Source: Eubacteriales bacterium mix99 (GTDB taxonomy: Bacteria; Bacillota; Clostridia; Caldicoprobacterales; DTU083). Taken from it: a stretch of 64,000 nt of DNA. The stretch is taken from assembly GCA_038396605.1 (NCBI GenBank), contig CP121690.1, positions 1,644,500-1,708,499 of the forward strand. The letters run 5' to 3'. A program made the position numbers and the translations under genes. Shown in pieces: positions 1 through 64,000 of this stretch. Below the pieces are notes generated by a model. The model was not told where the DNA came from. It searched no databases and worked only from the letters and a program-made list of their open reading frames with translations. How positions within the stretch are numbered: position 1 is the stretch's first letter; every line of letters starts with the position of its first letter.

Positions 1-84
1 GATGTTATCCGCAAGAATCTGTATTCCATTATACGTCAGAACAAAGGCCGCGACCGAGGCAGAGACAACGGCTTGAGTATGTAA
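1..84 (+). CDS. C-terminal tail of an unidentified protein (partial)
   Basis: The window opens inside an open frame on the plus strand that reads 27 residues, ending RGRDNGLSM, before a TAA at 82-84. The residues are basic and charged. I do not recognise the family. It lies against mobile-element debris, so it may be the end of another element protein, or a chance open frame. Only sequence left of the window could decide this. Confidence 0.2.
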   Translation, partial: DVIRKNLYSIIRQNKGRDRGRDNGLSM

Positions 85-87
85 CTT

Positions 88-523
88 TTAATCCATAAGC
101 TCCGAAAACAACTCGTTTAGCAAATGATTATTGTCCTCTTTATTACACAATGCCGATGCCGTAATTTTATGTTTTGGGAAATATGGCAGTGAAAAAGTCC
201 ACGCCAAAATCTCCGCCAACCGCATAATATGCGGTATCTCCATTTTTATCAAAACGGTATATGCCCAAGCCATAACTCTTTCCTTCGCCTCTCGTCACTT
301 GAGCTTTTAGGAAATCCTGTAATGCTTTCTCTGACAACACACGACCGGCAAATACTGAACACCAGAGTGTATCTAAATCTTGAGCACAAGTAAACAAGCC
401 CCCATCTGAACCGCCTAAAATCGGGAGGCTGAAAATATTAGTGCGTGAAAGACCTGATACACCATCATACCTGGGGGATACAGAGTATTCATGCATCCCT
501 TTATTCAGATAGAATTTCCCCAA
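88..523 (-). pseudogene. Broken serine hydrolase (class C beta-lactamase-like), C-terminal part
   Basis: Two minus-strand frames join to make the C-terminal half of a beta-lactamase-like serine hydrolase. The first frame (523 to 167) has the typical run with GGSDGGLFTCAQDL and the segment AVGGDFGVDFFTAIFP, which stands where the family has its HTG/KTG-like strand. The second frame (to 88) continues in register with FPKHKITASALCNKEDNN, as expected for the last strand and helix. The frames overlap at about 167-210, so one small indel has broken the gene. The N-terminal half with the catalytic SxxK serine is missing. The fragment ends where the truncated IS21-type gene begins at about 525-555, so insertion and deletion probably removed the rest. 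Non-functional as it stands. Confidence 0.7.
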
Positions 524-1497
524 TTATTGGTTCGTATACTGTCCTTTATGCTTAAATCAAATTTTATTTCCGGGAGAGGATGACAATGCTTCAGATCTTC
601 GGCAAATCTTTCCTCAATGGTTTCATTGTAACGATAATGCTCCCTGTCAGCATCTTCTTCACACTTATCCAGAAGTTGCCGGTTAAAATCAGACAGGGAA
701 AGAAAGTGTGGTATGGGGACCAAAAAGTTGCGCCTTTGATAACCAACCTTGTTTTCCACATTCCCCTTTTCATGTCCCTCACCGGGATTTACAAATACTG
801 CCTGGAATCGGTAATGCTCACGAAATCGCTCAAACCGTTCAGTGGTCTTTCGTCCGCCGCCCCGTATTATTTTGATGACAATTGTTTTGGTGTTATCAAA
901 CCATATCTCCCCGGGTACCACTCCGATGTGCCGGAAGATCGCATCCATCCCTTCCAAAATGCATTCCATGTTCTCTCCATGGAACAACTGCATGTAGCCC
1001 TTATTGCTGTGGGGGAAGGATACCTCCAGATATTTTCCGGATACCCGTCTGCCATTCTCATAAAAATCAGCCGCTCCGAAATCCACCTGTGCTTCCCCCG
1101 GGCTATGCTCAAGGGGTAAAAAGCCATCTCGGGCATCGCTGAAGATTTCCTTATGCTTTGCAGCATAGTAGGCAGCTACCGTCCTGTAGGAGCAATCAAA
1201 GCCCGGGGATTCCTCCCTGAGACGGTGAAACACTCTTTTGGCAGTATGCCGTTGTTTACGCGGTGCCTGCTTGTCCTCCTCCAGCCATCTGTCTATCATT
1301 CCTTTGTAGGGATCGAGATTTGGACAAAAACGTCGTTCTTCTGTCGGCTTAGGATCAGGTTCGTTGAAATCATTCATGTCAACATATTTTCGTACTGTCC
1401 TCCAATCCATTTTTAGTGATTTTGATATTTGCCCAATCTTTTCTCCTTTCACAAAATACCGATATCTGATATCCTTTATGTTGTCCATTGTAAGCAT
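505..1497 (-). pseudogene. istA: IS21-family transposase IstA, truncated at its C-terminus
   Basis: IstA is the DDE transposase of IS21 elements. The reading frame starts MLTMDNIKDIRYRYFVKGEK with a helix-turn-helix (about residues 10-40, KIGQISKSLKMDWRTVRKYV). The retroviral-integrase-type core keeps all three acidic residues: D139 (EAQVDFG), D201 (IWFDN) and E248 (GNVENKVGY). The similarity to IstA stops after PLPEIKFDL (about residue 314, near nt 555), where family members continue for over 100 residues. The last residues here come from the flanking serine-hydrolase remnant. The helper ATPase gene istB is absent. The frame is open further upstream to 1908, but ATG 1497, preceded by the AGGAGGA stretch at 1502-1508, fits the family start. 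The element is a dead remnant. Confidence 0.85.
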
Positions 1498-1570
1498 TGT
1501 CCTCTCCTCCTTGTGTGTATACGCATAAACACAAGGATATATTCCTGAGATGATGTCTGCAATGGGCTTT

Positions 1571-1629
1571 TGCAATTCTATGCATTTTCCAATTGCAATA
1601 CTATGGATTTTCCACTTGCAACTTTCTGT
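1571..1629. repeat. IS21-type terminal direct repeats (three units, 23-bp period)
   Basis: TGCAATTCTATGCATTTTCC starts at 1571, TGCAATACTATGGATTTTCC at 1594 and a third, shorter TGCAACTTTCTGT at 1617. The 23-bp period and the position just outside the istA 5' end match the multiple terminal repeats that IS21-family elements carry for transposase binding. This marks the surviving outer end of the element. Confidence 0.65.
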
Positions 1630-1689
1630 ATTTTTATTATACAACAAACAGGTTAACGGGAACGGCTGTGTTATCAACATGGGCAAGTC

Positions 1690-1944
1690 ATGTCTTTCCG
1701 CGTAGACCCGGAGGACGCGGGGGCACTCATGGATATTCTGAAACAGGCGCGGGAACAGTGCGAAAAAGAAGCCCGACCCGCCGCGTTCAAGGTGCGCGTC
1801 CAAAATCCGAAACAGTCGAGCATAAAACAACAGCTTGCAGCAGTGCTTGACCTCTATCACGTCGCCGTGCAAGCGGCAGGCGCACAAGCGGAAAAAGCCA
1901 AGCCGCAAAAGAGAAAAAGCGCGAAAAAATACTATTTTTTATAG
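1690..1944 (+). CDS. Small lysine-rich protein, probably a mobile-element gene remnant
   Basis: An 84-residue frame beginning MSFRVDPEDAGALMDILKQA and ending in a basic tail (EKAKPQKRKSAKK). No ribosome binding site precedes ATG 1690. The frame is open for some codons upstream (RLCYQHGQV), so it may be the C-terminal end of a longer gene interrupted by the IS21 remnant. The helical, charged composition resembles accessory proteins of Gram-positive conjugative elements, but I cannot name a family. Composition differs from the sugar genes downstream. Function unknown. Confidence 0.35.
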   Translation: MSFRVDPEDAGALMDILKQAREQCEKEARPAAFKVRVQNPKQSSIKQQLAAVLDLYHVAVQAAGAQAEKAKPQKRKSAKKYYFL

Positions 1945-1962
1945 TTTAAAATTAAAAAGGTG

Positions 1963-1993
1963 TTGACGTGGGAACCTTCCCACAGTATATAGT
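1963..1993 (+). promoter_or_regulatory. Promoter with embedded operator palindrome (operon 1)
   Basis: -35 TTGACG (1963-1968) and -10 TATATA (1986-1991) are 17 bp apart, with TATAGT (1988-1993) in an overlapping register. Between them lies the inverted repeat GTGGGAACCTTCCCAC (1968-1983). The same palindrome sits at the same place in the promoter at 7240-7270. A protein bound here would block RNA polymerase. The LacI-type regulator encoded at 11221-12204 is the natural candidate. Confidence 0.75.
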
Positions 1994-2231
1994 AGTGTTA
2001 TAAAGGTAGAACGTCGATATCTTAGTCCTGAACCCCGGGAATTCAACACTGTCCTCGCAGACCTGGAGAAAGCAGCCATGGATTGCCAGGTTTCACCTGG
2101 CAACCCGTCAGGAAAAACAAAATATGGTTCATGATTGGGATTGTGATTCCTTGCTCGCAGGGACCATCATTGGAAAGAAGAAATATAAAAAATAACAGGA
2201 ATGGAGAAAGAGCAGGAAAGAAGGTGTGTTT
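1994..2231 (+). other. Leader of operon 1 with a 9-bp hairpin
   Basis: About 235 nt separate the promoter from the ROK kinase start. A perfect hairpin, TTGCCAGGT-TTC-ACCTGGCAA, lies at 2083-2103. It has no T-run, so it is not a classical terminator. One frame (about 2000-2134) is open and ends SPGNPSGKTKYGS, which may be a decayed coding tail. I recognise no riboswitch class. Confidence 0.35.
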
Positions 2232-3170
2232 ATGCATTACATGGGTTTTGATATTGGCGGGACTTCCATTAAATATGGAGTTTTGACAGGTACCGGAGAG
2301 ATTGTTTTGAGAGATTCCTTTCCAACGCCGGAAAATGAGGAGCAAATTCTTCATCAGATGGAACAGGCATTTTTCCTTTGCCGGAAGCAAGTATCGGATA
2401 TTGCCGGTATCGGTATCTCTTCTCCGGGCCAGATGGCAGAGGATGGTACATTGATTGTGGCGGGCGCGATTCATTCCCTGTATGGAGTGAATTTAAAGAA
2501 AGGACTGGAAAAGAAAGCGGCGATTCCCGTTGTGATCGAAAATGATGCCAATTGTGCAGCGATTGCCGAGCAATGGATTGGCAATGCCCGGGACTGTAAG
2601 AATTACATCTGCGTGGTATTGGGTACCGGGGTTGGCGGGGGAGTTGTCCTGAATAATCATCTGTATAAAGGGAGTCATGGCCTTTCAGGAGAGTTTGGCT
2701 TTTCCATTATTGACGGGGTTCCGGAAACCGGGAATATCGAAGATGCCACATTGAATTATAAGGATGCAGTCGTGCTGGGACTGTACAATCAATATAACCT
2801 GACACGGAAAGCATTGGGACTGCCAATGGATGAAACCATTGACGCACGGCAAATCATTGCTTTAAACAATGCGGATGACCCGGTTGCAAAGAAGGTACTG
2901 CACAAATACTATGTAGATCTGTCCACCTTGTTCATCAATATTATCAGCTTCTTTGATCCGGATAAGATTATAGTCGGTGGAGGGATCAGCAGTAATTTCC
3001 AGTTTATAAAGGAACTGAATGAAACCTTTGAAGAAATGTTTGCCCGGCATGAGAGCCTGGCAAACATTGGCCGCGACAAAATGGCAAAGATCGTTCCAGC
3101 CAAACTGTCGAATGACGCAGGACTGACCGGAGCAGCCTTTTTAATTCATCAAAAACTACAGAATAAATAA
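2232..3170 (+). CDS. ROK-family sugar kinase
   Basis: ROK proteins are ATP-dependent sugar kinases (glucose, fructose, N-acetyl sugars) or regulators. This 312-residue protein has no N-terminal DNA-binding domain, so kinase is the likely role. The phosphate-binding motif DIGGTSIKYG (residues 7-16), the catalytic aspartate D105 in VIENDANCAA and the ROK signature GTGVGGGVVL to GLSGEFG (131-156) are present. The usual zinc site CxCGxxGC that follows HxxGEfGH is absent: the sequence runs EFGFSIIDGVPETGN instead. ATG 2232 is chosen because AGGAAAGAAGG ends at 2224, seven bases away; GTG 2226 is too close. It is the first gene of a four-gene run with a DUF7916-like protein, an acetyltransferase and a DUF4838 glycosidase, so its substrate is probably the sugar released by the latter. 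Confidence 0.85.
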   Translation: MHYMGFDIGGTSIKYGVLTGTGEIVLRDSFPTPENEEQILHQMEQAFFLCRKQVSDIAGIGISSPGQMAEDGTLIVAGAIHSLYGVNLKKGLEKKAAIPVVIENDANCAAIAEQWIGNARDCKNYICVVLGTGVGGGVVLNNHLYKGSHGLSGEFGFSIIDGVPETGNIEDATLNYKDAVVLGLYNQYNLTRKALGLPMDETIDARQIIALNNADDPVAKKVLHKYYVDLSTLFINIISFFDPDKIIVGGGISSNFQFIKELNETFEEMFARHESLANIGRDKMAKIVPAKLSNDAGLTGAAFLIHQKLQNK

Positions 3171-3182
3171 AGGGGTTTTTTT

Positions 3183-4079
3183 ATGGTACGACGTTTCATC
3201 AGCGCCAGTGCAAGTGAAATTGCAGCGATGCAGGCGCAGGAGTTAAAACAATCAATTAAAGCAAGTGAAGGGAGAGTCATTGTTTCTGAAAATGTCTGTT
3301 CCGTGCCAACGCTAACCGATGTAACCAATTCGGAAGTGGCTGTGGCTTATGGAGCGGATATGATTTTGCTGAATGCGTTTGATGCATTGCATCCCTATAT
3401 TGAAGGAATAGAAAAAGATGTAGAAAATCCGATTGCCGTACTGAAGCGCTATATTGGCCGCCCGGTGGGGGTGAATCTGGAACCAGTGGATCCGGGCAGT
3501 ACGCTTTTGAGTGAAAAAGAAGAAATACTGGAAGGACGCATCTCCTCGGTTTCCACATTTGAAGCCTGTGAGAAGCTGGGAGTGGATTTTATTTGCCTGA
3601 CCGGAAATCCCGGTACCGGCGTAACAAATCGGGAAATTGCGAAAGCCGTCCGGGTCGCCAAACAACATTTTTCAGGCTTGATTATCGCCGGTAAAATGCA
3701 TTCTGCCGGATCCGATGAACCCGTTGTGACCATGGAAGTAGTGGAAAGCTATGCGGAAGCCGGTGCGAATGTTCTTTTGCTTCCTTCCGTGGGAACCATT
3801 CAGGGGTTCACACAGGAAAATCTGATGGAAGCCGTGCGATTGGCAAAAAAGCACGACCTGCTGACGATGTCCGCCATCGGTACCAGTCAGGAAGGAGCGC
3901 GTGTGGAGACGATCCGGCAAATGGCCATTGCAAATAAAATCTGTGGTGTGGATATGCAACATATTGGGGATGCGGGATTTGCCGGAGTTGCCCTGCCTGA
4001 GAATATTTATGAAATGTCCATTGCCATACGTGGGATTCGTCACACGATCAGTCGTATTTCCCGTTCGATCAATCGTTAG
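3183..4079 (+). CDS. DUF7916-like TIM-barrel protein
   Basis: 298 residues. The pattern GADMILLNAFD, GRPVGVNLEPVDPG, GVDFICLTGNPGTGVTNREI and GANVLLLPSVGTIQG looks like a phosphate-binding TIM barrel. I associate it with the DUF7916 family, older members of which were labelled HAD-like without good reason. No experimental function is known to me. The gene starts 12 bp after the ROK kinase, with AAAGGGG before ATG 3183, so the two are co-transcribed. By context it acts on the phosphorylated sugar made by the kinase, perhaps as an aldolase, epimerase or phosphatase. That is inference from position only; I see no diagnostic catalytic residues. Confidence 0.6.
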   Translation: MVRRFISASASEIAAMQAQELKQSIKASEGRVIVSENVCSVPTLTDVTNSEVAVAYGADMILLNAFDALHPYIEGIEKDVENPIAVLKRYIGRPVGVNLEPVDPGSTLLSEKEEILEGRISSVSTFEACEKLGVDFICLTGNPGTGVTNREIAKAVRVAKQHFSGLIIAGKMHSAGSDEPVVTMEVVESYAEAGANVLLLPSVGTIQGFTQENLMEAVRLAKKHDLLTMSAIGTSQEGARVETIRQMAIANKICGVDMQHIGDAGFAGVALPENIYEMSIAIRGIRHTISRISRSINR

Positions 4080-4101
4080 ACAGCAACCGTGAACTAGAAA
4101 T

Positions 4102-5292
4102 GTGGTGAATGAATTGGAGAAAATAAGAGAAATGGGCAGGGAATATTATTCCCAGATGTACGATTTGGCAAGTTATTCTTTTAATTTCGGGCAGAAGACC
4201 AATAAGGAAGTGGCAAAATTCAATGAGATTTCTGCCGGTTCCTGGAATTATGGCTATTTTGATGTTAAAACAGGGTGTTTGATGAGCCAGGTGATGGCGA
4301 CTCCCTTTGATGTAAACCTGCATGGCCAGGTGTATAATATGATTGGAATCGGATATGTATCCACCTATCCGGAATTTCGCGGACATGGTGCCATCAATCA
4401 GTTAATGACGAAAATTTTACAGGATGCCAATGCACGGGATGTGGATTTATCCTATCTGGCTCCTTTTTCCTATGATTTTTACGAAAAATATGGCTATCGG
4501 CTGGCTTTTCACCGGTTAAGATATAAGGTGAACAACGAGAAATTTCGCATTATGCCGACTTATGACGGAGTCATTGAACGGTGTGAATATGAAAAGATCA
4601 TTCCGGAGTTGCTCCGGATTTTCAATTCCATGCCACAAAATCAGAAAGGCGGCGTGATTCGCAGAAGATGGTGGCTGGATTATAAGTTTGGCAACAAGGA
4701 TATTCTGTTTGCGGTCTATCGAAATCCTGCCGGTGAAGTAGAAGGCTATATGGCTTATGAATTTGACGACGAAGTTTTTGTGATCAGGGATTTGGGCTTT
4801 TTGACTTATGAAGCGCTTTCTTCCCTTCTGCACTTTTGTCAAAGCCATGCGGGAACCTTTCGCGACTTCGTGTTCAGCATCGGTTATCATGGTACACTTT
4901 TTGACACAATGTCCAGGGATATCTTCAGCACACAGATGAGTATTTGTGCGGATATGATGGCCCGTATCATCAATATTCAGCGTTTTGTCTCCCATTATCC
5001 GTTCCGGCATGATTTTTTCTTTTCCTTCTATGTGACGGAAGACCGCTTTGCACCATGGAACACAGGCGGATATCAGGTTACCGTAAAGGATGGGAAAGCA
5101 AAAGTGGAAAGAGTGGAGCAGAAAGGTTGGGATATCACCGGAAATATCCAGGCGTATACCGAGCTTTTTATGGGCAGCAGAAAGCCTTCCGAGCTGTTAT
5201 TTGCCAAAAGAATTTCAGGAAACAGGGAAGTGGTTGAAGGGCTGGAGGACTGCATTCATACAGGACAGCCCATCCTGGAGGAATATTTTTAG
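4102..5292 (+). CDS. Eis-like GNAT N-acetyltransferase
   Basis: 396 residues with the layout of the Eis family: an N-terminal GNAT domain (about 1-150), a second GNAT-like domain and a C-terminal SCP2-like fold. The acetyl-CoA-binding segment is GYVSTYPEFRGHGAINQLM (R/Q-x-x-G-x-A type), followed by LAPFSYDFYEKYGYR, a hallmark of the family. Eis enzymes acetylate amines on aminoglycosides, peptides and proteins. Inside a sugar operon the substrate may instead be an amino sugar or glycan-derived amine. The start is uncertain: GTG 4102 or GTG 4105, both with a poor ribosome binding site. The gene lies 22 bp after the DUF7916-like gene and 60 bp before the glycosidase. Confidence 0.75.
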   Translation: MVNELEKIREMGREYYSQMYDLASYSFNFGQKTNKEVAKFNEISAGSWNYGYFDVKTGCLMSQVMATPFDVNLHGQVYNMIGIGYVSTYPEFRGHGAINQLMTKILQDANARDVDLSYLAPFSYDFYEKYGYRLAFHRLRYKVNNEKFRIMPTYDGVIERCEYEKIIPELLRIFNSMPQNQKGGVIRRRWWLDYKFGNKDILFAVYRNPAGEVEGYMAYEFDDEVFVIRDLGFLTYEALSSLLHFCQSHAGTFRDFVFSIGYHGTLFDTMSRDIFSTQMSICADMMARIINIQRFVSHYPFRHDFFFSFYVTEDRFAPWNTGGYQVTVKDGKAKVERVEQKGWDITGNIQAYTELFMGSRKPSELLFAKRISGNREVVEGLEDCIHTGQPILEEYF

Positions 5293-5352
5293 AAAAAAGA
5301 CAGATGGGGTTTTTGCGTAGAATTTTTCACCTGTTTCGGGGAGGGAAAAGAA

Positions 5353-7161
5353 ATGACAATTGTCGAAGAAAAGGCAAAGGAAGTTCTGGCAAAATATCTT
5401 TATCAGATGACCGGACAGAGCGGACATATCCGTTTTGTGATCAATCCGCATGCCTTTGCCGTGGCGGATCCGAAACTGGACGATGCCTACCGGGTGGCAG
5501 TTCATCATGGGAAAGGAACCATTCAGGCCAGCAATGCCCGTTCCCTGCTGCTGGCCGTTTATCATTTACTGCGTTCCTGCGGGTGCTCTTTTGTACGACC
5601 GGGGGAAGCAAATGAACGGGTTCCCCAATGTTCATTGGAAGATATCACCGCTTCTTTGGATGTTGTAGCAGGATATCGTTATCGTGGGATTTGTGTTGAA
5701 GGTTCCTGTAATCTGGAGGATACGCTGGGATTGCTGGAATGGATGCCAAAAGTTGGAATGAACAGTTATTTCATGCAGTTTCGCGAAGGGTATCAGTTTT
5801 TTGAACGATGGTACCGGAACGGAAGCAATCCGGCCCGTCAACCCTGGCATTTCGACCTGACCATTGAACGGACCATCCTGCCGCGAATTATTGCCTGTGT
5901 CAGGGAAAATGGCTTGAGTTATCAGGGGGCAGGCCATGGATTTACCTGTGAATGTTTTGGGGTGCCCGGTCTGGGATGGATGGAAATGGATGACTGGCCG
6001 GAAGAATATCAATATGCCCTTGCAATGCGTAACGGGGTACGGAATATGAGTTATCAGGTACCCTTGATCAGTGCACTATGTTACTCTAACGAGGAAGTGC
6101 AGGAAAAAGTAGTGGACAGTGCAGTGGATTATATCGCCGCCCATCCGGAGATGGATGTGGTTCATTTTTGGTTGGATGATGGAAACAACAACAAGTGTGA
6201 ATGCGAAAATTGTAAAGATACAAGAATTGCTGATTTTTATGTGGAAATGCTGAATCGCCTTGATGCCGGGTTGACAGCACGTGGACTGGACGTAAGAATT
6301 GTCTTTCTGGCTTATCATGAAACTTTGTGGCCACCGCAGAGGAATCGTTTGCATCATCCGGAGCGCTTTATTTTCATGTTTGCGCCAATACAGCGGTCCT
6401 TTCGTCAGTCCTTTCCGGATATAGCATCTGCTGGGAAGATGAAACCCTATTGCATGAATGACCAGCCGTTTCCGAAGACCAATCTGGAAGCTGTCAGTCA
6501 TCTAAAAGCCTGGAATCAGTATCTAAAGGGCAATCATTTTGATCTGAGGAATACTTTTGAGTTTGATTATTATCTGAATAATTTTGGGGATTGCGGACAG
6601 TTTGTACAGGCGCGAATCATTTACGAAGATGTTCACCGCCTGAAGCAAAACGGCCTGAACGGAATCGTCAACTGCCAGATGCAGCGCCTCTTCGGGCATG
6701 CCGCATTGCCAATGTATGTTCTGGCCGCAGCACTGCTGGAACCCGAACGTTCCTTCGAAGCAATTGTTGATGAGTTTTTTGAAGGTGCTTTTGGGAGGGA
6801 CTTCAGCAAGATGCGCACCTATTGGCAGGAACTCACTGATAGCTCTGCTTTTATGCGGGAAGACCAGCATGCGTCCAAAAAAGAAGTGAATGACTTTTCT
6901 CAGCTGCTGGAAGCCCGACCGGCGATTGCCTGTGAGGATTTCGTCACAGCAAGCTGTTTAAGATCCTTTGATGTTCAACTGAAGATTTATAGAGGCCTGA
7001 ATGAGTTGGAAAAAGCCGCAATGGAAGGAAATCAAACGATCCTGGGCAAACGATCCGGACAACTGCTGGTTTTCATTGCAGCCTATGAAAACGAATGCTC
7101 TTTGGACTACGATCTTTACTATGTTCGCCAGTATTTGGCCAAACGCTTCGGTTACAAATAA
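5353..7161 (+). CDS. DUF4838 glycosidase-like protein (GH20/GH67-type architecture)
   Basis: 602 residues. The N-terminal part (about 1-90, ending QASNARSLLLAVYHLLRSCG) resembles the small alpha/beta domain found before the barrel in GH20 and GH67 enzymes. The remainder is a DUF4838-type barrel with VHFWLDDGNNNKCECENCKD at about 274-293, a cysteine cluster common in this family. Members are predicted glycoside hydrolases found in polysaccharide loci; substrates are unproved. There is no signal peptide, so it should act in the cytoplasm on imported oligosaccharide. GGGGAGGG precedes ATG 5353. It is the last gene of operon 1, and the transporter operon follows 160 bp later behind its own copy of the same promoter. 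Confidence 0.75.
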   Translation: MTIVEEKAKEVLAKYLYQMTGQSGHIRFVINPHAFAVADPKLDDAYRVAVHHGKGTIQASNARSLLLAVYHLLRSCGCSFVRPGEANERVPQCSLEDITASLDVVAGYRYRGICVEGSCNLEDTLGLLEWMPKVGMNSYFMQFREGYQFFERWYRNGSNPARQPWHFDLTIERTILPRIIACVRENGLSYQGAGHGFTCECFGVPGLGWMEMDDWPEEYQYALAMRNGVRNMSYQVPLISALCYSNEEVQEKVVDSAVDYIAAHPEMDVVHFWLDDGNNNKCECENCKDTRIADFYVEMLNRLDAGLTARGLDVRIVFLAYHETLWPPQRNRLHHPERFIFMFAPIQRSFRQSFPDIASAGKMKPYCMNDQPFPKTNLEAVSHLKAWNQYLKGNHFDLRNTFEFDYYLNNFGDCGQFVQARIIYEDVHRLKQNGLNGIVNCQMQRLFGHAALPMYVLAAALLEPERSFEAIVDEFFEGAFGRDFSKMRTYWQELTDSSAFMREDQHASKKEVNDFSQLLEARPAIACEDFVTASCLRSFDVQLKIYRGLNELEKAAMEGNQTILGKRSGQLLVFIAAYENECSLDYDLYYVRQYLAKRFGYK

Positions 7162-7239
7162 AATATGCGATATACGGCAGGGGTTTGTCTCAAATGGGAA
7201 GATGGATTTAAAGCAAAATGAAATTTTTCTAACAAAGTG

Positions 7240-7270
7240 TTGACATGGGAACCTTCCCACAATGTATAGT
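7240..7270 (+). promoter_or_regulatory. Promoter with the same embedded palindrome (operon 2)
   Basis: -35 TTGACA (7240-7245), then TGGGAACCTTCCCA (7246-7259), then -10 TGTATA (7263-7268, 17-bp spacing) or TATAGT (7265-7270). It matches the promoter at 1963-1993 nearly base for base, which is strong evidence for co-regulation of the catabolic and transport operons by one repressor. Confidence 0.8.
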
Positions 7271-7323
7271 AAGGTTGTGAGAGGATAAACCGTTTTCCAG
7301 CAGATGAGAATTGGGGGAAAAGC

Positions 7324-8265
7324 ATGAATCAGCAGACTATAAAAAGACAAAAAAATAAAAGTGATCAGCATCGGTTTGGAAATCAACTGGGCTTACAATC
7401 AATGATCCTTCCTGGCGCAATTTTTATGATTATCTTCAATTTTCTACCTATCTATGGAATTGCAATTGCATTCAAGCAATATACTGTAATTGATGATTTT
7501 CAAAGCGCTCCATGGGTGGGATGGGAAAATTTTAAAATCATCGTAGATGATAAGTTTTTTTGGCATTCTGTTTATAACACTTTGGGAATCAGTTTTTTAA
7601 AACTTTTATTAGGTTTTATTCCATCCATTATCCTGGCAATTATGATTTATGAGTTAAGACAGGGACCCTTTAAGAGAATCACGCAGACAATCTCTTATAT
7701 GCCACATTTTCTTTCCTGGATTGTTTTGGGAGGAATGCTGATAAATTGGTTGTCGACCAATGGGCTGTTGAATACAGTTCTTTCTGGATTAGGCTTTTCC
7801 ATTAAGCATCAGAACTATCTTTTGAGTGAGGACAAATATTGGTGGATCGCTGTGTTATCCGATATCTGGAAGGATGCCGGATGGGGCACAATCCTGTATC
7901 TGGCTTCTATGGCTAAAATAGATCCCACTTATTATGAGGCTGCAAAGATAGATGGAGCGACACGACTGCAGCAAATCATCAAGATTACGATACCGATGAT
8001 CAGGAATATCATCAGCCTGAATCTGATTTTAACCGTCAGTGGTCTACTGGGATCCAATCTGGACCAGACATTGGTCCTGATGAATTCACAAAACCGGGAT
8101 CGGGCAGAGGTTATTAACTCTTATGTATATCGGATGGGAATGAGTCAGGGGGATTTCTCCTATGCTACAGCAGTTGGTCTGGGTGTCTCTGTCGTTTCGC
8201 TTATTCTCCTGATCGTATCAAATGCGGTGACAAAGAAAATGAACGACAATACATCCGTTTTGTAG
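7324..8265 (+). CDS. ABC sugar transporter permease (LplB-type, CUT1)
   Basis: 313 residues, six predicted membrane segments beginning at LPGAIFMIIFNFLPIYGIAIAF. The EAA loop that contacts the ATPase is YYEAAKIDGATRLQQIIKIT near residue 217. The N-terminus and the FKQYTVIDDFQSAPWVGWENF segment match the LplB/YtcP branch that imports oligosaccharides with a lipoprotein receptor. It forms a set with the second permease and the binding protein directly downstream. No ATPase gene is present, so a shared MsmX/MsmK-type ATPase encoded elsewhere is expected. The gene is notably AT-rich compared with the helicase and htpG genes. Confidence 0.92.
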   Translation: MNQQTIKRQKNKSDQHRFGNQLGLQSMILPGAIFMIIFNFLPIYGIAIAFKQYTVIDDFQSAPWVGWENFKIIVDDKFFWHSVYNTLGISFLKLLLGFIPSIILAIMIYELRQGPFKRITQTISYMPHFLSWIVLGGMLINWLSTNGLLNTVLSGLGFSIKHQNYLLSEDKYWWIAVLSDIWKDAGWGTILYLASMAKIDPTYYEAAKIDGATRLQQIIKITIPMIRNIISLNLILTVSGLLGSNLDQTLVLMNSQNRDRAEVINSYVYRMGMSQGDFSYATAVGLGVSVVSLILLIVSNAVTKKMNDNTSVL

Positions 8266-8285
8266 GTGGGGAGAGGAAGGATATT

Positions 8286-9170
8286 ATGGAAGGAAAAGTA
8301 ATGAGGCAGGATAGAAATAGCAAGGCCTTTGATTTTGTCAACGCCATTTTGCTTATTCTTTTTTTGATTGTGATTATAGTGCCATTGTGGAATGTTGTTG
8401 TTTCTTCATTTGCCTCCGGACAGGCATTGGCTAAAGGGGATTTCGTTTTTCTCCCTTCTGAGTGGTCATTGGAGAATTATCGTGCTGTTTTTCGGGATGA
8501 AACAGTGCTACAGGCTTTCTTGGTGTCAGTAGCCGTGACATTGATTGGTGTTGTTTTCCACGTATTCTTTTGTGCAATGGTGGCTTACCCGATGAGCAAA
8601 CCATATTTGTTCGGGCGTAAGGTCTATTCCGCCATGGGGATTATTACTATGTTTTTTTCCGGTGGAATGATTCCCACGTATTTACTGATTAAACAACTGG
8701 GCTTACTCAATAATTTCTGGGTGTATATCATTCCGGGAATGCTCAGTTATTACGATGCAATTATCATCATGAATTTTTTTCGTTCCGTACCTTCCTCCCT
8801 GGAAGAGTCCGCAATGATCGATGGTGCGGGTTTCTGGCGTGTCTTTCTGCAGATTTATTTGCCTCTGTCCAAACCGGCACTGGCAACAATTGCTTTATTC
8901 CACGGGGTCGATCAATGGAACGACTTTATGACAGCAAAACTTTATATTACGGATAAGAATCTCTATACGCTGCAAATGAAATTGTATGAAATTATTGTTC
9001 GCTCCCAAACGGAGGGTATGCAGAAGATAGGGACAGTGGTTCACCGGAGTACAACCAAAGGTGTGCAGTTGGCCACCATTGTTATTACAACTGTGCCAAT
9101 TTTAGTTATGTATCCGTTGCTGCAAAAGTATTTTATCGGCGGCATGATGGTTGGAGCCATCAAAGAATAG
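8286..9170 (+). CDS. ABC sugar transporter permease (LplC-type, CUT1)
   Basis: 294 residues, six predicted membrane segments (first at FVNAILLILFLIVIIVPLWN). The EAA loop is SLEESAMIDGAGFWRVFLQI at about 169-188, and the C-terminus YPLLQKYFIGGMMVGAIKE is typical of LplC/YtcP permeases. It lies 20 bp after the first permease and 43 bp before the binding lipoprotein. It pairs with the LplB-type protein to form the channel. Start ATG 8286; ATG 8304 is a possible alternative. Confidence 0.92.
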   Translation: MEGKVMRQDRNSKAFDFVNAILLILFLIVIIVPLWNVVVSSFASGQALAKGDFVFLPSEWSLENYRAVFRDETVLQAFLVSVAVTLIGVVFHVFFCAMVAYPMSKPYLFGRKVYSAMGIITMFFSGGMIPTYLLIKQLGLLNNFWVYIIPGMLSYYDAIIIMNFFRSVPSSLEESAMIDGAGFWRVFLQIYLPLSKPALATIALFHGVDQWNDFMTAKLYITDKNLYTLQMKLYEIIVRSQTEGMQKIGTVVHRSTTKGVQLATIVITTVPILVMYPLLQKYFIGGMMVGAIKE

Positions 9171-9213
9171 CTTCCAATCTTATAGCATAAAAATTAAGAA
9201 AGGCGGTTTTAAA

Positions 9214-10854
9214 ATGAAAAAAAGCAGGTTCAGCACATTCCTTATATTTCTTTGCACAGCCAGTTTGTTGCTGCCTCTGGGGGCCTGCGGCAGCAAGGGA
9301 AAAGAAAGTGGGAAAGGAGTAAAAGATGTTGATATTTCGAATCGCTATGAACTGGATGAGACAAAGCCAGCCTGGCAACTGGACAAAAAAGAGGAAAAGA
9401 CAGAACTTACCTGGTATGTCAACGCCGATTGGTGGGATACGGACTGGGGCAAAGATATTGTAACCCAGCAGATAGAAGAGGATTTGAACCTGAAAATCAA
9501 ATTCAGTAAAGGGGACGATACGAATCTGAATACGATGTTTGCAGGGGAGGACATGACAGATTTCGTGACAATTTTCGATGAAGCTTCAAAGGTAGCCAAG
9601 GATGCTAAAAACTGGGCATATTCCCTGAATGATCTGTCTAAAAAATACGATCCATACTGGAACAAAGTAGCAGCCAGGGAAACAATGGAATGGTTGAAGC
9701 TTGATGACGGGAAAACATATGGTTATCCAAGTTATTCAAATACTTCAGAAGATTATAAGAATAATCTGATCCCTGCCAACTCTGCTTTTTTTATCCGCCA
9801 GGATGTATATAAGGCAATCGGCGAACCGAAACTTGGTACGCAGCAAGAATTTATCGACGCCATGAGCAAGATCAGGGAAAAGTTTCCCGATTTGATTCCT
9901 TTCGGATTCCGTCCCTTTGAAGACAATGGAACCGGCTCGTTGGGAGAAGAATTTCAGGACTTTATTGGTGTTCCACTGGAAACTGAGGATGGAAAATTTT
10001 ATAATCGCAACCTGGATGAAGATTACTTAAGCTGGCTGGGTACATTCCGTAAGATTTATAATAACGGAGGAATCAGTGACGACAGCTTTGCAGATGATCC
10101 CAATGCGTTTGAAGAAAAGGTAAAGTCCGGGCAATACGCTACGATTCAGGCTTCCGGTACGGCTCAGATGGGTGGGGCATTGCAAACATGGCTGGTATCC
10201 AATCCGGATGCGCAATACATTGCAATTGATGGTCCTCAAAGCACGAAAGGAAATGAGCCGAAATTAAACCAAACAGGAATTTCAGGCTGGATGGTTAACT
10301 ATATCAGCAAATCCTGTAAGGATCCGGCAAAGGCTATGCAATTTTTTACCTATCTGCAAAGTGAGTACGGAGGAATTTTGACAAATTATGGAATCGAAGG
10401 GAAGACATTCGAATATAATGCAGATCATAAGATAAAATTGTTGCCGGAAGTAGAGGAGATCAAAGATAACGATCCGGAAAGATATCAAAAGGAATATCGC
10501 CTGAGCGAATTTATTTTCTTTGGTCACGATAAGTTTCTGAACTATGCTTCGGAAGATACTCAACCCAAAGCCCTGGAACAGCAGAAGGAATGGGGCAAAG
10601 GGAAACTCTATCCGCACTTCATTCTTGAAAATACGGAACCGGATCCCGGCACGGCAGATGCCCGGAACGCTTCAAACATTCAGGTCGAATGGAGTAAGAC
10701 ACTGATTAATCTGGTTCGTTCGAAATCGGAAAAGCAATTTAATGCGAACCTTGATAGCTATAAGAAATTCCTGGACAGCAATGGATGGGAAGATATCGAG
10801 AAAGTAAAGAATGAAAAAATAAAACAAAATAAGGAAAAATTGGGCATTGATTAG
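9214..10854 (+). CDS. Extracellular sugar-binding lipoprotein (LplA-type)
   Basis: 546 residues. A lipoprotein signal peptide MKKSRFSTFLIFLCTASLLL is followed by the lipobox LGAC with Cys25, so the mature protein is anchored outside the membrane. The rest has the long cluster-1 solute-binding fold seen with LplB/LplC permeases (DWWDTDWGKDIVTQQIEEDLN; aromatic-rich ligand region). ATG 9214 is chosen for AAGAAAGGCGG at 9196-9206 and because the signal peptide starts there. It delivers the oligosaccharide to the two permeases upstream. No clear terminator follows; the stop codon runs straight into an in-frame remnant of another gene. Confidence 0.92.
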   Translation: MKKSRFSTFLIFLCTASLLLPLGACGSKGKESGKGVKDVDISNRYELDETKPAWQLDKKEEKTELTWYVNADWWDTDWGKDIVTQQIEEDLNLKIKFSKGDDTNLNTMFAGEDMTDFVTIFDEASKVAKDAKNWAYSLNDLSKKYDPYWNKVAARETMEWLKLDDGKTYGYPSYSNTSEDYKNNLIPANSAFFIRQDVYKAIGEPKLGTQQEFIDAMSKIREKFPDLIPFGFRPFEDNGTGSLGEEFQDFIGVPLETEDGKFYNRNLDEDYLSWLGTFRKIYNNGGISDDSFADDPNAFEEKVKSGQYATIQASGTAQMGGALQTWLVSNPDAQYIAIDGPQSTKGNEPKLNQTGISGWMVNYISKSCKDPAKAMQFFTYLQSEYGGILTNYGIEGKTFEYNADHKIKLLPEVEEIKDNDPERYQKEYRLSEFIFFGHDKFLNYASEDTQPKALEQQKEWGKGKLYPHFILENTEPDPGTADARNASNIQVEWSKTLINLVRSKSEKQFNANLDSYKKFLDSNGWEDIEKVKNEKIKQNKEKLGID

Positions 10855-11064
10855 AGGCCTATAGATTTTGATCTGAACCATAGGTGCGACGATCCGGCCA
10901 TTATTCGGGAAGCCTTTGACACCATCGGACAGATAAATGTGCATTACCATTATAACGGCGAGTGGGAGCGCAAAGACGGTGTCCTTATGCCGAAGCGCTG
11001 CCTCCACTACAATCCTCTGGTGAACTATGGCACGTTTGTGAAGGAAATGAAGTGCGTCGGTTAA
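10855..11064 (+). pseudogene. C-terminal remnant of a sugar phosphate isomerase/epimerase
   Basis: Directly after the lipoprotein stop, the same frame reads about 69 residues that look like the C-terminal part of a xylose-isomerase-like TIM barrel. The readable parts are DFDLNHRCDDPAIIREAFDT, HYHYNGEWERKDGVLM and PKRCLHYNPLVNYGTFVKEM, ending at TAA 11062. There is no start codon context and the N-terminal three quarters are missing. The operon probably once carried a full isomerase gene here. The two intact isomerases at 12593 and 44887 are different subtypes. Confidence 0.6.
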
Positions 11065-11079
11065 ATTCATAATGGGCAG

Positions 11080-11117
11080 CATGGGCATCGGGAATCGACT
11101 TTCCCGGCATGCCCATG
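11080..11117. other. Imperfect hairpin between convergent genes
   Basis: CATGGGCAT-CGGGAA pairs with TTCCCGG-CATGCCCATG around a short loop. It lacks a T-run. Its position between the plus-strand operon 2 and the convergent minus-strand lacI-type gene fits a weak or degenerate terminator. Confidence 0.35.
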
Positions 11118-11220
11118 TCTGCAGTTCGTCGCGGAGTTGATCTGGATTTCGGATTTGCCCGGCATGCATGGAATGGTTCCGGAACCGTGACAGCAAGTAA
11201 GATTGGGACAGGTTAAAATC

Positions 11221-12204
11221 TCATGTCGTCGTTTGACGCGGCAGTAACCGGACTGTGATCGGAAAATAGGGAAGGTTTGTCCCGTTCAGTTGATTATAAA
11301 GATATCGAAAGGAGTTTTGCGCCTGTCTATCAAGTGAATAGTCAATGGTGGACATATTCATAAGCTGTCCAATGGTACTGTTGTCACAACCAATGACATT
11401 GACATCTTCCGGAATGCGATAATTCATGTAACGTAATTCGGAAATGAATTCCCCTGCCAGAAAATCCTCATGAAAAATAATGGCGTCCGGACGTTCTTCC
11501 TTGGAGGAAGCTGTCCATAACCGGGCAATTTCCCTTCCCCCTATTTGTTGATACTTACTGATCAAGAGCCATTCCTTGTTTAATACCAAATCTGGATGCT
11601 GATGATAGAAAAATTTGATCGCCTTCAGGCGCCTTTGGGTATTGTTGTTCTCCTGATAGCCGATGACATGGGCGATTTTTGTCTTGTGGCAGTGATGGTA
11701 CAGATAATTCAGAGAGTGCAGATAACATTCATAATGATCCACACTGCAAGAATAGATTTCCGGACAATTTAGTTTGTGCCAGGTGGCAATAGGCCCATAT
11801 TTGCAATAAGGCTTGATGGTCCCCCAATCGTTGGATTTAATCAGAATAAAAACGCCATCCAGTTTTTTCTGTTTCAACAAATCAAGACATTCGATCTCTT
11901 TTTCCTGATTGCCATCTGTCAGATAAGAAGTAACAAAATAGCCGTATTTGAGCGCTTCATTCAGAAAATGATTCAGAAAAGTTCCGAATTGGTCGAAATA
12001 ACCATTGGAAATAAAACCAATGTTTTTGGTGGAGCCTGAACGGAAATCACGTGCAATCTGGTTTGGAATATAGCCCAGTTCCTGAATCGCCTGTTCAATT
12101 TTCTGCCCGCTTTTTTTACTGACATAACCTTTTCCAGTAATGTATCTGGAAACAGTTGATTTTGATAACTCACACTGCTTTGCTACTTTTTCAATTGTAA
12201 TCAT
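11221..12204 (-). CDS. LacI-family transcriptional regulator
   Basis: 327 residues. The N-terminal helix-turn-helix reads MITIEKVAKQCELSKSTVSR, with the hinge-helix region ending LGYIPNQIARDFRSGSTKNI, then a periplasmic-binding-protein-like sensor domain. A strong AGGAGGAG precedes ATG 12204. LacI proteins bind palindromes, and the only repeated palindrome found nearby is TGGGAACCTTCCCA, inside both promoters at 1963 and 7240. The gene lies at the end of the transporter operon on the opposite strand. I infer that it represses operons 1 and 2 and is released by a breakdown product. The hinge-region match to that exact operator cannot be proved by eye. Confidence 0.9.
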   Translation of the reverse strand: MITIEKVAKQCELSKSTVSRYITGKGYVSKKSGQKIEQAIQELGYIPNQIARDFRSGSTKNIGFISNGYFDQFGTFLNHFLNEALKYGYFVTSYLTDGNQEKEIECLDLLKQKKLDGVFILIKSNDWGTIKPYCKYGPIATWHKLNCPEIYSCSVDHYECYLHSLNYLYHHCHKTKIAHVIGYQENNNTQRRLKAIKFFYHQHPDLVLNKEWLLISKYQQIGGREIARLWTASSKEERPDAIIFHEDFLAGEFISELRYMNYRIPEDVNVIGCDNSTIGQLMNMSTIDYSLDRQAQNSFRYLYNQLNGTNLPYFPITVRLLPRQTTT

Positions 12205-12276
12205 TCGAGCTCCTCCTAAATGGCTACTTCATTATAATCATAAAAAAATGAAATTTCAAGTATCTTTACTATATCT

Positions 12277-12403
12277 GCAGAGGAGTACGTTTTTTCAGAG
12301 CTGAAACGGGAGATAGAGCAATGGCAGACGACTGTATCCTCTGATCAATTTCTGGGTTGATGAGGCTGTGGAACACTTGTTGAAATCCCTGTCCCTGTAT
12401 TAA
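12277..12403 (+). pseudogene. Frameshifted C-terminal gene remnant with degenerate terminator
   Basis: One frame reads EYVFSELKREIEQWQTTV and SSDQFLG before a stop at 12358-12360. A shift of one base continues as DEAVEHLLKSLSLY to TAA 12401. The two parts join naturally as SSDQF-(L)-DEAVEHLL. The piece is followed by GGCCCGGGGCTTTTTTT, a degenerate terminator. The original family is not recognised. The rest of the 388-bp gap between the lacI-type gene and the isomerase contains only a possible -10 (TATAAT, 12502-12507). Confidence 0.4.
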
Positions 12404-12592
12404 AGGCCCGGGGCTTTTTTTGTGTCAGATTTCTTTTGAAAAACGTCCAATCTTATAAATATTGCGACTCTCTGTGTAAAGAAAAATCCGGAAATGCCGT
12501 GTATAATAAATAAGGAAACGAATTTTCCATAAATACCATATGCCAATCAGAAATGGGTTTACATCTACAGTCAAAACAAAGGGGGAATCAAA

Positions 12593-13426
12593 ATGAAAAA
12601 GGGAATCAACATCTGGTCCTTTTCAGGCGGCATGAAAATGACGGATTGCATGGTACTGGCTAAAAAGGCAGGATACGATGGAATCGAGCTGAGCCTGGAT
12701 GAGGAAGGCGAGGTGAGCCTTGTAAGCAGTGAGAAGGATTTGCTGGCTCTGAAAAGAACGGCAGAGGAAGTGGGAATTGAGGTTCCCAGCATTGCCAGCG
12801 GGCTTTATTGGACCTATCCTGCCACCAGTCCGGATCCGGCGATCCGGAAAAAGTCGGGGGACATCGTAAAAAAGCAACTGGAAGTAGCCGCTGTTTTTGG
12901 GGCGGACAGCATCCTCGTGGTTCCCGGTGCAGTTACCGGTCCTTCTGCAGGCGGTGAGGCGGTGCCGTATGATGTGGCATATGATCGGGCATTGGAAGCC
13001 TTTACGGGATTGAAAGGGGAGGCGGCAGCCAATCAGGTAAACATAGGATTGGAAAATGTATGGAACAAATTTTTGCTGTCCCCTCTTGAAATGCGGAACC
13101 TCATTGATCAAATCGACAGCCCGTGGATCGGCTCCTATTTTGACATCGGCAACGTGCTCCAGTTTGGTTATCCGGAGCAATGGGTGCGGATTCTGGGAAA
13201 TCGCATCAAAAAGGTTCACATCAAGGACTTCCGCCAGTCGGTGGGGACACTGGGCGGCTTTGTCGATCTGTTGGCAGGGGATGTCAATTTCCCTGAGGTC
13301 ATGAAGGCATTCCGGGAGATCGGATATGATGATTATATAACGGCAGAAATGTCGCCCTATAAGAAATATGCTGATCAAATCCTTTACAATACGTCCGGAG
13401 CCATGGATCGGATTCTGGAAAGATAA
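12593..13426 (+). CDS. Sugar phosphate isomerase/epimerase (xylose-isomerase-like TIM barrel)
   Basis: 277 residues. The four metal-ligand positions of the family are all present: E154 (GLENVWNKF), D184 (YFDIGNV), H209 (VHIKDF) and E252 (TAEMSPY). The family includes 3-epimerases, keto-sugar isomerases and inosose dehydratases, so the substrate is not fixed. AAAGGGGG precedes ATG 12593. Two Gfo/Idh/MocA dehydrogenases follow. This trio is the usual signature of an oxidised-sugar or inositol-type catabolic route in which the dehydrogenase makes a keto-sugar and the barrel enzyme isomerises or dehydrates it. Confidence 0.85.
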   Translation: MKKGINIWSFSGGMKMTDCMVLAKKAGYDGIELSLDEEGEVSLVSSEKDLLALKRTAEEVGIEVPSIASGLYWTYPATSPDPAIRKKSGDIVKKQLEVAAVFGADSILVVPGAVTGPSAGGEAVPYDVAYDRALEAFTGLKGEAAANQVNIGLENVWNKFLLSPLEMRNLIDQIDSPWIGSYFDIGNVLQFGYPEQWVRILGNRIKKVHIKDFRQSVGTLGGFVDLLAGDVNFPEVMKAFREIGYDDYITAEMSPYKKYADQILYNTSGAMDRILER

Positions 13427-13505
13427 GATACATGGAAAATTGGAAACATAAAAGAAAGTAGAAAAGCAGGAGAGAGAAAACAAAGAGAGGGGAGAACGGT
13501 TCATT

Positions 13506-14528
13506 ATGCTGAAAGTTGGATTAATCGGAATCGGTTTCATGGGAAGAGGTCATCTGGATAATTATATCCGCCTGGAATCCGAGGGATTTCCGGTCAAATT
13601 GACCGCCGTGTGCGATATTGATGACAAGAAATTTCAGAATATATTCATTCCGGGAAACATTGACGTCGGCAATGGAAAATATGATTTTTCAAAATATCAT
13701 TTGTATACCGATATTGATGAGATGCTGGAGAAGGAAGATCTGGACTATGTGGATACCCCGCTGCCGACCTATCTGCATGCAGAAGCTGCAGTAAAGGCCT
13801 TAAGCAAGGGGATTCCCGTGTTATGCGAAAAGCCCATGGCGTTGACCGTGGGGCAATGCCAGTCGATGATCCATGCGGCGGAGAAAAGTGGGAAGAAACT
13901 CATGGCGGCGCAGTGCCTGCGTTTTCTGCCGGCCTATGAATACCTGAAGGATTGTGTGGAAACGGGCCGGTTCGGCAAGGCATTAAGCGCATATTTCTTC
14001 CGCGGCGGTTCCACGCCAAAATGGTCCTATCAGAACTGGCTGCAGACAGGGGACAAGAGCGGCGGCGCACTGATGGACCAGCATGTACATGATGTGGATA
14101 CCATCAACTGGGTATTTGGTACGCCAAAGGCAGTTTCCACCGTGGGGAAGAATGTCATTCCCGCCAGCGGCTACGATATTGTATCCACCCGATATCTCTA
14201 TGAGGACGGGAAAGTGGTTACGGCAGAGGATGACTGGACATTGGAAGGGGATTTCGGCTTTGAAATGCTGTTCCGGGTCAATTTTGAAAAAGGCAATCTG
14301 GTGTATCGGAAAGGGGTTCTGAAAGCCAATCCCAATGATGGAAAGTCCTTTGTACCGGATCTGCCGAAAGACGACGGATATTATCGGGAGATCAAATATT
14401 TTGCCAATGCCCTGATCAATGACACCCCAATCCGGACGGCATCCCCGCAAAGTACCATGGAAACCATACGAATCGCCCGGGCGGAAATGGAATCTGCGGA
14501 TAACGGAGGACAGCCTGTCCGTCTCTGA
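13506..14528 (+). CDS. Gfo/Idh/MocA-family NAD(P)-dependent oxidoreductase
   Basis: 340 residues. N-terminal Rossmann fold with GLIGIGFMGRGH (5-16). The family motif CEKP at 107-110 binds the nicotinamide, and GGALMDQHVHDVD (187-199) carries the conserved D and H near the substrate. Members oxidise ring hydroxyls of sugars or inositols. The gene lies 79 bp after the isomerase, with AGAGAGGGGAGAA before ATG 13506, and is probably in the same operon. The gap to the second dehydrogenase is 134 bp and contains a short palindrome and a possible -10 element, so that gene may have its own promoter. Confidence 0.88.
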   Translation: MLKVGLIGIGFMGRGHLDNYIRLESEGFPVKLTAVCDIDDKKFQNIFIPGNIDVGNGKYDFSKYHLYTDIDEMLEKEDLDYVDTPLPTYLHAEAAVKALSKGIPVLCEKPMALTVGQCQSMIHAAEKSGKKLMAAQCLRFLPAYEYLKDCVETGRFGKALSAYFFRGGSTPKWSYQNWLQTGDKSGGALMDQHVHDVDTINWVFGTPKAVSTVGKNVIPASGYDIVSTRYLYEDGKVVTAEDDWTLEGDFGFEMLFRVNFEKGNLVYRKGVLKANPNDGKSFVPDLPKDDGYYREIKYFANALINDTPIRTASPQSTMETIRIARAEMESADNGGQPVRL

Positions 14529-14556
14529 GCCGCACAAGATGGATGGAAAAATGTAA

Positions 14557-14576
14557 AATTGACTTTTTTGTCAATT
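14557..14576. promoter_or_regulatory. Short palindrome between two dehydrogenase genes
   Basis: AATTGAC-TTTTTT-GTCAATT is a 7-bp inverted repeat 87 bp before the next gene. A TATAAT follows at about 14602-14607, but with no well-spaced -35. It could be an operator or a weak terminator. Confidence 0.35.
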
Positions 14577-14662
14577 GGTATGGATTCATGTGGATATCAT
14601 GTTATAATGAATACTTGATGTGGTTTGAAACAGATAACCATCAATGAAAAGGAGGAGTTATC

Positions 14663-15718
14663 GTGTTGGATAACGGTGTATATGCCATTGGCATCATTGG
14701 TTTCGGTGGAATGGGCAGTCATCACCTGGAATTGGCCGAGGGTACGAAGGAAGTAAAGATTGTCGGTTCCTTCGACATCAAAGAGAGCAGACAGCAATTG
14801 GCAAGGGAGAAAGGTCTGAAAGTCTATAACAGCAGGGAAGAGTTGCTGTCGGATGATACGATTGATATCGTTCTGGTGGCTACACCAAATGATCTTCATA
14901 AGGAAATCGCCATTCAGGCCATGCGGGCAGGCAAAAATGTTGTGTCGGAAAAGCCCATCACATTGGGATCCGCAGATCTTCAGGAAATGATCGATGTTTC
15001 CAAAGAGACCGGAAAACTTCTGGTGGTCCATCAGAATCGCCGGTGGGATGAAGATTTCCTGACCATGAAAAAAATCTATGATGAGAAAATGCTGGGCGAG
15101 GTATTTGCCATTGAATCCAGAGTCCATGGTTCCAGAGGGATTCCCGGTGACTGGAGACAGGAAAAGGAACACGGCGGCGGCATGATTCTGGACTGGGGAG
15201 TTCATATTCTGGACCAGGCTCTGATGTTCGTACCGGGGAAAGTCAAAAAGGTCTATGCCACTGTGGATCATGTTACCAATCAGTTGGTGGATGACGGATT
15301 TCATGCAGAACTGTTTTTTGAAAACGGTGTGAAGTTTGTTCTTGAGGTGGGAACCAGCAACTTTATTAATCTTCCGAGATGGTACATGCTCGGCAATAAT
15401 GGCACGGCTGAGATCGGGAACTGGGGAGAGCCTGCCAAAGTGGTGACTGCAAAGGGAAAGAGCGAGACCGATATTATACCGGTCCGGACAGCGGCAGGTA
15501 TCACCAAAACCATGGCACCCCGCAGAAAGGATACTATTCAGGAGACGGAAATTTCCCTTGTTCCGGGCAACATCAAGGAATTCTACAGGAATGTGGCGGC
15601 TACCCTGGACGGGAAGGAAGAAATTATCGTGAAGCTGCCGCAGGCCATGCGCGTAATGAAACTGATGGAGGCCATCTTTGAATCTGCGGAAAAACAGCAG
15701 GTCGTTGATTTCGAGTAA
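14663..15718 (+). CDS. Gfo/Idh/MocA-family NAD(P)-dependent oxidoreductase (second)
   Basis: 351 residues. Rossmann motif GIIGFGGMGSHH (10-21), EKP at 96-98 and GGGMILDWGVHILD (171-184). These match the family's cofactor and catalytic signatures. It is only distantly related to the preceding dehydrogenase, so the two probably act on different substrates or in opposite directions of a redox shuttle. The start is GTG 14663, fixed by AAAGGAGGAG at 14648-14657. A strong hairpin at 15813 closes the operon. Confidence 0.88.
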   Translation: MLDNGVYAIGIIGFGGMGSHHLELAEGTKEVKIVGSFDIKESRQQLAREKGLKVYNSREELLSDDTIDIVLVATPNDLHKEIAIQAMRAGKNVVSEKPITLGSADLQEMIDVSKETGKLLVVHQNRRWDEDFLTMKKIYDEKMLGEVFAIESRVHGSRGIPGDWRQEKEHGGGMILDWGVHILDQALMFVPGKVKKVYATVDHVTNQLVDDGFHAELFFENGVKFVLEVGTSNFINLPRWYMLGNNGTAEIGNWGEPAKVVTAKGKSETDIIPVRTAAGITKTMAPRRKDTIQETEISLVPGNIKEFYRNVAATLDGKEEIIVKLPQAMRVMKLMEAIFESAEKQQVVDFE

Positions 15719-15733
15719 ATTATGATTTTAAGC

Positions 15734-15767
15734 ATCTATAGATATCAAGTATCTATAGATATCAAGC
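15734..15767. repeat. Tandem 17-bp direct repeat
   Basis: ATCTATAGATATCAAGT (15734-15750) is followed at once by ATCTATAGATATCAAGC (15751-15767). Each unit holds the palindrome ATCTATAGAT. The repeat lies just after the second dehydrogenase gene. Function unknown. Confidence 0.7.
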
Positions 15768-15812
15768 AATTATTGGTTTTCAAATATTTCAAATAATGGA
15801 ATAGAGACAGAG

Positions 15813-15844
15813 AAGCGGCATGATCCGGATGGATCATGCCGCTT
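15813..15844. terminator. Bidirectional terminator-like hairpin
   Basis: AAGCGGCATGATCC pairs perfectly with GGATCATGCCGCTT around a GGAT loop. It sits between the plus-strand dehydrogenase and the minus-strand GH4 gene, which converge here. The T-run is weak on the plus side (CCATTTCCC). Confidence 0.75.
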
Positions 15845-15890
15845 CCATTTCCCGGAAAGGAGACTGATTCCGGCTTCCAATCTCCAGCTT

Positions 15891-17216
15891 CTATTTATGG
15901 TACATTGCCATGTATTCACCGTGAGCTTCAATCAGATCGTCACACATTTTCACGATATCATCGATGGACAGCTCAGCTGCGGTATGGGGATCCAACATGG
16001 CAGCCTGATAGATGTTTTCGATTTTCCGGGTTCGGGCTGCTTCAATGGTCATCAGCTGAACATTGATGTTGGTCATGTTCATGGCAGCCAGCTGAACGGG
16101 CAGTCTTCCCACATGGCAGGGGCGGATCCCGCCGCCGTCCACCAGGCAGGGCACCTCAACACAGGCGTCTGCGGGCAGGTTGTCAATCAGACCGGTGTTC
16201 AGCACGTTACCACCGATTTTATACAGGGTATTGGTCGTAATGGACTCCATAATATAGGAAGCATATTCTCTGGAACGTTCATGGGTTACCTTGCCGTCCT
16301 GAAGGATATTGTTCTTTTCTTCCTCCCATCCCTTAATTTGGTTTATGCATCTGCGGGGATACTCATCCAGTGGGATATTCAGCTTGTCAATCAGTTCGGG
16401 GTATTGGGATTTGATGAAAAGCGGATTGTATTCCGCATTGTGCTCACTGGACTCGGTGCAGTAGTAGCCCAGCCGCCTGATGTATTCAAAGCGGACCATG
16501 TCATTGTGCTTTTCCGATGCGTTTTTCTTCGCGGCGCGCTTTCGAATTTCCGGATACAGATCGTTTCCATCCTTATCACGGATCTCCAGCAGCCAGCCCA
16601 TGTGGTTGATCCCCGCAATCAGCTCGCGGCGGCCCTCCAGTTTATCTTCCATTCCCAGCGATTTCAGCAGGGTGGAGGAACAGACCTGTACGCTGTGGCA
16701 TAAGCCCACTGTCCTGATGCCGGTATATCGCTGCATGTATCCGGACAGCATGGCCATGGGGTTGGTGTAATTCAGGAACCAGGCATCGGGACAGACTTCC
16801 TCCATATCATCGGCAAAATCCTGGAGTACCGGAATGGTACGAAGGGCACGCATAATGCCGCCGATTCCCAGCGTATCCGCAATGGTCTGCCGCAGACCGT
16901 ATTTCTTCGGGACTTCAAAGTCAATGATGGTACACGGATCATATAATCCGACCTGAATGGCATTGACGACAAAGTCCGCTCCTCTCAGGGCTTCCTTTCT
17001 GTGTTCCACACCGAGATAGGTTTTAATGACGGCTCTGTTTTCGTTTATGTTTTTATTGATGGCCTTCAGTATGATTCCGGACTCTTCCAGCCTTTTGGCA
17101 TCAATATCGTAAAGGGCGAGTTCGCTTTCCCGCAGGGCCGGCGTGCACATGCAGTCCCCCAGCACGTTTCGTGCAAATACGGTACTGCCGGCACCCATAA
17201 ATGTGATCTTTGGCAT
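15891..17216 (-). CDS. GH4-family glycosidase (alpha-galactosidase/alpha-glucosidase type)
   Basis: GH4 enzymes cleave glycosides by a redox mechanism using NAD and a divalent metal. This 441-residue protein has the NAD motif FMGAGSTVFARN (6-17), the TNPM segment at 151-154, and the metal-binding Cys173 and His174 in GLCHSV, with a further histidine in INHMGW (H204). CHSV rather than CxxN-type sequences places it with MelA/LplD-like alpha-galactosidases and alpha-glucosidases. It has no signal peptide. AAGAGGAGGAGAA precedes ATG 17216. It is divergent from an AraC regulator that probably controls it. Confidence 0.9.
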   Translation of the reverse strand: MPKITFMGAGSTVFARNVLGDCMCTPALRESELALYDIDAKRLEESGIILKAINKNINENRAVIKTYLGVEHRKEALRGADFVVNAIQVGLYDPCTIIDFEVPKKYGLRQTIADTLGIGGIMRALRTIPVLQDFADDMEEVCPDAWFLNYTNPMAMLSGYMQRYTGIRTVGLCHSVQVCSSTLLKSLGMEDKLEGRRELIAGINHMGWLLEIRDKDGNDLYPEIRKRAAKKNASEKHNDMVRFEYIRRLGYYCTESSEHNAEYNPLFIKSQYPELIDKLNIPLDEYPRRCINQIKGWEEEKNNILQDGKVTHERSREYASYIMESITTNTLYKIGGNVLNTGLIDNLPADACVEVPCLVDGGGIRPCHVGRLPVQLAAMNMTNINVQLMTIEAARTRKIENIYQAAMLDPHTAAELSIDDIVKMCDDLIEAHGEYMAMYHK

Positions 17217-17311
17217 AATTCTCCTCCTCTTATTGGTTGCAGACTATTCCATGGATCTGTATCCTTACCGCTTTATTCTAAACGATGTCCGGTGAAATTG
17301 ATATGGAACAT

Positions 17312-17379
17312 TGTTGCAAATTATTGTTTTAATGTTGCATTACATAATATGTATGATATAATTTTACTGTATTATGTAA
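17312..17379. promoter_or_regulatory. Divergent regulatory region: TGTTGCA repeats, palindrome and araC-type promoter
   Basis: TGTTGCA occurs at 17312-17318 and 17333-17339, exactly 21 bp (two helical turns) apart. The second copy overlaps the -35 GTTGCA of a promoter whose -10 TATAAT lies at 17357-17362 (17-bp spacing). TTACATAAT (17340-17348) and ATTATGTAA (17371-17379) form a 9-bp inverted repeat across the -10. AraC proteins commonly bind direct repeats like these. Confidence 0.6.
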
Positions 17380-17416
17380 TTTGAGCGGAAGGCAAATCGG
17401 GAACCAGGAGGATGCT

Positions 17417-18241
17417 ATGACCCGTGAATGGATCGAATCCAAAGGAGATACCTGTTGCGGTGTTGTTTATATCCACCAGGTTGGATGGGAAACCTGCGCG
17501 GGGGGGCACAGCTTTGGCCCGGCAGTAAGGGATCATTTCCTGATCCACTGTATTCTGGAGGGGGAAGGGACCTTTTCCGTGGGGAATAAGGAATATCGGC
17601 TGAACCGGGGTGAGGGATTTTTGATTGTGCCCGGTGTGGTGACCTATTATCGGGCAGACCGGAACAATCCATGGAAATACTGCTGGGTTGGCTTCAACGG
17701 AACCGAAGCAGCGAAGATCTGCAGCCAATGCGGCATCGGCCTGGAGCATCCGGCATTTTCCTATGCCGACCCGCCGCGGATGGAGACCTGTATGCGGGAG
17801 CTGCGTGAAATCTGTGATTCCGGGGGCAATGAATTTCTGACCCTGTCCCGTTTGTATGAATTCTTTTCCATGATTCAGCGGGAAGCAGCGCCGGCAGGCA
17901 AGCGTGCAGGTATTGTGGAACCGGCTCTGGATTACATCAGCAAGAATTATTCCTACGGGATCACGGTTGGCCAGATTGCTTCCCATCTGGGCATCAGCAG
18001 AAGCCATCTTTTTCGTGTTTTCAAGGGAAAGCTGGGATTATCGGTGCAGGAATATCTGCTGTCCTTTCGCCTGAAACGGGCGGGAAATCTGATGGAAACC
18101 ACCGATATGACGATCAAGGAGGTCATGTATTCCTGCGGATTCAATGATCTGCCCAATTTCTCCCGGCAGTTTCGAAAAGTATATGGTATGCCGCCGGGTG
18201 CTTATCGGAGCATCAGCACCGGACAAAAAGCGAAAATTTGA
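17417..18241 (+). CDS. AraC-family transcriptional regulator
   Basis: 274 residues. The N-terminal cupin-like sensor holds the typical LNRGEGFLIVPGVVTYYRAD segment. The C-terminal pair of helix-turn-helix units covers about 175-265 (GITVGQIASHLGISRSHLFR and IKEVMYSCGFNDLPNFSRQF, with PPGAYR at the end). ATG 17417 is set by CCAGGAGG at 17405-17412. It is divergent from the GH4 glycosidase, and two direct repeats and a palindrome fill the space between. I infer sugar-dependent activation of the GH4 gene and autoregulation. Confidence 0.9.
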   Translation: MTREWIESKGDTCCGVVYIHQVGWETCAGGHSFGPAVRDHFLIHCILEGEGTFSVGNKEYRLNRGEGFLIVPGVVTYYRADRNNPWKYCWVGFNGTEAAKICSQCGIGLEHPAFSYADPPRMETCMRELREICDSGGNEFLTLSRLYEFFSMIQREAAPAGKRAGIVEPALDYISKNYSYGITVGQIASHLGISRSHLFRVFKGKLGLSVQEYLLSFRLKRAGNLMETTDMTIKEVMYSCGFNDLPNFSRQFRKVYGMPPGAYRSISTGQKAKI

Positions 18242-18311
18242 GCCCCTTCCATAAGTCCTGTAAAAATGTTATAATATTTGGATAGGACATCTAAAAGGAA
18301 GGATTTTGCCA

Positions 18312-21300
18312 ATGCTTCAGATACCGGACTCCCTGATTGTGAACTACAGTGCGTCGCCGCAGGTTTATAAGCGGGGCATGGCTTATTATCGCAGCGGGAG
18401 GATCAAAAGTATCCGGATCCAGGAGGACAAGGAAATTATATACAGCGTAGTAAGGGGCCGTCAGGACTATGATGTGCGTATTGAGTTTGATGATGACGGT
18501 ATTTTTCAGTCTGCGGAATGCACCTGCCCGGCAAGCCGGAAGTACTGGGGGCACTGCAAGCATATCGTGGCAGTTCTGCTTCATTTGAAGTGGTTGAAAG
18601 AACACGATGGGTTCCGGACAATTACGGCTAAAAGAACCGCCAGGGAGATTTTTCATTATTTTCAGTATTCACCGTCTGCCGAACGGACTCCGGTTACCCT
18701 GGAGCCGATCTATGAATTCCGGCCGGATGCGGAGGAGGATTATGGCGTATCCTCCCTTCTCTCCTTTCGAATCGGAGAGAATCGGATGTATGTGGTACGC
18801 AATATGAGAAAATTTCTGGAGGACTTGGAGAATGGGAATTCCATCTATTTCGGCAAGCAATTTACCTATGATCCCGATTGGCATACGTTTCCGGAGGAAC
18901 TGGGTTCACTGATCGATTTTCTCCATGAGCTGCACCAGGTGAGCGGATTGGACAAAGGATACCATTATTATAGCTCCGGCTTGTTTCACGATAAATACAT
19001 TTGTCTGACGGATGCCCTTGTCAAACGCTTTTTCTCCATAATGGGCGATCAATCCTTCCGGGCTATCCTGCATGGCAGGGTATGTGATGATGTACGGGTC
19101 CGCCGGGAAGCCGTCCCGGTTCAGTTTTCGGTGGACAAAGAGGGAGAGGATCTTGCCATGAATATCGAACTGGCGGATTCCATCCACAACCTGACAGCAG
19201 ACGGGACCTATATTTTGGTGGGGACCCGGGTTTACCGTCCGCCAGTCGATCAGATCCGAAACATCATGCCCTTTGTCAGCATCATGAACCGCACGGGAAG
19301 CAGGAAGCTGCTTTTTACCGGAGAAGACAGGGAGCGCTTTGTTTCGGAGGTGCTGCCCCATGCGGAGCGGGTCGGCAGTGTTCAGGCCAGTGATTCTGTG
19401 GACCAGATGGTAGAAAGGGAACCGCTGGAGGCCAAAATCTACTTTGACCGGGAGGGGGAAGGCATCCGGGCACATGTCCTGTTCCAATATGGAGAAAGGA
19501 AAATCGATCCCTTTGATCCGGAGCGCCACAGCCCGGTATCGGAAAAGAGCGGCAAGATCCTGATCCGGGATATGGATACCGAACGAAAGGTACTGAGCCT
19601 TTTTGAAAAGTACTCCTTTCGGGTTTGTCCCCATGGTGTGTATCTGGAAGAGGAAGAAAATATTTTTTCCTTTTTCCATACCGGCTTGTTTCAGCTGCAG
19701 CAGGTGGCAGAGGTATACTATTCCAAGGACTTTCGGGTGATTGTCCACAATAAATTGACCTATTCTGCCGGAATCCGTCTGAGCGCAGATACGGATCTGC
19801 TGGAGTTTACCTTTGATATCGGCGGGATCCGTTCTTCCGAACTCGACCGGATTTTCGAGGCACTGCGGGAAAAGAAACGGTATTACCGGCTGAAGGATGG
19901 GAGCTTTTTGCCTCTGGACAGCAGTGAGCTGGACGGACTGGCGGAAATGACGGAGCATCTTGGCATCCGGGACAGGGATTTGCGGAACGGGACGCTGGAG
20001 ATGCCGAAATACCGCGCATTGTATCTGGACCGCCAGCTGCAGGATTTCGGGATACAGGATGTTCAGGAGGATGACGCCTTTCGTGATATGGTAAGGGATA
20101 TCCGGAAGCCCGGTGAGATTCATGCGAATACACCGGAATCCCTGAAAGAAACCTTGCGGGATTATCAGCAGCTGGGATTCAAATGGCTGAAAACCCTGTC
20201 CCGATACGGGATGGGCGGGATCCTGGCAGATGACATGGGCCTGGGAAAGACCCTGCAGGTGCTGACGCTGCTTCTCTCGGACAAGGAGGAGGGGTGCGGG
20301 GAACCATCTCTGGTGGTGGCGCCGACTTCCCTGGTCTGTAACTGGCAGGAGGAAGTCCGGAAATTCGTGCCGGATCTGTCAACGCTGCTGTTGATCGGCA
20401 ACCGAAGCGAGCGGGGAGAGCTGATGGAGCAAATTCCGGAAGCTGACCTGGTAATTACCTCCTATCCTTTGATCCGGAGGGATAAGGAAAGCTATCAGAA
20501 GTTTACCTTCCGTTATTGCATTATCGATGAAGCACAGCATATTAAAAATCCTGCCTCCCAGGGTGCAAAGGCGGTCAAGTCGATCCATGCAAAGAGACGG
20601 TTTGCCCTGACGGGTACGCCTATGGAGAATTCCCTTTCCGAGCTTTGGTCCATCTTTGACTTTGTCATGCCGGGCTATCTGTTCAGCCATACAAAGTTCC
20701 TGTCGGATTATGAAAAGCCCATTGTGAAGGAACGCGACACAGATACGGTGGAGGAGCTGGCAAAGCATATCAAGCCCTTTATCCTTCGGCGTTTGAAAAC
20801 TGATGTACTGAAGGAGCTTCCGGAAAAGATTGAAAGCCGGATGGTTGCGGATCTGACTGTGGAGCAAAAGAAGGTTTATCTGGCTTATCTGGCCCGGGTT
20901 CGGGGAGAAATTACGGCGGAGATTGACCGTTCGGGCTATGAACGGAGTCAGATCAAGATATTGGCTGCGCTGACCCGGCTGCGGCAAATCTGCTGCCACC
21001 CCGGGATGTTTCTGGAAAATTACAGAGGAGAAAGCGGCAAGATGCTCCTGCTGGATGAAATCCTGTCCGATGCGTTGGGAAGCGGACATCGTGTTTTGCT
21101 GTTTTCCCAGTTTACCAGCATGCTGCATCTGATCCGGGAGCGGCTGGAAGCGAACCGGATCCATACCTTTTATCTGGATGGGAATACCGAGGTGCGGGAA
21201 CGCGGCAAACTGGTAAAGAGATTCAACGAAGGGGACGGAGAGGTGTTCCTTGTTTCCTTAAAGGCCGGAGGAACAGGTCTGAATCTGACCGGAGCCGATA

Positions 21301-21542
21301 CGGTCATCCATTTTGATCCCTGGTGGAATCCGGCGGTGGAGGATCAGGCGTCGGATCGGGCGTATCGGATTGGGCAAAAGAAGGCAGTTCATGTCATGCG
21401 GCTGATCACAAAGGGCACGATTGAAGAGAAAATCGAGCACCTGAAGGAACAAAAGAGGAATCTGACGGATGCCGTGATCAAGCCTGGCGAGACATTTGTA
21501 TCCAGGATGTCGAAAGAGGAAGTCATGGCACTGTTTGAATAA
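18312..21542 (+). CDS. SNF2-family helicase with N-terminal SWIM zinc finger
   Basis: 1076 residues. An N-terminal SWIM finger CxC...CxH is present as C70, C72, C82 and H84. A long bacterial SNF2-associated region follows. The C-terminal motor has the Walker A motif DDMGLGKTLQ (about 640-650), the Walker B motif DEAQHIKN (about 738-745), and the C-terminal SNF2 motifs SLKAGGTGLNLT and DRAYRIGQ. Such proteins are DNA translocases that remodel protein-DNA complexes, and their bacterial role is poorly known. Start ATG 18312 is chosen for AAGGAAGGA eight bases upstream; TTG 18306 is too close. htpG follows after 29 bp, so they may be co-transcribed. No nuclease, methylase or other defence gene is adjacent. 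Confidence 0.9.
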   Translation: MLQIPDSLIVNYSASPQVYKRGMAYYRSGRIKSIRIQEDKEIIYSVVRGRQDYDVRIEFDDDGIFQSAECTCPASRKYWGHCKHIVAVLLHLKWLKEHDGFRTITAKRTAREIFHYFQYSPSAERTPVTLEPIYEFRPDAEEDYGVSSLLSFRIGENRMYVVRNMRKFLEDLENGNSIYFGKQFTYDPDWHTFPEELGSLIDFLHELHQVSGLDKGYHYYSSGLFHDKYICLTDALVKRFFSIMGDQSFRAILHGRVCDDVRVRREAVPVQFSVDKEGEDLAMNIELADSIHNLTADGTYILVGTRVYRPPVDQIRNIMPFVSIMNRTGSRKLLFTGEDRERFVSEVLPHAERVGSVQASDSVDQMVEREPLEAKIYFDREGEGIRAHVLFQYGERKIDPFDPERHSPVSEKSGKILIRDMDTERKVLSLFEKYSFRVCPHGVYLEEEENIFSFFHTGLFQLQQVAEVYYSKDFRVIVHNKLTYSAGIRLSADTDLLEFTFDIGGIRSSELDRIFEALREKKRYYRLKDGSFLPLDSSELDGLAEMTEHLGIRDRDLRNGTLEMPKYRALYLDRQLQDFGIQDVQEDDAFRDMVRDIRKPGEIHANTPESLKETLRDYQQLGFKWLKTLSRYGMGGILADDMGLGKTLQVLTLLLSDKEEGCGEPSLVVAPTSLVCNWQEEVRKFVPDLSTLLLIGNRSERGELMEQIPEADLVITSYPLIRRDKESYQKFTFRYCIIDEAQHIKNPASQGAKAVKSIHAKRRFALTGTPMENSLSELWSIFDFVMPGYLFSHTKFLSDYEKPIVKERDTDTVEELAKHIKPFILRRLKTDVLKELPEKIESRMVADLTVEQKKVYLAYLARVRGEITAEIDRSGYERSQIKILAALTRLRQICCHPGMFLENYRGESGKMLLLDEILSDALGSGHRVLLFSQFTSMLHLIRERLEANRIHTFYLDGNTEVRERGKLVKRFNEGDGEVFLVSLKAGGTGLNLTGADTVIHFDPWWNPAVEDQASDRAYRIGQKKAVHVMRLITKGTIEEKIEHLKEQKRNLTDAVIKPGETFVSRMSKEEVMALFE

Positions 21543-21571
21543 AAAACAGAATTTTATGGAGGGAACGGATT

Positions 21572-23644
21572 ATGATTCATGAAAGTGGAAATATTTCGGT
21601 CAATACTGCCGATATCTTTCCGATCATAAAGAAATGGCTTTATTCGGATAAGGATATCTTTCTCCGCGAACTGGTATCCAACGGGAACGATGCCATCGCC
21701 AAGCTGAAACGGATTGTTTCCATGGGAGATGCGAAAGTGGACGATGACGAACACTACGCGATCCATGTGGTGCTGAACAAGAAAAAGAAAACCATTCAGG
21801 TGATGGACAATGGAATCGGCATGACGGCCGAAGAGGTGAAAAAGTACATCAACCAGGTGGCTTTTTCCGGCGCGCAGGAGTTTCTGGAGAAGTATAAGGA
21901 TCAGGACGAAGCCAATCAGATCATCGGGCATTTTGGCCTGGGCTTTTACTCCGTGTTTATGGTGTCGGACAAGGTGGAGATCGATACCCTGTCCTATCAG
22001 AGTGGGGCGGAAGCGGTAAAGTGGATCTGTGACGGCGGAACGGATTTCGAAATGACTTCATCCGAAAGAGATGAGAGAGGCACCGTTGTTACTCTTCATG
22101 TTTCCGGGGACAGCAAGGAGTTTCTGGACAAATATGAACTGCGCAGGATACTGGAGAAGTACTGCGCCTTTCTGCCTGTGGAAGTATATCTGGAAGATGT
22201 AGAGGAAGAGGAAAAGAAGGCAGAGGAAGCTGCCAAAAAGGCGAAGGAGGCTGCCGAAAAGAAGGTAGCGAAGGCAAAGGAAGCAGCAGAGGAACCTAAA
22301 AAAGAGACGGGAGCAGGAGAAACATCTGATCAGAAAGCATCCGGGGAAAAGGAGGAAAAGGAAGAGACGGAGAAAGCCGGGGAAGAATCCGGTGAAGAAT
22401 CCGGGGAACCGGAGCAGCCGTCAAAGCCGGAGCCGATTAACGATATCCATCCGCTTTGGCTGAAAAGGCCGTCTGAATGCACGGAGGAAGAATACAAGGA
22501 GTTCTATCGCAAGGTATTCATGGATTATCAGGAGCCGCTGTTCTGGATTCATCTGAATGTGGATTATCCATTTCATCTGAAAGGCATCCTGTATTTCCCG
22601 AAGATACGCAACGATTTTCAGGGCATGGAAGGACAGGTCAAGCTCTATAACAATCAGGTATTTGTTGCCGATAACGTGAAGGAAGTGGTTCCGGAATTCC
22701 TGTTGCTGCTCAAAGGGGTGATTGACTGTCCGGATTTACCGCTCAATGTTTCCAGGAGTTTTCTGCAGAATGACGGGTATGTCAGGAAGATATCCGAACA
22801 CATCTCCAAGAAGGTGGCGGACAAGCTGAACAGCCTGTTCAAGACGGAACAGGAGAGTTACAACAAATATTGGGAGGATATCCATCCCTTCATTAAATAT
22901 GGCTGCATGAAGGATGACAAGTTCTATGACCGGGTAAAGGATATTCTGATTTATAAGAGCACAAACGGGGATTATACCATCCTTAAGGATTATCTGAACC
23001 GAAACAGTGAGAAGCACAAGGACAAGGTGTTTTATGTTTCGGATGAGAAACAGCAGGCTCAGTATATCCGGATGTTCAAGGAAAATGATCTGGAAGCCCT
23101 GTATCTGGATACCATGATTGATACCAATTTCATTGCTTTCCTGGAGATGAAGGAGTCCATCAAGTTTATCGGGATTGATGCCGATATTACCGATGCTTTG
23201 AAGGACAAGTCCGAAGACGGGAAAGAGGACAGAAAAGAAGACAAATCCCACTCGGAAGATCTGGAGAAACTGTTTCGGGAAGCCCTGGACAACAAGGATC
23301 TGAAAGTTCGGGTGGAAGCTCTGAAGACGGAGGACATTCCGGCTGTTATCGTGCTTTCGGAGCAGACCAGAAGAATGCAGGAGATGCAGAAACGATTCGG
23401 GGATTTGAACATGGGGAACTTCCCGATGGAGCAGACTTTGGTTCTGAATCGGAAGAATGATCTGATTGCCCGGCTGGAAAAGATGAAGGATCGGGCGGAT
23501 CGAAAAGATGATGTGGCAATGATCTGCAAACATGTGTATGATCTGGCCATGATGAACCAGAGGCCGCTGGAGCCGGATGAGATGGCTGCGTTTGTAAAGA
23601 GAAGCAATCAATTGCTGACCCGGCTTGCAGAGTTCGGGAAATAG
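21572..23644 (+). CDS. htpG: HtpG, Hsp90-family chaperone with a long charged linker
   Basis: 690 residues, longer than the usual 620-640. The GHKL ATPase domain has RELVSNGNDA (catalytic region about 32-41), DNGIGM (79-84) and GHFGLGFYS (119-127). Between the N-terminal and middle domains (about 208-288) lies an 80-residue, almost purely charged stretch rich in E, K and A. Bacterial HtpG normally lacks this linker, which is typical of eukaryotic Hsp90. A second short charged insert (GKEDRKEDKSHSED) is near residue 550. The catalytic arginine region of the middle domain, LNVSRSFLQND, is present. A strong terminator follows at 23687. Confidence 0.95.
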   Translation: MIHESGNISVNTADIFPIIKKWLYSDKDIFLRELVSNGNDAIAKLKRIVSMGDAKVDDDEHYAIHVVLNKKKKTIQVMDNGIGMTAEEVKKYINQVAFSGAQEFLEKYKDQDEANQIIGHFGLGFYSVFMVSDKVEIDTLSYQSGAEAVKWICDGGTDFEMTSSERDERGTVVTLHVSGDSKEFLDKYELRRILEKYCAFLPVEVYLEDVEEEEKKAEEAAKKAKEAAEKKVAKAKEAAEEPKKETGAGETSDQKASGEKEEKEETEKAGEESGEESGEPEQPSKPEPINDIHPLWLKRPSECTEEEYKEFYRKVFMDYQEPLFWIHLNVDYPFHLKGILYFPKIRNDFQGMEGQVKLYNNQVFVADNVKEVVPEFLLLLKGVIDCPDLPLNVSRSFLQNDGYVRKISEHISKKVADKLNSLFKTEQESYNKYWEDIHPFIKYGCMKDDKFYDRVKDILIYKSTNGDYTILKDYLNRNSEKHKDKVFYVSDEKQQAQYIRMFKENDLEALYLDTMIDTNFIAFLEMKESIKFIGIDADITDALKDKSEDGKEDRKEDKSHSEDLEKLFREALDNKDLKVRVEALKTEDIPAVIVLSEQTRRMQEMQKRFGDLNMGNFPMEQTLVLNRKNDLIARLEKMKDRADRKDDVAMICKHVYDLAMMNQRPLEPDEMAAFVKRSNQLLTRLAEFGK

Positions 23645-23686
23645 GGGAAACAGCAATCCTTCTGAGAAAAATAAAAAAGGACAGGC

Positions 23687-23723
23687 AGGGCCGGTGAAGA
23701 ACCTTTTTTCACCGGCCCTTTTT
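23687..23723 (+). terminator. Rho-independent terminator after htpG
   Basis: AGGGCCGGTGAA pairs with TTCACCGGCCCT, a 12-bp stem, followed by TTTTT. It ends the helicase-htpG transcript. Confidence 0.9.
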
Positions 23724-23855
23724 GTGATATGATAGAAGTAGGAAAAGAAGGGATGGAACAGAGGAAAAAAAGGAAGGATAATCCGGGTGCCCAATTGCAA
23801 AGGCTAAGGATTATCCGTGGCAGACAGGGAAACAGTTTATGGATGGAGGGAGACT

Positions 23856-24125
23856 ATGGATCAATATACGGCGGTTTCTCTTTTCCTGCTCGCTCTGGCG
23901 GCTTTTCTGATTTACCGTATTAAAAACAGGCGCAGGAAAAAGAAAGAGAAGAAAAGTATTGCGTTTCATAGGAAAAATATGCCTGCCGCCAGGCGGCGAG
24001 AGCATGTCCTGCTGGATCATGATAAAGGGAAGGTGATCCCCTTTCCCGGGAAGACGGTATCATCGGAAAAGCATGATAAGTCCGGGCAGGGGAATCATTC
24101 GGGATCCGGGCAGAACAAGGAATAG
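23856..24125 (+). CDS. Small membrane-anchored basic protein, function unknown
   Basis: 89 residues. One N-terminal membrane segment (AVSLFLLALAAFLIYRI) is followed by a strongly basic stretch (KNRRRKKKEKK) and a hydrophilic tail ending SGQGNHSGSGQNKE. The likely orientation is N-out with the tail in the cytoplasm, by the positive-inside rule. GGAGGGAG at 23845-23852 selects ATG 23856. It stands alone between the htpG terminator and the fucosidase genes. No family recognised. Confidence 0.6.
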   Translation: MDQYTAVSLFLLALAAFLIYRIKNRRRKKKEKKSIAFHRKNMPAARRREHVLLDHDKGKVIPFPGKTVSSEKHDKSGQGNHSGSGQNKE

Positions 24126-24266
24126 GACGTTCCTAGATCCACATAATATGCTTTTTCTGTTTTTGGGAGATACGCCATAGTGTCTCTTATGGAATAATCA
24201 AAGGACAGGGACAAGAGAGAGAAAAGGACTTTCATAAAGGGCTTTATCAAATCGGGGGATGAAATA

Positions 24267-25502
24267 ATGACGGGGGTATTACCGACAAAGCAACAGCTTT
24301 CCTTCCTGGATTGGGAAATGGGTGCGTTTTTTCACTTCGGCATCCGCACATTTTATGAGGGGCATCGGGACTGGGACGGGAAAGAAATGGATCTGGATGC
24401 CTTTCGTCCGGCCAAACTGGACTGCGACAGCTGGATTCGTACGATAAAGGAAGCCGGGATGGCCTATGCCATCCTGGTTTGCAAGCATCACGACGGATTT
24501 GCCAACTGGCCTTCGAAGTATACGGATTATTCTGTGGCCAACACCCCATGGAAGGATGGACAGGGTGATGTGGTACGGGAGTTTGTAGACGCCTGCCGCA
24601 AGTACGACATTCGGATCGGGCTTTACTATTCTCCCGCGGAGGCGGGGTATCAGAAACGGTCGCCAAAGGAGCATGACGACTATTTTATCAACCAGATCAG
24701 CGAATTGCTGACCAACTACGGCAGGATCGATTACCTGTGGTTTGACGGCTGCGGATCAGAAGGGCATGAGTATGACAGAAAAAGGATTATACGCACGATC
24801 CGCGACCTTCAGCCCGAAATCCTGATCTTCAATATGTGGGATCCCGATACGAGATGGGTGGGCAATGAAGCGGGCGTGGCAAATGTGACCAACAGCAATG
24901 TAGTATCCAGTGTGGACTTTTCCGTCCTCACCGAGAGCGGGGATGATCTGGATACAGAACGGTTTTTACCTGCGGAATGTGATTTCATGATGCGGGACCG
25001 GAATTGGTTTTACAGTGAATATGATGTTCATACGGTGAAAAGTGTGGAAGAGCTGATTTCCCTATATTATTATTCTGTCGGAAACGGAGCGAATTTCCTT
25101 ATTAACATTGGACCGGACCGCAGAGGTCTTTTGCCGGAGGTGGACGCCAGGCGGCTGCTGGAGTTCGGTCAGGAAATCAGGAGACGTTTTTCTCAGCCGG
25201 TTCCAACCACCTGGAAGAGTATAGAAGATGGCATTTGCATCAGGCTGGAGGAAGAACAACTTATCAATCATGTTATATTGCGGGAAAATTTGACGGCAGG
25301 GGAAAACATACAGGCGTTCCGTGTTTCTGTCAGGTCCGGTTTGATCCAGCGTCCTGTCTGTGTCCATATGGGGGCTGCCATCGGGCATAAAAGGATTATT
25401 ACCTTTCCTGCCATCCGGGCAGCGGAGGTTCGGATCGAAGTTACAGAGGCAAAGGGGACGTTTCACTTTTTGTCCCCTCAGGTCTTTTATATCCGGCAAT
25501 GA
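24267..25502 (+). CDS. GH29-family alpha-L-fucosidase-like glycosidase (divergent)
   Basis: 411 residues. GH29 enzymes remove alpha-linked fucose with retention. The catalytic barrel includes CKHHDGFANW (72-81) and the nucleophile aspartate D160 in YLWFDG. The early family motif HWG is HFG here (FFHFGI, 22-27), and the following region is short, so this belongs to a divergent branch. GNGANFLINIGPDRRG matches the conserved barrel end. There is no signal peptide, so the substrate is probably an imported oligosaccharide. CGGGGGATG precedes ATG 24267. A second GH29 gene follows after 95 bp, probably in the same transcript. Confidence 0.82.
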   Translation: MTGVLPTKQQLSFLDWEMGAFFHFGIRTFYEGHRDWDGKEMDLDAFRPAKLDCDSWIRTIKEAGMAYAILVCKHHDGFANWPSKYTDYSVANTPWKDGQGDVVREFVDACRKYDIRIGLYYSPAEAGYQKRSPKEHDDYFINQISELLTNYGRIDYLWFDGCGSEGHEYDRKRIIRTIRDLQPEILIFNMWDPDTRWVGNEAGVANVTNSNVVSSVDFSVLTESGDDLDTERFLPAECDFMMRDRNWFYSEYDVHTVKSVEELISLYYYSVGNGANFLINIGPDRRGLLPEVDARRLLEFGQEIRRRFSQPVPTTWKSIEDGICIRLEEEQLINHVILRENLTAGENIQAFRVSVRSGLIQRPVCVHMGAAIGHKRIITFPAIRAAEVRIEVTEAKGTFHFLSPQVFYIRQ

Positions 25503-25597
25503 TGGCAGGAAACGGGATGGAAAAGGGCGAATCCATGAGATAATAAGCAAAATATATCTGGGAACATATCCAGTAATGGAAAGGAGCAAATGGAATT

Positions 25598-26911
25598 ATG
25601 TCAAGCTATACAACGAGGAAAACGCCCGGAGACACGGAATGGTTTGTTCATGACCGGTTTGGTATGTTTATCCACTGGGGGCTGTATTCCATGCCGGCCC
25701 GGCATGAATGGGTGAAGTCCAGGGAAGAAATACCGGAAGAAAAGTACGATAAATATTTCAAATATTTCAATCCGGATTTGTTTGATCCGAAGGACTGGGC
25801 CCGAAAAGCAAAAGAAGCAGGAATGAAATATGCCGTTCTCACCACAAAGCATCATGAGGGCTTCTGCATGTTCGATTCAAAGTATACAGACTATAAGTGC
25901 ACAAATACTCCTGCCGGCCGGGACATTGTCCGGGAGTATGTGGATGCTTTTCGGGCAGAAGGATTGCGTATTGGCTTCTATTATTCCCTGATTGACTGGC
26001 ATCATCCCGATTTTCCCATCGATCCCATTCATCCGCGGCGTGATGATAAGGATGCCTATGAGCAGAGTAAGGGCCGGGATATGCACAAATATGCGGAATA
26101 TATGCGCAATCAGGTGGAGGAGCTTTTAACGAACTATGGGAAGATCGATATTCTGTGGTTTGATTTCTCCTATCCGGACCGAACCATGAAGGATCAGCCA
26201 TGGATGAAAGGCAAGGGCAGGGAAGACTGGGAAGCGGATAAACTGATTGCTCTGGCCAGAAAGCTGCAGCCTGGCATTATCATTGACAACCGCACCGGGA
26301 TCGAACAGGACCTCTGGACACCGGAGCAATATCAGCCGCAGGAATGGGTCCGCCATGAGGATACCGGGGAGCGGGTGACCTGGGAGGCCTGTCAGACATT
26401 TTCCGGTTCCTGGGGGTATTATCGGGATGAAATGTCCTGGAAGACGCCGGATGTGTTGATACAGATGCTGATCAATACGGTTTCCCGGGGCGGGAATCTG
26501 TTGATGAACGTGGGCCCGACGTCCAGAGGCTATATCGATTACCGGGCCGAAAAGGCACTTAAGGTATATGCGGACTGGATGAAGGTCAACAGTCGCTCCA
26601 TTTATGGGTGCACCATGGCCGAACCGGAGTTTGTGGAGCCAAAGGGCTGCCGGTATACGCAAAGCGGGGATGGGAAACGCCTGTACATCCATCTGATGGA
26701 ATATCCCTATGCTTTTCTGGAAATACCGGGGATGGCCGGAAAAGTGGATTATGCGCAGTTTTTGCATGATGGAAGCGAAATAACCTTTACGGAAAAAACC
26801 AGCGATCATTTCAGTGAAGGCAGAATGCAATCGAAGGATTTGCTGGTCTTTAACATACCGAAGATCAAACCTCCGATTCTCGTGCCGGTGATCGAAGTCT
26901 TCCTGAAATAG
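25598..26911 (+). CDS. GH29-family alpha-L-fucosidase
   Basis: 437 residues with a canonical GH29 layout: RFGMFIHWGLYSMPARHEW (20-38), TTKHHEGFCMF (82-92), the catalytic nucleophile D189 in DILWFDF, and the barrel-end segment RGGNLLMNVGPTSRG. A C-terminal beta-sandwich follows. There is no signal peptide. AAAGGAGC precedes ATG 25598. The tandem pairing with the divergent GH29 enzyme upstream suggests two fucosyl linkages or subsites on one glycan. The alpha-mannosidase at 28289 lies in the same neighbourhood, which would fit host N-glycan fragments. Confidence 0.92.
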   Translation: MSSYTTRKTPGDTEWFVHDRFGMFIHWGLYSMPARHEWVKSREEIPEEKYDKYFKYFNPDLFDPKDWARKAKEAGMKYAVLTTKHHEGFCMFDSKYTDYKCTNTPAGRDIVREYVDAFRAEGLRIGFYYSLIDWHHPDFPIDPIHPRRDDKDAYEQSKGRDMHKYAEYMRNQVEELLTNYGKIDILWFDFSYPDRTMKDQPWMKGKGREDWEADKLIALARKLQPGIIIDNRTGIEQDLWTPEQYQPQEWVRHEDTGERVTWEACQTFSGSWGYYRDEMSWKTPDVLIQMLINTVSRGGNLLMNVGPTSRGYIDYRAEKALKVYADWMKVNSRSIYGCTMAEPEFVEPKGCRYTQSGDGKRLYIHLMEYPYAFLEIPGMAGKVDYAQFLHDGSEITFTEKTSDHFSEGRMQSKDLLVFNIPKIKPPILVPVIEVFLK

Positions 26912-27172
26912 AAGATTGGAGATGAAGCTGGCTTTTCTCTGATGATGCATGCGGATGATGCACGCGCTTATTTTGAGGAAAAGATAAGTATATTAACTCT
27001 ATAACAGAAGGACCGCATGAAAATTCTGTTTGTTGAAATAAAAGCAGAAAAGTAAATTACAAAGAGTACCAAAACGTAGATCAATGATCCTGTCAGGAAA
27101 TCTGTTATTGCGCTTTTTCGCTTTGACATCTGTGCTTTTTAGGAAGGGCATCGGGGCTGGGATGACATTGGG

Positions 27173-27204
27173 AATTGGAAATCATAGGATTATGATTTCC
27201 AATT
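27173..27204 (-). terminator. Terminator hairpin of the HAD-IIA gene
   Basis: AATTGGAAATCATA pairs perfectly with TATGATTTCCAATT around a four-base GGAT loop. The HAD gene stop codon lies at the loop-stem border. No strong T-run follows on the minus strand. The geometry equals that of the hairpin at 15813. Confidence 0.65.
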
Positions 27205-28050
27205 CTGCTTCACTGCAGATTGTTTCCGCTTTTGAGTTCCTGGCTGTTGAAGCTGCTGCAGTGGCTGGAACAAGTTTGCTAAATCCACCAATCGGTCCAC
27301 AATGATATCCGGTTTCACATCGGAAGAATCCACATCCGGAAGTTTCGTTTCGCCTGTCAGGACCAGGACACTGGTGGCCCCATTTTTTGCGCCGATGGCG
27401 ATGTCGGTGTACAGACGGTCTCCTACGAATACCACTTCCTCCTTTGTGCAATTCAGATTATCCAGAATATAGTCCATGGTTTCCTTATAGGGTTTCCCGA
27501 AATATTTTGGAAGAATGCCGGTGGATTGGGTAATAAAGGCGCATATGGCACCGCAGTCCGGGATAAAACCGTCTTCCGTCGGACAGTTGTTGTCCGGATG
27601 AGTGGCAAGAAAAGGAACTCCGTTTCGAATCAAAGTACAGGCTTTTGAGAGCTTTTCATAGGTCAGAGTTGTATCAAATCCGGCCACGACCGCATCCGGA
27701 TCCTTCGCTGTCAAAAGAATGCCACTGTCCTGAAAATCCTCTTCCAGCAGCGGGGTCCCCAGCAGATAAACCTTTGGATGAGCCCATCGCTTTTTCAGGT
27801 GATAAGCGGTCACCATCCCGGAGGTAATGATCTGGCTTTTTGTAACGTTGCATCCCATTTTCGCCAGCTTTTGCACATAGACATCCTGATTTTTGGACGA
27901 GTTGTTCGTATAGAAAAGAAAATGCTTTCCCTGCTCTTTCACCTTCTCCAGAAATTCAAGGGAACCTTCCAGCAGTTGGTTTCCCAGATAGAAAGTACCA
28001 TCCATATCCAATATGAAATATTTCTTGTTGTCCTTCAATTTTTTACACAT
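27190..28050 (-). CDS. HAD-IIA family phosphatase (NagD/PNPase-like)
   Basis: 286 residues. HAD motif I is LDMDGTFY, with nucleophile D15 and acid/base D17. Motif II is in LFYTNNSSK, the HAD-IIA cap follows (FDTTLTYEKLSKACTLIRNG), and motif IV is in VGDRLYTDIAIG. NagD-type enzymes dephosphorylate nucleotides and sugar phosphates, so a housekeeping or sugar-phosphate detoxifying role is likely. GGAGATATATA precedes ATG 28050. It is divergent from the GH38 mannosidase gene. Confidence 0.9.
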   Translation of the reverse strand: MCKKLKDNKKYFILDMDGTFYLGNQLLEGSLEFLEKVKEQGKHFLFYTNNSSKNQDVYVQKLAKMGCNVTKSQIITSGMVTAYHLKKRWAHPKVYLLGTPLLEEDFQDSGILLTAKDPDAVVAGFDTTLTYEKLSKACTLIRNGVPFLATHPDNNCPTEDGFIPDCGAICAFITQSTGILPKYFGKPYKETMDYILDNLNCTKEEVVFVGDRLYTDIAIGAKNGATSVLVLTGETKLPDVDSSDVKPDIIVDRLVDLANLFQPLQQLQQPGTQKRKQSAVKQNWKS

Positions 28051-28288
28051 TATATATCTCCTATCCCTGGGGAGCTGTCTTATTCATACTTTCCGGCCGA
28101 ACAAAATGAGTATAACACAGAAAGAGCAGATTCAGCAATTTTTAGCATCTTTCGATTCCGGATACAAGAAAGGATTTCTTTTTTTCGTAAAGAATAATAT
28201 AATAGGGTCAGGAACTGGTTATAAAAATAACAGCAAAGTAAAAAAGATATCGGAGTGACCCCATGCAAAGGAGTGTGATTACATAACG

Positions 28289-31009
28289 ATGAGTAATATT
28301 ATGGACAAACTGAAGTTTGTGGAAGAAAAGGCAGACCATTATTGGGCGAAGAGGATCACATCCCAATTGGAATATGCCATTCAGCTGAATAAGGTATTGG
28401 AGCATAAATATGATGAGGACCTGACAGATTCCCTGGATTTTCTATCCGGTGAAATTGCCCGGGAAGGCACCATAACGGAAACAGCGGCGAAGGCAGCGGA
28501 AAAGAAGCTGGATCTGTTGTCGGAGGATGCGAAGAAATACCGGATGTTGTGTGTTGCCCATGCCCATATGGATATGAACTGGATGTGGCGGTGGGAGGAG
28601 ACGGTCACCATTGTTCTGAATACGTTCCGTACCATGCTGGACCTGATGGAGGAATACCCCCAGTTTAAATTTTCCCAATCCCAGGCTTCCGTCTATCGGA
28701 TTGTGGAAAAGTATGACCCCGCCATGTTGGAGGAAATCCGGAAAAGGATTCACGAGGGCCGCTGGGAAGTTACGGCCTCCACATGGGTGGAACATGACAA
28801 GAATATGGCCAATGGGGAAAGCATGGCCCGTCATATCCTTTATACAAAGCGTACCCTGTCCAAACTACTGGACATCGACCCGGACAGCCTGAACCTGGAT
28901 TTTGAGCCGGATACCTTCGGGCACAGCCTGAACGTACCGGAGATTCTTGCAAGGGGGGGAGTCCGGTATTATTATCATTGCCGGGGGTATGACGGCTATC
29001 AGCTTTACCGCTGGAAAGCGCCTTCCCGCAAATCGGTCATTGCTTATCGGGAACCAACATGGTATATGGGCGCCATCGAGCCTTCCATGGCTTATTATGT
29101 GCCGGGATTCTGCAGCGAACACCATATGGACACCATGCTGAAGGTTTACGGCGTGGGTGATCATGGCGGCGGCCCTACCCGAAGGGATATTGAGCGGATT
29201 ATGGATATGGCGGACTGGCCGGTTTTTCCAAGGATGGAGTTTGGAACCTATGGGGAGTACTTTGCATTGGTGGAGGAGATCAGCGATCAGCTGCCGGTGG
29301 TAACCGGTGAACTGAATCCCATATTTACCGGCTGCTATACCAGTCAGTCCCGAATCAAAAAAGGAAATGCCATTCTGCAGGATAAGCTGAATGAAACCGA
29401 AGCTTTTGCATCGGCTGCTTCGTTATCTGTGGGAGCGGCCTACCCCACCCGGCAGATGGAAGAGGCGTGGGAAAAGGTATTGTTCAATCAATTCCATGAT
29501 ATCCTGCCCGGATCGTGCACGGCGGATGCCAGGGAATATGCCATGGGTCTTTATCAGCAGGCGGCTGCACGGACAGATACAGAGACCAGCCGTGCCCTTC
29601 GCAGCATCGCATCCCATATTGATACTTCTGCATGGGCTTCCAAAGGGATTTATCACCTCTTTAATCCCTCCCTTTATGCCAGAACGGAGCTGGTTGAGGT
29701 GACGGTTTGGGACTGGGAAGGAAAGAAGGAAAATATACAGTTCCTGGATTCCGATGGCAAGGAGGTTCCTTATCAGCTGCTTTCCGAACAGGACATTCCC
29801 TATTGGGGCCATCATTGTTTCAAGACACTGATTTCTGCACATGTTCCGGCAATGGGGTATGCGACATATGTTCTTACGGAGAAAAAAGCGGAGGATGTTT
29901 TGCCCCCATTTCCAGTGCAGCCCAGAGTTGAGAGACGGAACAGCTACACTCTGGAAAATGAACGCCTGAAAGTGGTGTTTGATTCCCGCACCGGTGCCAT
30001 CGTTTCCATGACGGACAAGGCCAACCGGCACGAAATTATTGATCCCAACCAGCCTGCCGGTATTTTTAGGCTGATTGAGGAGGAAGACAGCCCGGGCATG
30101 ACCTCGTGGGTAGTGGGAAATTACCGCAGGGTTACAAATATCAACGAAGGCGGTGTGAAGTTCACTTCGCTTCAGAACGGGGAAGGCCTGCTCCGGCAGT
30201 CCCTGTCCTATACCGCATCCTTTGGGGAGTCCACGCTTCGGGTCCGCATTTACCTGGATCGGGACAGCTCAAGGCTTGGCTTTGAAGTAGAGTGCGATTT
30301 CCGGGAATTGGGAAATTCCGAGAAGGGGGTTCCGCAGCTGAATTTCCATATGCCGGTAGGGTATGATTGCCGTGCTTATCGGTATGATATTCCCTCCGGG
30401 ACCATTGAACGGGATGAAACCGATATGGATGTTCCCGCCAGCAGCTGGGCGGCAGCCATGCCAAAAGATTCGGGACGAAAGGCACTTACCCTGATTGCCG
30501 GCACCAAACACGGATTCCGCTGTGTGAAAAATTCCATCAGTCTCAGCCTGATCCGCGCCTCCTATGACCCGGATCCTTATCCGGAGGTAGGCCATCATGC
30601 GTTTGGTTTCTTTGCTTCCCTGCCCAATATTACCTCCAACCGGGAATTGATTGAGGAAGCTTATAACTGCAGTCACCCGATTTGTGTGGTATCCGGCAGG
30701 CCGCATAAAGGCGAGCTTCTGCCCCGCGGCAGCTTTATGAAGATACAGGAAGGCGGCATTGCCGTCCAGGCAATTAAAATGCCGGAAGACAGCACGGATA
30801 CCAATAGTCTGATACTGAGAGGATTTGAGACGGAAGGCAGAAGGACCAGAGTGGAAATGTCCTTCAGTCGAAACGTTGCGAAGGCATATTGTGTGGATAT
30901 CAATGAAAAACCGGTGGAGTCGGAGCTGGATGTCCGGATTTCAGAAAATCATGTATCCTTTGGCGTGGAACCCTATAAGGTGTTTACGTTCCGGGTGGAG
31001 TTTCTGTAA
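28289..31009 (+). CDS. GH38-family alpha-mannosidase
   Basis: 906 residues. GH38 enzymes are zinc-dependent retaining alpha-mannosidases. The zinc ligands H93 and D95 lie in VAHAHMDMNWMW, the nucleophile D208 is in DFEPDTFGHS, and a third histidine region is FNQFHDILPGS. The central three-helix bundle and the large C-terminal beta domains follow. The N-terminus has the helical extension of the bacterial cytoplasmic branch (SLDFLSGEIAREG). There is no signal peptide. AAAGGAG lies 15 bases before ATG 28289, a little far, so the start is only moderately certain. Expected substrates are manno-oligosaccharides from N-glycans. Confidence 0.93.
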   Translation: MSNIMDKLKFVEEKADHYWAKRITSQLEYAIQLNKVLEHKYDEDLTDSLDFLSGEIAREGTITETAAKAAEKKLDLLSEDAKKYRMLCVAHAHMDMNWMWRWEETVTIVLNTFRTMLDLMEEYPQFKFSQSQASVYRIVEKYDPAMLEEIRKRIHEGRWEVTASTWVEHDKNMANGESMARHILYTKRTLSKLLDIDPDSLNLDFEPDTFGHSLNVPEILARGGVRYYYHCRGYDGYQLYRWKAPSRKSVIAYREPTWYMGAIEPSMAYYVPGFCSEHHMDTMLKVYGVGDHGGGPTRRDIERIMDMADWPVFPRMEFGTYGEYFALVEEISDQLPVVTGELNPIFTGCYTSQSRIKKGNAILQDKLNETEAFASAASLSVGAAYPTRQMEEAWEKVLFNQFHDILPGSCTADAREYAMGLYQQAAARTDTETSRALRSIASHIDTSAWASKGIYHLFNPSLYARTELVEVTVWDWEGKKENIQFLDSDGKEVPYQLLSEQDIPYWGHHCFKTLISAHVPAMGYATYVLTEKKAEDVLPPFPVQPRVERRNSYTLENERLKVVFDSRTGAIVSMTDKANRHEIIDPNQPAGIFRLIEEEDSPGMTSWVVGNYRRVTNINEGGVKFTSLQNGEGLLRQSLSYTASFGESTLRVRIYLDRDSSRLGFEVECDFRELGNSEKGVPQLNFHMPVGYDCRAYRYDIPSGTIERDETDMDVPASSWAAAMPKDSGRKALTLIAGTKHGFRCVKNSISLSLIRASYDPDPYPEVGHHAFGFFASLPNITSNRELIEEAYNCSHPICVVSGRPHKGELLPRGSFMKIQEGGIAVQAIKMPEDSTDTNSLILRGFETEGRRTRVEMSFSRNVAKAYCVDINEKPVESELDVRISENHVSFGVEPYKVFTFRVEFL

Positions 31010-31101
31010 AGGCGGATGAAGCTAAGAACAAAAGAACGACAACAGAACAGAAAGAACAACGACAGGATAGAAAGAACAACAAATGAAAAATGGATAAAAA
31101 T

Positions 31102-31135
31102 AAAAGAGCCTCTCAAATTGGGAGGCTCTTTTATG
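31102..31135 (+). terminator. Terminator after the GH38 gene
   Basis: AAAAGAGCCTC pairs with GAGGCTCTTTT around TCAAATTGG. The run of A before and T after the stem allows function in both directions. Confidence 0.85.
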
Positions 31136-31565
31136 TAAGGGGTTTGGGGGTTTGGGTAACTTACACCATTATGATAACCAATCGCACAAAAAATAAACAT
31201 TCTAAAAAGAGAAATTTTAAATATTTTTGGATCTTATATGGCCATTCCAAACAAATCGTTCTTCTATAGAGAATCTTGTTCTAAATATATTGACTTTATA
31301 AAACATGGTAATATAATAAGCACTGATAATTCTATAATAAATAATATTGTTCTACATTATAGAATAAATAGTGCACAAAACGTTAGAAGACAAGACGAAA
31401 AGTAAAACATGTATTTTTGTACCTGGATTTCTGAACAGGGGGGGATTTTAGAATAGTGATTTGAAATAACTGATCAACAGATCGCTGGCAATAGGGAACT
31501 CTTCAGGAAAAATTTTAGAACGAATGGTAAGTATGATATTGGAAAACAGGTGGTGGGACAGTATT
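31136..31565 (+). promoter_or_regulatory. AT-rich regulatory region with promoter and 10-bp palindrome
   Basis: A near-consensus promoter lies at 31290-31317: TTGACT, 16 bp, TATAAT. Just downstream, ATTCTATAAT (31329-31338) and ATTATAGAAT (31356-31365) form a perfect inverted repeat 17 bp apart, and TTCTATAGAGAA lies upstream at 31263. The promoter drives the transporter operon that follows, and the palindrome is a likely operator. The leader to the first gene is about 240 nt, with no recognised RNA element. Confidence 0.65.
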
Positions 31566-32534
31566 ATGAGTACAAAAGTGGCACATATAGCTAAGGATGA
31601 AAGTAGCTATAAAAAACAAGGGAAATTACAGGCTTTTCAAAAAGGTATGAAGCGGTATTGGCCGTTTTATGTCATGCTGCTTCCGTGTTTGATCTATTAT
31701 ATTATTTTTAAATATGGTCCCATGTATGGTGTAGTGATTGCCTTTAAGGATTTCAATGTTACCGAAGGGATCGTTGGCAGTCCCTGGGCAGATCCATGGT
31801 ATAAGCATTATCAGTATTTCTTCAACAGTCCCTATGCTTCCCAGGTGATTGGCAACACCTTGATCATCAGTGGATTAAAGCTATTTTTTAGACTATTTCC
31901 TTCTCTTTTGCTTGCATTGCTGATCAATGAATGTTCAAAGAAATGGTTTGGAAGAGTGATACAGACGCTGTCCTATCTTCCTCACTTTTTATCCTGGGTC
32001 ATTATCTACGGGATATTGATAGCCTTGTTTTCCCAGAGCGCCGGGCTGATCAATCGATTGATTGTAGATGCCGGTGGGAAAGCCTATCCCGTTCTTACTT
32101 CGCCGGAACATTTCCGGGCGGTATTGGTAGGGTCTGAAATCTGGCGGGATACCGGCTGGGGCGCGATTATCTATCTGGCAGCCATAGGAGGAATCGACCC
32201 CAATTTGTATGAAGCTGCCATTATTGACGGATGCGGCCGTATCAAGCGGATATGGTACATCACCATACCCAATTTAACCGGGGTATTTATTATGCAGCTG
32301 ATATTGAAAGTAGGAAGCATTCTGGATGCAGGGTTCGATCAGATCTACATTCTGTCAACACCTCAGGTGAACAGTGTATCGGAAATCATTGATACATGGG
32401 TCTTCAAGGAAGGGCTGCAGCGAATGAACTACAGTCTTGCCAGTGCTGTTGGATTGTTGAAATCCGTCATTGGAATGATTATGGTCCTCTCTACGAATAA
32501 GTTGGCAAGAAGGTGGGATAAGGCGCTATGGTAA
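31566..32534 (+). CDS. ABC sugar transporter permease (LplB-type, CUT1)
   Basis: 322 residues from ATG 31566 (MSTKVAHIAKDESS). The frame also allows ATG 31524, but that has no ribosome binding site at a useful distance, whereas GGTGGG precedes 31566. The first membrane segment is YVMLLPCLIYYIIFKYGPMYG, typical of LplB proteins. The ATPase-contact loop is LYEAAIIDGCGRIKRIWYIT. It overlaps the next permease by 7 bp. Together with the lipoprotein at 33542 it forms the second CUT1 importer of the window, again without an ATPase gene. Confidence 0.9.
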   Translation: MSTKVAHIAKDESSYKKQGKLQAFQKGMKRYWPFYVMLLPCLIYYIIFKYGPMYGVVIAFKDFNVTEGIVGSPWADPWYKHYQYFFNSPYASQVIGNTLIISGLKLFFRLFPSLLLALLINECSKKWFGRVIQTLSYLPHFLSWVIIYGILIALFSQSAGLINRLIVDAGGKAYPVLTSPEHFRAVLVGSEIWRDTGWGAIIYLAAIGGIDPNLYEAAIIDGCGRIKRIWYITIPNLTGVFIMQLILKVGSILDAGFDQIYILSTPQVNSVSEIIDTWVFKEGLQRMNYSLASAVGLLKSVIGMIMVLSTNKLARRWDKALW

Positions 32535-33388
32535 AAGGAAAGTCTGACGTCGTTATCGATAGCTTTGTAGATGTCATTTTGTTTATTGTAGGATTTATCA
32601 GTGTTTTTCCGCTGCTGTATGTGTTCAGTGTATCGTTGACCCCCATTGAGGAGGTTCTGAAAAACGGAGGCTTTGTTGTTATTCCGAAGTCTATTAACCT
32701 GGAAGCCTATAGCAGGATCATTGAGCAAAGACTTCTGCCCAGGGCAATGGGGGTAACCGTATATATCACCGTATTGGGCACTGCCATCAACATGTTTCTT
32801 TCGGTGCTGATGGCCTATCCTTTGAGCAAGGATGATCTGCCGGGGAGAAAGGTTCTTATGAATTTTGTTATATTCACCATGCTCTTCGGGGGCGGCACCA
32901 TTCCCACCTATCTGATGGTGAAGAATCTTGGACTGATGAACACCTATTGGGCAATGACATTGCCTGGTGCCATTGGTACCTATAACATGATAGTAATCAA
33001 ATCCTTCTTTGAAAATCTGCCGAATGATCTGTTTGAATCTGCCCGGATCGATGGAGCAAGTGAATTCAGGGTGTTGTGGCAGATTGCCATTCCTCTCTCC
33101 AGGGCAGTGATGATGACAGTGGGATTGTTTTATGCAGTAGGGCATTGGAGCACCTATTTCCCTGCAATTATGTATATATCGGATGAAAAGATGCATACGC
33201 TGCAGGTTGTACTCCGGAAATTACTGAACAACAATCCGGAGCTGAACATGAACGTTGATACGGTGGTCCCCACCCAGACCATGCAGATGGCATCGGTCAT
33301 TTTCTCCACTGTTCCAATTATTCTTGTGTATCCTTTTATCCAAAAGTATTTTACCAAGGGCGTCATGCTGGGAGCAATAAAAGGGTGA
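32528..33388 (+). CDS. ABC sugar transporter permease (LplC-type, CUT1)
   Basis: 286 residues with six predicted membrane segments (first at VDVILFIVGFISVFPLLYVFS). The EAA loop is LFESARIDGASEFRVLWQIA, and the C-terminus FIQKYFTKGVMLGAIKG is characteristic of LplC-type permeases. Its ATG overlaps the end of the partner permease, showing translational coupling. Confidence 0.92.
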   Translation: MVKGKSDVVIDSFVDVILFIVGFISVFPLLYVFSVSLTPIEEVLKNGGFVVIPKSINLEAYSRIIEQRLLPRAMGVTVYITVLGTAINMFLSVLMAYPLSKDDLPGRKVLMNFVIFTMLFGGGTIPTYLMVKNLGLMNTYWAMTLPGAIGTYNMIVIKSFFENLPNDLFESARIDGASEFRVLWQIAIPLSRAVMMTVGLFYAVGHWSTYFPAIMYISDEKMHTLQVVLRKLLNNNPELNMNVDTVVPTQTMQMASVIFSTVPIILVYPFIQKYFTKGVMLGAIKG

Positions 33389-33541
33389 GTACATGGGATG
33401 GCGGCACTTTGGGATGAAACCGCCGTGAAAGAGGAATGTGGGAAGGAAAGCCGTCGAATCCAATAAAATAGAAATGGCTTTTAATTCGTAAGGATTTAAG
33501 TAAAAAGAAAAACACAATATAAAAATGGGAGGGTATCAAAA

Positions 33542-35122
33542 TTGAGGAAATCAGGTTTTCAGAAGGCAGCTGGACTGCTGCTGTCCCTGTGTGTAATGGT
33601 GAGTCTGGCATCGGGCTGCACTTCATCGGGGCAAGGGAAAAAGCAAAACGATAAGAAGGAAAATTCCGTTTCAGCAAGTACCTCGTCCGATTCCAGGGGC
33701 AAGGGAGCGTCCGAAGCCAAGAAGAAGGTAAAAATTGACCTGGTTATGGGAGATAATGTCGTAATGCCTGAGGAAAAAGATAATTTTATCAATCAGGAAC
33801 TGGATAAGGCATTGCATGTTGACCTGACGATGTCCATTTTGGGCGGCGGCACCGATTATGCTACTGCATTGAATACCAGGATAAGCAGTGGTGATGTACC
33901 GGATATGTTCTATGTGCCAAGTCAACAATCCTTTCAGCAATATGCCGACAGCGGTCTGTTGATGAGTCTTACTCCTTATCTGGATAAGATTCAGCCGGTT
34001 GTGGATTGGGCTGGCGGGAAGGAGAGTTTAACTCCCAACACATACAAAGGTGAGTTGTATCGTGTTCCAAAGAAGCCTGGTATTGATAATTACAAAATAT
34101 GGAGTATCCGTAAGGACTGGCTGGATGCGGTAAAGGCACAGATTCCAACCACACCGGAGGAAGCTCTGGATGTTGCCAAAAGGTTTACCTTTGAAGATCC
34201 GGATGGGAATGGGAAAAAGGATACCTATGGTTTTGCCGGGCCCGGCATCAATACATTTGATGCAATCGTAAACTCCTATGGGGGCAGCTTAAAAAGTGAT
34301 ATTATCATCAAAGACAACGAGGTTATGGCTTCCATATTGCAGCCTGATATGAAAGCGGCCCTGGAGATGTGCAAATCATTTGTTGACGGGGGAGTTGTCG
34401 ATCCGGATTTGGTTGCAGACGACAACAACTCGGTCAGGGATAAACTGATTCAGGGAATGTCGGGCATGACCTTTTATACCTGGGCCGGCTTATACAAGCA
34501 AATTTATATGGATCAGGTGCTGGCAGTGAATCCAAAAGCAGAATGGGTTTGCTTTAATGGCCTTGAGGGGCCGCACGGTCATAAGAACGGGACTTCGGAT
34601 ATAGATAACGTTGCCGGACGCTGGGTAATCAGCAAGGAAATAGAATCAGATGAGGTAAAGAGAGACAGGATATTCGATCTCCTCAACTATACTGTCAGCG
34701 GGGAAGGATTAAATTTGCTGTGCTATGGAGTAGAAGGGCGGCATTTCAATATCGAGGATGGAAAGGTTGTACCAACTGAACTGATGTCCAGGGAATGTGA
34801 TTATATATATGTCTATCAGATTTGTAACCGGGATGATCTGACGTACTGCGAAACCAAATTTCCGGAGGCAAAAACCGCTATTGAAACCGGGTTTCATATG
34901 GACCGTTATCATACCTATAACGGGGAAGTGGATCTTCCGGAGGGATTGCACAAATCGGACATGGACAACTATATCTCCGACAATATGATAAAGTTTATCT
35001 ATGGAAAGCGTCCGATAAACGAGTACGATGATTTTATCAAAGAGCTGAGTGACTCCTTCCAGTTTGATGAATATCTGAAAGCTGCCCAAACTCAGCTAAA
35101 GGAGAAAGAATATATAAAATAA
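33542..35122 (+). CDS. Extracellular sugar-binding lipoprotein (LplA-type)
   Basis: 526 residues. Lipoprotein signal peptide with lipobox LASGC (Cys26), then a serine- and lysine-rich spacer (KKQNDKKENSVSASTSSDSR) and a cluster-1 solute-binding fold. The start is TTG 33542, fixed by GGGAGGG at 33526-33532 and by the signal peptide. It would present the oligosaccharide to the permeases upstream. The binding fold contains FEDPDGNGKKDTYGFAG, a calcium-like loop common in the LplA group. Confidence 0.92.
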   Translation: MRKSGFQKAAGLLLSLCVMVSLASGCTSSGQGKKQNDKKENSVSASTSSDSRGKGASEAKKKVKIDLVMGDNVVMPEEKDNFINQELDKALHVDLTMSILGGGTDYATALNTRISSGDVPDMFYVPSQQSFQQYADSGLLMSLTPYLDKIQPVVDWAGGKESLTPNTYKGELYRVPKKPGIDNYKIWSIRKDWLDAVKAQIPTTPEEALDVAKRFTFEDPDGNGKKDTYGFAGPGINTFDAIVNSYGGSLKSDIIIKDNEVMASILQPDMKAALEMCKSFVDGGVVDPDLVADDNNSVRDKLIQGMSGMTFYTWAGLYKQIYMDQVLAVNPKAEWVCFNGLEGPHGHKNGTSDIDNVAGRWVISKEIESDEVKRDRIFDLLNYTVSGEGLNLLCYGVEGRHFNIEDGKVVPTELMSRECDYIYVYQICNRDDLTYCETKFPEAKTAIETGFHMDRYHTYNGEVDLPEGLHKSDMDNYISDNMIKFIYGKRPINEYDDFIKELSDSFQFDEYLKAAQTQLKEKEYIK

Positions 35123-35188
35123 GCTGAGTATCCTAAGCATAAAGGTGTATATTAATAGATATGGAACAGGAATGAAAGGGGCGATAAT

Positions 35189-36469
35189 GTGCTGTATAAC
35201 GGACGGGAATTGTCGGTACTTGGTGAATATGATGTGATTGTTGCCGGAAGCGGTCCTGCCGGCCTGTGTGCTGCAGTGGCAAGTGCCAGGAATGCTGCAA
35301 AAACTGCCATAGTTGAACGATATGGAATTCTGGGCGGCAACTTAACATCCGGACATGTGGGACCTGTTATGGGACGGATCGGAGAAGGCACTCTGGCCGG
35401 TGAGGTTAATCGGATGATTGGTACCAAGCTTCCCATTGCCCGGGTGGCACCGGACTTTGAACGTGCAAAATCTGCATTTCCTGCATGGATGAAGAAGGAA
35501 GGTGTGGACATTTTCCTGCAAAGCCCTGTCATTGATGTGGTACAGGATGCAAACGACCTCAGGGGGATTATCGTATCGACCCCGGATGGGCCCGGCGTTC
35601 TCACAGGGAAATGTATTGTGGATGCGACCGGCGATGGGTTCGTTTCTTTTTTGGCAGGAGAAGAGTACGAAAAGGGCAGGAAGGAAGATCATTTGATGCA
35701 GCCTGTTACTTTGATGTTCCGGCTTGCGGGTCTTGATATGGAGCGCATGCCGCCGCTGGACAGCAGAAAATACAATTTGAAGGTACCGGGGATGAGCCTC
35801 AGGGAACTGGGAAAGGAAGCAGCCAAAACGGGACTGTTACCGGAAAAAGCGAGCTTTGTGCGCATCTACAGGGGAGTGCGGGATGGCGAATGTATGATAA
35901 ATACCACTCAGGCCAACTTTATTGACGGGACCAATGTATATGATATTGAAAAAGCGGAATGTGATCTCCGGGATCAAATATATCATGTCACTGAATTTCT
36001 GCGGGGACATATAGAAGGATTTGAAAATGCTTATGTAACCAGCAGCTCTTCCACCTTGGGGGTTCGGGAAACCAGACGAATCATGGGTACCTATGTCCTG
36101 AACGATGCAGATATCGAAAAAGGGAGAAAGTTTGAGGATATGGTGGTGCATAATGCGGAGTTCATTGTCGACATTCACCATATCACAAAAGGCGGGCAAC
36201 AGGAAGACAGGAAGGTGCCGCCGTACGATATACCCTATCGCTGCCTGGTACCGAAAAGGATTGATCATCTGCTGCTCGCCGGCAGGTGCATATCCGGAAC
36301 GCATCGTGCGATGGCTTCGTACAGGGTCATGAATATTTGTATGGCCATCGGACAGGCAAGCGGTGTAGCCGCGTCCCTTTGTGCACAAAAAGGCATCAAG
36401 CCGCGTGAACTTGATTATCAGGAAGTCCAAAAAGCATTGACAACTATGGGAGTTAACTTATATGACTAA
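35189..36469 (+). CDS. FAD-dependent oxidoreductase (FAD_oxidored type)
   Basis: 426 residues. The N-terminal dinucleotide-binding fold reads DVIVAGSGPAGLCAA (15-29, GxGxxG), followed by the acidic end of strand 2 in AIVERYGILGGN. The second FAD contact DATGDGFVSFLAGEEY and the C-terminal DHLLLAGRCISGTHRAMASY are typical of the FAD_oxidored family found in glycan-utilisation loci. Its reactions are mostly unknown. GTG 35189 is preceded by AAAGGGGC. The next gene overlaps it by 8 bp, so the two are translationally coupled and probably act in sequence on the same sugar. Confidence 0.85.
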   Translation: MLYNGRELSVLGEYDVIVAGSGPAGLCAAVASARNAAKTAIVERYGILGGNLTSGHVGPVMGRIGEGTLAGEVNRMIGTKLPIARVAPDFERAKSAFPAWMKKEGVDIFLQSPVIDVVQDANDLRGIIVSTPDGPGVLTGKCIVDATGDGFVSFLAGEEYEKGRKEDHLMQPVTLMFRLAGLDMERMPPLDSRKYNLKVPGMSLRELGKEAAKTGLLPEKASFVRIYRGVRDGECMINTTQANFIDGTNVYDIEKAECDLRDQIYHVTEFLRGHIEGFENAYVTSSSSTLGVRETRRIMGTYVLNDADIEKGRKFEDMVVHNAEFIVDIHHITKGGQQEDRKVPPYDIPYRCLVPKRIDHLLLAGRCISGTHRAMASYRVMNICMAIGQASGVAASLCAQKGIKPRELDYQEVQKALTTMGVNLYD

Positions 36470-37412
36470 TGGCACGGATTATATTCCGGGCGGCGTATAT
36501 CCAACGATGATTACGCCATTTACTGAGGACAACAGAATTGATTTTACTGCAGTTGCAAATATGATAGACTGGTATATGGAGAATGGCTGCAGTGGCGTAT
36601 TTGCTGTATGTCAATCAAGTGAAATGTTCTTTCTTTCGGATGAGGAGAAAATTCAGCTGGTTGAGTTTGTTACGCAATATGCAAAATCAGAAGCCCGAAA
36701 CAGGGGAATTCGGAATTTTCCTGTGTTGGCTTCTGGTCATACGGGCACGGATAAAAAGCGACAGGCTGAGATGATGAATAAAATGTATGATGCAGGTGCG
36801 GATGTCATTGTGCTGATTACAAATCGGTTTGGCGAAGAAAATTCAGATCAGCAATGGATAGAACAAGCGGAAGAACTCATTGGGCTGCTGCCCGATGTGA
36901 AGTTGGGACTGTATGAATGCCCGTATCCCAGGAAGAGGCTGGTCTCCGACAGGATATTATCATGGTGCGCTGCAAAAGACCGATTTTTGTTTTTTAAGGA
37001 TACGTGCTGTGATCAGGATTTGATTATAAAACGAATCCATACTTTAAAGGGATCGGGTATGAAATTATTTAACGCAAATGGTCAGACGCTGCTGCCGACA
37101 CTTCGTGCCGGCGCAGCGGGATATTGCGGTGTTATGGCGAATTTTCATCCCCATTTGTATGAAAAGCTTTGTAAAAATTATGCAACAAACAAAGAAGGAG
37201 CGGAAGACCTGCAGAGTTTTTTGGCCATTGCATCCCTGATCGAGTCCAGAGCGTACCCTGTATGTGCGAAATATCATATGAACCGGATGGGCATTCCCAT
37301 GTCGCTGCATACGCGCTGCGTGGACGAAGAAAAGTTATCACCTCTTTTCAGAAGAGAGGTTCGGCAGTTGTGTACGCTGGAGAAATTCATAGCCCGGGTG
37401 ATGGATTTATAG
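36462..37412 (+). CDS. DapA/NanA-superfamily aldolase, atypical
   Basis: 316 residues of a class I aldolase barrel. The Schiff-base lysine is K179 in FFKD, and a tyrosine of the catalytic pair is Y151 or Y155 in GLYECPYPRK. The usual GTTGE (DapA) or GSTGE (NanA) loop that binds the keto-acid carboxylate is replaced by CQSSEM (50-55). GGVYPTMITPFTED and the barrel length fit the family. It may therefore handle an unusual keto-acid, or act as a dehydratase. It is coupled to the FAD oxidoreductase upstream and lies before an IclR regulator. Confidence 0.82.
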   Translation: MTNGTDYIPGGVYPTMITPFTEDNRIDFTAVANMIDWYMENGCSGVFAVCQSSEMFFLSDEEKIQLVEFVTQYAKSEARNRGIRNFPVLASGHTGTDKKRQAEMMNKMYDAGADVIVLITNRFGEENSDQQWIEQAEELIGLLPDVKLGLYECPYPRKRLVSDRILSWCAAKDRFLFFKDTCCDQDLIIKRIHTLKGSGMKLFNANGQTLLPTLRAGAAGYCGVMANFHPHLYEKLCKNYATNKEGAEDLQSFLAIASLIESRAYPVCAKYHMNRMGIPMSLHTRCVDEEKLSPLFRREVRQLCTLEKFIARVMDL

Positions 37413-37448
37413 AATTGGAAAGAGAACGGGGAAGTGAGGTGACATAAA

Positions 37449-38210
37449 ATGGAGAGAAAGATAAATCAGGTAAAGTCCTTGTATAAAGCCATGAAGGTTT
37501 TGGAATGTTTTACTGTGGAACAACCGGAATTAAGCATCACGGAAATAAGCTGCAAGCTTGGTTTATACAAAAGCAATGTATACAATATTTTATCTACCTT
37601 TGAGCAATTGGGGTATGTGTCCCAGAATCCTGAAAACAGTAAGTACAGGTTGGGAATCAAAATACTGAACCGGAGTTTTGTTTTTAATTCGCATATGTCC
37701 ATTCAGCGCATTGCTTTGCCTCACATGCAGAGGATAGCGGATTCTTCCCGTGAAAATGTGTATCTCGCTGTGCCCAACGGAACGGAAGTGGTGTACCTTG
37801 AATCATGCTGTCCCTATGGAATTGCTCCTTCCAGAAATTTGCAGGGAGAAAGGGCGCCAATGTATTGTACTGCGATCGGAAAGGCGATGCTTGCCTATTC
37901 CCCGCAGAAAGTGATTGATGAAGTTTATAAGGATAAGGTACGTAAGTTTACGGAACAAACGATCACGAAAAAGAGCAAACTGGAGGAGGAGCTGAAGCTC
38001 ATTCAATCCAGGGGATACGCCATTGATGACATGGAGCATGAATATGGTATTCGGTGTGTGGGCATGGCGATCAAAAACAGTTCCGGAGAAGCTTATGCCG
38101 GGTTAAGTGTTTCAGGTCCGTCTCCCCGCATTGATGATAAAAAAACAGAGCTGCTTGCCGGGCTTTTACAGGAAAATATCCGGACGATAGAAGAGGACTA
38201 CAAGTTTTAA
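37449..38210 (+). CDS. IclR-family transcriptional regulator
   Basis: 253 residues. The N-terminal winged helix is at about 15-75 (LSITEISCKLGLYKSNVYNI, FEQLGYVSQNPENSKYRLG), and the C-terminal IclR effector domain includes RGYAIDDMEHEYGIRCVGMA. IclR regulators typically sense small acids and phenolics or sugar acids. Its place inside the operon, between the aldolase and the BNR proteins, suggests it controls the locus in response to the keto-acid intermediate. ATG 37449 follows the weak GAAGTGAGGTGAC. Confidence 0.9.
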   Translation: MERKINQVKSLYKAMKVLECFTVEQPELSITEISCKLGLYKSNVYNILSTFEQLGYVSQNPENSKYRLGIKILNRSFVFNSHMSIQRIALPHMQRIADSSRENVYLAVPNGTEVVYLESCCPYGIAPSRNLQGERAPMYCTAIGKAMLAYSPQKVIDEVYKDKVRKFTEQTITKKSKLEEELKLIQSRGYAIDDMEHEYGIRCVGMAIKNSSGEAYAGLSVSGPSPRIDDKKTELLAGLLQENIRTIEEDYKF

Positions 38211-38276
38211 GGAAGACGAGCCAAATCATTATCGCAGGGTTCCGGGCAGGTGGGCCAGACAAGGAAGGTTGGGGAA

Positions 38277-39683
38277 ATGAGAGGAAATACAGGCTGGGAA
38301 TATCATCCATACAGACCAGCCCATAAGATGGCAGAGGCAAACTTGCCATTTATCTGCCGCCTTGCGCCAAATGAGAGCGCAATTGAGCTGGAATGGTTTG
38401 ACAAGGGTTGCCCAGGGCCTCATATTTTAAAGTGGAGGGAGAAGGGAAGGGATCGTCCCTGGTGCACAAAGTCTGTGGATGAGGCAAGGCTGTGCATCGA
38501 CGGATTGGAAAAAGGTAGGAACTACGAACTTTGTATTGAGAGAAAGGACAAATCATGGAAATCCAGCGCCATCCGATTGGCAAGGACCGGCTCGGTACCG
38601 GGACAGGTCATAAACTATCTGCATCCGGAAGACAGATTATATGCCTTTTCCGGTCGTGCCCTGTGCAGTCCGTCCATCGTGAAACTGCCTTCGGGATCCC
38701 TTTTGGTTTCCATGGATCTTTTTGCTTCCGGCGCTCCCCAGAATCTGACCTTGCTGTTTCGGTCCGATGATCGGGGAAAAACCTGGTACTATGTGACGGA
38801 TCTTTTCCCATGCTACTGGGGTACGCTGTTTGTACACCGAAACAGGCTGTATATGCTGGGGTGTTCCACGGAATACGGAGATATTCTGATAGGAGTTTCC
38901 GATGATGACGGGGATACCTGGTCCCAACCGGCCCGTTTATTTTCCGGCAGCGGTTCTTCCCTGTCTGCCGGCTGGGGACGTGCACCTCTTCCAATGGTCA
39001 TAAAAGACGGCCGGTTGTTTGCGTCGGTGGATTATGGCGCATGGAAGGAAGGCGGTCATGCCATCGGCGTGATTTCTGTACCGGAAGATGCAGATCTTCT
39101 GGACAGCCCGAACTGGACCTGTTCGGATTTGACGGCATACGATCCTTCCTGGCCCGGGGCCCCCAGGGGCAGGAGTACCGGTCTCCTGGAGGGGAATATG
39201 GTGATTGGCAAAGATGGCAGACTGCTGGATCTTCTGCGCATTGGCCTTACTGCATGCGATCCGGGTTATGGCGTCGCAGTTTTATTGGAAGCGAACCCGG
39301 AGCATCCGGAAAGCCGGCCTGTCTTTCACCGTTTTATTGATATGCCTGGCGGGAGCAACAGTAAATCCTATATCTTATTTGATTCTGTGAGCAATTGTTA
39401 TTTTGCCATTGGGAATATTTGTGTGGATCCGTCCACTCCCGGACAGCGAAATGTGTTGGCTTTGCAGGCCTCTCAGGATTTGTATCACTGGAAGACGGTC
39501 AGAATTCTGATGGATTATCGGGAGGAGGATCCGGGGAAAGTGGGATTTCAGTATATTACCTTCCTGATCGATGAAAAGGATATTCTTTATGTTTCCAGGA
39601 CATCCATGAACGGATCAGGAAACTTTCATGATGCGAACTATATTACTTTTCATGTGATAGAGAATTTTAGGAAGTATACATGA
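38277..39683 (+). CDS. Sialidase-fold (BNR repeat) protein with N-terminal fibronectin-III-like domain
   Basis: 468 residues. The first 100 residues resemble a fibronectin type III domain (AIELEWFDKG to LEKGRNYELCIERKD). A beta-propeller follows, with Asp boxes RSDDRGKTW and VSDDDGDTW. The family includes sialidases and other glycosidases or lyases with this fold. The arginine triad of true GH33 sialidases is not obvious, so the substrate is open. There is no signal peptide. ATG 38277 is selected by AAGGAAGG and GGGG just upstream; GTG 38250 has none. It lies 66 bp after the IclR gene. Confidence 0.75.
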   Translation: MRGNTGWEYHPYRPAHKMAEANLPFICRLAPNESAIELEWFDKGCPGPHILKWREKGRDRPWCTKSVDEARLCIDGLEKGRNYELCIERKDKSWKSSAIRLARTGSVPGQVINYLHPEDRLYAFSGRALCSPSIVKLPSGSLLVSMDLFASGAPQNLTLLFRSDDRGKTWYYVTDLFPCYWGTLFVHRNRLYMLGCSTEYGDILIGVSDDDGDTWSQPARLFSGSGSSLSAGWGRAPLPMVIKDGRLFASVDYGAWKEGGHAIGVISVPEDADLLDSPNWTCSDLTAYDPSWPGAPRGRSTGLLEGNMVIGKDGRLLDLLRIGLTACDPGYGVAVLLEANPEHPESRPVFHRFIDMPGGSNSKSYILFDSVSNCYFAIGNICVDPSTPGQRNVLALQASQDLYHWKTVRILMDYREEDPGKVGFQYITFLIDEKDILYVSRTSMNGSGNFHDANYITFHVIENFRKYT

Positions 39684-39772
39684 GATCTTAACATAAGTAA
39701 AAATATCTGTTTCTACGTATCTGCGGAAATTCAGGTAATATTCCACAGAAGAATTTAGGAGGGAGGAAAAAA

Positions 39773-40801
39773 ATGATTATCGAACCTATCAGGGAATTTA
39801 TCTTTTTGAATGATCGGCCCTTTCGAAGCTGTCATGCGTCCACCGTATTGAGGCGGAGCAACGGAGAGATTCTTGTCGCCTGGTTCGGAGGCTCAAAAGA
39901 AGGTGCGGAGGATGTGGCGATTTGGTATACCAGGCGCACGGAAGATGGCTGGTACTACCCGGAAAAGCTTGCGGATGAGCCCGGTTTGCCGCATTGGAAT
40001 CCAGTCCTGTTTATGGGACAAAATGGTCGGATTATCCTGTATTATAAGGTCGGGCATCATATTTCGCAATGGCATACCCGCTTTATGACTTCTGAGGACG
40101 GATATTTCTGGTCCAGTCCCAGGCCCCTGGTGGAAGGGGACCGGGGCGGCCGGGGTCCGGTCCGGAATAAGCTCATAAAGCTGAAGGATGGTACATGGCT
40201 GGCCCCTGCTTCGACAGAGGGGGAATCCTGGGATGCCTTTGTGGATATTTCCAGGGATCAGGGGAAAACGTGGATCAAAAGCGCAATGGTTCCAATTGTT
40301 CATCAAAAGCCAGAGCAGAGAGGGAAGGCAGCCGGATCGGATTCTGCAGATTTTTCGGGTTCGGAATATGTTTTTCACGGGAAAGGGGTTATACAGCCTA
40401 CGCTTTGGGAATCCGCTCCCGGAATGGTGCATATGCTGCTGAGGAGCACGGAGGGACGGATTTTTCGCAGCGATTCGACGGACAGCGGAAAAACATGGTG
40501 CCCTGCGTATCCGACTGTTCTGCCGAATAACAACAGTGGAATTGATGTTGTAAAACTGTCGGACGGCAGACTGATCCTGGCATATAATCCGGTAGGCCGG
40601 AACCATGGCGCCAGGACGCCTCTTATCCTGAGCATGTCCCGGGATAACGGTGTAACCTGGAAGCAGGTATGGACGCTGGAAGAGGAGGAAGGAGAATACT
40701 CCTATCCCGCAATCATTGCCGATGAGGATGAAATCCTCGTGACCTATACCTGGAAACGGGAAAGGATTGTTCTTTGGATAATTCCCATTTCGTTCCTGTG
40801 A
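39773..40801 (+). CDS. Sialidase-fold (BNR_2) glycosidase-like protein
   Basis: 342 residues forming a compact propeller. Asp-box-like repeats are SEDGYFW, SRDQGKTW, STDSGKTW and SRDNGVTW. The start CHASTVLRRSNGEILVAWFG and GRGPVRNK are typical of the exo-alpha-sialidase-like BNR_2 group found in cytoplasmic glycan pathways. There is no signal peptide. GGAGGGAGGAAA precedes ATG 39773. It ends the long operon that begins with the transporter. Two different sialidase-fold proteins and an aldolase in one locus invite a sialic-acid reading, but kinase, epimerase and deaminase genes for that route are missing here. Confidence 0.8.
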   Translation: MIIEPIREFIFLNDRPFRSCHASTVLRRSNGEILVAWFGGSKEGAEDVAIWYTRRTEDGWYYPEKLADEPGLPHWNPVLFMGQNGRIILYYKVGHHISQWHTRFMTSEDGYFWSSPRPLVEGDRGGRGPVRNKLIKLKDGTWLAPASTEGESWDAFVDISRDQGKTWIKSAMVPIVHQKPEQRGKAAGSDSADFSGSEYVFHGKGVIQPTLWESAPGMVHMLLRSTEGRIFRSDSTDSGKTWCPAYPTVLPNNNSGIDVVKLSDGRLILAYNPVGRNHGARTPLILSMSRDNGVTWKQVWTLEEEEGEYSYPAIIADEDEILVTYTWKRERIVLWIIPISFL

Positions 40802-40843
40802 CAGGACCAGGATGACTTCAGGACAATTTCGGGATAACAGTTT

Positions 40844-41110
40844 TTACTCATCAATTAGCTCCAGTTCCAGGAAGTCGAAATCTATGACTTCAATGAAGTT
40901 GTCCTGTATCAGTTCCACCCGTTGATATTTGTCATAGTCCCTTTGATTGTTGGGCAGCCACATAGGCCTTTGCAGGTCAAATTCATAGCAGATTTTCCGG
41001 ATGCATTCCTGAAGCCTTTCTTCATTGGACAGTCCGGGCTCTTCGCTGGTTACGACGATATCCCGGACTGTTTTGTTGTCTTTTCGTATCTTTCCCCATA
41101 TACGAAACAT
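40844..41110 (-). CDS. Conserved small clostridial protein of unknown function
   Basis: 88 residues starting MFRIWGKIRKDNKTVRDIVV and containing CYEFDLQRPMWLPNNQRDY. It ends in an acidic strand, FIEVIDFDFLELELIDE. I recognise this as a widely conserved small protein of Clostridia, always without an assigned role. No membrane segment or metal motif. GGGTGAGGAA precedes ATG 41110. Confidence 0.75.
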   Translation of the reverse strand: MFRIWGKIRKDNKTVRDIVVTSEEPGLSNEERLQECIRKICYEFDLQRPMWLPNNQRDYDKYQRVELIQDNFIEVIDFDFLELELIDE

Positions 41111-41278
41111 TTCCTCACCCTTTGTTTTTTTGATTCGGTACCATTATAACAAAAAACGGGCATATTAAACACAGGTGATTCAATAATTATAGATAAGATG
41201 GAGATGTGAAAAATTTTGAAGCAGCTGAGAAGAAGACCTGCTGTAAAATAAAATGCGGAAGGAGTGGGGAGAATCCGA

Positions 41279-42124
41279 TTGCTGCGTTTTATAAAAATGT
41301 TGTTCCGGAGATATGTGGATGATGAGGTGCCGGCCTACAGCGCACAGATGGCCTATTATTTTTTACTGGCTTTTTTCCCTTTTTTGATTTTCCTGATTAC
41401 GATTATCGGCTATTTGCCGGTATCCGATGCTGATATTCTGGATCCACTGGCCAATCTCCTGCCGTCGATATCCTATCAGGTACTTCGGGAAAATGTGGAG
41501 CAGGTAGTAAAAACCCGGAATATGCAGCTGTTGTCCTTTGGGTTTGTGGCTATGCTCTGGGCGTCCTCCAGTGGCATGCGCGCGATTATGCGCGGAATCA
41601 ACAAGGCGTTGTGCAGGGATGACAGGATGCCATTCTGGATTTCTGTCCCTCTCTCGATTGTTTTTACTGTTCTGGTTACATTATTGGTCGTTTTTTACTT
41701 TATTCTCCTGATATTTGGGGAGCAGATCGGTGAATTGCTGGTCTGTGCCGGAATGAGGTGGGAGTACTGGAAGGGATGGGATGTCATACGGTATATGTCG
41801 GCTGTTCTGATTATGATTGGCGTTTTTACCCTTTTGTTCCGATACAGTCCCTGTAAGAGGATAAGATGGCGAAATGCCCTGCCGGGTGCTGTCTTTACAA
41901 CGGTAGGGTGGCTGCTTGTTTCCCTGATATTTACTTTTTATGTGAACCAATTCTGGGATCCAACCCTTGTCTACGGAAACCTTGGCGGAATCATTGCCCT
42001 GTTGATCTGGCTGTTTATCAGTGCCCAGCTGATCATTCTCGGCGGTGAAGTCAATGCCATCCTGATTTTCAACCGTAGGGACCGGACAGGGAAATCCGGT
42101 CCCCGGCTGAAAAATCGAACTTAA
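41279..42124 (+). CDS. YihY/BrkB-family inner-membrane protein
   Basis: 281 residues from TTG 41279, or 286 if GTG 41264 is used. Five to six membrane segments are predicted, with the family opening RRYVDDEVPAYSAQMAYYFL and the YGNLGGIIALLIWLFISAQL segment near the end. The family was once called ribonuclease BN by mistake; its function is still unclear, with a transport or lipid role suggested. TTG 41279 is preferred because GGAGTGGGGAG sits seven bases upstream and because it matches the family N-terminus. Its stop codon overlaps the end of the convergent flavin reductase by three bases. Confidence 0.88.
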   Translation: MLRFIKMLFRRYVDDEVPAYSAQMAYYFLLAFFPFLIFLITIIGYLPVSDADILDPLANLLPSISYQVLRENVEQVVKTRNMQLLSFGFVAMLWASSSGMRAIMRGINKALCRDDRMPFWISVPLSIVFTVLVTLLVVFYFILLIFGEQIGELLVCAGMRWEYWKGWDVIRYMSAVLIMIGVFTLLFRYSPCKRIRWRNALPGAVFTTVGWLLVSLIFTFYVNQFWDPTLVYGNLGGIIALLIWLFISAQLIILGGEVNAILIFNRRDRTGKSGPRLKNRT

Positions 42125-42669
42125 ACTCCTGTGGTATAGCATGCCAGGATCTCGCCATAGAACATGGTGTGATAATCCGGATACCATTTTTCATTGGTTT
42201 CCGGATCCAGTAAGGCGGGATCCATCGTCTGTTTGTAAACAACCCGGCACTCATAGTGCAGACTGCATTCCCCTATGACCGGCACCGGAACGGCTTTTCC
42301 GGGAACCGGCGTCAGCCCGCATTCCCTCAGTTTGTCACAGTCCCTTCCGGATTTGCTTCCGCAGAAGGCGAGTTCCTTTTTCAAATCCCGTTCCAGGGGG
42401 ATGCTGACCGTAAAGTATCCGGTGGAATCCAGAACCGGATAGGTATAGCGGGAGGCGCGGACGGGTGCCAGAAAGATTGGCTTGTTCCAGAAATATACGA
42501 TGCCGCCCCATCCAATCACCATACTGTTGGCTTTCTCTCCCTTTGTCGTAAGGAAGACACCGCCGTGGGTCAGGGAATGATTGACGTTCTTCAGATATTG
42601 TTCGTAGGAAACATCCTTCCTGCTGATCTCATTTCTTGCTTTCCTGTTTGGCTGGGAATGATCCGTCAT
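42121..42669 (-). CDS. Flavin reductase-like (FMN-binding split barrel) protein
   Basis: 182 residues from ATG 42669, which has AGAGGAGGAA upstream; the in-frame ATG 42687 has none. The split-barrel core has GVFLTTKGEKANSMVIGWGG, APVRASRYTYPVLDSTGYFT and CGSKSGRDCDKL, typical of FMN-binding flavin reductases in anaerobes. It may supply or use reduced flavin with a partner oxidoreductase. No partner is adjacent. Confidence 0.88.
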   Translation of the reverse strand: MTDHSQPNRKARNEISRKDVSYEQYLKNVNHSLTHGGVFLTTKGEKANSMVIGWGGIVYFWNKPIFLAPVRASRYTYPVLDSTGYFTVSIPLERDLKKELAFCGSKSGRDCDKLRECGLTPVPGKAVPVPVIGECSLHYECRVVYKQTMDPALLDPETNEKWYPDYHTMFYGEILACYTTGV

Positions 42670-42738
42670 ACAATTCCTCCTCTTCATTTTAACTCGTTTT
42701 AGCTCTTAATTTGTCTGGTTTGTCTTGAAATGGTCCAA

Positions 42739-44115
42739 TTATCTTTCCTTCAGCGGCTTGTAATCCTTAATTTGTATCAGTGTACGGTAGGCGGGACGAA
42801 TGATTTTTCCACCGCTGATCAACTCCTCCATGGAGTGGGCACACCAGCCCGGCATCCTGGCAATGGCAAATATCGGGGTATAAAGATCCGCAGGGATTCC
42901 AAGCATCTTGTAAACGAAGCCGGAATAGAAGTCCACATTGGCGCACAATGTCTTCTCTTTTCCCTTTCTCTCCGCAAACAGCTCCGGTGTGATCCTCTCT
43001 ATTGTATCATATAGCGCAAACTCACTTTCCATGTGTTTTATTTTTGCCAGTTCCTTTGCCTTGTTTTTCAGCAAGACGGCCCTGGGATCCGAAAGGGTAT
43101 AAACCGCATGTCCCATTCCATATATCAGACCGGTGTGGTCAAACGCTTTCCTGTCCAGTATTTTAATCAGATAATCCCGGACGGCGGATTCATTTTCCCA
43201 GTTTGAAACATGGCTTTGGATATCATGGATCATTTCCATGACCCTGGCGTTGGCGCCGCCGTGTCTGGGCCCTTTCAGGGAACCGACTCCCGCAGCTATG
43301 GCAGAATAGGTATCGGTCCCCGTGGAAGTGACTACTCGGGTGACGAACGTGGAATTGTTGCCGCCGCCGTGCTCTGCGTGCAGGATCAGGGCAAGATCCA
43401 GGGTCTCCGCTTCCAGTCTGGTATACTGGCTGTCCGGCCGCACCATATGGAGGAAACACTCTGCCGTGCTCTGACCGTCCTTGGGATTATGGATGTAAAG
43501 GCTCTTGTTATCCAGGTAATGGCGTTTTGCCATATAGGAATAAGCTACGAAAGCCGGCATTCTGGCAATCAGGTCAATGCATCTGCACAGCACCCGGCTG
43601 ATGGACAAGTTGTCCGGATCATTCTCATAGGAATAGCAGGCAAGAATGCACCGGGTCAGTTTATTCATAATGTTGCTGCCGGTTCCCTTGAGAATGACAT
43701 CCTCCACGAAGCCGTCGGGCAGAGCCCTTCTTTCGTTCAGAATATGCCGGAAGGTATTCAGCTCATACTGGTTGGGAAGTTTTCCGAAGAGCAGCAGGAA
43801 GCATACTTCTTCAAAGCCAAAACGTCCATCCGTCCGGCATCCGTTTATGATATCCTCCACGTTGATGCCTCGGTAACGAAGGCGGCCTTCAACGGGCACC
43901 TTCCGGCCTTCATCCATGATATAGCCGTGGACATCCCCGATCTGGGTCAGCCCAACCAGGACTCCGGTACCATCATTGTTGCGAAGGCCCCTTTTGACAC
44001 CAAAATAATCAAAGAGAAAGGGATCGATTTTGTTATTGTCCGCAGCAAATTCCGAGAGCCTGGCGACAAACTGATCCCTTTCCATGTTTGCATTATTCCC
44101 ATCATGATTATTCAT
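42739..44115 (-). CDS. Citrate synthase (citrate/2-methylcitrate type)
   Basis: 458 residues. The catalytic residues are all visible: H285 in LKGPRHGGAN, H336 in GMGHAVYT and D395 in CANVDFYSG. It condenses oxaloacetate with acetyl-CoA at the head of the oxidative branch that supplies 2-oxoglutarate for glutamate synthesis in anaerobes. The N-terminus (MNNHDGNNANMERDQFVARL) is longer than in the proteobacterial enzyme, as in other clostridial citrate synthases. AAAGGGGATAGG precedes ATG 44115. Aconitase and isocitrate dehydrogenase genes are not next to it. Confidence 0.95.
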   Translation of the reverse strand: MNNHDGNNANMERDQFVARLSEFAADNNKIDPFLFDYFGVKRGLRNNDGTGVLVGLTQIGDVHGYIMDEGRKVPVEGRLRYRGINVEDIINGCRTDGRFGFEEVCFLLLFGKLPNQYELNTFRHILNERRALPDGFVEDVILKGTGSNIMNKLTRCILACYSYENDPDNLSISRVLCRCIDLIARMPAFVAYSYMAKRHYLDNKSLYIHNPKDGQSTAECFLHMVRPDSQYTRLEAETLDLALILHAEHGGGNNSTFVTRVVTSTGTDTYSAIAAGVGSLKGPRHGGANARVMEMIHDIQSHVSNWENESAVRDYLIKILDRKAFDHTGLIYGMGHAVYTLSDPRAVLLKNKAKELAKIKHMESEFALYDTIERITPELFAERKGKEKTLCANVDFYSGFVYKMLGIPADLYTPIFAIARMPGWCAHSMEELISGGKIIRPAYRTLIQIKDYKPLKER

Positions 44116-44517
44116 TTCATCCTATCCCCTTTGAACTGGCATTTTAAAAAATACGTTAATGTTTTTGGGTTTTTTGTTAAACTCATGCCATTTATAACTT
44201 AAGAACCATTGTACAACTTCTTTCCGCTTTCTGCAAGTAAACTTTTATAATGAAGGATTTTGAATTGTATATTTCATTTATCTTGATTTTTGCTTTTGCC
44301 TTTGTGGATTATCCCATGCTTCTCTGCTTGCATTCACTGTCTTTTGATATGGTTTCAGCTGCTTCAGGTTTCAGCGGTTTCCGCACAATTCCTGATTGGT
44401 TTCCTGTTGATCACTTAAGATTATTTTAAGTTTGGCAAAATCAGTAGCAAATTTATGTCGATATGATAAAATAATAAGGGAGGGATTGAAGATACAGAAG
44501 GACAGGGGGTTTAAGAT
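44116..44517. other. 402-bp AT-rich intergenic region
   Basis: It separates the citrate synthase from a small membrane protein. I see TATAAA-like boxes on the minus strand near 44170 and a short inverted repeat ACTTAA-TTAAGT near 44414-44432, but no well-spaced promoter, no RNA gene and no conserved frame. Confidence 0.4.
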
Positions 44518-44676
44518 ATGATGGATATATTGGCCATTATTATTGCAATGGTAGCTATATTCTTTATCCTCAGGATTGCGTTCAAGGTATTGAAATTTGT
44601 ATTGACACTGGGCGTGATTGCACTGTTGCTGTATTATCTGGTGCAGTTCGGTTTTTTGAGCTGGTTACTATTCTGA
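44518..44676 (+). CDS. 52-residue hydrophobic membrane peptide
   Basis: The frame reads MMDILAIIIAMVAIFFILRI, then FKVLKFVLTLGVIALLLYYL and a short tail FGFLSWLLF. It makes two membrane helices separated by a basic hinge (RIAFKVLK). GGGGG at 44505-44509 is well placed for ATG 44518 or ATG 44521. It has no recognised family. Strong hydrophobicity and small size resemble type I toxin or membrane-complex subunits, but no antisense RNA or partner was seen. Confidence 0.55.
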   Translation: MMDILAIIIAMVAIFFILRIAFKVLKFVLTLGVIALLLYYLVQFGFLSWLLF

Positions 44677-44886
44677 CATAAAGGCTTGTCGGCGCACTGC
44701 TTTGGCCTTTTGTACAAAAGGCAGCATGCCGGTGAGCCTTTGTCATTGTCAGATTTTCATTTCGGGCGCGCAGATTGACGTAAGCATGGAGAAACCAATG
44801 GAAGATAAGAAGGAATTTCAGCATAAATGAAGAATACAGAATAGGAAGGTGTAAAGGAACATAGATACAACGAGGAGGAATTTTCG

Positions 44887-45852
44887 ATGAAATTAGGCGT
44901 ATTTAGTCCGGTTTTGAACAGCATGGGCACGGAAGAAGCCTTTGCGTATTTGAACAAGTCGGGAGTTCAGGCAGTGGAGCTGGGAACCGGCGGTTCTCCC
45001 GGAAAGGCCCATTGTGATCCGGATATATTGCTGGCCGATGAAAGTAAGATTACAGACCTGCAGGATCTCGCGAAAAAATATGATCTGGAAATCAATGCTC
45101 TGAGCTGCCATGGAAATGGTGTTCATCCGCAGAAGGAAGTGGCAGACAAGGCGAATTCCGATTTCAGGAAAACCGTATTGCTGGCAGAAAAAATGGGGAT
45201 TGAAAAGATCATTACCTTTTCCGGATGTCCCGGCGATGGTCCCAACGCTACCTATCCCAATTGGGTGACTTGTCCCTGGCCGGATGATTTCCTGAAAGTT
45301 CTGGACTGGCAGTGGAACGAAATCCTGATCCCTTACTGGAAAAAGGCAGCCGCTTTCGCCGAGGATCATGGTATAAAGAAAATCTGCTTTGAAATGCATC
45401 CCGGGTTTTGCGTTTACAATCCGGAGACCATGATGAAGTTGAGAAACGCTGTCGGGGACATTCTCGGGGCAAACTATGATCCCAGTCATCTGTTCTGGCA
45501 GGGCATTGATCCTATTGCCTCCATCCGCTATCTGGGCAAGGCAATTTATCACTTCCATGCGAAGGATACCAAGATTGACCCGATTAATTGTGCAATCAAC
45601 GGCGTTCTGGATACCAAGCATTACAGCGATGAGATTCATCGTTCCTGGGTCTTCCGTTCAGTCGGGTATGGCCATGATTATCAGCTGTGGAAAGATATCA
45701 TCAGCAACCTGAGGATGGTAGGCTATGACGATGTGATCAGCATTGAACATGAAGACAGCCTGATGTCCGGGAACGAAGGCCTTCAGAAAGCGATCTCCTT
45801 CCTGAAGGAAGTATTGATATATGAGGATACCGGGAAAATGTTCTGGGCATAA
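44887..45852 (+). CDS. Sugar phosphate isomerase/epimerase (xylose-isomerase-like TIM barrel)
   Basis: 321 residues. Metal ligands of the family appear in order: E in ICFEMHPGF, D in ANYDPSHLFW, H in YHFHAKDT and E in ISIEHEDSLM. NALSCHGNGVHPQ and FSGCPGDGPNATYPNW match the branch often found beside Gfo/Idh/MocA dehydrogenases. None is adjacent here; the two in the window lie at 13506 and 14663. ACGAGGAGGAA precedes ATG 44887. A terminator follows, so it is transcribed alone. Confidence 0.88.
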   Translation: MKLGVFSPVLNSMGTEEAFAYLNKSGVQAVELGTGGSPGKAHCDPDILLADESKITDLQDLAKKYDLEINALSCHGNGVHPQKEVADKANSDFRKTVLLAEKMGIEKIITFSGCPGDGPNATYPNWVTCPWPDDFLKVLDWQWNEILIPYWKKAAAFAEDHGIKKICFEMHPGFCVYNPETMMKLRNAVGDILGANYDPSHLFWQGIDPIASIRYLGKAIYHFHAKDTKIDPINCAINGVLDTKHYSDEIHRSWVFRSVGYGHDYQLWKDIISNLRMVGYDDVISIEHEDSLMSGNEGLQKAISFLKEVLIYEDTGKMFWA

Positions 45853-45875
45853 AAACCGAGTACAATGAAAAGAGG

Positions 45876-45903
45876 AAGAGGACGCTGCGGCGTCCTCTTT
45901 TCT
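45876..45903 (+). terminator. Rho-independent terminator
   Basis: AAGAGGACGC pairs with GCGTCCTCTT around TGCG, followed by TTTTC. It ends the isomerase transcript. Confidence 0.88.
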
Positions 45904-45986
45904 TGCATGATAAGATCTATGGGAGTGCTGCTGCCCGTGTTGTTTTTGACTGTCGGAGGAAGGAAGGATGCAGAAACTCATTGATA

Positions 45987-46037
45987 TTGACAGAAAAATG
46001 AGCGCATGGTATCATATGTTTAAACATTTGAACATAT
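45987..46037 (+). promoter_or_regulatory. Promoter plus palindromic operator before the cupin/ROK operon
   Basis: TTGACA (45987-45992), 17 bp, TATCAT (46010-46015). ATATGTT (46014-46020) and AACATAT (46031-46037) form an inverted repeat that begins in the -10, and the inner ATGTTTAAACAT is itself a perfect palindrome. The GntR regulator encoded in this operon is the likely ligand, giving autoregulation. Confidence 0.6.
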
Positions 46038-46074
46038 TCCGGGGCGATTAAAGAACAGGAATGAGGGAAGAGTG

Positions 46075-46644
46075 ATGATCGTGGAAAAGTCTTTGGAGAC
46101 GAGGGTTAATTTACAGGATGGTATTCTGTCAGGGCCTTTTGTATCCGAAAGTATCCGCACCCTGGGGCAGCTGAAAGGTTTTTTTGGGGATGAACATGCC
46201 CGGATGCGAATGCCACAGGACACGGTGGTGTACAAGGTCCAGGTGCATGCAAAGGAAAAGGAAGGTGTAAGCGGAGGGCTATTTTTCGGAACAAGTTTTC
46301 TATATCCCGGGCTGGTGGGAGATGAGTATTTTATGACGAAAGGGCATTTTCATGCCAGGCTATTCTGTGCTGAATACTACTGGTGCATTCAGGGAAACGG
46401 GGTTTTATTGCTCATGGATACAGATGCCAATTGGCATTGGGAAAGAATGTATCCGGGTAGCCTGCATTATATTCCCGGAAATGTTGGCCACAGGTTAATC
46501 AATGTGGGGGATTCCATACTTTCCGTAGGTGCTTGTTGGCCTTCAGATGCAGGGCATGATTATCGGTCAATTGTGGAGAGAGGCTTTCCTGTGCGTGTGA
46601 AAAAAGCAGATGGGAAACCGGCTTTTACAGGAAGTGAAGCATGA
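46075..46644 (+). CDS. Cupin-type glucose-6-phosphate isomerase homologue (first)
   Basis: 189 residues. The metal-binding cupin motif of archaeal-type phosphoglucose isomerase is present: MTKGHFHARLFCAEYYWCIQ (two histidines and a glutamate) with the final histidine in IPGNVGHRLINV. LYPGLVGDEYFMTKGH is the typical lead-in. Such enzymes convert aldose and ketose 6-phosphates. ATG 46075 is preferred over GTG 46072 for spacing to GAGGGAAG. It overlaps the next gene by ATGA. A second, different cupin isomerase closes the same operon. Confidence 0.82.
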   Translation: MIVEKSLETRVNLQDGILSGPFVSESIRTLGQLKGFFGDEHARMRMPQDTVVYKVQVHAKEKEGVSGGLFFGTSFLYPGLVGDEYFMTKGHFHARLFCAEYYWCIQGNGVLLLMDTDANWHWERMYPGSLHYIPGNVGHRLINVGDSILSVGACWPSDAGHDYRSIVERGFPVRVKKADGKPAFTGSEA

Positions 46645-47378
46645 AAAACAGTGTTGACTACAATTCGCCTGTTCCGCTGTATATGCAAATCGAGAAGTAT
46701 CTGCGTGAACTGGTACAACAAAAAGAATATTTGGAAGGAAAGGCTCTTCCAGGCGAGATGGAGCTGTCGCGGAAGTTCGGAGTCAGTCGAAATACATTTC
46801 GTATGGCAATGGATAGACTTGTGCGGGATGGACTGGTGTTGAGAAAGCCGGGTATCGGTTCTTTTGTTAACAGAGAGCCTATTAATACAGCATTATCCAA
46901 ATGGGACAGTTTTTCCGATGAAATGGATGCAAAGGGAATTGCTTTTACTTCTCTGTCCCAAAAAGTGACCTGGAAGGAGCCTGAGAATGAAACAGTCATT
47001 GCCATGGGAATCAACACAGGGGAACACATTTGCTGTCTGGAGCGGCTGAAAGGGATCGGAAGGCAGCCGGTGGTATTGTTCCTCAGTTATTTTCATCCCC
47101 GCGTGGGCATATGCAAGGATGAAGCCTTCAATGGAAAGTTATATCGTATCCTGGAAGATAAATATCACCAGGTTCCTACTGTTTCCAACGAAGAGATCAG
47201 CGCCATAAAATGCAATGCTTACTTTGCGAAAAAGCTTTCCCAATCTATGGACATGCCGATTTTGTGCCGAAAGCGGGAAGTTTTGAATGCAGCAGGCAAG
47301 TTGCTGGAGTTATGTTATGCCTATTATCGTTCGGATAAATTTGTCTATTCCATTCAGATCAGAAAAGAGGAAAAGTAG
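46641..47378 (+). CDS. GntR-family regulator (HutC/UTRA type)
   Basis: 245 residues. The N-terminal winged helix is at about 8-70 (PLYMQIEKYLRELVQQKEYL, MELSRKFGVSRNTFRMAMDR, LVLRKPGIGSFVN), and the C-terminal UTRA ligand domain ends in LLELCYAYYRSDKFVYSIQI. UTRA domains sense sugar phosphates and similar metabolites. It overlaps the cupin gene upstream by 4 bp and abuts the ROK gene with no gap. It is therefore a local regulator of a sugar operon, most likely binding the palindrome at 46014-46037. Confidence 0.92.
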   Translation: MKNSVDYNSPVPLYMQIEKYLRELVQQKEYLEGKALPGEMELSRKFGVSRNTFRMAMDRLVRDGLVLRKPGIGSFVNREPINTALSKWDSFSDEMDAKGIAFTSLSQKVTWKEPENETVIAMGINTGEHICCLERLKGIGRQPVVLFLSYFHPRVGICKDEAFNGKLYRILEDKYHQVPTVSNEEISAIKCNAYFAKKLSQSMDMPILCRKREVLNAAGKLLELCYAYYRSDKFVYSIQIRKEEK

Positions 47379-48344
47379 TTGAAGTCTGTTTCAATCGATT
47401 TGGGAGGTACAACTATCAAACTGGCGGTTGTCAAAGATGGCAGTGTCTTGACACAGAGCCACATACCTGCTCTTTCCGGAGAAGGGCTCAAGGAGCGGCT
47501 TCCTGATCTGGAAAAGAGGATCAGGGAAATGGTGGACTTACGTACGATCGATGGTATGGGAATTGCCTTCCCGGGCATTGTGGATCCAACAGGGAAACGG
47601 ATCCTATCCGTGAATGGAAAATATACCGATGCCATGAAGATGGATCTGGATGCCTGGTGCCAAAAGACCTTTGGACTTGAAATGATTTTGGAGAATGATG
47701 CCAATGCGGCTCTGGCAGGAGAATTGTCCTATGGCGCCGGAAGGGGCTATGGCGACGCTGTCATTATGATTCTCGGAACAGGTGTTGGGACTGCGGCAGC
47801 GATGGGAGGGCATTTGCTGCGAAGCAAACATCATCAGGCAGGATGTCTGGGCGGACATATAGCTGTGGAAGTGGATGGAAGGCCATGTACCTGTGGGAGC
47901 AGAGGATGTCTGGAGGCCAATGCAAGTACCTGGGCCCTTCCTCTTCTTGCCAGGGAGGATCCGGGCTTTGCGGAAAGTGGTTTGAGCAGGGAAAGTACCA
48001 TTGATTATCTGGCTTTGGAGACTTGGTATAAGCGAGGTGATCCGCTGGCTATTCGGCTTTTTAATCACAGTGTAAAGTGTTGGAGTACAGGAATCATCAA
48101 TCTGATCCATGCGTATGATCCAGAACTGGTGATTTTAAGTGGTGGGGTGATAAAGTTTAAGGAACTTTATGAACCGATCGTTCGCCGGGTCAGGAAATAT
48201 GCATGGACTCCATGGGGAGAACCGGAATTTCGTATTGCAAAAGATCCGGAACAATCCGTGGTACTGGGTGTTCATGGACTCCTGCTTCAGTTTTTACGGT
48301 CCGGTATGGAAATAAACAAGGAAGAGATGAAAGGAGATATATGA
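47379..48344 (+). CDS. ROK-family sugar kinase (zinc-motif type)
   Basis: 321 residues. Phosphate loop DLGGTTIKLAVVKDG, catalytic region ILENDANAALAGE, and the full zinc motif CTCGSRGCLEA, unlike the ROK protein at 2232. There is no DNA-binding domain, so it is a kinase. The start is TTG 47379, directly after the GntR stop, with AAGAGG eight bases upstream. It would phosphorylate an aldose or N-acetyl sugar that one of the flanking cupin isomerases then converts. Confidence 0.9.
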   Translation: MKSVSIDLGGTTIKLAVVKDGSVLTQSHIPALSGEGLKERLPDLEKRIREMVDLRTIDGMGIAFPGIVDPTGKRILSVNGKYTDAMKMDLDAWCQKTFGLEMILENDANAALAGELSYGAGRGYGDAVIMILGTGVGTAAAMGGHLLRSKHHQAGCLGGHIAVEVDGRPCTCGSRGCLEANASTWALPLLAREDPGFAESGLSRESTIDYLALETWYKRGDPLAIRLFNHSVKCWSTGIINLIHAYDPELVILSGGVIKFKELYEPIVRRVRKYAWTPWGEPEFRIAKDPEQSVVLGVHGLLLQFLRSGMEINKEEMKGDI

Positions 48345-49135
48345 TGATATCCGGTAAGATATTTTATCCGGGAATCGATATTTGTCCCATGGAAGATCCA
48401 GTGGGTTTTCGTTACGGTCCGGACTGCTTTGGCCCTTTACCGGAAATCCGGAAGCTGGACAGTATCCGGGCCAGTCTTTTGGATCCGGATTGTGACGGCC
48501 CGGAGGATGTTTATGCCATTGCCATGGATGTGGGGAAAAAAGGCCATGAGACCCTACTTCGAGAGCAAATGCTGCTGTTCGGCGTGGTGACTTATGCCAG
48601 GGGGAGGTTGGGCAGCGAACCAATCCGAAGCCAGGGACATATTCATAGGATAAGTGCGCACTGCGGCTGGTCCACACCGGAAATCTATGAGATATGGAAG
48701 GGAAGCGCTGTCATTCTGATGCAGGAATCTGCACATGACGATCCGGGCTGCTGCTTTGCGGTCTATGCGTCTCCCGGTGACATTGTGGTGGTGCCTCCCT
48801 ATTGGGCTCATGCCACCGTCAGTGCGGATCCCAATGAGCCCCTCACCTTCGGCGCATGGTGTGACAGAGATTATGGATTTGAATATGAAGAAGTACGTGC
48901 ACATGGCGGCCTTGCTTATTTTCCACTGATTGGGACGGACGGGAAACTGGATTGGCAGCGGAATACCTGTTATATGGATTCTGAGCTCATTCAAAAGGCT
49001 CCTGGAAACTATGGTAATCTGGGGATCAGGAATGGAATACCGATCTATACGCAGTTTGAACAAAGTTCAGATACGTTTCTGTTTGTATCCCACCCGGCAG
49101 GAAAAAAAGAAGTGTGGGATCATTTTATTCCCTGA
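48341..49135 (+). CDS. Cupin-type glucose-6-phosphate isomerase homologue (second, larger)
   Basis: 264 residues from ATG 48341 (ATG 48344 also possible), with AAAGGAG just upstream; the start overlaps the ROK stop. Cupin ligands lie in SQGHIHRISAHCGWSTPEIY (two histidines, one glutamate) and VPPYWAHATVSA. The N-terminus GIDICPMEDPVGFRYGPDCF and the longer C-terminus differ from the first cupin enzyme, so the pair is not a recent duplication. Either they act on different sugar phosphates in one pathway, or one has a new reaction. Confidence 0.75.
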   Translation: MMISGKIFYPGIDICPMEDPVGFRYGPDCFGPLPEIRKLDSIRASLLDPDCDGPEDVYAIAMDVGKKGHETLLREQMLLFGVVTYARGRLGSEPIRSQGHIHRISAHCGWSTPEIYEIWKGSAVILMQESAHDDPGCCFAVYASPGDIVVVPPYWAHATVSADPNEPLTFGAWCDRDYGFEYEEVRAHGGLAYFPLIGTDGKLDWQRNTCYMDSELIQKAPGNYGNLGIRNGIPIYTQFEQSSDTFLFVSHPAGKKEVWDHFIP

Positions 49136-49296
49136 AAGAGCCACATCCATTATTCTGAGTCGGTAGTGATACTATTTTTTGCTATGCACAGCTCTAGAGG
49201 GAATCATTTTCTTACATAAACTGAAATCCCCTTTATTAGGCCGAACTGTAGAATCTTGTAATATGGGCTGGAAAATCGATGGCATATCCACAAAAA

Positions 49297-49343
49297 CAAT
49301 GCAATACCGCAGCTAGTTGAGCTTTGGTATTGCATTGCTTTTC
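49297..49343. terminator. Bidirectional terminator between convergent genes
   Basis: CAATGCAATACC (49297-49308) pairs with GGTATTGCATTG (49326-49337). A CTTTTC run follows on the plus strand, and an A-run before the stem gives a T-run on the minus strand. It separates the cupin operon from the convergent isomerase. Confidence 0.8.
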
Positions 49344-49370
49344 TATATTACCATAAATTAGTTCGCTGGC

Positions 49371-51122
49371 TTACCTCACATATGCCTTTATGGTCATCAG
49401 CTTTTGCCCCTGCGACCGGGATGTCGGCCGGATGATATATTTATCAACGGAGGCGGGAACGATAAACGTTTCTGCATAATGAACAGGGAAGGGTTCGAAC
49501 CGGTCATCCGGGCTGATGATTTCCGCTTCTTCCCCTGCAACCAGGTTGAAAACGCATACACTTCCATTGGAGAAATGGGGGACCGGCTTTGTAAAGGTAT
49601 GACGTCTCGTCTCAATAAATTCCCTTTCGTGAAGCCCGGTTTGTTCCTCCCGGATTCCGGGCTCGGAGGAAAGCTCGCGGTCACGGTTCACCAAGTTGTC
49701 CGAGACCCACTTGGTCGTCCTGTCCCAACAAATCACCTGTTCTCCATGCTCAATGTGGATGGGTCGCGGCAGGCCGTCCAATCCCACGCGCCCCCAATCC
49801 CAGAGTTTAAAGGTAAAGATGTAAGGGGTGGCGCTGATTTCCAGAACCATGGTGTTTTTCCCGGAGCAGTGGATGGTACCTGCAGGAATCAGAATATGAT
49901 CATGCTTTTTGACCGGTATTTTATTTACATATTTCTCTGCATCAAAAACAAGCTCTCCCCTGGAAGCCTGTTTTAATTCCCTGATCATCTTCCTGGAATC
50001 AATGTTGTCTTTCAGCCCCAGATACACATAAGTATCTTCATTTTCCGCACAGTCCAGGATATAATAGCTTTCGTCCTGGGTGTAATGCATCCCGAAGGCC
50101 TGCTGAATGTATTCGGTCAGCGGATGTACCTGAAGGGAGAGATTCCCGCCGCCCATGGTATCCAGTAAGTCGAACCGGATGGGGAACTCATCTCCAAAGC
50201 GGGCATGGACTCTCTCTCCCAGGAGAGTGCGGGGCTGATAGTATACAACATCGACAGCAGGGATTTCCACCCGGACTTTTCCAAATCGAATATAAAGGCT
50301 GTTTTCCTCTGGCACGCCGTCAAAACTCCACGCAAAATTGGCCTTGCTCCGGTCCAGGCCACAGACTTCTTTCATCCACTGCCCGCCCCATACACCGGGG
50401 TCAAAGTAGGGAACCAGACGGAAAGGCTGATGGGCCAGAACTTTCAGGGCATGCACAAAGGCTTCCCCTGTTATCATTCTGGGATGGTCCGCTTCATTGG
50501 TATCCAGTACATAATCGAACCGATCGAACAATTTCTTCTTATGACGGTCCGCCAGTCTCCAATCGACGAAATATCCGCGCTTAAACTTTGCCAGCTGCGG
50601 ATCCTCTGAATTTCTGCCGTTGTAGTTCGGCATCCCTTTTTTATATCGTTTCTGAATTTCCCAGCGTGCCAGATCACAGTAGATGAATAGATCGCCAAAG
50701 GTGATCAGGGATGCACCGACACCGTAAACCAGGATAATTCCGCTTTCGATTCTGTCGATGATACTCCTTAGTTTCAGAACTTTTTCCCGGATAAAGAAAT
50801 CTGACAGTTTTTTGGTCGTAAGGGCTCCAAAAACCCTGTCATCTGTCAGGTTATCCTGGATCATGGATTCGTAGGTGTCGGTATCATAGATGCACAGATC
50901 AGCCGGAAAGCTTTGCTGATAGTGTAAACCGGACAGTCCGCGAAGCACTTCCTTTTCATCTACTCCGGGGTAGAAGTCCAGGACAACAACGGCACGTTTC
51001 CTGCTGCCGATCCTTCTTTTCAATTCCGCTGCAATGGAGGAATAGCCGGAAAAAGCATGGCTGTCATAGCCTGTAATCTTTGTCTCTGGAAATTTGTCAT
51101 AATGATAAGGGAATTCATGCAT
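49371..51122 (-). CDS. Class I mannose-6-phosphate isomerase-like protein with extra N-terminal domain
   Basis: 583 residues, nearly twice the size of bacterial ManA. The C-terminal part (about 230-583) is a ManA-type double cupin, with the metal-ligand regions LSLQVHPLTEYI, QDESYYILD and ILIPAGTIHCSG, then the WDWGR and GLPRPIHI segments. The first 220 residues form an alpha/beta domain with RKRAVVVLDFYPGVDEKEVL, which resembles a nucleoside/uridine-kinase-like fold with a degenerate P-loop. I infer a kinase-derived regulatory or catalytic domain. AGGAGGTAAG precedes ATG 51122, and a consensus promoter lies at 51153-51181 on the minus strand. It is divergent from a sugar-regulator cluster. 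Confidence 0.8.
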   Translation of the reverse strand: MHEFPYHYDKFPETKITGYDSHAFSGYSSIAAELKRRIGSRKRAVVVLDFYPGVDEKEVLRGLSGLHYQQSFPADLCIYDTDTYESMIQDNLTDDRVFGALTTKKLSDFFIREKVLKLRSIIDRIESGIILVYGVGASLITFGDLFIYCDLARWEIQKRYKKGMPNYNGRNSEDPQLAKFKRGYFVDWRLADRHKKKLFDRFDYVLDTNEADHPRMITGEAFVHALKVLAHQPFRLVPYFDPGVWGGQWMKEVCGLDRSKANFAWSFDGVPEENSLYIRFGKVRVEIPAVDVVYYQPRTLLGERVHARFGDEFPIRFDLLDTMGGGNLSLQVHPLTEYIQQAFGMHYTQDESYYILDCAENEDTYVYLGLKDNIDSRKMIRELKQASRGELVFDAEKYVNKIPVKKHDHILIPAGTIHCSGKNTMVLEISATPYIFTFKLWDWGRVGLDGLPRPIHIEHGEQVICWDRTTKWVSDNLVNRDRELSSEPGIREEQTGLHEREFIETRRHTFTKPVPHFSNGSVCVFNLVAGEEAEIISPDDRFEPFPVHYAETFIVPASVDKYIIRPTSRSQGQKLMTIKAYVR

Positions 51123-51152
51123 GTACTTACCTCCTGATGATTTCTAAGTTGA

Positions 51153-51239
51153 ATTATAGCATATGTTATTACATTATTCAATAAAGTGTGCATATATTTT
51201 GTGCATGTATTTACATTTTACATGGATTTATAGTATAAT
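51153..51239. promoter_or_regulatory. Divergent promoter pair (copy A)
   Basis: Minus strand: TTGAAT, 17 bp, TATAAT (51181 to 51153) for the isomerase gene. Plus strand: TTTACA (51210-51215), 18 bp, TATAAT (51234-51239). Between them lies ATGTTATTACAT (51162-51173), the part best conserved with copy B at 51707-51870, and so the likely regulator site. Confidence 0.65.
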
Positions 51240-51258
51240 AAGATATCGGAAAGTTGCA

Positions 51259-51534
51259 ATGCCACGTCCCATATTGTGTTTCAAACGATGTACAAGGGGG
51301 CTTTTTAATGGAAAGATTACGATAGAGCTGACTTTAAAATCAAAGGGGGAATATGAACTGGCCTTTGTCCGGGAAAAAGCCAACCAGTCGCCAGTTGATA
51401 TTATCCTGAATTGGAAAGGAGCAGTTACAGAATCGGATGTAAAACTCGAACAGATAGGGGGAAACAGATGGCGCTTACCTGCAGGATGCTCAAAATACAG
51501 GATGAAATTAACAAAAGCATCTTCTTTACAATAA
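51259..51534 (+). pseudogene. Short ORF downstream of promoter copy A, probable gene remnant
   Basis: 91 residues, MPRPILCFKRCTRGLFNGKI through ELTLKSKGEYELAFVREKAN to a C-terminal beta-rich part ending WRLPAGCSKYRMKLTKASSL. No ribosome binding site precedes ATG 51259. The only good one (AAGGGGG at 51294) would start an ATG that stops after five codons, so the gene looks broken. The sequence resembles the last beta-sandwich of a glycosidase, but I cannot name it. Confidence 0.35.
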
Positions 51535-51706
51535 TAGAAGTATTATCTGTGATCTCGAAGGATTGTTTGGGAAAGTGAAAATGTTTCCTGGAATATGATG
51601 CTATTTCCAAGCTGGCAGCGTAAGGGGCGGTATTGAGGTCAATACTGCTCTGCTGCCCACTTCCATGCTTAAGACTGCGTAGCCAATTACATCGGATAAC
51701 CGGGAT

Positions 51707-51870
51707 TTTTGTCATAATGGTAAGGAATGCGTATATGTACTTACCTCCTAATGATTCCTAAGCTGGATTATAGAATATGTTATTACATTTATGGATAAAA
51801 TGGTGCTAATATTTTCTGCATGTGTTTACATTTTACAGATGCTCATAGTATAATAAGGTATCAGGAAGGC
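51707..51870. repeat. Divergent promoter region, copy B (duplicate of 51093-51252)
   Basis: About 160 bp repeat copy A with substitutions: TTTGTCATAATG at the left, ACTTACCTCCT (a minus-strand ribosome binding site), TATGTTATTACATT, and TTTACA-N18-TATAAT (51825-51854) on the plus strand. On the minus strand the start of the isomerase gene is still legible (IRIPYHYDKNPGYP against MHEFPYHYDKFPETK), but the start codon is lost and a stop follows. The plus-strand promoter drives the GntR gene at 51942. Confidence 0.75.
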
Positions 51871-51941
51871 CGGCATAGGAAAAGCATCCATTTAATCAGA
51901 TCATGCTGGTCAGATAAAAAGGCTTATTTGGAGGAGCAAAA

Positions 51942-52658
51942 ATGCCGCTGTATGATCAGATTATTGACGCAATCATGAAAGCCATTGAGACGAACAGATT
52001 GCAAGAAGGCGATAAGTTGCCTACGGAAATGGAGCTGAGCAAAGAGTTTGGTGTCAGCCGCCCCACGGTTCGAAATGCTTTGCTGCGGCTTGCAAATCAG
52101 GGATATCTGGTTCGGGTGAGAGGCAATGGAACTTTTGTGACAAAGCCGAAGCTGGAGCAGGAATCCGTCCAATTTATAGAAAGTTATAATCAGGAGATGA
52201 AAGCCAAGGGGCTTGTACCCAAAACCCAGGTGTTGGAGTTTCGTGTCATCCCATGTGACGACAGGATCGCATCCAAACTGGATATCCGACCGGATGACAA
52301 GGTAATCAGGCTGACGCGTTTGCGCTATGCCACGCCCTATTATGAGGAACAGCCGGTGCTGCTGACTACCGTATATCTGCCCTACAATGAGGCGTCGGCT
52401 ATATTGTCCTGCGATCTGGAAAACACATCTTTATATGAAACATTGGAAAGGCAGGGCATCACCATATGCAAGGCAGAACGGGAGCTGGAAATCAAATTGG
52501 TATATGGAAAAGCTGCAAAGCTTCTGGAGGTTCCAAAAGGCTCTCCGGCACACTTTATTTCATCGGTAGGATATGATCAAAGTGGCAAACCTATGGAATA
52601 CTCGGAAAGCTTCTATCCGGCAGGACGGAATAAGTTCATTATTCGAATCAATCGTTGA
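51942..52658 (+). CDS. GntR-family regulator (HutC/UTRA type, second)
   Basis: 238 residues. The N-terminal winged helix (MPLYDQIIDAIMKAIETNRL, MELSKEFGVSRPTVRNALLR, GYLVRVRGNGTFV) precedes a UTRA domain ending SESFYPAGRNKFIIRINR. TTGGAGGAGC precedes ATG 51942. The promoter at 51825-51854 lies just upstream, and a GH2 glycosidase follows after 72 bp. The regulator probably binds the ATGTTATTACAT-type sites present in both promoter copies and so links the glycosidase with the mannose-6-phosphate isomerase. Confidence 0.92.
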   Translation: MPLYDQIIDAIMKAIETNRLQEGDKLPTEMELSKEFGVSRPTVRNALLRLANQGYLVRVRGNGTFVTKPKLEQESVQFIESYNQEMKAKGLVPKTQVLEFRVIPCDDRIASKLDIRPDDKVIRLTRLRYATPYYEEQPVLLTTVYLPYNEASAILSCDLENTSLYETLERQGITICKAERELEIKLVYGKAAKLLEVPKGSPAHFISSVGYDQSGKPMEYSESFYPAGRNKFIIRINR

Positions 52659-52730
52659 ATCCAATCCTGTAGGTATGACTAAGCCATTTGGAAAGAAGAT
52701 TATATACCTTAATTAAAGGAGGACTTAAAG

Positions 52731-54914
52731 ATGTGCATGCATCTCACAATCAACCTTCCGGACAACCTTACGGAACGGAAAACCATTTGCCTTAACGGAA
52801 CATGGGAAATTTTAGGAGCAGATCCTGCTATGTCTATCGATTCCTTGCCCGATCACTTTTCCAATACCATTCCTGTTCCCGGCCTTTGGGATCTGGCAGA
52901 GGAGCCGATTACTGAAAAAGCTGCATGGTACAAAAAGGCCTTTTTTCTTGAGGGGAAAATCCCTGAATCAGTTATTCTAAAAATTGGAAAAGCCTTTTGG
53001 GGGAAATATATCTATCTGAACGGCACCCATGTTTGTGATCATCATCCCAATTTTACTCCCGCCTATGTGGACATTACTCCTTTCCTTCACACAGGCTCAA
53101 ACGTGCTGTTGATTAAGATAGGTGCGATGGGAACGCAGGATCGTGCCCTGGGACATCCGGTAGGATATGATAAGGAGAAGTTTGAATACATCCCTGGTAT
53201 TTATGACGATGTTAGTTTATTTTTCGCAAACAACCCAATCGTTCGTTATATTCAGACCTCTCCCCAATTGAAGGACAGCGCTGTTCTTGTACGTCTTACC
53301 TTAGCGAACAATTTGCCCCGGGGCATCATGACTAAGGTGAGTTTGGAAGTTCATGAACATGTCGGTAAAAGTATGGTGGCAGAAAAAGAAACAGAGATAT
53401 GCGTACCTGCCCTGGGAGCGAAGATAGTCACCGAAAAAATAACGTTATCGCATCCAATGCTTTGGAGTCCGGAAAACCCATTTTTATACGACATTACTGC
53501 CAAAACACAAGGAGATTCTTTAACCGAGCGTTTTGGAATGCGCACCTTTGATTTCAATCCCGAAACCAAGCTTCCGATGCTCAACGGGCAACCATATTAT
53601 CTGCGGGGTAACAACATCACCATGTACCGCTTCTTCGAGGACCCGGATCGCGGTACACTCCCCTGGAATCGGGATTGGGCAGAGAAGGTTTTGCGTAGTT
53701 ATAAGGAGCTCAACATGAATAGCATTCGTTATTGTATTGGTTTCCCTCCCGAGCTTTGGTACGAGCTGGCGGATGAACTTGGCTTTCTGATCGACGATGA
53801 ATATCCAATCTGGTTGGAAATCCAGAAAGTATATACAGATTCATGGCGCACTTCTGCAGAACAGTTGGAAATTCCATATACGGCCGACAGTTTGTATTGG
53901 AAGGATATTGAGGCGCTCGATGGGAAATACCCCGTATGGGGTGATACTCTGCCACCCATCGAAGAAATGATCATTCCCGAGTTGATCGATTGGATCAATG
54001 AACGTGCCAATCATCCCTGCGTTGTGATCTGGGACATTCAGAATGAAACCACGACGTTTCTGACTGAAATCATGATTAAAAAGGTGCGGGAATCTGGCGT
54101 GGATCTTTCAAACCGGCCTTGGGACAACGGCTGGGCGCCTCCTGCCGCCGCGAGTGACCCGATTGAATGTCATCCGTATCTTTTCAGCGACTATCGCTTT
54201 AAAATGATAGAAATGAATCAAATTGACAAAGATCCGGCGCTCCGATCTCCGTATTTCTATAATTACAGCCGCTCTTCCGATTTGCGGCTGTTGCCGTCCA
54301 ATCCGCGTATCATCAATGAATATTGTTGGCTCTGGATGAACCGCGATGCAACTCCTACAGCTTTGACAAAAAAACTTTACGAGACAAGATTGCCAGGTGC
54401 ATCTCCTGATGGGCGGCGTCACTTTTATGCCCATACCGTCGGTAAGTTGACCGAGTTTTGGCGCAGCGGGCGCAAGGCGGCTGGTGTCCTGTATTTTTGT
54501 GGCTTAACCTACTGCAAAAAGGAAGGCTTTACCTGTGATGCGTTTCTCCCCGATATTGCCCATCCTGCCTACGATCCGCTTTTCCGTAAAAGAGTAGCAG
54601 ACGCAATGGCTCCCATCGGTATATGCATTGAGGATTGGGCTGAGGTTCATACACCTGGCGGAAAGGACTTTCGTGTCTCCATGTATAACGATCAGGCCGA
54701 TGATTGGGAGGGTATTGTCCGGTTTTCGCTATATAGAGAAAACAACGAGCTAAGCTGTTCCGAAAAAAGTTATATGGTTGAAAAGTTTGGACGCTGCGAG
54801 AAAACTTTTTCGGTTTCCATTCCCCCGGAGGAGGGGAACTACCGACTGGTTGCCTCCTATACGGATGCTTCTGGTGAGGAAATAAGCAGCATCCGGGAGT
54901 TTGTTTCCGCGTGA
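52731..54914 (+). CDS. GH2-family glycosidase (beta-galactosidase/mannosidase/glucuronidase type)
   Basis: 727 residues. Domain order is the GH2 sugar-binding domain (about 10-190, NGTWEILGADP, VPGLWDLAE, AWYKKAFFL), an immunoglobulin-like domain (about 190-290) and a TIM barrel (about 290-600). The acid/base is E439 in IQNETTTF, and a likely nucleophile is E530 in IINEYCWLW. There is no signal peptide. AAAGGAGGAC precedes ATG 52731. Substrate cannot be set by eye; the neighbouring mannose-6-phosphate isomerase makes a beta-mannoside possible. Base composition is slightly different from its neighbours, with more mixed codon use. Confidence 0.87.
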   Translation: MCMHLTINLPDNLTERKTICLNGTWEILGADPAMSIDSLPDHFSNTIPVPGLWDLAEEPITEKAAWYKKAFFLEGKIPESVILKIGKAFWGKYIYLNGTHVCDHHPNFTPAYVDITPFLHTGSNVLLIKIGAMGTQDRALGHPVGYDKEKFEYIPGIYDDVSLFFANNPIVRYIQTSPQLKDSAVLVRLTLANNLPRGIMTKVSLEVHEHVGKSMVAEKETEICVPALGAKIVTEKITLSHPMLWSPENPFLYDITAKTQGDSLTERFGMRTFDFNPETKLPMLNGQPYYLRGNNITMYRFFEDPDRGTLPWNRDWAEKVLRSYKELNMNSIRYCIGFPPELWYELADELGFLIDDEYPIWLEIQKVYTDSWRTSAEQLEIPYTADSLYWKDIEALDGKYPVWGDTLPPIEEMIIPELIDWINERANHPCVVIWDIQNETTTFLTEIMIKKVRESGVDLSNRPWDNGWAPPAAASDPIECHPYLFSDYRFKMIEMNQIDKDPALRSPYFYNYSRSSDLRLLPSNPRIINEYCWLWMNRDATPTALTKKLYETRLPGASPDGRRHFYAHTVGKLTEFWRSGRKAAGVLYFCGLTYCKKEGFTCDAFLPDIAHPAYDPLFRKRVADAMAPIGICIEDWAEVHTPGGKDFRVSMYNDQADDWEGIVRFSLYRENNELSCSEKSYMVEKFGRCEKTFSVSIPPEEGNYRLVASYTDASGEEISSIREFVSA

Positions 54915-54987
54915 ACGATATCCCTTCACATTCTCATCACAAAAAGCGTGTATAATAGAAAATGATTTTACTTGGAAGTGGTGAAGA

Positions 54988-55662
54988 ATGAATCGAATCC
55001 TGATTGTCGACGATGAAGAAAGAATCCGGAATCTAATTCGGAAATATGCAGAATTTCAGGGCTACGAAGTAGCTGAGGCATCAGATGGTCTGGAAGCGGT
55101 GGAAGTGTGCCGCATGCGGGATTTCGATGTTATTGTCATGGATATCATGATGCCGGAGCTTGACGGGTTTTCTGCCTGCAAGGAGATTCGGAAAGTCCGG
55201 GATACTCCGGTCATCATGCTTTCTGCACGGGGTGAGGAGTATGACAAACTCTATGGGTTTGAGCTGGGCATTGACGATTACGTGGTGAAGCCTTTTTCTC
55301 CCAGGGAACTGATGGCACGGGTCCAGGCAGTCACGGAGCGATATCGGAAGAAAACGGATGATCCGGACAGGGATCTCTTTATTCTGGAAGGACTGACCGT
55401 GGATTTTACCTCAAGAACGGTTATCGTGGACGGCAGACGAATCGATATGACACCAAAGGAATATGATCTGTTCTTCTATCTGGTGAGAAACCGGAATATT
55501 GCCCTGACCAGGGAAAAGATTCTTACTGAAGTATGGGGCTATGACTTTTTTGGCGATGAGCGCACTCTGGATACTCATATCAAGTTGCTGCGGAACAGCC
55601 TTGGCAGATATCGAAAATTCATTATTACGCTCAGAGGGGTGGGATATCGCTTTGAGGCTTAA
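54988..55662 (+). CDS. OmpR/PhoB-family response regulator
   Basis: 224 residues. Receiver domain with acidic pocket VDDEE, phosphorylation site D52 in VMDIMMPELDG and the conserved lysine in YVVKPFSPREL. The C-terminal winged helix (about 130-224) has VDGRRIDMTPKEYDLFFYLV and ERTLDTHIKLLRNSLG. A possible -10 TATAAT lies at 54951-54956. The sensor kinase gene follows at once and overlaps or nearly overlaps. Target candidates are the downstream VTC/DUF4956/CotH genes, whose upstream region contains an 11-bp-spaced direct repeat. Confidence 0.95.
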   Translation: MNRILIVDDEERIRNLIRKYAEFQGYEVAEASDGLEAVEVCRMRDFDVIVMDIMMPELDGFSACKEIRKVRDTPVIMLSARGEEYDKLYGFELGIDDYVVKPFSPRELMARVQAVTERYRKKTDDPDRDLFILEGLTVDFTSRTVIVDGRRIDMTPKEYDLFFYLVRNRNIALTREKILTEVWGYDFFGDERTLDTHIKLLRNSLGRYRKFIITLRGVGYRFEA

Positions 55663-55666
55663 ACGA

Positions 55667-57106
55667 ATGAGCGTTCAGTGGAATCTTTTTCTCTATTTTA
55701 CTTTTTTCGCGGCATCGATGCTTATACTGCTGTGGCTGTTTCAAACGGTATTTCTGGATAGCTTTTATAAAAGTATCAAGATTCATCGGATCAAATCCTC
55801 TGCTGAGAGCATAGCAAAGAATATAGACAATCCGGATTTGCAGGATTTGGTTGTGCGCATTTCTGAACAAAATGATCTGAACATTAAGGTGACGGATGAA
55901 GCAGGCATAGCGTTGTATTCGGCGGACAATCTGCCGGAGAGCATCCTTCGGCGCATGCCTGCCATAGAATTTATGCGGCTGAAGAAGCTGGCGGAGGAAA
56001 AGGGCGGCACTGTTCTGGAACGTTTTCGGTTGAACAAGCCTGGAAACAGGGAGGAAAAAAGAAATTTTATAGGGAGGGTTCCGCCTCCGGACCGGAAAAT
56101 ATCGGAAGTCGTGATCTGTGTCCGAATGGTTTCTGTAAAGGATGGTTCTCAGCGGATCGTTTTGTTGAATTCCATGATCAGTCCGGTCAACGCAACGGTG
56201 GACACGCTGCGGGTCCAGCTGATTTGTATCACCATTATCATGCTTTTGCTGGCCTTTTTCATCGCTTTGCTTCTTTCCAGGAAAATCGCGGGTCCTATCA
56301 TCAGGATCAACCGCTCTGCCCGGAATCTGGCCAATGGCAATCCGGACATTGTATTTGATGGGGGTGGCTATCGCGAGATATCCGAACTCAATGATACTCT
56401 TACTTATGCGGCAAAGGAGCTTTCCAAGACGGAAAAACTGCGCCGGGAGTTAATTGCCAATGTTTCACATGATCTTCGGACCCCTCTGACCATGATAACC
56501 GGTTATGCTGAAGCCATGTGTGATTTGCCCGGTGAGAATACCGTTGAGAATGTGCAGATCATTATTGATGAAGCAAAGTATCTGACGGAGCTGGTCAATG
56601 ACATGCTGGATTACAGCAAGCTTCAGTCCGGTACGCAGGAGTTGAATATTACGGAATTCAATCTGACAGACAGCATTCGCAGTATTCTGGATCGGTATTC
56701 CGCCATGATCCGGCCGGAAGGATATCATATTACTTTTCAGTCAGATCGGGATGTATCTGTTCGTGCCGATGGAATGCGGATATCACAGGTGATTTATAAC
56801 CTGATCAACAATGCCGTTGCCTATACCGGACCGGACAGGAAGGTTTCCGTTGTACAAACGGAATACAGGGGATTTGTAAGAATTGAGGTGAGGGATACGG
56901 GAGACGGCATTCCCGAAGATCAATTGAAAAACATATGGGACAGATATTATAAGCTTGACAAAATGCACAGCCGGGTCCAGGGCACCGGCCTGGGGCTTTC
57001 CATTGTAAAATCCATTCTGACTCTTCACGGTGCCCGGTTTGGTGTCCAGAGCAGGATGGGAAAAGGAAGCACATTTTGGTTTGAGCTGAACACGCTGGAC
57101 GCTTAA
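55667..57106 (+). CDS. Sensor histidine kinase
   Basis: 479 residues from ATG 55667; TTG 55652, with AGAGGGGTGGG upstream, would add five residues and overlap the regulator. Two membrane helices (about 5-30 and 184-205) flank an extracytoplasmic sensor region. HAMP follows, then phosphoacceptor H268 in NVSHDLRTPL and the ATPase boxes NLINNAVAYTG, DTGDGIPEDQ and GTGLGLSIVKS. It pairs with the OmpR-type regulator directly upstream. The sensor domain is not a recognised ligand-binding family. Confidence 0.95.
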   Translation: MSVQWNLFLYFTFFAASMLILLWLFQTVFLDSFYKSIKIHRIKSSAESIAKNIDNPDLQDLVVRISEQNDLNIKVTDEAGIALYSADNLPESILRRMPAIEFMRLKKLAEEKGGTVLERFRLNKPGNREEKRNFIGRVPPPDRKISEVVICVRMVSVKDGSQRIVLLNSMISPVNATVDTLRVQLICITIIMLLLAFFIALLLSRKIAGPIIRINRSARNLANGNPDIVFDGGGYREISELNDTLTYAAKELSKTEKLRRELIANVSHDLRTPLTMITGYAEAMCDLPGENTVENVQIIIDEAKYLTELVNDMLDYSKLQSGTQELNITEFNLTDSIRSILDRYSAMIRPEGYHITFQSDRDVSVRADGMRISQVIYNLINNAVAYTGPDRKVSVVQTEYRGFVRIEVRDTGDGIPEDQLKNIWDRYYKLDKMHSRVQGTGLGLSIVKSILTLHGARFGVQSRMGKGSTFWFELNTLDA

Positions 57107-57143
57107 TCCGTATGGGATGGAAGTGAGTTCGTCATTTGATACA

Positions 57144-57162
57144 TTCAGCTGATTTTCAGCTG
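57144..57162 (+). promoter_or_regulatory. 11-bp-spaced direct repeat upstream of the VTC gene
   Basis: TTCAGCTG occurs at 57144-57151 and 57155-57162, a period of 11 bp as for OmpR-family dimers, followed by a weaker CATTTCAC. A -10-like TAGTATAAC lies at about 57192. The upstream response regulator is a likely binder. Confidence 0.5.
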
Positions 57163-57221
57163 CATTTCACAAAGCCGTCACATTGCCCCCTTAGTATAAC
57201 AATATAAGGAAAGGGTGATGG

Positions 57222-58037
57222 ATGATGATTAAAAGGTGGTACCAAAAACAGAACGGTCCGGATCTTCCGATCCCGGAACAGAATCGTTCCATTCGGGTGA
57301 GTCCCGGGAGGAATCATCCGGATGTGCCGAACTTGTCCTATTCCGGGCAGAATCAGGCGGTCGCTTTGCGGCACGAGCTGAAACATACGATGAACCCTGT
57401 AGATTGCTGTGCTCTTCGGGCAAAGCTGCATCTCTTTTTCGAGTATGATGACCATGCCGATGTCAACGGAAAGTACAAGGTTCGAAGCCTCTACTTTGAC
57501 AATCCGGACAATATGGTGCTTCGTCAGAAACTGGACGGGGTGAATAACCGAGAAAAATTCCGGATTCGCTATTACAATAACGATCCGGGTTTTATCCGGT
57601 TGGAAAAAAAGTCAAAAATAAACGGGCTTTGCGGCAAACAGGCCACAATGCTGACCCGGGAAGAGTGTGAGTATCTGATCCGCGGTGATAGCCAGTGGAT
57701 GAGAGAGAGCGGAAACCCCCTGATTCTGGAATTATACACCAAAATGCATTATCAGATGCTTCGGCCCGGAACGGTGGTGGACTATGAGCGGGAGGCTTAT
57801 GCTTACCGTCCCGGAAATGTGCGGATTACCCTAGACAGCCAGATACAGACCGGTCTTACCAGGAAGGATCTGTTCAATCCGGATTTGCCGGTCCTTGCAG
57901 CCTGCCGGCCGGATATTGCAATTCTGGAAGTGAAATACGATGAATTTTTGCCGGATCTCGTTGCGGACATTGTAAGAATATCAAACAGGCGGCAATCCCC
58001 GTTTTCCAAATATGCTGCTGCCAGGATTTACGGTTGA
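57222..58037 (+). CDS. VTC-domain polyphosphate polymerase-like protein
   Basis: 271 residues. The CYTH/VTC tunnel residues appear as basic and acidic pairs: ALRHELKHTM, YKVRSLYFDNPD, EKFRIRYYN, FIRLEKKSKI and VDYEREAYAY, with ILEVKYDEFLP near the end. VTC domains make polyphosphate from ATP in yeast; bacterial versions are inferred to do the same but lack the yeast partners. There is no membrane segment, so it would depend on the DUF4956 membrane protein encoded next. AAGGAAAGGG precedes ATG 57222. Confidence 0.88.
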   Translation: MMIKRWYQKQNGPDLPIPEQNRSIRVSPGRNHPDVPNLSYSGQNQAVALRHELKHTMNPVDCCALRAKLHLFFEYDDHADVNGKYKVRSLYFDNPDNMVLRQKLDGVNNREKFRIRYYNNDPGFIRLEKKSKINGLCGKQATMLTREECEYLIRGDSQWMRESGNPLILELYTKMHYQMLRPGTVVDYEREAYAYRPGNVRITLDSQIQTGLTRKDLFNPDLPVLAACRPDIAILEVKYDEFLPDLVADIVRISNRRQSPFSKYAAARIYG

Positions 58038-58098
58038 TCTTGTCAGGCTTAATCAAAGAACGAGGAGACAGACATTATAATATAAGGAGACAAACATT

Positions 58099-58770
58099 AT
58101 GAGTTTTAAGGATATTTTCAAATCCAACTTTATTGAGAACGTGAAGGGCTTTTCTGCCCTGGATATGATCATTGCCATGGGGCTTTCCTTTATTCTCGGT
58201 TTATTTATTTTCTATGTTTATAAAAAGACGTTCACCGGAGTGATGTATTCCGCCAGCTTTGGCATATCTCTCACGGCCATGTCCATGATTACGACCATGA
58301 TCCTTTTGGCGGTGACTTCCAACGTAGTCCTTTCTCTTGGCATGGTCGGTGCCCTGTCCATCGTAAGGTTTCGGACAGCGATCAAGGATCCGCTGGATAT
58401 CGCTTTCCTGTTCTGGGCCATTTCGGTAGGTATCATACTGGGCGCGGGCATGATTCCGCTGGCGGTGTTCGGCTCCATCTTTGTCGGCGTGGTCCTGTTG
58501 CTGTTTGTGAACAAAAAGAGTTTTGAGAATCCCTATATTCTCATGGTCCGTTATACCGGTGAGGATTATGAAGAGGAGATCATGAAACATATCAAGGAGA
58601 ATGTGAAGAAATTTGTTGTAAAGTCCAAAACTGTATCCACGGAAGGAATTGAGCTGACACTGGACGTCCGGCTCAACGGGATGTCCACGAAATTCATCAA
58701 CAGCCTCAGTGGTCTGAACGGGGTAAGAAATGCTGTCCTGGTCGGATATAGCGGCGATTATGTGTCTTAG
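58099..58770 (+). CDS. DUF4956 membrane protein
   Basis: 223 residues. Three or four membrane helices in the first 140 residues (MIIAMGLSFILGLFIFYVYK; ITTMILLAVTSNVVLSLGMV; IAFLFWAISVGIILGAGMIP), with the family motif GALSIVRFRTAIKDPLD. A cytoplasmic alpha/beta tail follows. DUF4956 genes often sit beside VTC and CotH genes, as here, and are thought to form a membrane complex with VTC. The function is unproved. Confidence 0.9.
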   Translation: MSFKDIFKSNFIENVKGFSALDMIIAMGLSFILGLFIFYVYKKTFTGVMYSASFGISLTAMSMITTMILLAVTSNVVLSLGMVGALSIVRFRTAIKDPLDIAFLFWAISVGIILGAGMIPLAVFGSIFVGVVLLLFVNKKSFENPYILMVRYTGEDYEEEIMKHIKENVKKFVVKSKTVSTEGIELTLDVRLNGMSTKFINSLSGLNGVRNAVLVGYSGDYVS

Positions 58771-58788
58771 AAATGGAGTGGGTTGCGG

Positions 58789-60744
58789 ATGATTGGGCAA
58801 AGGCATTTGGGCGGATTGATTGCTGTACTGCTTGTATTTGCAGTTTTTTTGACTTGTTTTGTCATGGCTGGTGCGGAAGATTCCATCCTTTCGGAAACAG
58901 AGGTCTCTACGCCGGACTATACCAGCCTTTTTGATAAAAATGCTGTGATGAACATAAATATCGATGCAGAGGAAAAGGATTTTCAGGAGATGCTGGATAA
59001 CGCAAGGAAAGAGGAATACATCAAGTGCAATGTTACGGTAAACGGGACAAAGGTTCAAAATGTCGGAATCCGGCCAAAGGGAAATTCCAGTCTGTCCATG
59101 ATTGCGTCCAGTGAGGACACAGACCGGTATAGCTTCAAACTGGAGTTTGATCACTATGTGGATCATCAGACCCTGAAAGGGCTGGACAAAATGGTGATCA
59201 ACAACATCCAGAGTGATACGACTTATATGAAGGAATACCTGTCCTACGACTTAATGTCCCAAATGGAAGTTCCCACACCGCTTTTTGCATATGCGAATGT
59301 TACGGTGAACGGAAAGCCCTGGGGCTTTTATCTGGCAGTGGAGTCCCTGGAGGAAAGCTTTGCCCTGCGAAACTACGGTACAGGATATGGCATGTTTTAT
59401 AAACCGGAGGGAATGGGCGAAAGAGGATCCGGAAAGATGAATGATACCATGGAGAAAATGCAGGATCGGGAAAGGTCCGGTGAGGACACGGAACAAACAC
59501 AGAAACAGATGCCGCAGAAGCCGGGTAATATCATACAGGACCAGGACAATGCAATACAAAATAAGAGCAATGTTATACAAGGTCAGGGAAATGCAATGCC
59601 GGATAAGGACAGTATCGCACAAGACAAGGGTAATGCAATGCAGTTTCCGGACAATGGGGATGGTGCACAGCATGGTGTACAGCGGGATGGGCCAAAGGCA
59701 GGAAATTTCAGGGAAGGCGCAGGCGGCCCTGTCCCGGGTGGAGCGGATTCCGGAAATGGAGTTAATCTGGTCTATCAGAGCGATGATCCGGATGATTACT
59801 CCGATATTTTTGACAATGCGGTGTTTAAGGCAAATAAGAAAGACTATGCCAAAGTAATCAAAGCCCTGAAAAATCTCAATGATGGTACGGAACTGGATAA
59901 ATACATCAATGTGGATGAAGTCCTGCGCTATTTTGCGGTCAATACCTTTATCGTCAATCTGGATCATTATGCATCCAATATGGGGCATAATTACTATCTC
60001 TATGAGAAAGATGGGCAGCTGGCTATGCTTCCCTGGGACTATAATATGGCCTTTGGAGGATTCCAGCCGGGCAATGCCTCGTCTGCCGTCAATTTTCCCA
60101 TTGACACGCCGGTATCCGGAGTGGAGCTGGCAGACAGACCGATGATTGGAAAATTGCTTGGAGTGCAGGAATATAAGGAGAAGTACCATGAATATCTCCA
60201 ACAGATATGTGATGAATACTTTGACAAAAGGAATTATGAAAACAAGCTGGATCAAGTGGACAGCCTGATCGGAAACTATGTGAAAAAGGATTCTTCCGCA
60301 TTCTATACGTATGATCAATACCGCTCCGGTTTGGAAGCTTTGGAGACATTCGGGCAGCTTCGTGCGGAAAGTGTCCGGGCACAGCTGAGCGGCACCATTC
60401 CACCCACTTCGAAAGGGCAGAGCAGTGATTCGTCTGCTTTGATTGATGCTGCGGGGCTGGATATGAGTGCCATGGGATCCATGGGCGGAGGGAAAGGAGG
60501 ACCGGGCAGGGATCGGGGGAAGAAAACATTCAGCAGGCCGGTTCCCGACGGGGAGGATTTCCGCAGCCGTGATGAGGCGCCGGATTTGCAGGCTGGTGCA
60601 GATGATGCATTGCAGAATGCAGCAGGCATCTGGACGACAGATGATCCGTCCCTGATCAAGACCGCAATTGTCTGTGCTGTTTTTCAGATTGCTGCTTTGC
60701 TTTTTGCCATACGATTTCGGCGGAGAAGGTTTGGGAATTTTTAA
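58789..60744 (+). CDS. CotH-family protein kinase-like protein, membrane-bound, with tandem repeats
   Basis: 651 residues. An N-terminal signal or anchor segment (GGLIAVLLVFAVFLTCFVMA) leads to an extracellular CotH domain, and a C-terminal helix (IKTAIVCAVFQIAALLFAIR) ends in a basic tail. CotH proteins are atypical secreted kinases that phosphorylate spore-coat proteins. Family blocks are GIRPKGNSS, LDHYASNMGHNYYLY and MLPWDYNMAFGG, which hold the catalytic aspartate and metal sites. Between kinase blocks is a low-complexity insert with six 7-residue repeats (nt 59527-59652). ATG 58789 is chosen for GGAGTGGG; TTG 58783 is too close. It is the third gene of the VTC-DUF4956-CotH set. Confidence 0.88.
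   Translation: MIGQRHLGGLIAVLLVFAVFLTCFVMAGAEDSILSETEVSTPDYTSLFDKNAVMNINIDAEEKDFQEMLDNARKEEYIKCNVTVNGTKVQNVGIRPKGNSSLSMIASSEDTDRYSFKLEFDHYVDHQTLKGLDKMVINNIQSDTTYMKEYLSYDLMSQMEVPTPLFAYANVTVNGKPWGFYLAVESLEESFALRNYGTGYGMFYKPEGMGERGSGKMNDTMEKMQDRERSGEDTEQTQKQMPQKPGNIIQDQDNAIQNKSNVIQGQGNAMPDKDSIAQDKGNAMQFPDNGDGAQHGVQRDGPKAGNFREGAGGPVPGGADSGNGVNLVYQSDDPDDYSDIFDNAVFKANKKDYAKVIKALKNLNDGTELDKYINVDEVLRYFAVNTFIVNLDHYASNMGHNYYLYEKDGQLAMLPWDYNMAFGGFQPGNASSAVNFPIDTPVSGVELADRPMIGKLLGVQEYKEKYHEYLQQICDEYFDKRNYENKLDQVDSLIGNYVKKDSSAFYTYDQYRSGLEALETFGQLRAESVRAQLSGTIPPTSKGQSSDSSALIDAAGLDMSAMGSMGGGKGGPGRDRGKKTFSRPVPDGEDFRSRDEAPDLQAGADDALQNAAGIWTTDDPSLIKTAIVCAVFQIAALLFAIRFRRRRFGNF
59527..59652 (+). repeat. Six 21-bp coding repeats in the CotH gene
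   Basis: In frame, the units read NIIQDQD, NAIQNKS, NVIQGQG, NAMPDKD, SIAQDKG and NAMQFPD. The 7-residue (21-bp) period is exact, and the DNA copies are imperfect, so the array is not newly formed. It lies in a hydrophilic insert between conserved kinase blocks. Confidence 0.8.
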
Positions 60745-62192
60745 AGCAAAGGTGAGATTAAACGGGAAACCGACTCCCGGATACGGACAAAGATATTGCG
60801 GTTGTCGTAGAGCTCACGGGTCAGCTCAATGCACTGCTTCATATCCTCCCGGAACTGCTGTTCCAATTGAGAGACGGTAGCAGGATCGTAGACAACGGCA
60901 TTGATCTCAAAATTATATTGGAAGCTTCGGATATCGAAGTTGGCGCTTCCCACGGAAGCAATTCTGCCGTCCACCATGATCGCTTTTGTGTGCATAAAGC
61001 GGTCATAGTTGTAAATATATGCTTTTACTCCGGAATCCAGCAGATCGGAAAGGTAGGAGGTGGATGCCCAATGGACGAACGGATGATCCTTTTTGCCGGG
61101 TATCATGATCCGGACATCCACGCCGCCCAGGGCAGCCGTCCTCAAAGCCTCCGACAGGCTGTCATCCGGGATGAAGTATGCAGTTTGAATAAAAATGCTT
61201 TTTTCTGCATTGACGATCATCTTGAAATATCCCTGATGGATGGATGCCCATTTGGAGTCCGGACCGCTGGGGACGATCTGGATTCCCACTGACCCGACAA
61301 TCTCCTTTTTTGGAAAATATTTATCGCAGAACAGAAGATCGGTTTTGGATGCAAATTCCCAGTCTGAGATAAACCACAGCTGCAGAAAGTCCACAGCGCT
61401 TCCTTCTATTCGAAAATGAGTGTCCCGCCAGAAGCCATATCTTGCGGATCTTCCCATATATTCATCGCCCAGATTCAGGCCACCGATAAAGGCCTGTTTG
61501 CCGTCGATAACGGTTATCTTCCGGTGATTCCGGTAATTTAAGCGAATATTGACATAGGGGAGAAAAGGAGGATAAAACACTGTCACTTTTCCGCCTGCTT
61601 CAATAATTGGCTTGAAAAAGGAACGGCGCAGATGCAGGCAGCCCATCCCGTCATAGAGCAGCCGGACTTCCACGCCCTCCCTTGCCCTGGATGCCAGGAT
61701 GTCACGGACTTCCCTGCCGATTTCATCGTTCCGGATAATGTAATATTCCATATGGATGTGTTGTTTTGCGGCTTTCAATGCCTTGATCAGAACCGGAAAT
61801 TTTTCCTGCCCGTTCTCCAGAATTTGTATCCGATTATTATTGGTAAAAATGGCATCTGCATTCTGCAAATGCAGGCGAATCAGATCCTTGTCTTTTTCAA
61901 CAGCAGGATCAATATCGCCACGGCTTTCTTCCGTCAGCAGCTTCTGATACCGGGATTCCAGCTTTTTTATATCCTCGTCTTCCTTACGGGAAAACACCTT
62001 GGTTTTTCTCAGATCCTGTCCCAGAAACAGGTACAGGATAAATCCCACAATGGGAACAAACATCAGAACCAGGACCCATGCCCAGGTGGCACTGGGGTTT
62101 TTCCGGCTTAAAAAGATGACAATGAATGCAAGTATAATATTGACAATTAAAACAATTATGGATAAATCAATGTTGCTGTCGCTTGAAACCAT
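60741..62192 (-). CDS. cls: Cardiolipin synthase
   Basis: 483 residues. Two N-terminal membrane helices (LSIIVLIVNIILAFIVIFLS; ATWAWVLVLMFVPIVGFILY) precede two phospholipase D motifs, HRKITVIDGKQAFIGG and HTKAIMVDGRIASVGSANFD, each with the HxK(x4)D signature. It joins two phosphatidylglycerols to make cardiolipin at the membrane. Its 3' end overlaps that of the convergent CotH gene by four bases. ATG 62192 has only a weak ribosome binding site (AGGTGACG). Confidence 0.95.
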   Translation of the reverse strand: MVSSDSNIDLSIIVLIVNIILAFIVIFLSRKNPSATWAWVLVLMFVPIVGFILYLFLGQDLRKTKVFSRKEDEDIKKLESRYQKLLTEESRGDIDPAVEKDKDLIRLHLQNADAIFTNNNRIQILENGQEKFPVLIKALKAAKQHIHMEYYIIRNDEIGREVRDILASRAREGVEVRLLYDGMGCLHLRRSFFKPIIEAGGKVTVFYPPFLPYVNIRLNYRNHRKITVIDGKQAFIGGLNLGDEYMGRSARYGFWRDTHFRIEGSAVDFLQLWFISDWEFASKTDLLFCDKYFPKKEIVGSVGIQIVPSGPDSKWASIHQGYFKMIVNAEKSIFIQTAYFIPDDSLSEALRTAALGGVDVRIMIPGKKDHPFVHWASTSYLSDLLDSGVKAYIYNYDRFMHTKAIMVDGRIASVGSANFDIRSFQYNFEINAVVYDPATVSQLEQQFREDMKQCIELTRELYDNRNIFVRIRESVSRLISPLL

Positions 62193-62421
62193 ACATCGTC
62201 ACCTGCAGTTCCTGGTTTTTTGAACGGACAACCAATCCTCCACTGGGTTGGTAACACGCTTCCTTCCATATGGATCCGATTGTTTTTCATTCCACATCCG
62301 CATACTTAAGTATACCACAGACGGGCTGGACAAACACAGCATTTCCGCAGTTTTTCACATTCCCCTTTCCGGATCCATATTATGAAATAGTTTATTATGT
62401 TTTTTTATTGGAGGAAACAGA

Positions 62422-63237
62422 ATGGTACAATATCTTTCGCAATACAATATTATTTTAGTGGGCTTTCTTGCCAGTTTGACAGCAGGGCTGGCGACCAGTG
62501 CCGGTACCCTGCCGATATTTTTTGCCCGGGATATTTCCAAAAGGGTGATGGATGCATTGTTGGGAACTGCTGCAGGCATTATGCTGGCAGCAACCTCCTT
62601 CAGCCTGGTGATTCCTGCCATCGACAAGGCTGGCGGCGGTGCCAGGGGTGCCGGAATTGTCCTGGTCGGAATTCTGGCTGGCGGTATGTTCCTGGACCTT
62701 ATCGACAAATGTTTCCCAAATACAAACTTAATGGCCAACTCCATGCCGGATACCGGCTCAAAAAGTGGATTATTTGATCTTCACCGGCCTGAGATGAGGA
62801 AGGTGTGGATGTTTATCCTGGCGATTACCGTTCACAACTTCCCCGAGGGAATGGCTGTAGGGGTTGGATTTGGCGATGGGGATATCTCCAATGGCCTGAG
62901 CATTGCAATCGGAATTGGTCTGCAAAACATGCCGGAAGGGCTGGCAGTTGCATTGCCGCTGCTCCGGGAGGGTTGCCCAAAATGGAAGGCTTTCCTGGTT
63001 TCGACGGCAACGGGGCTGGTAGAGCCCATCGGAGGTTTGCTCGGCATCGGGCTCGTAAACATTGCCCGGCCCATGCTGCCGTTTTTGCTGGCGTTTGCCG
63101 CAGGGGCCATGCTTTTCGTCATTGCGCATGAAGTCATACCGGAGAGTCAGGCCGACAGAGGAAATTCAAAACTGGCTACGTATGCACTTATGGTCGGGTT
63201 TGTCATCATGATGTTCATGGATGTTGTGTTGGGATGA
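62422..63237 (+). CDS. ZIP-family divalent metal transporter
   Basis: 271 residues with about eight membrane helices. The metal-binding helices carry HNFPEGMAVGVG (138-149) and QNMPEGLAVALP (168-179), the ZIP signature, as in ZupT. A short loop rich in H and D (LFDLHRPEMRK) lies between helices 3 and 4. Likely substrates are zinc, iron or manganese. GGAGGAAA precedes ATG 62422. No metal regulator is adjacent. Confidence 0.93.
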   Translation: MVQYLSQYNIILVGFLASLTAGLATSAGTLPIFFARDISKRVMDALLGTAAGIMLAATSFSLVIPAIDKAGGGARGAGIVLVGILAGGMFLDLIDKCFPNTNLMANSMPDTGSKSGLFDLHRPEMRKVWMFILAITVHNFPEGMAVGVGFGDGDISNGLSIAIGIGLQNMPEGLAVALPLLREGCPKWKAFLVSTATGLVEPIGGLLGIGLVNIARPMLPFLLAFAAGAMLFVIAHEVIPESQADRGNSKLATYALMVGFVIMMFMDVVLG

Positions 63238-63316
63238 TCCGAACCGGGCGACAGGATAAATCAGCTTAAATCAGAAAAAAGCAATGCCAGGAAGGAAAAA
63301 GAGCCGGGGCTGTGGA

Positions 63317-63568
63317 ATGAAAAATAAGGAAGGAAAAAGCGGAAAAGAGAAAGCGGCACCGAAACTTAACACCTGCCTTGGGAAAGATCGCTTTCGTGTA
63401 CTGGCCTCAGGGGAACGCAGGGACCGGATCGTGTCCGGTGGAGTTACGCTGAATGGTGTAACCCATCATTTCCACGTGATTTCACCGGATTTTGAAGGAG
63501 ATCCGGCCGATCTGATCATTATGGCGGTAAAGGATCCGGAACTGGATCAGGCGACAGAAGACCTATAA
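63317..63568 (+). CDS. Small conserved-looking protein of unknown function
   Basis: 83 residues from ATG 63317, or 94 from ATG 63284; neither has a convincing ribosome binding site. A basic N-terminus (MKNKEGKSGKEKAAPKLN) is followed by a compact beta-rich part, DRIVSGGVTLNGVTHHFHVI, and an acidic tail. No family recognised. A terminator follows at 63601. Confidence 0.5.
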   Translation: MKNKEGKSGKEKAAPKLNTCLGKDRFRVLASGERRDRIVSGGVTLNGVTHHFHVISPDFEGDPADLIIMAVKDPELDQATEDL

Positions 63569-63600
63569 CAATGGCATTGCAAGGAATAATGGAATGAATG

Positions 63601-63642
63601 ATAAAGCCCCATGCATTTCTGGATTGCGGGGCTTTATTTTTT
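63601..63642 (+). terminator. Rho-independent terminator
   Basis: ATAAAGCCCC pairs with GGGGCTTTAT, followed by TTTTTTTC. Confidence 0.88.
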
Positions 63643-63744
63643 TCTTTGACATCTACGTCTCCGATCTGCCGCTTTTTATCAGCATATAAATTGATATAGG
63701 GAGCAAAGTTTTCGTAAAGTCATAATTTCAAGCTGTGGAGTTCC

Positions 63745-63918
63745 TTATTCTTCTTTCCTATCTTCAGCTAAATTAGCAAGTGCATATTCACAGCATTGAA
63801 TAACAAGGTTATTTGTTGAAATATCATTATTGTGGGCAAGCTTGTCCAGCTGTTTTACCAGCTTTACCGGCATACGAAATGTTTTGTTTACCATTTCTGT
63901 TTTATTGACCCTGAACAA
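63745..63918 (-). CDS. Small ribbon-helix-helix-like DNA-binding protein
   Basis: 57 residues from TTG 63918. The pattern KTFRMPVKLVKQLDKLAHNN, DISTNNLVIQCCEYALANL fits a ribbon-helix-helix (Arc/CopG-like) fold: a short beta strand followed by two helices. TTG 63918 is chosen because GGAGGTG lies six bases upstream; the internal ATG 63894 has no such site. Such proteins are small repressors or antitoxins. No toxin gene is visible before the window edge, so the role remains open. Confidence 0.65.
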   Translation of the reverse strand: MFRVNKTEMVNKTFRMPVKLVKQLDKLAHNNDISTNNLVIQCCEYALANLAEDRKEE

Positions 63919-64000
63919 TAGAAGCACCTCCTTTATGTTAATTCTATATCCATAACGAAGAACAATATACACGGCGGAATAACACTTATTAAAATATTGT

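Follow-up and report, generated by a model that had tools for sequence, protein, structure and literature searches.

A four-gene sugar operon of Eubacteriales bacterium mix99 and the genomic link of its DUF7916 barrel to N-acetylglucosamine uptake

Introduction

What does a DUF7916 barrel protein do in an operon with a sugar kinase, an acetyltransferase and a glycosidase? The use of N-acetylglucosamine (GlcNAc) is among the best mapped sugar pathways, yet no role has been assigned to the conserved DUF7916 protein, which is found next to nagE, at times with nagA/nagB, in about 15 families of the phylum. The question arose from a 64,000-nucleotide stretch of the Eubacteriales bacterium mix99 genome (contig CP121690.1, positions 1,644,500 to 1,708,499; hereafter the window), in which a preliminary description had proposed a pathway acting on an unusual sugar.

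Results and discussion

Organization and shared operator of the two operons

Four genes lie head to tail on the forward strand at 2232–7161, followed by an importer operon:

1963–1993, +, promoter of the four-gene operon: TTGACG box, inverted repeat TGGGAACCTTCCCA (1969–1982) and TATATA/TATAGT
2232–3170, +, ROK sugar kinase (Pfam ROK, E 4e-53)
3183–4079, +, DUF7916 protein (Pfam match, PF25509)
4102–5292, +, Eis-like GNAT acetyltransferase (Pfam domain set)
5353–7161, +, DUF4838 (GH163-type) glycosidase, cytoplasmic (Pfam DUF4838, E 9e-17)
7240–7274, +, promoter of the importer operon, carrying the same inverted repeat (7246–7259)
7324–8265, +, CUT1 ABC permease 1
8286–9170, +, CUT1 ABC permease 2
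9214–10854, +, lipoprotein solute-binding protein with lipobox LPLGAC (start codon from sequence)
11221–12204, −, LacI-family regulator, convergent; candidate reader of the common operator

The gaps between the four genes are 12, 22 and 60 bp, as fits the tight operon first described. An IS21-type transposase-like ORF ends ~50 bp upstream of its promoter.

The sequence upstream of the ROK gene reads TTGACG-TGGGAACCTTCCCA-CAG-TATATAGT and that upstream of the first permease gene TTGACA-TGGGAACCTTCCCA-CAATG-TATAGT, which places one and the same 14-bp inverted repeat between the boxes of each promoter (promoters at 1963 and 7240). A search of the whole 3.13-Mb genome found the exact 14-mer at two sites, those two promoters only; TGGGAANNTTCCCA has one additional exact site genome-wide, with a different centre. 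The plain reading is a putative repressor site within both promoters, and the identical 14-mer lends sequence support to the co-regulation with a CUT1 importer that had been proposed: there are strong signs of a genuine operon regulated together with the importer genes. The convergent LacI-family regulator is a weak candidate for binding the repeat, because the central CG typical of LacI sites is missing from it. Operator matches were also seen in Streptococcus sanguinis loci. The importer has the two BPD_transp_1 permeases and the lipoprotein binding protein of a CUT1 system; the binding protein gave no Pfam match and was identified by position and lipobox. No ATPase gene was found within the importer operon; CUT1 importers commonly share one ATPase.

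Genomic neighbourhoods of DUF7916

The barrel had been called 'DUF7916-like', which understates the match: it is a full-length member of PF25509 (E 6.6e-125; 416.5 bits against a cut-off of 27; model positions 1–296). We compared 112 DUF7916 loci, 80 of them nearest relatives from named genomes and the rest from an even sampling of genomes across the phylum and class. The family occurs in 39 of the 398 Bacillota species sampled, about a tenth. Among the 31 loci from evenly drawn Bacillota genomes, a PTS gene lies no more than 3 kb from DUF7916 and in its orientation at 23, and a NagE-type EIIBC, the GlcNAc-type PTS permease, at that distance and orientation at 20; the PTS-linked loci of this set span about 15 family codes. 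All eight adjacent permeases tested passed the curated cut-off of TIGR01998 (GlcNAc PTS), two DUF7916 neighbours exceeded that for nagA, and EIIA-glc and a BglG antiterminator were also frequent. Four loci (L154, L163, L166 and L169) have nagA or nagB beside DUF7916, with the order nagE-x-nagA-nagB-DUF7916-HPr-EIIA-EI at L154. Apparent domain fusions in long open frames at L153 and L184 were dismissed as spurious long or overlapping ORFs. At genome level, NagA exceeded its cut-off in 40 and NagB was matched in 38 of 40 genomes, all DUF7916 carriers, so this co-occurrence carries little weight and it is adjacency to DUF7916 that counts. As nearly all carriers have both enzymes, DUF7916 is not their replacement, and the idea that it stands in for a missing NagB was dropped.

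Another branch of the family (Streptococcus, Enterococcus, Staphylococcus and others) adjoins a permease of the lactose/cellobiose family, the IIC of which fits the cellobiose equivalog better than that for diacetylchitobiose, with most scores under the cut-off; NagC-like ROK regulators accompany the PTS here. The branch containing the window protein is linked to this cellobiose/chitobiose-type PTS, GH1 and DUF3284, not to NagE itself. In the DUF7916 tree the window protein falls in a 13-member clade (100/96) with 12 Enterococcus proteins, and in six of these 12 Enterococcus loci the same Eis-like GNAT adjoins DUF7916 (GNAT identity 33–36%). What is constant across the loci is a sugar entering as its 6-phosphate, GlcNAc-6-P in the NagE branch; the ABC-type loci, namely the window and Enterococcus/Vagococcus loci L046, L050 and L052, are the exceptions.

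A proposed amino-sugar salvage route

An amino-sugar salvage unit around DUF7916 is the best explanation of the whole that we can offer, and we hold it tentatively. From the observed genes, their common operator, the linkage of DUF7916 to GlcNAc-PTS and nag genes and its linkage to the GNAT in Enterococcus, we infer the substrate, the order of steps and the DUF7916 reaction as follows. The CUT1 importer, with an ATPase encoded elsewhere, would take up a short oligosaccharide containing an amino sugar, from which the cytoplasmic DUF4838 enzyme would release an (N-acetyl)hexosamine. The Eis-like GNAT would N-acetylate a sugar with a free amine, and the ROK kinase would phosphorylate O6 in place of the PTS permease of related loci. 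DUF7916 would then convert the N-acetylhexosamine 6-phosphate to a product usable by NagA and NagB, which are encoded elsewhere in this genome, most likely by acid/base isomerization or epimerization of the NanE sort. The gene families, the operon, its regulation together with a CUT1 importer and the outline of import, cleavage, acetylation, phosphorylation and a barrel-catalysed step in the preliminary description are supported. Its 'unusual sugar' is probably wrong: since DUF7916 lies within GlcNAc PTS/nagA/nagB operons and DUF4838 corresponds to GH163 (PMC9870897, PMC10154615), an ordinary N-acetylated amino sugar is the likely substrate.

The kinase and the acetyltransferase

The ROK kinase retains the motifs DIGGT, ENDAN and HGLSGE; the CxCG zinc motif is absent from its sequence. 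Its nearest solved structure is the Listeria beta-glucoside kinase (4htl), followed by NanK/NagK, and BglK heads its relatives in both NCBIfam and the PDB. All equivalog scores fall below their cut-offs (NagK, 131 against 380 bits; NanK, 84.6 against 450; BglK, 161 against 550). The kinase is closer to beta-glucoside kinase than to NagK/NanK, which counts against amino-sugar salvage, as does the linkage of this DUF7916 branch to a cellobiose/chitobiose-type PTS rather than NagE. Both points would suit a route for a beta-glucoside or neutral disaccharide, in which a BglK-like kinase phosphorylates the imported disaccharide at O6', mimicking a cellobiose-type PTS, and the 6-phospho-disaccharide or its product is the substrate of DUF7916; the GH1 and DUF3284 genes linked to this branch agree with it. 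We consider such a route improbable, given that the BglK score is far under the equivalog cut-off, that a 6-phospho-glycosidase is absent from the operon, and that it leaves unexplained both the GNAT and the linkage of the DUF7916 family to GlcNAc-PTS/nagA/nagB.

The GNAT, which amino-sugar salvage would employ on a free-amine sugar, has the Eis domain set above cut-off (PF13527, Acetyltransf_9; PF17668, Acetyltransf_17; PF13530, SCP2_2) and the CoA motif RGHGAI. Mycobacterium Eis uses a C-terminal Phe carboxylate and an active-site Tyr; the corresponding FYEKYGY and C-terminal EEYF (Phe) are present here and retained in the six Enterococcus relatives. The Enterococcus GNAT structures 2hv2 and 2i00 match over the full length in all three domains, including YGY and the C-terminal Phe, but are structural-genomics entries with no stated substrate.

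The DUF4838 glycosidase

The DUF4838 protein matches PF16126 at 61.7 bits (cut-off 26.6; profile 69–316), has an N-terminal GH20b-like domain followed by a barrel, and no signal peptide was seen in its sequence. An invariant residue, D276, follows strand 4, the place at which related families carry the acid. In Pfam, CAZy family GH163 goes under the name DUF4838 (PMC9870897); a characterized member, from Bacteroides thetaiotaomicron, is an endo-beta-N-acetylglucosaminidase with GlcNAc-beta-1,2-Man in N-glycans as its cleavage site (PMC10154615). The Pfam domain is common to both proteins, and the comparison holds at domain level only: the B. thetaiotaomicron enzyme was located at the cell surface and cleaves N-glycan antennae, whereas that of the window is cytoplasmic and distant.

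The structural model (pLDDT 76) matches GH115, GH84, GH20, GH138 and GH89 at Z 15–18. In the VIA comparison GH115 ranks first (Z 17.8, 464 aligned residues, rmsd 4.0), and by sequence profile the best PDB match of the protein is GH67 (E 0.002); no GH163 structure was among the sequence-profile matches. As the model is similar both to the GH115/GH67 alpha-glucuronidases and to the GH20/GH84/GH89 hexosaminidases, its fold would be compatible with a hexosaminidase or a glucuronidase, which cannot be told apart on it, and this too weakens the case for amino-sugar salvage. Were the enzyme an intracellular glucuronidase, the operon would serve a uronic-acid glycan; we think this very unlikely, with the GH84 and GH20 hexosaminidases within ~1.6 Z units of GH115, a ROK kinase and a GNAT that fit uronate catabolism poorly, and no uronate isomerase or reductase recognized in the two operons. 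For amino-sugar salvage, host glycans fit as the source, because two fucosidases, a GH38 mannosidase and a sialidase-like protein are encoded elsewhere in the window, as is a second CUT1 importer.

Conservation of the four-gene set

The survey did not bear out a conserved pathway made up of these four genes. Of the 112 loci compared, only that in the window has DUF4838 next to DUF7916, and only there does a ROK kinase share the DUF7916 operon. In the sample the gene order is thus unique to this genome, an outcome that the preliminary description had itself named as refuting it; at L075, one further ROK kinase-like gene is found no more than six genes from DUF7916. Relatives of the DUF4838 protein (31–41% identity) are rare, occurring in four of 398 genomes at E 1e-60, and none of the other three families adjoins them. 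Conserved co-occurrence of the four families was accordingly rejected: the set is the assembly of one genome, in which the DUF7916–GNAT pair has a history and the foursome does not.

This uniqueness speaks against amino-sugar salvage and raises the possibility of a recent assembly that is not one pathway, in which an Enterococcus-like donor would have supplied DUF7916 and the GNAT, the latter detoxifying an amine rather than serving catabolism. DUF7916 is absent from the sampled genomes of the same genus, family and order (the same-genus genome, G616, also lacks DUF4838), the IS21-type ORF lies just before the promoter, and Eis2, a relative of the GNAT, acts on drugs as an aminoglycoside acetyltransferase. 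The tight spacing and the operator common to the importer argue instead for one regulated function, and the DUF7916–GNAT adjacency recurs in the six Enterococcus loci; we judge that an assembly of unrelated functions has a low probability, much as for the beta-glucoside route.

Candidate reaction of DUF7916

For the barrel step of amino-sugar salvage, the AlphaFold2 model of DUF7916 is a confident TIM barrel (pLDDT 91.5). The near-invariant residues (E36, N64, D67, N98, E100, N142, K171, H173, T205, S235, Q236, H260 and D263) are placed after strands, at the C-terminal strand ends, an active-site-like arrangement in the model. Fold searches returned generic TIM barrels only (MetH/BHMT at Z ~18, MfnB, PdxJ, TrpA), with TrpA, PdxJ, ThiG and IGPS as phosphate-binding barrels; NanE is absent among the fold matches listed, which excludes nothing. 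By profile, NanE came closest among the families tested (PDB profile E 0.005). Its Pfam family, PF04131, was weakly matched by eight of 24 DUF7916 members (best E 1.7e-4), the sole other named Pfam enzyme family touched by several of them; for the window protein, the matches listed up to E 5 did not include NanE. Profile–profile comparison gave 75–90% for DUF7916 with NanE and 2–7% with TrpA, but control phosphate barrels reached 84–95% among themselves, no worse than the 85–90% of DUF7916–NanE in that comparison, and OMP decarboxylase 86% against one DUF7916 subset.

NanE, the N-acetylmannosamine-6-phosphate 2-epimerase, is a phosphate-type TIM barrel like DUF7916, with the signature x-P-x-I-G-I-x-K and V-G-x-A-x-T-R and a catalytic Lys on strand 3 (PMC8482478). 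These motifs were looked for in DUF7916 and not found; strand 3 reads RPVGVNLEP, and the in-register site is the invariant Glu (E100), not Lys. Membership of the NanE family is ruled out by the motifs, with the profile match equalled among the control barrels, and the argument from NanE for amino-sugar salvage is correspondingly weaker. We lean towards an amino-sugar phosphate as the DUF7916 substrate; a NanE-like isomerization or epimerization of a HexNAc 6-phosphate, with carboxylate instead of lysine chemistry, is our leading guess at the reaction class, and a rather doubtful one. A literature search of limited scope found no paper naming DUF7916, and within that scope it is correct to describe the family as one without a known reaction.

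Relation to known systems

DUF7916 may be a new enzyme of GlcNAc catabolism, acting at a HexNAc 6-phosphate step and overlooked as NagA/NagB seemed enough, that is here rewired to ABC, ROK, GNAT and DUF4838 partners; we rate this a little short of even. Catabolism through NagE, NagA and NagB is among the nearest known systems, in that relatives of DUF7916 lie inside such operons and NagA and NagB are present in this genome; it differs in that uptake here relies on an ABC transporter with a ROK kinase, and in that the textbook pathway has no place for DUF7916, an additional protein. The window would thus exemplify an enzyme moved from PTS to ABC-plus-kinase uptake. The operon's value is to have pointed to the strong functional link of DUF7916 with GlcNAc-uptake operons, a context that narrows its substrate to amino-sugar phosphates and makes a simple in-vitro test possible.

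Reith and Mayer reportedly described, in 2011, a salvage route in Clostridium acetobutylicum with NagZ, the kinase MurK and GlmA, a glucosamine/glucosaminide N-acetyltransferase; NagZ is a GH3 enzyme and MurK a BadF-type kinase. This amino-sugar/muropeptide salvage resembles the proposed route in combining an intracellular glycosidase, a sugar kinase and a glucosamine-acetylating GNAT, but the glycosidase and kinase are of other families, and DUF7916 is not known to take part in it. Glucosamine N-acetylation as a salvage step in C. acetobutylicum is referred to, as cited work, in passages of PMC4680927 and PMC4974736.

DUF7916 in other transport contexts

DUF7916 was also found beside ABC importers in other genomes. 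At locus L161 (sampled genome G489), a very divergent member (branch 2.7) shares its ABC operon with the gene for a GH4-family enzyme, and this is a second independent ABC context for the family. At three Enterococcus/Vagococcus loci (L046, L050 and L052), an ABC importer with DUF624 and an AraC-type regulator lies directly 5' of DUF7916. A GH1 glycosidase is encoded one to three genes downstream, and the permeases of these loci share 32–38% identity with those of the window.

The GlcNAc PTS association is seen at locus L154 in a single run of genes:

L154 4043-12452, self-contained GlcNAc PTS cluster

It comprises a GntR-like regulator, NagE, NagA, NagB, DUF7916, HPr, EIIA and EI, with HPr, EI and the regulator identified by eye from sequence. 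At L056, L068, L083, L100 and L112, DUF7916 is accompanied by a cellobiose-type PTS and by M42- and/or M20-family peptidase/deacylase genes, which could indicate that the substrates of this branch are sugars carrying N-acyl groups or peptides.

Surroundings of the operon and related loci in mix99

Two features recognised by eye adjoin one another upstream of the four-gene operon:

167-523, truncated serine-hydrolase-like ORF
505-1908, minus strand, IS21-type transposase-like ORF

The latter ends ~50 bp upstream of the operon promoter and, together with the truncated ORF, suggests that DNA was inserted or horizontally acquired at this edge of the window. Two further loci lie in the same genome:

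L218 8759-13374 (genome 868.8-873.4 kb), second ROK kinase locus
24267-40801 of the window, host-glycan island

At L218, NanE and CUT1 permeases adjoin the kinase, and this is a conventional sialic-acid/ManNAc salvage locus. The island encodes two alpha-L-fucosidases, a GH38 mannosidase, a CUT1 importer, an FAD oxidoreductase, a DHDPS-family lyase, an IclR regulator and a BNR/sialidase-like protein.
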